Positions 1-20,912 of a stretch of 20,912 bases of DNA are shown here, piece by piece. The DNA is from Ochromonadaceae sp. CCMP2298 (lineage: Eukaryota; Sar; Synurophyceae; Ochromonadales; Ochromonadaceae), in NCBI GenBank assembly GCA_026770595.1, contig MU633869.1, positions 1 to 20,912 on the forward strand, read 5' to 3'. A model generated the notes under the pieces. It was not told the origin of the DNA. It was given only the letters and a program-made list of their open reading frames with translations, and did no database searches. How positions within the stretch are numbered: position 1 is the stretch's first letter; the number at the start of each line of letters is the position of its first letter. Position numbers and translations under genes: made by a program.

Positions 1-751
1 CAAGAGCGTACGCAGGCAGGGCGAACTCCCAGTATCGGAACGACTTAGATTCGGACAGCTCCACCACCGTGTTTTCTATTATGTCGTCGAATTCGAAGGA
101 TGTCGTGTTCGTGCCTTCGATGCTGCTAATCATGCTGGGCGCGCCCGTATCCGCATACACGATTTTCTTTCCCATGGTGCTGAGCACAGACCCAACGATC
201 GGCGAGACCGTGAAGCCAGCGTACTGCAAGGCATTCAGAAAACCCATTGTTTCCGTGCGCTGCGAGGGAGGCACTCGTTCTGCGACGAAGCTGCGCGTAA
301 CTCCCAAGGACCCAGATCCGATCCCAAGGGCCAGCTGGGCAGCCAGCAGCCAGTAGAGGTGCCCCAGCAGAAATACGTTCGCCCACAGCAGTGCACTACA
401 ACATAGCACGATGTTGGCAATCAGGAGAGACTGGCGGTGGCGGTAGCGGTCGCAGAAGTAGCCCATTGGGACCGTCACCATTAGTCTCCCCAGAGAAAAA
501 GCAGCCACGGTGTACCCGAGCGAAAGTACGCCCCCGCCCAGTTCGTGACACAGCGCCCACAAGACGGGAAACAGCATTCCGCGAGCACAGTCGCCGACGA
601 ATATGATGAATCCCACTGTAAGCACGGAAGCGCTCCACTGCGGTGCTGGGGATGCTGGGGAGTCGGCCTTCGCCTCTTGGTCCGCAGCAGTGGATGTGGC
701 GGCGCGATTCCCGCCCTCGTCCATCTCCACTGCATCGTACCTGAGACTCAT
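1..751 (-). CDS. Major facilitator superfamily transporter, MFSD8/CLN7-like, N-terminal part (runs off the window)
   Basis: The minus-strand frame is open from the ATG at 751 down to base 1 (about 250 codons, no stop), so the gene is partial and its C-terminal half lies outside the window. An in-frame TGA lies upstream at 806-808 with no ATG between, which fixes the start. The first ~40 residues are polar and acidic (MSLRYDAVEMDEGG...), then hydrophobic segments follow. The MFS motif A loop is visible (GYFCDRYRHRQ, matching GxxxDRxxR). Further on comes RSFVAERVPPSQRTETMGF and a glycine-rich helix (YAGFTVSPIVGS), the arrangement I associate with MFSD8/SPX-type MFS proteins. After it is a polar loop rich in Thr, Ser and Glu. 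MFSD8 relatives sit in lysosomal or vacuolar membranes; the substrate cannot be read from sequence. No intron is evident. Family is fairly sure, subfamily is inference. Confidence 0.75.
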   Translation of the reverse strand, partial: MSLRYDAVEMDEGGNRAATSTAADQEAKADSPASPAPQWSASVLTVGFIIFVGDCARGMLFPVLWALCHELGGGVLSLGYTVAAFSLGRLMVTVPMGYFCDRYRHRQSLLIANIVLCCSALLWANVFLLGHLYWLLAAQLALGIGSGSLGVTRSFVAERVPPSQRTETMGFLNALQYAGFTVSPIVGSVLSTMGKKIVYADTGAPSMISSIEGTNTTSFEFDDIIENTVVELSESKSFRYWEFALPAYAL

Positions 752-1178
752 GGGAGCAAATACAATCCCCGAGAACGGGTTGGGAGAATGTTCCGCTGAA
801 GCTGTTCATCATTGGGAATAGCGTGGTGGTGCAGTCATAAAAGTCAAGAAAGTGTACCTATTCCTCATCCGAATTGATTTTGAGCGTTTCACTTCGAATC
901 TAGAATCAATATGGGCGCTGTTTGTATATATTGGGTTACATAAACTGTGTCAATTTACAAGGATGCTCAAGTTTCGATCTCCGTTCGTTCGTCATCAAAA
1001 CGCCGGGGCCTCCACCAACCCGGCGTTGGTCAGTTGGTGCACCGATCACACACCACAACAAAGCAACACTCTCAGTCCCAAAGCCATTCTCTCATTTGGA
1101 TTGAGGTCTTCCTTCTGCGCGCTTCACGGATTGCTCAACTTCTGCGGAATCAGAAAGATATAGGAATATAATCTCACA
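752..1178. promoter_or_regulatory. Divergent intergenic region between the MFS and DCC genes
   Basis: This 427-base gap lies between two head-to-head start codons and must hold both 5' UTRs and promoters. A TATATA core (TGTATATATTGG, about 922-933) lies about 170 bases from the MFS start and 250 from the DCC start; a second AT-rich patch (AGGAATATAA) lies just before the DCC ATG. No ORF here has recognisable content. Which core serves which gene is not decidable from sequence. Confidence 0.35.
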
Positions 1179-1796
1179 ATGCTGTCCACGCCATCTACAT
1201 GGCTCCGGCTGGTCACGCTGGTGGCCCTCCTGATCATGATATCTGCGTTTCGGCACCCCATTTCACAAGCTTCCTTCGTAAGAACTCTGTCACGGTCTGC
1301 AAAGGGGATGGTTGCCTACAAGTCTCAGAGCGCGAACGGCGTCGACCTAGGAACGATTGACCTGCTCTACGACTCGGACTGCCCGATCTGTAGGATGGAG
1401 GTGGCCTTTTTGAAGAAGCGCGATGTGGGTAACAGGATAAAGTTTACGGATCTATCTGCAGCTGACTACGATGCGTCTCAGCACGGAAATGTTGCATTCG
1501 AGCGTGGCATGCGCAAGATCCGCGCAGTGATGCCAGAGGGGGAGGTGGTCACGGGCATGGAGGTGTTCAGGCAGACGTACAATGCCATCGGGCTGGGCTG
1601 GGTGTTCGCAGTCACGCAATTGCCGGTGGTTGGAAGTTTAGCGGATTATATGTACGATCTGTGGGCGGAGAACCGGCTGCGCATCACGGGCAGGGGAGAG
1701 ATGGCTGATATGCTGAGGGAACGAGCTGAGGCGCTGAAGAACAATGAGGAGGCCGAGTGCGATACAGATGCCTGCGAGATAGACTGGGATGAGTGA
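1179..1796 (+). CDS. DCC-family (DUF393) thiol-disulfide oxidoreductase, predicted plastid-targeted
   Basis: Single-exon gene of 205 residues. Residues 60-71 carry the family signature DLLYDSDCPICR: a D-x-D-C-P-x-C motif with the redox pair Cys68/Cys71 in a thioredoxin-like fold. The remaining domain (IKFTDLSA, a central VMPEGEVVTGMEVFR block, a hydrophobic helix near 148-160) matches the usual length of DCC proteins. Residues 9-23 form a hydrophobic signal peptide ending in ISA, followed by Phe24-Arg-His-Pro and a Ser/Arg-rich, acid-free stretch to about residue 48. An Ala|Phe junction of this kind is the bipartite leader that carries proteins into complex red-lineage plastids. The tail holds two extra Cys in a very acidic context (AECDTDACEIDWDE). 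The redox role is family knowledge; the substrate is unknown. The start is the first ATG (TCACAATG) and is supported by the leader. Confidence 0.85.
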   Translation: MLSTPSTWLRLVTLVALLIMISAFRHPISQASFVRTLSRSAKGMVAYKSQSANGVDLGTIDLLYDSDCPICRMEVAFLKKRDVGNRIKFTDLSAADYDASQHGNVAFERGMRKIRAVMPEGEVVTGMEVFRQTYNAIGLGWVFAVTQLPVVGSLADYMYDLWAENRLRITGRGEMADMLRERAEALKNNEEAECDTDACEIDWDE

Positions 1797-2123
1797 GGTT
1801 GCCGCAAACTGTTGAAGTGACAGACACACTGTATATAAAAACGCGCCCATCAACACGTCGACATGTGTACATACAACGCGCCCATCAAACTTGTGCGAGG
1901 TATTTACAAGCGCGCCATCTGACACATGAAGGTGTGCAAGACTATCGGTCCGAAAAAGTTCTCATTCAACCCATAAATTAAGAAGCGTTGATTTTCGATG
2001 CATAAAAGATAATATATTTTGATTACATTTTGCACAAATTTGTTCGCGATCGAATAGTTCGCAGCGGGATTATGGGTGGGAGGATGCAATACAGATATAT
2101 GCCGAGGCCTGCTATCCGAGTGC
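1797..2123. other. Convergent 3' intergenic region with a short direct repeat
   Basis: The DCC gene and the papain-like gene end towards each other across this 327-base gap, so it should hold two 3' UTRs. A 13-base direct repeat ACGCGCCCATCAA occurs at 1841-1853 and 1876-1888, with a weaker third relative near 1908-1920. The right half (1970-2060) is AT-rich. No canonical AATAAA was seen on either strand; ATAAA-like words occur near 1974 and 2002. No gene is supported. Confidence 0.4.
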
Positions 2124-2897
2124 TTATGATCGCACCAGCTCTCGCACAAATCTACTGAAGTCCTGGCAGTTCCGAGTGTACAGGTTGATAGGCCCGTTCC
2201 ACTCTTGCCTGATGATTCGCAGAGCATTTATCATATCCGGATTCGTATCTATCGAATCTTTTCTCGTTGTTGCTTTCGAGCCGGCGCTATCCGCCACGTC
2301 CATGAGGTCAGACGCAATGGCCAGTGCTACGCGGTCTCTGCCTGTACAAGGGGTGGAAGTAAAGGCAAACCACATTAGCCAAGAGGAGTACGGGGAGGGG
2401 TCGGACAGAGGAGAGTGCTTTGTATGCTTACATGGGATGTACTCGGTCCGCAAGCGAGCAGGGACGTCCTTGCCCAGCAGCATGCGCATCAGCACAAAAG
2501 GAGACCGCTTGTCTGCTGGCGAAAAGTCTAGAATGTACGCGCCCTCTCCTTCGTCGGCCATGCTCTCGACGACTACGAAGTGGTGTAGCTTCAAAAACGG
2601 CAACACCTGCCCAGAGACCAGAGTGTTAAGCATTGTGTGTGTGGAACGTGACGGTTGATGGTTATCCGAGAATGGACCTCTACTTACCTCTACTACAGGA
2701 CCAGGGATAATGCTAACTCGCAAAGCTGGGGTGTTCTGTGCTCTGCCCATGCTTTGCCCATGGAGGGCTGATCCAGTCCTCGCCGTTCTGGTGCCCACGC
2801 GGCCACCACTACAGCGGTACGAGCATGCTGGAGAGGAAAGAACCAGGATCACTACCAAGCACCGGATGATAGAGAGCACGCCTGCGCTGCGGCGCAT
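2124..2897 (-). CDS. Papain-like (His...NCxxF) protein of unknown function with N-terminal signal sequence; two exons
   Basis: I read exon 1 as 2897-2688 and exon 2 as 2606-2124, with an 81-nt phase-0 intron (2687-2607: GTAAGT donor, CTTAAC branch-like site, GGGCAG acceptor). Spliced length is 230 residues; unspliced reading adds 27 residues of no evident character. The N-terminus is a hydrophobic signal sequence (about residues 9-24, ending near SSPACS), followed by an Arg/Thr/Ser-rich, acid-poor stretch, so secretion or plastid import is possible. The body has LKLHHFVVVE (His78/His79), YILDFSP, LLGKDVPARLR and, near the end, the NCQDF motif with Cys217. A His followed by NC-x-x-F is the permuted papain/NlpC-LRAT style arrangement. 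I recall plant and algal proteins of unknown function with a similar LDF...LLGK...C pattern, from memory only. No enzymatic activity can be assigned. Confidence 0.65.
   Translation of the reverse strand: MRRSAGVLSIIRCLVVILVLSSPACSYRCSGGRVGTRTARTGSALHGQSMGRAQNTPALRVSIIPGPVVEVSRGPFSDNHQPSRSTHTMLNTLVSGQVLPFLKLHHFVVVESMADEGEGAYILDFSPADKRSPFVLMRMLLGKDVPARLRTEYIPCKHTKHSPLSDPSPYSSWLMWFAFTSTPCTGRDRVALAIASDLMDVADSAGSKATTRKDSIDTNPDMINALRIIRQEWNGPINLYTRNCQDFSRFVRELVRS
2607..2687 (-). other. Predicted 81-nt stop-free intron in the papain-like gene
   Basis: The donor is GAG|GTAAGT at 2687 and the acceptor is GGGCAG|GTG at 2607, with CTTAAC about 20 nt upstream of the acceptor. The length is a multiple of three with no in-frame stop, so retention would add 27 residues rather than truncate. 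The splice words are strong; there is no transcript evidence. Confidence 0.65.
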
Positions 2898-3395
2898 GCT
2901 CGCTCGGCGGCGGCTAGCTACCCCCTCTGTCTACGGTTGCGCCGGCTCGAGCCTGACCTCCACCCTGCTCAGCAAGCAAGCCAAAAGGAGAGAAGTGAGG
3001 GGGAGGCTGCCACTTTCGTCGCACACCTTCTAAAAATCACACCTTCAACTGGGACTTTCCCCTCTTCTGGGATTCTGCACTGTCTCTTTTTTTGCCAATA
3101 CCGCCAAAACCCCAATTTAATCCAGTCTTTTAGACATGTAGTACACATTCGTCGGCTGGAATTTAGATTTTGCCGACTTTTCGCGGGCGTTTGGCCACAA
3201 ACTTCCATCTTGGAGGAAATTTGGAACCACCACAAAAGAGACCCGCAGTTGCCGCGGAATCTAAGTACTCTGCTCACAATTCCAAGCAACAAGGCTGGCA
3301 ATTAAGGGATAATCGAATCGATTCATCGACACCGGCAGCGACCGACCCTCACAGGAGACAACTGATATAAAGCGCAAAAAAGAAGGAAGTGGACA
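2898..3395. promoter_or_regulatory. Divergent intergenic region between the papain-like gene and DDX6
   Basis: This gap of about 500 bases separates two head-to-head starts. It contains GGGACTTTCC at 3051-3060, T-rich runs (3086-3096), a 10-base palindrome GAATCGATTC at 3315-3324, and an A-rich stretch just before the DDX6 ATG. Frames through it encode nothing recognisable. Treated as shared promoter plus 5' UTRs; no individual site is proven. Confidence 0.35.
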
Positions 3396-4958
3396 ATGGC
3401 AGAAGTACAGAAAGCACCAGCAGCAGGAGGCAGTGATTGGCAAAATACGTTAAAACAGCCTGTGAAGGACACACGCGTGCAGACTGAGGTGCGTTGATAA
3501 GTCTAATTATTCTGCAGTTGATCCGCAGCCTCATATTTATATCCTCCATTCCATTTCCTATTCTCCACAGGATGTGACCGCGACCAAGGGCCACGAATTT
3601 GAGGACTACTACCTCAAGAGGGAATTGTTGATGGGCATTTTCGAGAAGGGGTTTGAGAAGCCTTCTCCTATTCAAGAGGAGGCGATCCCCATCATTCTCG
3701 CCGGTAAGGACGTTCTTGCTCGCGCGAAGAATGGAACTGGCAAGACTGCGGCATTCATTATCCCCTGCCTCGAGAAGGTCGACAACACAGTGGCAAAAAT
3801 TCAAGGTACGTGCCGAGGCTTTCTATTTTATTTTAGGAGTATATATCTATCTGCCACGCCTCGATGACTTTACAGCTCCCTCTACCGAAAATTTGTGACG
3901 GAAAAATCTAACAGACCGGAATCATTAGTGTTAACAATGAGAGGCTATGCAGAAATCCACTGACGCCCTTACACCCTTTCGCTCCGCCTTAATAACCGCA
4001 ACTAATCCGTCTCTCCCCTGTCTCTGTGTATATTTCCCATCTAGTGCTGATGCTCGTGCCCACAAGAGAGCTGGCTCTGCAGACGTCCGCTATCGTGATG
4101 GAGATTAGCAAGCACATGGAGATCCAGGTCATGGCCTCCACGGGGGGGACCAATCTGCGCGACGATATTATCCGCCTCTACTCGCCCGTGCACGTGGTAG
4201 TGGCCACCCCTGGGCGCATCCACGACCTGTCTGAGAAGGGCGTGGCGGACCTGAGCTCGTGCAAGATCATAGTGATGGACGAAGCCGACAAGCTGCTGTC
4301 CCCGGAGTTCAGCGAGGTGCTGGAAGCGCTCATCAGCAAGTGCATGCCTGACCGCCAGATCTGCCTGTTCTCTGCGACCTTCCCTGTGGCCGTGAAGGGC
4401 TTCAAGCAGAGGCACCTGCCCAACGCCTACATCATCAACCTGATGGACGAGCTGACCCTCAAGGGCATCACCCAGTACTACGCCTTCGTGGAGGAGAAGC
4501 AGAAGGTGCACTGCCTCAACACGCTCTTCGCCAAGCTCGACATAAACCAGAGCATCATCTTCTGCAACAGCGTGAACCGCGTAGAGCTGCTGGCCAAGAA
4601 AATCACCGAGCTGGGCTACAGCTGCTTCTACATTCACGCCAAGATGAAGCAGGCAGACCGCAACCGCGTATTCCACGAGTTCCGCAACGGCGCCACGCGC
4701 CACCTGGTGTGCTCTGACCTGTTCACGCGCGGTATCGACATCCAGTCCGTGAACGTGGTGGTCAACTTCGACTTCCCCAAGACCGCAGAGACCTACCTGC
4801 ACCGCATCGGCCGCTCGGGTCGTTTCGGCCACCTGGGTCTGGCTATCAACCTCATCACCTACGAGGACCGCTTCTCGCTCTACAAGATCGAGCAGGAGCT
4901 GAGCACGGAGATCAAGCCCATCCCTGCGTCCATCGACCGCAACCTCTACTGCAAATAA
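3396..4958 (+). CDS. DDX6/DHH1: DEAD-box RNA helicase DDX6/Dhh1 (mRNA decapping and P-body factor); three exons
   Basis: Exons are 3396-3488, 3571-3805 and 4045-4958, giving 413 residues. Intron 1 (3489-3570, GTGCGT...CCACAG, phase 0) and intron 2 (3806-4044, GTACGT...CATCTAG, phase 1) join cleanly; the second restores [13 protein letters not shown]. All DEAD-box motifs are present: Q motif (GFEKPSPIQ, ~59), I (AKNGTGKT, 83-90), Ia (PTRELALQ), TPGR, II (DEAD, 188-191), III (SAT, 219-221), IV (IIFCNS), V ([19 protein letters not shown]), VI (HRIGRSGR, 362-369). The flanking [12 protein letters not shown] and the terminal [14 protein letters not shown] are specific to the DDX6/Dhh1/Me31B branch. 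The protein remodels mRNPs and couples translational repression to decapping in the cytoplasm. It lacks the long low-complexity extensions of some animal and yeast orthologues. The ATG at 3396 has a good context (ACAATGG) and follows the A-rich leader. Confidence 0.93.
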
Positions 4959-6786
4959 GGGGTCGGTCGACAGAGGGTCCCAGGCAGTGTTGACGTCTGC
5001 CCGCACGCAGGTGTGGTGTCCGGAGCTTCCAGACTCCAAATAATTGGCTCAGGATTCCACACCACCACTAGTGTGCGGGTGGCGGAAGCGCTGTCTAGTA
5101 GACTCTCTGCCCCCTTCATCTCTCCACCACTACACAACACTACCTCCTTTCTGAACTCTAATACTCACTACACACTGTACATATCATCGGGCGGGCACCA
5201 AGGTCTCGCTGGGTCGACGGGTTTTCGGCATAGAAGCGGGCTACTACCATGGCGCTGTGTTGATAAAGTGCCCCAGCGGTGGGCTGGACGCGACAAGGGG
5301 GGATTTTTAGACGTGGGAGGCACCGGCCACAAATTAGGGCTTGCTTCAGGGCCACGAAGACAGACACACTTGATGAGCAAGTTGTGTGGTAGTTTACAGC
5401 GGGACACATCCCCGAGGCACGGTGTAGCGGTTAGTGGGGGTGTCCCAGCAGCCAGGGCGTATATACGGAGGCCCTGGGCATTGGATGGGATTAGTTGGGA
5501 ACTGTGTTTTTACCTGTTGGGCTCGTGTGTTTGTGTCGGCGACACGGGGCGGCAGGGTAATAGACAGTACATCTCGGGACGCTGGTCAGTGCAGCACCTA
5601 CGACGAGACGCGCCAGTGTATATATTACGCTCTCATCCACTGATCAGTACTCAGCGTTCAGTGTATGGTGAGTCGGTGGGGCGCGGCGTGAAGACAACTC
5701 CGGTAACTACAACACCCGGAAGCGGTGTCCACTCGTGCAGCGAGGAGATCAATCGTTGCACGGCGTTGCACAAATTCAAGAGACTCGCGACGGTGTCGGG
5801 CAGCCGCGGCTTCGGCGGTCCTTTGCGGGCCGTCGAAAATAAGAGGCGCCCCGCCGCGGAGACACTCACGCAACAGAGGGCGGCTGCACATTATTCGCGA
5901 TACGGCGCTGCAGCAGTCGCCACGTATTCTGTGGGGGAGTTTCAACAGAGGCATTTTTTAATCGCCACAGTGAGATCAAAGATAGGGAACTTGAATCAGC
6001 TGGGCAGATGAAAGGGACAGCAGCAGCCGCAGCAGTCTCGGGCGATGGACTCTACAACCATCTGCCTACCGCCTAAACCGGACGCCGTGCAGGCATTGCT
6101 CGCATAGCAGCATAGGCGTCCGTACCTCGATATCGCATCTCACCTTCGGGTCGGGTGTGAACTTTTTGCCGCGATCCGTCAGTTACGGGGGGAAACCCCT
6201 GTGGCTGTTGCGGGTGATACACAGCTCAGCACTGCCTCGTGCAGTGCACTTCCTCCTTCTATCCTCTACCTCTGCACCCCCTACCCCTATACCTTCACCT
6301 CTGTATCACCCTCGGTCGCACCGGAGCCCTATAGGAGCTCCAATACGAACCACACTCCTTTTCTTCCTCCTCTCTAGCCCTAATTTCTACTCCTAACCCT
6401 CCTTTCGAGAGTTTTTATTTTGCTTATATTTGTATCGTGGCTATGACGAGCGCTTTCCACTGAAGCCTTGTCTTGTCGTAAGTCACGCATTAAGCAGAAT
6501 TTCTTTCGATCTGTCCGCTGCTGGGTATTCTCCTTTTACAGTTTTAATTCTAGTGTAGCAGCCGAACTAAAATATACTGCGGTGCTTTGCTGAAATAATG
6601 CAGTCATTCTATCACAGCACTTTCTGGACCCATATTTTCCCTTGCAGTCCACAGCGCTTTCAACCAGAAAAGAGGGGGTTACACTGTAACGACAATGACA
6701 ATGACCGTACGTTTGACCCGGGCGCCAGTCTGCGTGGTACAAACCGCCGAAGTTCCTGAAAGAGGTAGGAAGGGGGTCTTGGGTGG

Positions 6787-6796
6787 TTCCCAAGAA
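6787..6796. promoter_or_regulatory. TTCCCAAGAA element upstream of mtHSP70, copy 1
   Basis: TTCCCAAGAA is an inverted TTC...GAA pair and lies 179 bases before the mtHSP70 ATG. A second copy is at 6888-6897. Heat-shock elements are built from inverted GAA/TTC units, but usually with two bases between, not four. The functional call is therefore weak. Confidence 0.25.
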
Positions 6797-6887
6797 CAAG
6801 CAGAACTGGCGATTGTTCTTTGGACACTGCTTCTTTCGTGGGAAGATCGCCAGCTCGGTGGCCGAGACCTGTGGACGTGTGCATCGC

Positions 6888-6897
6888 TTCCCAAGAA
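6888..6897. promoter_or_regulatory. TTCCCAAGAA element upstream of mtHSP70, copy 2
   Basis: Identical to the copy at 6787-6796 and 78 bases before the ATG. The two copies are 101 bases apart. Possible heat-shock-factor half-site pair; could also be chance. Confidence 0.25.
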
Positions 6898-6974
6898 GTG
6901 TCATTGTTGCAAGTCCACCCTGCTCTGCCAGAACGGGTCCGTAGAAATTTGTTCCATCCACCACTGAGCAGCCC

Positions 6975-9065
6975 ATGTTGTCACGCAGCTTCTCTCTGGC
7001 CAACAAGGTGAGCCACCTGCAACTGCCCTTGCTAGCTTCAATCTACCCCAGTCTCGCTTTTCAACCCCCGCGTCTGACCCTCCATTCCCCTCTCCCTTGC
7101 ACCTTGCATGCACAGGCCTCGCGTCAGTTGGCCCCTCAGCAGAAGTGGCGCAACTTCCACGCCTCCATGGGCGTGCGCGCCACCGACGTTGGCGACATCA
7201 TCGGCATCGACCTGGGCACCACCAACAGTTGCGTGGCCATCATGGAGGGCAAGGCGCCCAGAGTGATCGAGAACGCGGAGGGAGTGCGCACCACTCCCTC
7301 GGTGGTGGCGTTCACCAAGGACGGCGAGCGGCTAGTGGGCCAGGCGGCCAAGAGGCAGGCCGTTACCAACCCCACCAACACGCTCTCCGCAGTCAAGCGC
7401 CTCATCGGCCGCTCCTTCGAGGAGAAGCTGGTGAAGGACATCAAGAAGATCGTGCCCTACAAGCTGGTCAAGGCGGACGGCTCTGACGACTGCTGGGTGG
7501 AGGCGCAGGGCGTGAAGTACTCGCCTTCGCAGATCGGCTCCATGGTGCTCGGCAAGATGAAGGAGACGGCGGAGGGCTTCCTGGGCCGCCCCGTGTCCAA
7601 GGCGGTCATCACCGTGCCTGCCTACTTTAACGACAACCAGCGACAAGCCACCAAGGACGCGGGCAAGATCGCTGGCCTGGAGGTGATGCGCATCATCAAC
7701 GAGCCCACCGCTGCCGCACTCGCATACGGCCTCGAGAAGGCGGACGGCAAGACCATCGCCGTGTTCGACCTGGGCGGCGGCACCTTCGATATCTCTATCC
7801 TAGAGATCAACGGGGGCGTGTTCGAGGTCAAGGCTACCAACGGAGACACCATGCTGGGCGGGGAGGACTTCGACGAGAACCTGCTCAAGTACCTTCTAGC
7901 CGAGTTCAAGAAGGAGTCTGGCCTGGACCTTTCCAACGACCCCCTAGCCATGCAGCGCCTACGCGAGGCGGCCGAGAAGGCCAAGCGCGAGTTGGACGGT
8001 CTTTCTTCCACTGAGATCTCTCTGCCCTTCATCACGGCGGACGCTACGGGCCCCAAGCACCTGAACGTGCGCCTCACCAAGGCCAAGTTCGAGTCACTCG
8101 TGGAGGAGCTGGTGCAGCGCACCCTTTCCCCCTGCAAGACCTGCCTCAAGGACAGTGGGGTGAAGAAGACCGAGTTGAACGAGGTGTTGTTGGTGGGCGG
8201 CATGACGCGCATGCCCAAGGTGCAGGAGACAGTGGAGACCTTCTTCGGCCGCAAGCCCTCCAAGGGAGTCAACCCCGACGAGGTCGTGGCCATGGGTGCG
8301 GCCATCCAGGGAGGCGTGCTGCGCGGTGACGTGAAGGACATCCTGCTGCTGGATGTGACACCGCTCAGCCTGGGACTGGAGACTCTGGGCGGCGTGTTCA
8401 CCCGTCTGATCAACCGCAACACCACCATCCCCACGAAGAAGGCGCAGACCTTCTCCACCGCGGCGGACAACCAGACGCAGGTGCAGATCAAGGTGCTGCA
8501 GGGCGAGAGAGAGATGGCTGTGGACAACAAGTCTCTCGGAGAGTTCGAGCTGGTGGGCATCCCCCCCTCCCCCAGAGGCGTGCCTCAGGTGGAGGTGTCC
8601 TTCGACATCGACGCAGACGGCATCCTGCACGTGTCTGCCAAGGACAAGGCCTCGGGCAAGGAGCAGCGCATCATCATCCAGAGCAGCGGCGGCCTGAGCG
8701 ACAAGGACATCGAGCAGATGGTTAGGGACGCGGAGCAGAACCAGGCTGCCGACCAGGCCCGCAAGGAGGGCGTGGAGGCTCGCAACGAGCTGGACAGCCT
8801 GGTGCACAGCGTCACGAAGAACCTTGCCGAGCACGCAGACAAGCTGGACGACGAGACCAAGGAGGAGGTGGAGAAGGCAGTGGAGACGGCCAAGAAGGTT
8901 GAGGAGGGCGCTGATCTAGAGACGGTGAAGGAGGCTGTCAGCGCGCTGTCCAACGCCAGTATGAAGATCGGGCAGGCGATGTATGGCAAGAAGGACGGCA
9001 AGAAGGAGGAGGAGACGGAGGAGAAGGACGCGGAGTACGAAGACAAGAAGGACGAAAAGAAGTAA
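6975..9065 (+). CDS. HSPA9/mtHSP70: Mitochondrial HSP70 (DnaK-type chaperone); two exons
   Basis: I predict exon 1 at 6975-7007 and exon 2 at 7116-9065, giving 660 residues. The 108-nt intron (7008-7115, AAG|GTGAGC to CATGCACAG|GCC) is preceded by a long pyrimidine tract; it is in frame and stop-free, so unspliced reading inserts 36 residues. Splicing yields an ideal matrix presequence: Arg/Ser-rich, acid-free, ending near QKWRNFHAS. The nucleotide-binding domain has IDLGTTNS (~42-49), [10 protein letters not shown] (~226) and VGGMTRMPK (~372). The interdomain linker ends in [17 protein letters not shown] (~420-436), followed by the substrate-binding beta domain, a helical lid and a Lys/Glu-rich tail. 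[16 protein letters not shown] and the DVTPLS linker are DnaK/mitochondrial-type, not cytosolic or ER. It would drive protein import and folding in the matrix with J-proteins and a GrpE partner. The tail lacks EEVD and KDEL, consistent with this. Confidence 0.95.
7008..7115 (+). other. Predicted 108-nt stop-free intron within the mtHSP70 presequence
   Basis: Donor AAG|GTGAGC, a C/T-rich tract over 7078-7106 and acceptor GCATGCACAG|GCC. Phase 0, multiple of three, no stop. Removing it changes the N-terminus from a hydrophobic, Pro-rich stretch to a classical mitochondrial leader, which is the main support. Confidence 0.8.
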
Positions 9066-9772
9066 GCTCCAGGCTCCATGACCTAGCCCCTCCTCCAAGC
9101 AGACCGCGGCAGACGGCAGACCAGTAGGGAACATAGCATCTGTCCCCTGTCCCCAGCCACCTACCACCTGCTCTACGCGTTTATGCAGCAGTATTTCGGC
9201 AAGGCTCCACGCTGCCCATACTCCCGCCTCCGGCCCCTGCCGCGCACCCCTCCAACACCCTAGTTTACCGCTATCCTCCAGTTTACTGTGGGTAGTGGCC
9301 TGTATAGTTTAATCATACGCGTTTCGCACCTGTGCCTTCCTTCTTCCACCTTCCACCCTCCCCGAAGTTTCACGAAAACTAGTTCAGCAATTCCGCATTT
9401 GGTTATGCATATGCATGTGCTTGTGCTTGTGCTATGCTTTTATGCGTATGCTTCTGCTAATGCGTATGGAAGACCCGTCTCCAGCGGAGAGTGGTGCGGA
9501 ACCTACTACAGGACAAACCCATATGCTGTTTCCCGCACCAAGAGTTTACAAAGAAGGCATTGGCAATAGCCCCGCACCTACATGCAAACCCACACGTACA
9601 CTTTGAACCGGCATGCAGTAAAGGGAGGCCCGATTCTCCGATTCGGTCATCCCAATCGCCAGCTCGTCCTGCTTCCCTGTGCTTCCTTTTTCATCATATT
9701 GTTGTCCCTGTGCTTACTGTCGCTTCCTCGTGCACTGCACTCGCCCCCCACCCATCGACATCGGCTGTTAGA
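9066..9772. other. Convergent intergenic region between mtHSP70 and the giant helicase gene
   Basis: About 700 bases of non-coding sequence where both genes end. It holds a 12-base perfect palindrome ATGCATATGCAT at 9405-9416, followed by a run of TGCTTG/TGCTAT-like words to about 9460. Frames here have no recognisable product. No canonical AATAAA was seen for either gene. Confidence 0.45.
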
Positions 9773-12700
9773 CTAAGGCTCTGGGGGGATTCCCAGGTCT
9801 CGTAGGTCGACCTTCAGCATGCGCTGCACATGGCGCCGCACCTCCGGGCGCATCTGCTGCAGCCTCTCCCGCACGACCTTGGCCCTGCGCACCCTGTGCA
9901 CCTCGTTGAACTGATCCAGTGTGCCGTACGTGCCTCCGCAGCCGGCGATGTGGGCGTGGGCGTCTGCGCCGCAGTCTGCAAGGCACCAGCCGCAGAACCC
10001 AGCGCGGCAGCCGGAACATGACAGGGCAAAGCAGCCCTCGAAGTCAACAAAGGCTCGGTGGCAGCCTACCCGCGGGCATCTCAAAGTCAGCACATTGTCG
10101 GCAATATCCATGCGCTGAATGATGGCCTCGCGCTCGTCAGCGTCCGTGACTGCCTGGATTTGCCTGAACTCCTCCCTGAGGCGCGTCTCCTGCTCGCTCA
10201 GCTCACCCTCCACTGTCTTGCGCGTGCACAGGTCCATCTTCAATTGAAGCAGCGCGTCGAACACCGTGGCAGGTCCGCCCTGCGCAGCCACCGCCTGCAG
10301 GCTATAGGACTCCCGGCACTCCGGGCAGCACAGATTACCCCCGTCGTCGTAGTACTTGATGGCCCCTGGCTCAGCGGCGGCCTGCACGTATGAGTGGAAG
10401 CAGGTCTCCCAGCAGACCAGGTGCCCCGCAGAGCAGCGCAGGCCCTGGGTCTTCGCAAAGGCGTCGCCGCAGATGCTGCAGGGGGTGCGCAGCCGCAGCT
10501 GCAGTATAGCGCAGGGCACGGCGGCTCCCGGGACCCAGTGAAAAGTCTTCCCACTGGAGGGGTCTTCCTCCGCAGTGGAGACGCAGTCAAAACCACTGTC
10601 GACCGCCTCCTTGCGTAAGTGGTTAGCTTTCTTGTTGGCGGCGTCCCTTCGCTTGCTCTTCACCTTCTGCGGCACGAAGGGCCCAGGTGCGTCCAGGCGC
10701 TTGCGGCTGTAGACTGCGCCCACGCATATGAGTATGGTGCCGTCCTCGGCCGCCTGCTGCTGCAGTGACTCCATGCACAGCGGGTGCAGCGCGACGCCCC
10801 GGCCGAAGTGCGTGTCTTCCTGCTGGGTGAAGTTCTTCATGGCGCTGCTCTCCCTCGCTGCCAACTCCTGCCCTGCATCCCTCTTGGCCGATCTCAGCAC
10901 AGAGTAGACCAGGGGATAGTGCAGGTCGAAGTCCTCGCTGCTGGCGAACTCGGGGAGTGCAGACTGCCAGGCCGAGCCACCGTCCTTCAGGTACGCGAAG
11001 TCGTACGCTTTGCGCAGAATCTGCTGCCGAGCAGTGACGTGATTCTGCAACAGTGAGCTGTGCCCCGGTGTCACTATGGGCATGCGGTGGGCGCTGTCCA
11101 CGCTGCTTAGACGCTCCACCTCTCGTACAGCTCTGTCGAACGCAGCCTCCCCGAACACCTCCAGCTCGTGCTGCGCAGGCAGGGCGGAGATGGCCGCAGC
11201 CCAGTGCTCCTGTGCGCAGACCTTGCAGACCCTCTCGCACGCCTGCAGTGTCCTGGGGTCGGCTTCTTCGCCGCACTGCCAGGAGATGCGGTGGCCGCAC
11301 TGCGCTAGCTCCACACTCACCCTGCTGCGACACGCGTAGCTCTTGCGCCAGCACTGCGCAGTGACTCCGTTGATGCTGCAGACAGAGCAGGAACGCGTGA
11401 CCATGTTGACGCACTTCTGCTCGGTGGTTTGTCGCTGGTGGCAAGTCACTTCCCGCGTGTGGCCGCAGAGAGGGTCGGGACATTTGAGCTCGACGATCTC
11501 CAAGCAGGGCGGGGGCTTTTCGGCGAATATCCTGCAGCAGGGGTACTCCACTGAGTGGCCGCAGAGCCGCACCAGTGTGATGGGCTCCTTGCACGCCAGC
11601 ACCAGGGCACCCTGCAGGGCGCGTGTGGGGAAAGCAACCCTCTCTCGCAGGTCCTCTTCGCGCAGCAGCAGCACCGCGCTCGCCCCCTGCTCCTGCTCCA
11701 GCCCCTGCTCCTGTCCCTGTCCCTGCCCTGCCCCCCCCCCAGAGCCAATGCTGCCCGTAATGCACTCCACTGCAGGGGGTCCGGCGCCCGCCCAGGGGTC
11801 CCACGTGCCCACAGCCTGCGCCGCCCAGCAGGCGACCTGCACATCGTGCCCGCAAACAGGGTGGGCTGCGGAGACCTCTGCGTCGCAGGCGGGGGGCTGC
11901 AGCTCCCCCGAGGCGGTCCACTCGAAAGCACGGTAACACGGTACATTACCTCTGCTGTGCCCGCACACGTAGCGGAAGCTCACCAGCTCACCACACTGCG
12001 CGGTGACCCCACACGGGCTACAATAGAACTCGTCTGCGAGCACGGTACGCGTCGCACTGCCCTCCATATCTCGTACCTCCAGGGCCTTCCCAGCTCCGTG
12101 CTGGGCGACCACCTCCGCTACTTGGTGGCAGGGAACCTCCACTGTGTGCTTGCAGCGGAAGAGCATGCTTTGCACAGGGCTGCAGCAGGGGGGCGGGTCT
12201 GCGGCGGACAGCAGCTGCTGGAGTTCGTAGCAGGACCCGGGGGTGAAGGAGTGACTCCCGCACGAGAAGGGGTACACATCGGCGTTCCGCGCTCGGCAGT
12301 GTGGCGCTGGCAGCTCTTCCTTCTCGCAGCACCTTACCTCCACGATGTGTCCGCACCGCAGCAGCCGGGCGATCTGTTTCACGCAGGGACGGAGTCTGCG
12401 CTTGCGTAGTAGCGTGGCGGCGAGGGCTCTGCACTGCATGGTCTCGGTGTGTCGGATCTGCGGCTGTGCGGAGGGGAGAGAGCAGGCGCGTACCATTACG
12501 ATCTGCTGGGTGCACAGCTGGAGCAGCGCCTGCAGTACGCGAGCATCAGGCACTAAGGCCTGCGCGGAGAGAATGGCTGTCTCCTGCACCTGCAGCACGC
12601 CCTCTGTGCGCACGACCCCCAGTGTGGGCACTCCCCAGGGGTCCCAGCGCCGTACCTCGTCGGCCAGCCAGCACGGCGCTGTGACGTCGCCTCCGCACAG

Positions 12701-15700
12701 GGCGCAGGGGATCTGCACTGCACTGATGCACTTCAGACCTTCGACTGCTTCCGAGCGTGCCATCTGGAAGGCCTGCGCGCAAGGAACGCCCCGAAAACTG
12801 TGGCCGCAGGGACCCACAAATGTCACGGGGATGTGGCAGTCTGGTATCGCTAGCGACAGCAGCGATCCCTCGGTGGGCCCGTACTGCTCCCCCCACTGCA
12901 CGCTGCCGCCGGCTTCGATCCCGTACCCACCGCACAAGTTCCACGCAGATTGCAGCTCTCGCGCGTCGTGGCATCTCAGAGACAGACGGTGCTTGCAGCG
13001 CGGTCGGCAGGTGGATACGTCTGTCAGGCAGCGCACAGATGCCTCAGCCTTCGCCTCCGCTATGGCCTCGTGACAGGACATCTTCAGAGTGCAGCCGCAG
13101 GGCCGCACGCGCTCCACCTTGCGCCCGCACACTGGGGGCGTCTGCTCGTAGAGACGGCGTTTACAGCAGGTAAGCTGCTGAAACACGTGGCCGCACGCGG
13201 GGTGGTGGAAGTCGCCTACACGCACTGCGCAGTCGGAAAGCTGCGGGCCCGAGCCGTCCAGCGTGTGGCAGTGCACATCGAGTCTGTGGCTGCACTCCGG
13301 TCTCTGGAAGCAAACCATCTCCATGCAGAGGAAGCACCCTAGCGCCCGGGCCAGGCTGCACCCCTGTGGACGCGGGATGTCCTTGCAGAGGAGCGGGACG
13401 TCTTGGTGTCGCACGCAGGGTCTGTCCAGCACCACTAAGCACTGGTCCGTGTGAGCTGCCATTGTGGTCTTGTGGCAGTGGCACTGCTTTCCGCAGGGGT
13501 GTCCACAAGGCAGGGCAAAGCTGCACGTCTCCTGGCACAGCTTTTCCCAGTTGGCCGCAGTAGGGAACTCGGTAGCGCTAGATGCATCGCACACACTGCT
13601 GCGGTGCTGGGGGCAGCACAGCGGGATGCCAGGGCCGACCCTGCCGCGGGAGAAGCCCCCGGCCTCTGCGGGATTGGGCATGGGCGTGGCGGACAGCTGG
13701 GTCACGAGGTCTCGCCAGTGCACAGGCCCATCGGCCCCCGATGCCGTCTTTGTGACCCCGTCTACTGCGCCTACGATGTAGAAACCCAAGCGGGCTCTGC
13801 TGACTGCCACGATGAAGCGGTTTAGCAATGCGACGAACCTATTGCCTGGGCGTGTGCGCACGAGAGAGAGAATCACGATGTCGTTCTCGTCTCCCTGGTA
13901 CCGATCCACAGTGCTCACGTAGACGCAGTCGGGACTTGGGGCCTTCTGGTTCGGCACGTAGGCGGGCAGGCACTTCTCCTTGCGCAGCAGCTTCGTGATA
14001 AGCATCTTCTGCCCCTTGTACGGAGTGATCACACTAACAGCCGCGCCGGGCACACCGCACAGCTGCAGGTGCTTTACTAGCGCCACTACTGCGGCCGCCT
14101 CCGCCTGGTTGCAGGCCGACAGACCCGCCATTGGGCGGCTCTCCGCATTGCCCGGCAGGTTCCAGAAGTAGATGCAGGACTGCATGCCGGGCACGGGTCT
14201 GCCGTCACCGTCCCACATGTCCACCGTGCTCTGGAGCGCAGTCTTCGGGCCTCTGCGCAGTGCGACATCTGCCACCCTCTGCTGGGCAGTGTGGGGGTGG
14301 TCTATGACGGTCACCAGGTCGCTGTAGTGATCCCGTGTGAGGTCTGAGATGCACTCGCGCATGCGCCGCTGCTCGTCCAGCACTGTGCAGTTGACCTGGT
14401 GGGCCTGCTTGTCGCGGGCAGATACCTTGCCCGTGATGAGCCTCTCGAACAGCGATGTCTTGATCGAGGGGAGAGCCATCTCCAGATTGTACCAGTGGTT
14501 CTGCAGGAAGGCGGGCAGCTGGCGGTGGTCTCCTATCAACTCCAGCTTCCTCAGCGACTTCACCGCCAAGACCGACATTAGAGTCGGCTCTAGAATTTCG
14601 CACGCTTCCTCCACCACCACGGCGAAGGGCTCGGCAGCACGTATGGCATGCAGGCGGCGAGAGGCGCCCACCACCGTGGCGCCCACCACGCAGGCCCTCT
14701 TGAGCGAGGCGGCGCTGGCCTCCGCCTTCTCCCTCCGCGCGTCTGCCAGGTGCTCCTCAGTGGCGCACAGCAGCGCCCCCTGCACAGCCACCATGGTGCG
14801 CAGAAAGACCGATGCAGCATGCAGGCGAGCAGTTCCAGGCATGTCCCAGGTCCAGGACTGCACACACAGGGCCGAGGCCTGCAGGGCCTGCTCGGGAGTG
14901 AGCGCGTCCTCCACCATCCCCAGCTTCGCAAAGACGCCCCCGTCATCGTCCGCCTCATAGTCATCATCGCTGTCGCTGCCGCCAAGGATCTCCCTCAGCC
15001 GGCGCTGCTCGTCATTCTCCACAGGCTCCTCCGCCTCCTCACCCTCCTCGCCCTCCCCCTCCCCCTCCCCCACCTCCATCTCCACCCCTCCTTCTTTAAG
15101 GCAAGCATCCTTGCCTTGCAGCTCCTCCGCCGCTGGGCCACTGGGCGGATTGCAGTCGAGTGCTTCGAAGTCCATCTCATCGGGATCCACGCCCGCACCC
15201 ACGCCCTCCACGTCCAAGAAGTCAGCGTCGTGCACGATCTCGTACTGCTCGGGCAGGGCGGGTGCGGGGGGTGGGGGAGGGGGCAGGTTTGCCGAGGATG
15301 CAGCGCGCTTACGAGAACCAGCACCTATGCCTGTGCCAGCGCCTGTGCAGTGTAATAGTAGAAGGGCATAATTGTTAATAAGCAACAGCAAACAGTCATC
15401 AGGGGGGCTTACCCTTCTGCCTGGGCGGCACAGGTGGCCTTTGGACGGGAGGCGCGGCTGGTGTGTTGGCCACCTTCAGCGCGCGCGATGAACGGTCGCG
15501 CGCCGCGACATGGCCGGGACACAGCCACACCCCGTACTTATCGACGCTTGCCTCTGCATCGCCTCCATACACCAGCTGGCGTACAGAGCACTGCAGCTGG
15601 GTCAGCAGGGACCTTTCCCCACACTGCAGTACTACGTACCCCGCACTCAGCCGCTCAGCCACCGCCACACATTTCTGCCCTGATACGCTGGTGGCTCCAG

Positions 15701-18700
15701 CGTGCTGCCTTTCGGTACCGGTGCTGGCACTGCTGTCGGTACACATCTTGTGCTCAGTGGCGGCCGCAGTATCCTCCCAGCTGCACAGGGAGTAGGAGCT
15801 GCTGGAGCCACTGCCTCCCTCACCGCTCCCGTCCTCGCTATTGCCGTCGCTACCGTCGTCACTGCTGCCGTCACTGCTGCCTTCACTGCTGCCGTCGCTG
15901 CTCCCACTGTCGCTGCTGTCGGATTCCCCATCATCGCCGCCTGCATCCATCTTACCAACTGCATCTGCATCTGCCTCGGTGCAGAGCGTGAGCTGCAATG
16001 ACTGGGGCAGGAAGCGCGCGGGCTGGGCAGGCATGGACAGATACCTCGCCCGCTGCACTGCATGATCAACGAGGTCCCTCTGACTCTCGTGAGTGCCGCA
16101 GAACCAGTAGGCATTGCGCACAGGCTCAGCAGACTTGGTACCACAGCGCTTCTCCTTCTTGGAAATACCACAGCACTGCCCGTCCATGTGCTGCCAGCCA
16201 GCAGCTGCGAGGAAGACGTCTTTGACCTTGCTGTGCTCCTTAACAGCCGCGTCGTGCACTGCGCAGTAACTCGATGATGACTGCAGTGCGTTGCAGGTGA
16301 GCCCCCCGGCGAGCACATACTCGCACAGGGAATGCGCGTCGCACACGTTGCGGGGGGGAGGTGCGGAAACGGGGGACTCCAAGGGCAGCCCCTGCTGCAG
16401 ACAGACGTGGCAGGTGTGCTCCGGGCAGAAGAGACTGTCCAGCTCGTTGTCCAGCACCATACGGTGCCGCAGGCAGGGAGGGTAGTAGGGGTGCGCGCAG
16501 CGGTGCAGGAGGCATAGACCAGCCCTCGCCGTCTGAGGGAAGCTCAGGTCCACACACTCTCCGCACGCGGGCATGCGACAGGTGTGCTGGGTGCAGAAAT
16601 GCTGGTACCCGCCACTGTCCACAGTTCGCTCTTCCGCGCAGCTGGGCACTCCGCACTTGTGCGCATCGCAGAGGAGGGACGGCCAGCAGCGCGGAGAGTC
16701 CGACAGCTGCCCCTGCTCCACGCAGCGGGTGCAGCAGTGGTCAACGCAGAACGCATAGGGGCACAGTTGGGCCTGGTCACAGTTATCCAGTGCGCATTGG
16801 TGCTGCAGACAAGCATGCAGACCCACCCTGCACGACACCACCTCCTCCCGAGAGAGCAGGCACGTCGGACAGCAGTGCTCGCTGCAGTGCTCTGCGGACG
16901 AGATGCGCTCCATGGGGCAGGCGAAGGGCTGGAGGCCTATATGTCCGTGAACGATGGCGTTGCAGCAGTGGGCTGCGCAGAAAGTAACGTGCGGGCTGAT
17001 GCGGCAGTGCAGGCAGTCAGTCGTCAGGCACGCGTGCTCCTCGCAGCAGTAGGGGCTCTCGGACGAGGCGAAGTTGGCCGCCCAGCTGGTCCGCATGCAC
17101 TGCCTGGGCAGACCGCGCACATGTGCCGCACAGCGCGCAGGAGGCATCTGGCCGCTGAGCCACATCTGCACCCAGGCCTCCAGGAGACTCACCTCCTCCG
17201 GGAGGGCAAGTGACGTCCAGTGCTCGACGTCGGCCAGCCAGCGAGATAGCAGACCGGAGAATGCCTGCGGGGCGTACGGAGCGACAGTATCGGGGCTCGT
17301 GGACGTATCTCGCACTAGCTGGTAGGCCGTCGCAGGCTGCAGGAAAGGGCGCACTGCCGCAGCGTTCGGCACCTGCGCGGTGTCAAGTCTAGCGCACAGC
17401 AGCAACGCGTGCAGGAGCAGCCTGTGGCCGTCGGAGAGCTGCCTCGGGTCACTGCCTATGCGCTGAGCCTGGTGAGTCACAGGATGTCAAAAGGAGCATT
17501 GTTAGTCTAAGGATCCTTCATCAAACCACACCCCAGGTCCCGCATCCCACTCCCAGGCCCCAGGTCACTCACCATCACGGAGTCCCTGGCCAGCTCCTGG
17601 CAGCACACGCCCCATTTCCGCATCTACCCCTTGGCGAAGCGCTGCACGCCGATGCGCTCCCTTAGCTCGTTCTGCCACCGCTTCTCCGCAGGCGAATTCC
17701 TCTCCGTGAAGTCCAGCAGCTGGGGATGCTCGGGCTTGCCGCAGCGAATGAGGGCGGTGGGCTTGAACTCCCGCGGGTTCGCGTTCACCACGTCGCAGAG
17801 GAATTCGTCCAGACTGTGAGGGAGTGACGGAGAACGGGTGTGTGAGTTTCTGAGGCGCAGTCCAGGTAGTGCAGTCCAGAGCACCGGGTAACTACCTGTA
17901 ACAACCTGCCTTACCTGTGATTCTTGTAGGAGAGGGCTACGATGGGCCCCACGTTGTGCCCCTGCGCCATGGCTGCCTTGCGGATCTCGTTGAGCGCGAG
18001 CACCAGGCAAACTCCCACGTAGCTCTGATGGGTTTAAAGGTGGGTTTAGGTGGGTATAGGTGGGTGCATGGGTGTATGAAGGCGTTAGTCGTGATCAGAA
18101 GGCAAATAACTACTGCAGTCTTACCTTGCCCGTGCCGGGAGGTCCTTGTGTACAGTGCGCAGCGGAGTGCAGCGAGGCCATGAACGCCTCAAGCTGCGTG
18201 CCGCGCAGGGTCTTCACGGGCCTGAGGGCGCAGATTTGCTCGCTGAGGTGGGCCTTGGCGGCCTCTGGAAGGGACCTGACACACTCGATCTCGGACTGCT
18301 GGATGGCCACCAACACGCTCTTGCCCAGCGATGCCCCATGCCCATCCTCCTGGATCGGAGGCACGGGCGGTGATGGCTGCGCCCCCAGTATCCGCTCAAT
18401 AAACGGAATCTGGGCCAGCTCTGAGGGGAAGCCGGGATCTGCGAATGTGGACAGCACGGAGACTACCTCGGGTACGAACACACGTAGGTCGAGGATGGCC
18501 ACTGGGGCGCCCACATCCAGCGCGATGTCGGTGTCGCATCGGAGCACCGCGCAGTCCGCACGAGAGAGCAGGCGCACAGTAATGTTGCCGTTTCGTCGAT
18601 GGGAGGCGTCGGGTTCGTTGGAGGTGAAGCTGGTGGGCACTATCTCTCCCCACAGAACACTCGCCTTCGGTCGCAGCGGCTCACACGACACGTCCAGTGG

Positions 18701-20239
18701 GACAATGGCAACAAGTGCAGAGCACTGTAGGCGATATGAGGTTAGCCAGTTCGGTTCGATCTTGGGCGGCTTCCGGGATTTTAGATTCCCTAGGTGGAAG
18801 ACTGCTCCGTCTCCTCGGCTAGACTCACGGCGCACCGTTGCGTCGTATACGTCTGTGCTGGCGGATGATCCAGGACGCCCCACCAACCTCTCCTGCTCCA
18901 TGGAGAGACAGGTCGCGCACAGTGCATCGTGGTTGTGGCGGTGGCACATCCACTGCGCCGGCTTGCCGCAGACGCGCACGCCCTGTCCGGGGCCACGAAT
19001 GTGCGCACAGCACGTAGCCTTGTGCCGCCCCCCTGCGCTGAACGCCGAGCACAGCAGCGGCGCACCGCAGATGTCACTGCCATCAGTCGGGCGACCTCCC
19101 TTCCCATGTGCCTGGCTCTGGCCTTGACGGCATTTCGGCCAGACTGCCCCTGCACCCCAGTAGAAAGCGAGAAGCGTCCATAGGCGCAACAGGCTCTCTC
19201 CGTACTCTGCAGCGTCTGCGTACACATTCGTCAGGCCGGGGGTAATCAGCCAAGAGCTGTCAGAGGAATCCTGGAGCCAGCTCAGAGTAGGCGACGCAAT
19301 CCACCCCCGCCACTTCGCCTCCAGGTCGTTGGCTCCCAGGGCAGGGACGTCATTGCCCGAGATCTTCCCAACGCCCAGTCCCGTCTTGAGCGCGTTCAAG
19401 TACGAGTGCAGGTCGCCGACCCGCTCGTACAGGGGCTGCAGGCGAGCGAAGTCCTGCACAAAGGCAGGGGTCAGCGCCGCCATGGCCTGTCCGTAGGCCT
19501 GCACGAACGCGGTGCACGAGGCAACTGCAGTGCGCGTGTCGCTTACCAGAGACAGGGACTCGGGGCTGTTCAAGCGGCTGCGCACGACGTCGGCCAGCAC
19601 GATCATGTAGGTGACCAAATCGTTGGAACTGTTGGAACTGTTGGAATTGTTGCTGTGCGATTTTGATGCCGATTGGCTGCGCTGAGCATCACTCTGGATT
19701 TTCGCTTGGATCCGACGTAGCGCCTCGAGCACGTCGCACGGATCGGGGGCGACCTTCTTTACATTGGGAAGGTGCATGTACGTGCGCGACAAGGCCATCG
19801 TAGACAAATCCTGCCCCAACGCCCCCATTGCAGCAGCTTTCCAGCAGCCGAACCAAAGATTCAGGCAGACTGCACTGTCGGTATCGAACGCAGGGTTGCT
19901 CCTGCCACCAAAGCTTGTCGTGGGAGTAGATCGCAAGTGCTGCCAAAAGCGACTGATCTCAGGACTCACAGCAGACTCATTTCCGCTGCGTGCGCCATAT
20001 TGCTGAGCACTTTGCTGGGGTGGCCCGTGGTACCCAGATCTCTGCGCCGGTCCCCCTAATGATGCCACACAGCCAAGAGAATAAATTAGTTTAGTTATTC
20101 ATATTCACAAGAGATGCAATAAAGAGAACTGACCTCCCGCTGAGCGTGGCCAATTCTTATGCTCTTGTGTGTTCTTCCTTTTTGTTCCTCGCCCAGGAGC
20201 TCTTCCAGGAGCTTTCGCTTTATCATTGCCCTTCTTCAT
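9773..20239 (-). CDS. Giant ZNFX1-like SF1 RNA helicase with Cys/His arrays and C-terminal RING plus RING2-like finger; six exons, one in-frame TAG
   Basis: Exons: 20239-20134, 20055-18125, 18024-17915, 17813-17573, 17468-15413, 15342-9773. The introns (78, 100, 101, 104, 70 nt) have good GT-AG words and all phases agree. The product would be about 3,336 residues. Order: basic N-terminus (MKKGNDKAKAPGR...); helical region; small Cys/His finger (~363-425); QGPPGTGK|S Walker A (~672-680); motif Ia (VALSYKNHSLD); Cys/His array (~938-1256); Ser/Asp tract; motif II VVEEACEILE (~1722); III GDHRQLPA; QRRMRE; TPYKGQ; V STVDRYQGDENDIV (~1963); VI AVSRARLGFYIVG (~1995); CGH modules (~2091-2838); RING (~3098-3158); RING2-like (~3234-3283). 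VEEA in motif II and RYQGDEND are hallmarks of ZNFX1-type UPF1-like helicases, which bind RNA in antiviral and small-RNA pathways. A TAG at 17624-17626 breaks exon 4, so the gene could be split, recoded, spliced around it or damaged. Exons are sure; the joined model is inference. Confidence 0.78.
9935..10090 (-). other. RBR RING2-like zinc finger (C-terminal domain of the giant protein)
   Basis: The sequence reads LRCPRVGCHRAF, then DFEGCFALSCSGC, then FCGWCLADCG with a following DAHAHIAGC. This fits the RBR RING2 pattern C-P-x(2-3)-C ... G-C-x3-x-C-x2-C ... F-C-x2-C, with the Cys of EGC in the position of the catalytic cysteine. A His-rich DAHAH tail supplies further ligands. Ligase activity is inference. 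Confidence 0.6.
10310..10500 (-). other. RING-type finger in the giant protein
   Basis: PCSICGDAF (C-x2-C), LRCSAGHLVCWETC (C-x3-H-x2-C-x2-C) and CCPECRESY (C-P-x-C) give a C3HC4-like RING about 75 residues before the RING2-like finger. RING fingers recruit ubiquitin-E2. The spacing to the second finger is shorter than in classical RBR ligases, and a separate IBR is not evident. Confidence 0.6.
11270..13520 (-). repeat. Array of about 14 reduced NF-X1-like CGH zinc modules in the giant protein
   Basis: Modules of the form [PLV]-C-G-H-x(4-6)-C recur in order: PCGHPCGKQC, PECSHRLDVHC, PACGHVFQQLTC, PCGCTLKMSC, RCKHRLSLRC, PCGHSFRGVPC, RCGHIVEVRC, CGSHSFTPGSC, RCKHTVEVPC, VCGHSRGNVPC, VCGHDVQVAC, LCGHSVEYPC, LCGHTREVTC, QCGHRISWQC. 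Only the first resembles a full NF-X1 finger. ZNFX1/NFX1 proteins carry CGH-C fingers after the helicase, so position and type match, but most units here have lost the second half. Two units (about 12823-12630 and 11983-11789) are parts of a larger duplicated block. Confidence 0.75.
13765..14625 (-). other. Helicase core motifs II-VI of the giant protein
   Basis: From high to low coordinates: II VVEEACEILE (~14625-14585), III LIGDHRQLPAF (~14540-14506), QRRMRE (~14380-14350), TPYKGQK (~14032-14009), V VSTVDRYQGDEND (~13918-13880), VI RFIVAVSRARLGFY (~13822-13775). These are the RecA2 and late RecA1 motifs of SF1B UPF1-like helicases; catalytic Glu, the GD-x-x-Q and the Arg finger are intact, so ATPase activity is plausible provided motif I is joined in the same protein. 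Confidence 0.85.
15343..15412 (-). other. 70-nt intron of the giant gene (between exons 5 and 6)
   Basis: Donor AAGG|GTAAGC, branch-like TTATTAAC, acceptor ACTGCACAG|GC. Phase 1. It joins PPRQKG to AGTGIGAGSRKR. Without splicing the frame stops after PPRQKGKPP. Confidence 0.8.
15784..15955 (-). repeat. Ser/Asp/Gly low-complexity tract encoded by a 12-nt-like repeat
   Basis: The plus strand shows repeated CTGCCGTCACTG-like words (about 15842-15922), read on the minus strand as Ser-Ser-Asp-Gly units (SSDGSSEGSSDGSSDD). It lies between the Cys/His array and the RecA1 motif II. Likely a disordered acidic linker and prone to length variation. Confidence 0.7.
16089..17045 (-). repeat. Tandem C-x2-H-x-C Cys/His array inserted within the helicase
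   Basis: About 11 units with a [FLYV]-C-x2-H core recur every 22-30 residues (two longer gaps of 46 and 55): CCEEHAC, FCAAHCC, HCSEHCC, FCVDHCC, LCDAHKC, FCTQHTC, LCLLHRC, FCPEHTC, VCDAHSLC, YCAVH, FCGTH. Most are followed by one or two more Cys at 3-6 residues (for example CGVPSC). The array lies between motif Ia (exon 3) and motif II (exon 6). I do not recognise a named family; it looks like a zinc-binding repeat. Confidence 0.7.
17469..17572 (-). other. 104-nt intron of the giant gene (between exons 4 and 5)
   Basis: Donor GTGATG|GTGAGT and acceptor TGACTCACCAG|GCTCAG, phase 0. Size matches the other introns of this gene. It joins RDSVM to AQRIGS. The strong donor downstream of the in-frame TAG argues that exon 4 really extends past the stop. 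Confidence 0.75.
17624..17626 (-). other. In-frame TAG inside exon 4 of the giant gene, followed directly by ATG
   Basis: Exon 4 reads QRFAKG-TAG-ATG-RKWGVCCQELARDSVM before a strong GTGAGT donor. The stop falls between helicase motifs Ia and II. A 42-nt in-frame excision (17627-17586, GTAGAT...GGCCAG) would remove it and restore AKG-DSVM, but its splice words are weak. Readthrough, reinitiation, a real nonsense change or a sequence error are the alternatives. Confidence 0.7.
17814..17914 (-). other. 101-nt intron of the giant gene (between exons 3 and 4)
   Basis: Donor CACAG|GTAAGG and acceptor CTCCCTCACAG|TCTGG, phase 2. It joins SYKNH-S-LDEFL, restoring helicase motif Ia as in ZNFX1-type proteins. 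Confidence 0.8.
18025..18124 (-). other. 100-nt intron splitting the Walker A motif, with a 10-bp tandem repeat
   Basis: Donor GGCAAG|GTAAGA and acceptor CCCATCAG|AGCTAC, phase 0. It cuts GPPGTGK|S between the catalytic Lys and the following Ser. Inside it, plus-strand 18038-18077 holds four degenerate 10-base units (AGGTGGGTTT, AGGTGGGTAT, AGGTGGGTGC, ATGGGTGTAT). Confidence 0.8.
20056..20133 (-). other. 78-nt first intron of the giant gene
   Basis: Donor GCGGGAG|GTCAGT, branch-like AACTAAACTAAT, acceptor CATCATTAG|GGGGACC, phase 1. It links the basic first exon (20239-20134, 35 codons from the ATG) to exon 2, which has no ATG of its own near its start. An in-frame TGA lies upstream of the chosen ATG. 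Confidence 0.7.
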
Positions 20240-20619
20240 CTGTTCAGCCTTGGCGTGACCGCAGCGGATATGTACCAGTCAGTGTTCCTCGACCCTTAAA
20301 ACCTGTGCAAAACAGAGCTCTGACTGTGTCCTCAAGTACGCAACCCTCCATTGAACGATGATCTTCCCTCCTCTCCCTGCCACAAGATCGGCGGTAGTGC
20401 GGTCACCTCTCCTCAACTTGAAGGCGAAAGTTCCCAAGTTTTTTGACCGAAAAGAGGGGACTTTTCCCCTATCAGGTACCTTACACAGTGTTGTTGTTGG
20501 TGTTGAACGCTAAAACCTGTCATCTGCTGCTCGCTGCTCTGCCTACTATCTGAACATCCTGCTCTCCTGCCCTGCCTGCTAAGTGTTCTGCCTGCTGAGT
20601 GCTCTGCCTGCTCCCCTAG
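20240..20619. promoter_or_regulatory. Upstream region of the giant gene and 5' flank of the right-edge transporter exons
   Basis: No gene is firmly supported. The plus strand has a short open frame from an ATG at 20358 (MIFPPLPATRSAVV...) that might be a first exon, but it does not splice in phase to the next exon. A near-palindrome GGGGACTTTTCCCC lies at 20456-20469. The right part is a CTGCCTGCT-rich stretch. Promoters for the giant gene are expected here. Confidence 0.3.
20573..20612 (+). repeat. 16-bp tandem repeat, 2.5 copies
   Basis: TGCCTGCTAAGTGTTC (20573-20588), TGCCTGCTGAGTGCTC (20589-20604) and a half unit TGCCTGCT (20605-20612). Further TGCCTGC words continue to about 20634. The tract is pyrimidine-rich and directly precedes a candidate splice acceptor (CCCCTAG, 20619). 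Confidence 0.7.
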
Positions 20620-20912
20620 CTGCCTGCTGCCTGCTCCAAGCCCTCCCTGGTGCAGTTTATACTCTCCTGCGCGCTTATGTATGGCGTCGGCTACCGCGTG
20701 AGGGCTGTGGATGCTGCTGTGGATGCTGAGAGTAGAGGCAGGCATTAGGCGGCAGCAAGGTCCCTTGCCTGGCCAGCTGTGCAGCTCACCGTGGCCACCG
20801 CGCTAGGCCGAGGCGTCAGGCTACCCCGTGGGACACACGGCGGTGCTGGGGGCGTTCTCCAAGGTGCAGAAGAGCGGACCACAGGCGGGCATGATGGGCT
20901 GGTTCGCCACGG
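20620..20912 (+). CDS. MFSD8/CLN7-like transporter, C-terminal-half exons (partial, runs off the window)
   Basis: Two exon-like segments. The first (20620-20697, after CCCCTAG) encodes KPSLVQFILSCALMYGVGY, a hydrophobic helix. The second (from about 20807 or 20820 to the edge) encodes GYPVGHTAVLGAFSKV and then GPQAGMMGWFAT. The order hydrophobic helix, GYP, FSK, GPQ-x-G-x2-MGW is what I recall from the penultimate helices of MFSD8. The in-frame TAG at 20804-20806 shows that an intron separates the two. I found no N-terminal half: 20240-20619 is too short for it, and left of that the opposite strand is coding. The gene may be truncated, a pseudogene remnant, or have an unusual structure. Family is moderate, integrity unknown. 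Confidence 0.45.

Follow-up and report, generated by a model that had tools for sequence, protein, structure and literature searches.

A minus-strand gene in the window, by which we mean the whole 20,912-nucleotide stretch of Ochromonadaceae sp. CCMP2298 DNA analyzed here, appears to encode a ZNFX1-like helicase, not ZNFX1 proper, that continues through a CGH zinc array and a predicted PARP fold into a RING and a RING2-like finger (Table 1). This architecture is real, widespread, and conserved across protists; from the present assembly, the single chain can be read only by passing one stop codon. Its best explanation, to which we assign a probability of roughly 0.55, would be membership in a family of giant protist helicases that carry out RNA surveillance as ZNFX1 does. 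The first-pass annotation had taken the host for an alga, and NCBI indeed places it in Ochrophyta; PMC9756366, a paper on Arctic algae, presents CCMP2298 as a chrysophyte Ochromonas from a sea-ice core with a 61.1-Mbp draft assembly. The assembly as searched here (G000; 11.2 Mb in 724 contigs) was partial or a subset.

Table 1. Features of the helicase gene, in order of transcription (positions within the window)
Feature	Position	Strand	Remarks
Exon 1	20134..20239	-	35 codons, ATG start, open frame with GT...AG junction; putative
Exon 2	18125..20055	-	N-terminal region; ends at helicase motif I, GPPGTGK
Exon 3	17915..18024	-	SYVGVCLVLAL...SYKNH; P0006 counterpart aligns with human ZNFX1 GKTYVG...NHALDQFL
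Exon 4	17573..17813	-	Contains the in-frame stop
In-frame TAG	17624-17626	-	Codon 779, exon 4, within otherwise conserved coding sequence
Exon 5	15413..17468	-	Linker, Cys/His-rich insert, acidic stretch
Cys/His-rich insert	16089..17054	-	C-x2-H-x-C units; lies between motifs Ia and II of the helicase
Exon 6	9773..15342	-	Helicase motifs II-VI, CGH array, PARP fold, RING, RING2-like finger, tail, stop
SF1B core, motifs II-VI	13757..14689	-	Pfam AAA_12 E 2e-29, AAA_11 E 1.4e-9
CGH (NFX1-like) zinc array	11252..13618	-	Residues about 2057-2845
PARP/ADP-ribosyltransferase fold	10487..11146	-	Fold resemblance; H-Y-E triad lost (pseudo-PARP)
RING finger, RBR RING1-like	10310..10480	-	Residue 3103
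RING2/Rcat-like finger	9938..10078	-	Residues about 3237-3283
Presumed catalytic Cys codon	10031..10033	-	Residue 3252, GCFAL; aligns with ARIH1 GGC Cys

Used as the query, exon 6 returned 52 matches, 43 of them homologs at 733 to 1459 bits and the next one down at 107 bits; with 43 homologs scoring so high, the architecture is not a product of chance. The homologs with species names came from Ectocarpus fasciculatus, Cymbomonas tetramitiformis, and Chromera velia, which we take to be a brown alga, a green alga, and a chromerid, respectively, and many others came from metagenome contigs. At an alignment coverage of at least 60%, helicase domain 2 was present in all 43 homologs, the PARP fold in 38, RING1 in 36, and RING2 in 34; the core, PARP fold, RING, and RING2 were joined in one chain in 34/43, and every tested part, including the N-terminal region and the insert, was present in 11/43. 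The nine homologs without RING2 include early-ending models. Homolog P0031, an ORF that bears a transcript-assembler name and is labelled complete, held the insert, core, PARP fold, RING, and RING2 together, which speaks against two separate genes and supports the single-chain design of helicase plus RING in the first-pass annotation. Part of the family may already be catalogued, as Pfam PF26600 and PF26601, which were precomputed on homologs. Among the listed literature matches on ZNFX1/NFX1-type proteins with PARP, ligase, or protist, a scope outside which lay preprints and most subscription journals, none was by its title a paper on this family. A viral origin gained no support: when exon 6 alone was run against viral contigs, a search that reaches only close relatives, it gave three pattern matches, none of them confirmed. 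Two family members, P0026 (residues 1-100, at the N-terminus) and P0028, had CCCH zinc-finger matches that bring to mind ZAP, a protein with both CCCH fingers and a pseudo-PARP. The distant relative P0048 (E 2.3e-25) had a CGH array and, by eye, a PARP-like stretch, followed by another C-terminus without RING or RING2.

The gene model runs from 20239 to 9773 through GT-AG junctions and comprises 3,337 codons plus a TAG stop, and its open frames bear out both the extent (9773-20239) and the six exons of the first-pass annotation. The upstream start exon is needed because the first Met in exon 2 falls after the conserved FWQHL region. The single protein of ~3,300 residues that had been claimed was recovered as a frame of that length, but one interrupted by the in-frame TAG. 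In all 19 homolog rows covering this position, the sequence runs on ungapped (in 15 of them with the following Trp), so the TAG is a stop inside coding sequence and not an intron; a hand-counted, frame-keeping GT...AG intron of 42 bases was rejected on the same evidence. Reading TAG as a sense codon under an alternative code was not favored either, as the gene's own terminator is a TAG (9773-9775) that matches the homolog ends. The interruption may reflect recoding, a null allele, or an error in sequencing or assembly. Should this copy be a pseudogene or null allele, the protein would stop after 778 residues, before motif II, neither helicase nor ligase would be made, and a paralog would do the work. 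We regard this as a serious contender at somewhat less than even odds: the stop sits in a conserved exon, and the same assembly holds on contig C450 a second family member (44% identity, with the identical intron position after GPPGTGK) whose 2,462-codon frame is free of internal stops, yet in the window copy there is a single stop and not one frameshift in 3,337 codons, the junctions and 2,558 downstream codons are intact, and a sequence or assembly error would be an equally simple account. The C450 copy was matched by P0005, one of the 43 homologs, in the stretches compared by eye.

The ligase-like end has good fold and sequence support as an RBR-like module, not as a full RBR. Of the RING and RBR RING2-like finger described in the first-pass annotation, both fingers stood: RING1 was of the RBR type by resemblance, and the RING2 profile matched RING2 of ARIH1, CUL9, and Parkin, as well as the non-RBR protein RNF4 at 0.0089. 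All 34 of 34 rows kept the presumed catalytic Cys along with 14 Cys positions of zinc type. What distinguishes this module from RBR ligases is the lack of an IBR between the RINGs, where the model shows a pair of long helices instead (helices at 86-91, 96-135, and 139-156); no conserved Cys was found between C80 and C160, and the Pfam IBR match stayed below its cut-off (15.6 of 24.3 bits). A further difference lies at position +2 of the presumed catalytic Cys, which is His in ARIH1 and Ala (33/34) or Asp (1/34) in the family rows. The likeness to RNF216, Parkin, and ARIH1 extends to the RING1 fold and to a RING2 with Cys at the catalytic position, and that to RNF216 also to a helical tail; VIA Z for the RING parts was at most 7.0, with an rmsd of 14.0 for that top row. 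The Helicase-RBR subfamily (“Plant I/Helicase,” DEAH11-like) similarly joins an RNA helicase and an RBR-type tail in one chain, but its helicase is an SF2 DEAH enzyme and not an SF1B ZNFX1-like core, and its RING-IBR-RING2 is apparently full. In one protist DEAH11-like SF2 helicase, P0176, the RING2 and helical tail were 45% identical to those of the window; the same ligase end was thus seen on two unrelated helicase classes. A tail that is a structural or ubiquitin-binding remnant, on a surveillance helicase that uses its zinc modules solely for binding RNA or partners, would fit the missing IBR, the sub-cut-off Pfam score, the lack of a +2 His, and the loss of the RING1 His in 5/34 rows. We nevertheless consider it unlikely: a remnant would hardly need a catalytic-type Cys and 14 zinc-type Cys in every row, and the same RING2 is the third finger of the apparent full RBR in P0176.

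A predicted PARP fold, absent from the first-pass annotation, follows the CGH array and precedes the RING. In the triad columns (35 rows, with columns placed by motif alignment and not by superposition), His was found in 0/35 rows at column 180 and in 2/35 at neighboring column 181, Tyr was found in 1/35 at column 218, and the Glu column was mostly gap. The assignment is purely fold based: the sequence profile had zero matches in PDB at E ≤ 10, and hhalign gave a weak match to one PARP domain of P0053 (E 0.0034, probability 3.9%; three shuffles gave 0.036, 0.43, and 0.52) and no match to the other (E 0.68). Rows for RCD1, tankyrase, PARP15, and TASOR were tied in Z and so singled out no single PARP subfamily; at the head of the Foldseek list for the long model stood two Toxoplasma pre-conoid ring chains (9ya0; E 9.1e-6 and 1.7e-5; rmsd 29-30). 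A PF00644 search of the same assembly found no other PARP, an uninformative result as control genomes gave no match either. A PARP fold minus the catalytic residues is likewise found in TASOR and TEX15 (RDTS domain), ZAP/PARP13, and RCD1, among which TASOR, TEX15, and ZAP act on RNA. P0053 resembles the algal protein in the succession of a ZNFX1-type core (PF25396, AAA_11, AAA_12), a CGH array, and PARP domains; unlike it, P0053 has two PARPs (residues 1793-2170), the first with HGT, GIYFA, and EFVV by eye, and ends after the second with no RING or RING2 seen.

The SF1B motifs and the domain order reported earlier were all confirmed, with GPPGTGK at residue 673, VVVEEACE at 1723, GDHRQLPA at 1752, DRYQGDEND at 1961, and AVSRAR at 1994. 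Among solved structures, human ZNFX1 came nearest to the window core (9q9z; 83 bits, with Aquarius at 65 and UPF1 at 46), and the core of homolog P0006 scored 139 bits with ZNFX1 versus 63 with Aquarius and 60 with UPF1, in a match that runs beyond motif VI into the first CGH finger. In a 27-row tree, the family (100/99) stood beside ZNFX1 at 94/86, with Aquarius next, and a 22-row tree again placed it beside ZNFX1 (84/76); these trees were thinly sampled, contained neither UPF1 nor SETX/Sen1, and had three outgroup branches of at least 4.7, at which long-branch effects are possible. Tree rows were chosen by motif pattern, which kept 19/52 proteins and left 33 unrecognized; a retry with 13 of the 33 recovered five (P0010, P0017, P0031, P0041, and P0053) and not the other eight, and the trypanosome ZNFX1-likes P0047 and P0049 are among the rows not recovered. 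In NCBIfam, the best match was the IGHMBP2 family (80 of 349 bits), with the prokaryotic PLuB helicase also nearest, both far under their cut-offs. The label of ZNFX1-like helicase suits the core, with two other marks of ZNFX1 undetected: its domain PF25396 gave no match in four window pieces (Pfam, E ≤ 1) or in P0006 (E ≤ 0.01) and was present in P0053 and P0054, and the RZ finger PF20173 gave none in window pieces (E ≤ 1; E ≤ 5) or in four homologs (E ≤ 5) and was present in P0054 (residues 1803-1851). Shared with ZNFX1 are an SF1B core with an NHALD-type motif Ia and an EEA-EV-E motif II, a CGH array directly after the core, and, in the same chain, a candidate ubiquitin-ligase element close to the C-terminus; in contrast to ZNFX1, the algal protein adds the Cys/His insert, the PARP fold, and the RING plus RING2-like tail. 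A nuclear or cytoplasmic RNA-processing helicase with an Aquarius-like or UPF1-like role, and not one of defense, would be consistent with the next nearest solved cores and with so widespread a family (many of its members from metagenomes), but appears quite improbable given that P0006 scored more than twice as many bits with ZNFX1 as with Aquarius (a margin that is smaller for the window), that homology reaches the first ZNFX1 CGH finger, and that pseudo-PARPs are described in RNA-directed silencing proteins (PMC10578480; PMC7532188).

The array of CGH-C fingers claimed to follow the helicase was substantiated by 12 C-x-H-x(5-8)-C units versus a mean of 1.03 and a maximum of 5 in 1,000 shuffles, and the first CGH finger of P0006 could be aligned with human ZNFX1. 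The Cys/His-rich insert, absent from the first-pass annotation, contained 9 C-x2-H-x-C units versus a mean of 0.33 and a maximum of 3 in 1,000 shuffles and was present in 21/43 homologs. Pfam searches with the window pieces yielded AAA_11 and AAA_12 and no NFX1 finger at E ≤ 1. The N-terminal region (residues 300-640) was present in 11/43 homologs, the others often starting later, and had no Pfam match and no PDB sequence match at E ≤ 1.

Surveillance on the ZNFX1 model would have the SF1B core and both Cys/His-rich arrays bind foreign or aberrant single-stranded RNA and load on it with ATP, and the PARP fold, dead as an ADP-ribosyltransferase, could be a binding module as in TASOR and ZAP. 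By analogy with RBR enzymes and ZNFX1, the C-terminal RING1 would recruit a charged E2, whose ubiquitin would move onto the RING2-like finger at its invariant Cys and from there onto RNA, bound proteins, or the helicase protein itself, so that the RBR-like finger may take the place of the ZNFX1 RZ finger. Both RNA sensing and ligase activity of the algal protein are extrapolated here from these relatives. A review (PMC13270118) cites recent reports of ZNFX1 as a ubiquitin ligase activated by RNA, one that senses long single-stranded RNA with ATP and auto-ubiquitinates and, according to one of two groups, also ubiquitinates RNA. RNF213 is described as a transthiolating ligase whose RZ Cys/His dyad occurs also in ZNFX1 (PMC12075652). 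It is tempting, if rather doubtful, to see in the algal protein a third kind of helicase-or-ATPase ligase beside these two, in which a ZNFX1-like helicase acquired a pseudo-PARP and an RBR module lacking the IBR, and in which loading on RNA triggers the transfer of ubiquitin by way of a thioester, possibly to RNA itself. If this were true, ZNFX1-type RNA sensing would have been coupled with ubiquitin ligation on two occasions, by different chemistry. An RBR-like transfer finger on a protist ZNFX1 relative suggests that the coupling of RNA sensing to ubiquitin is old or arose more than once; the family offers a way to test for RNA surveillance against viruses or transposons in algae, and its IBR-less RING1-Rcat pair would reveal which parts of RBR enzymes are needed.

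The neighbors in the window (1-9065) were genes for an MFS transporter (2-805, minus strand), a DCC1-like thiol-disulfide oxidoreductase (1179-1796, plus), part of a DEAD-box helicase (3996-4958, plus), and an HSP70 (6975-9065, plus, with one intron, corresponding to a 36-residue reading). With that reading set aside, the HSP70 protein agreed at 660 of 660 residues with P0056, a protein assigned by its source to Ochromonadaceae sp. CCMP2298. Elsewhere in the assembly (contig C52, 19150-22698), the end of an SF1 helicase was followed, with no change of frame, by another Walker A motif (GRSGTGKTT), an arrangement that by eye looked TRANK1-like.
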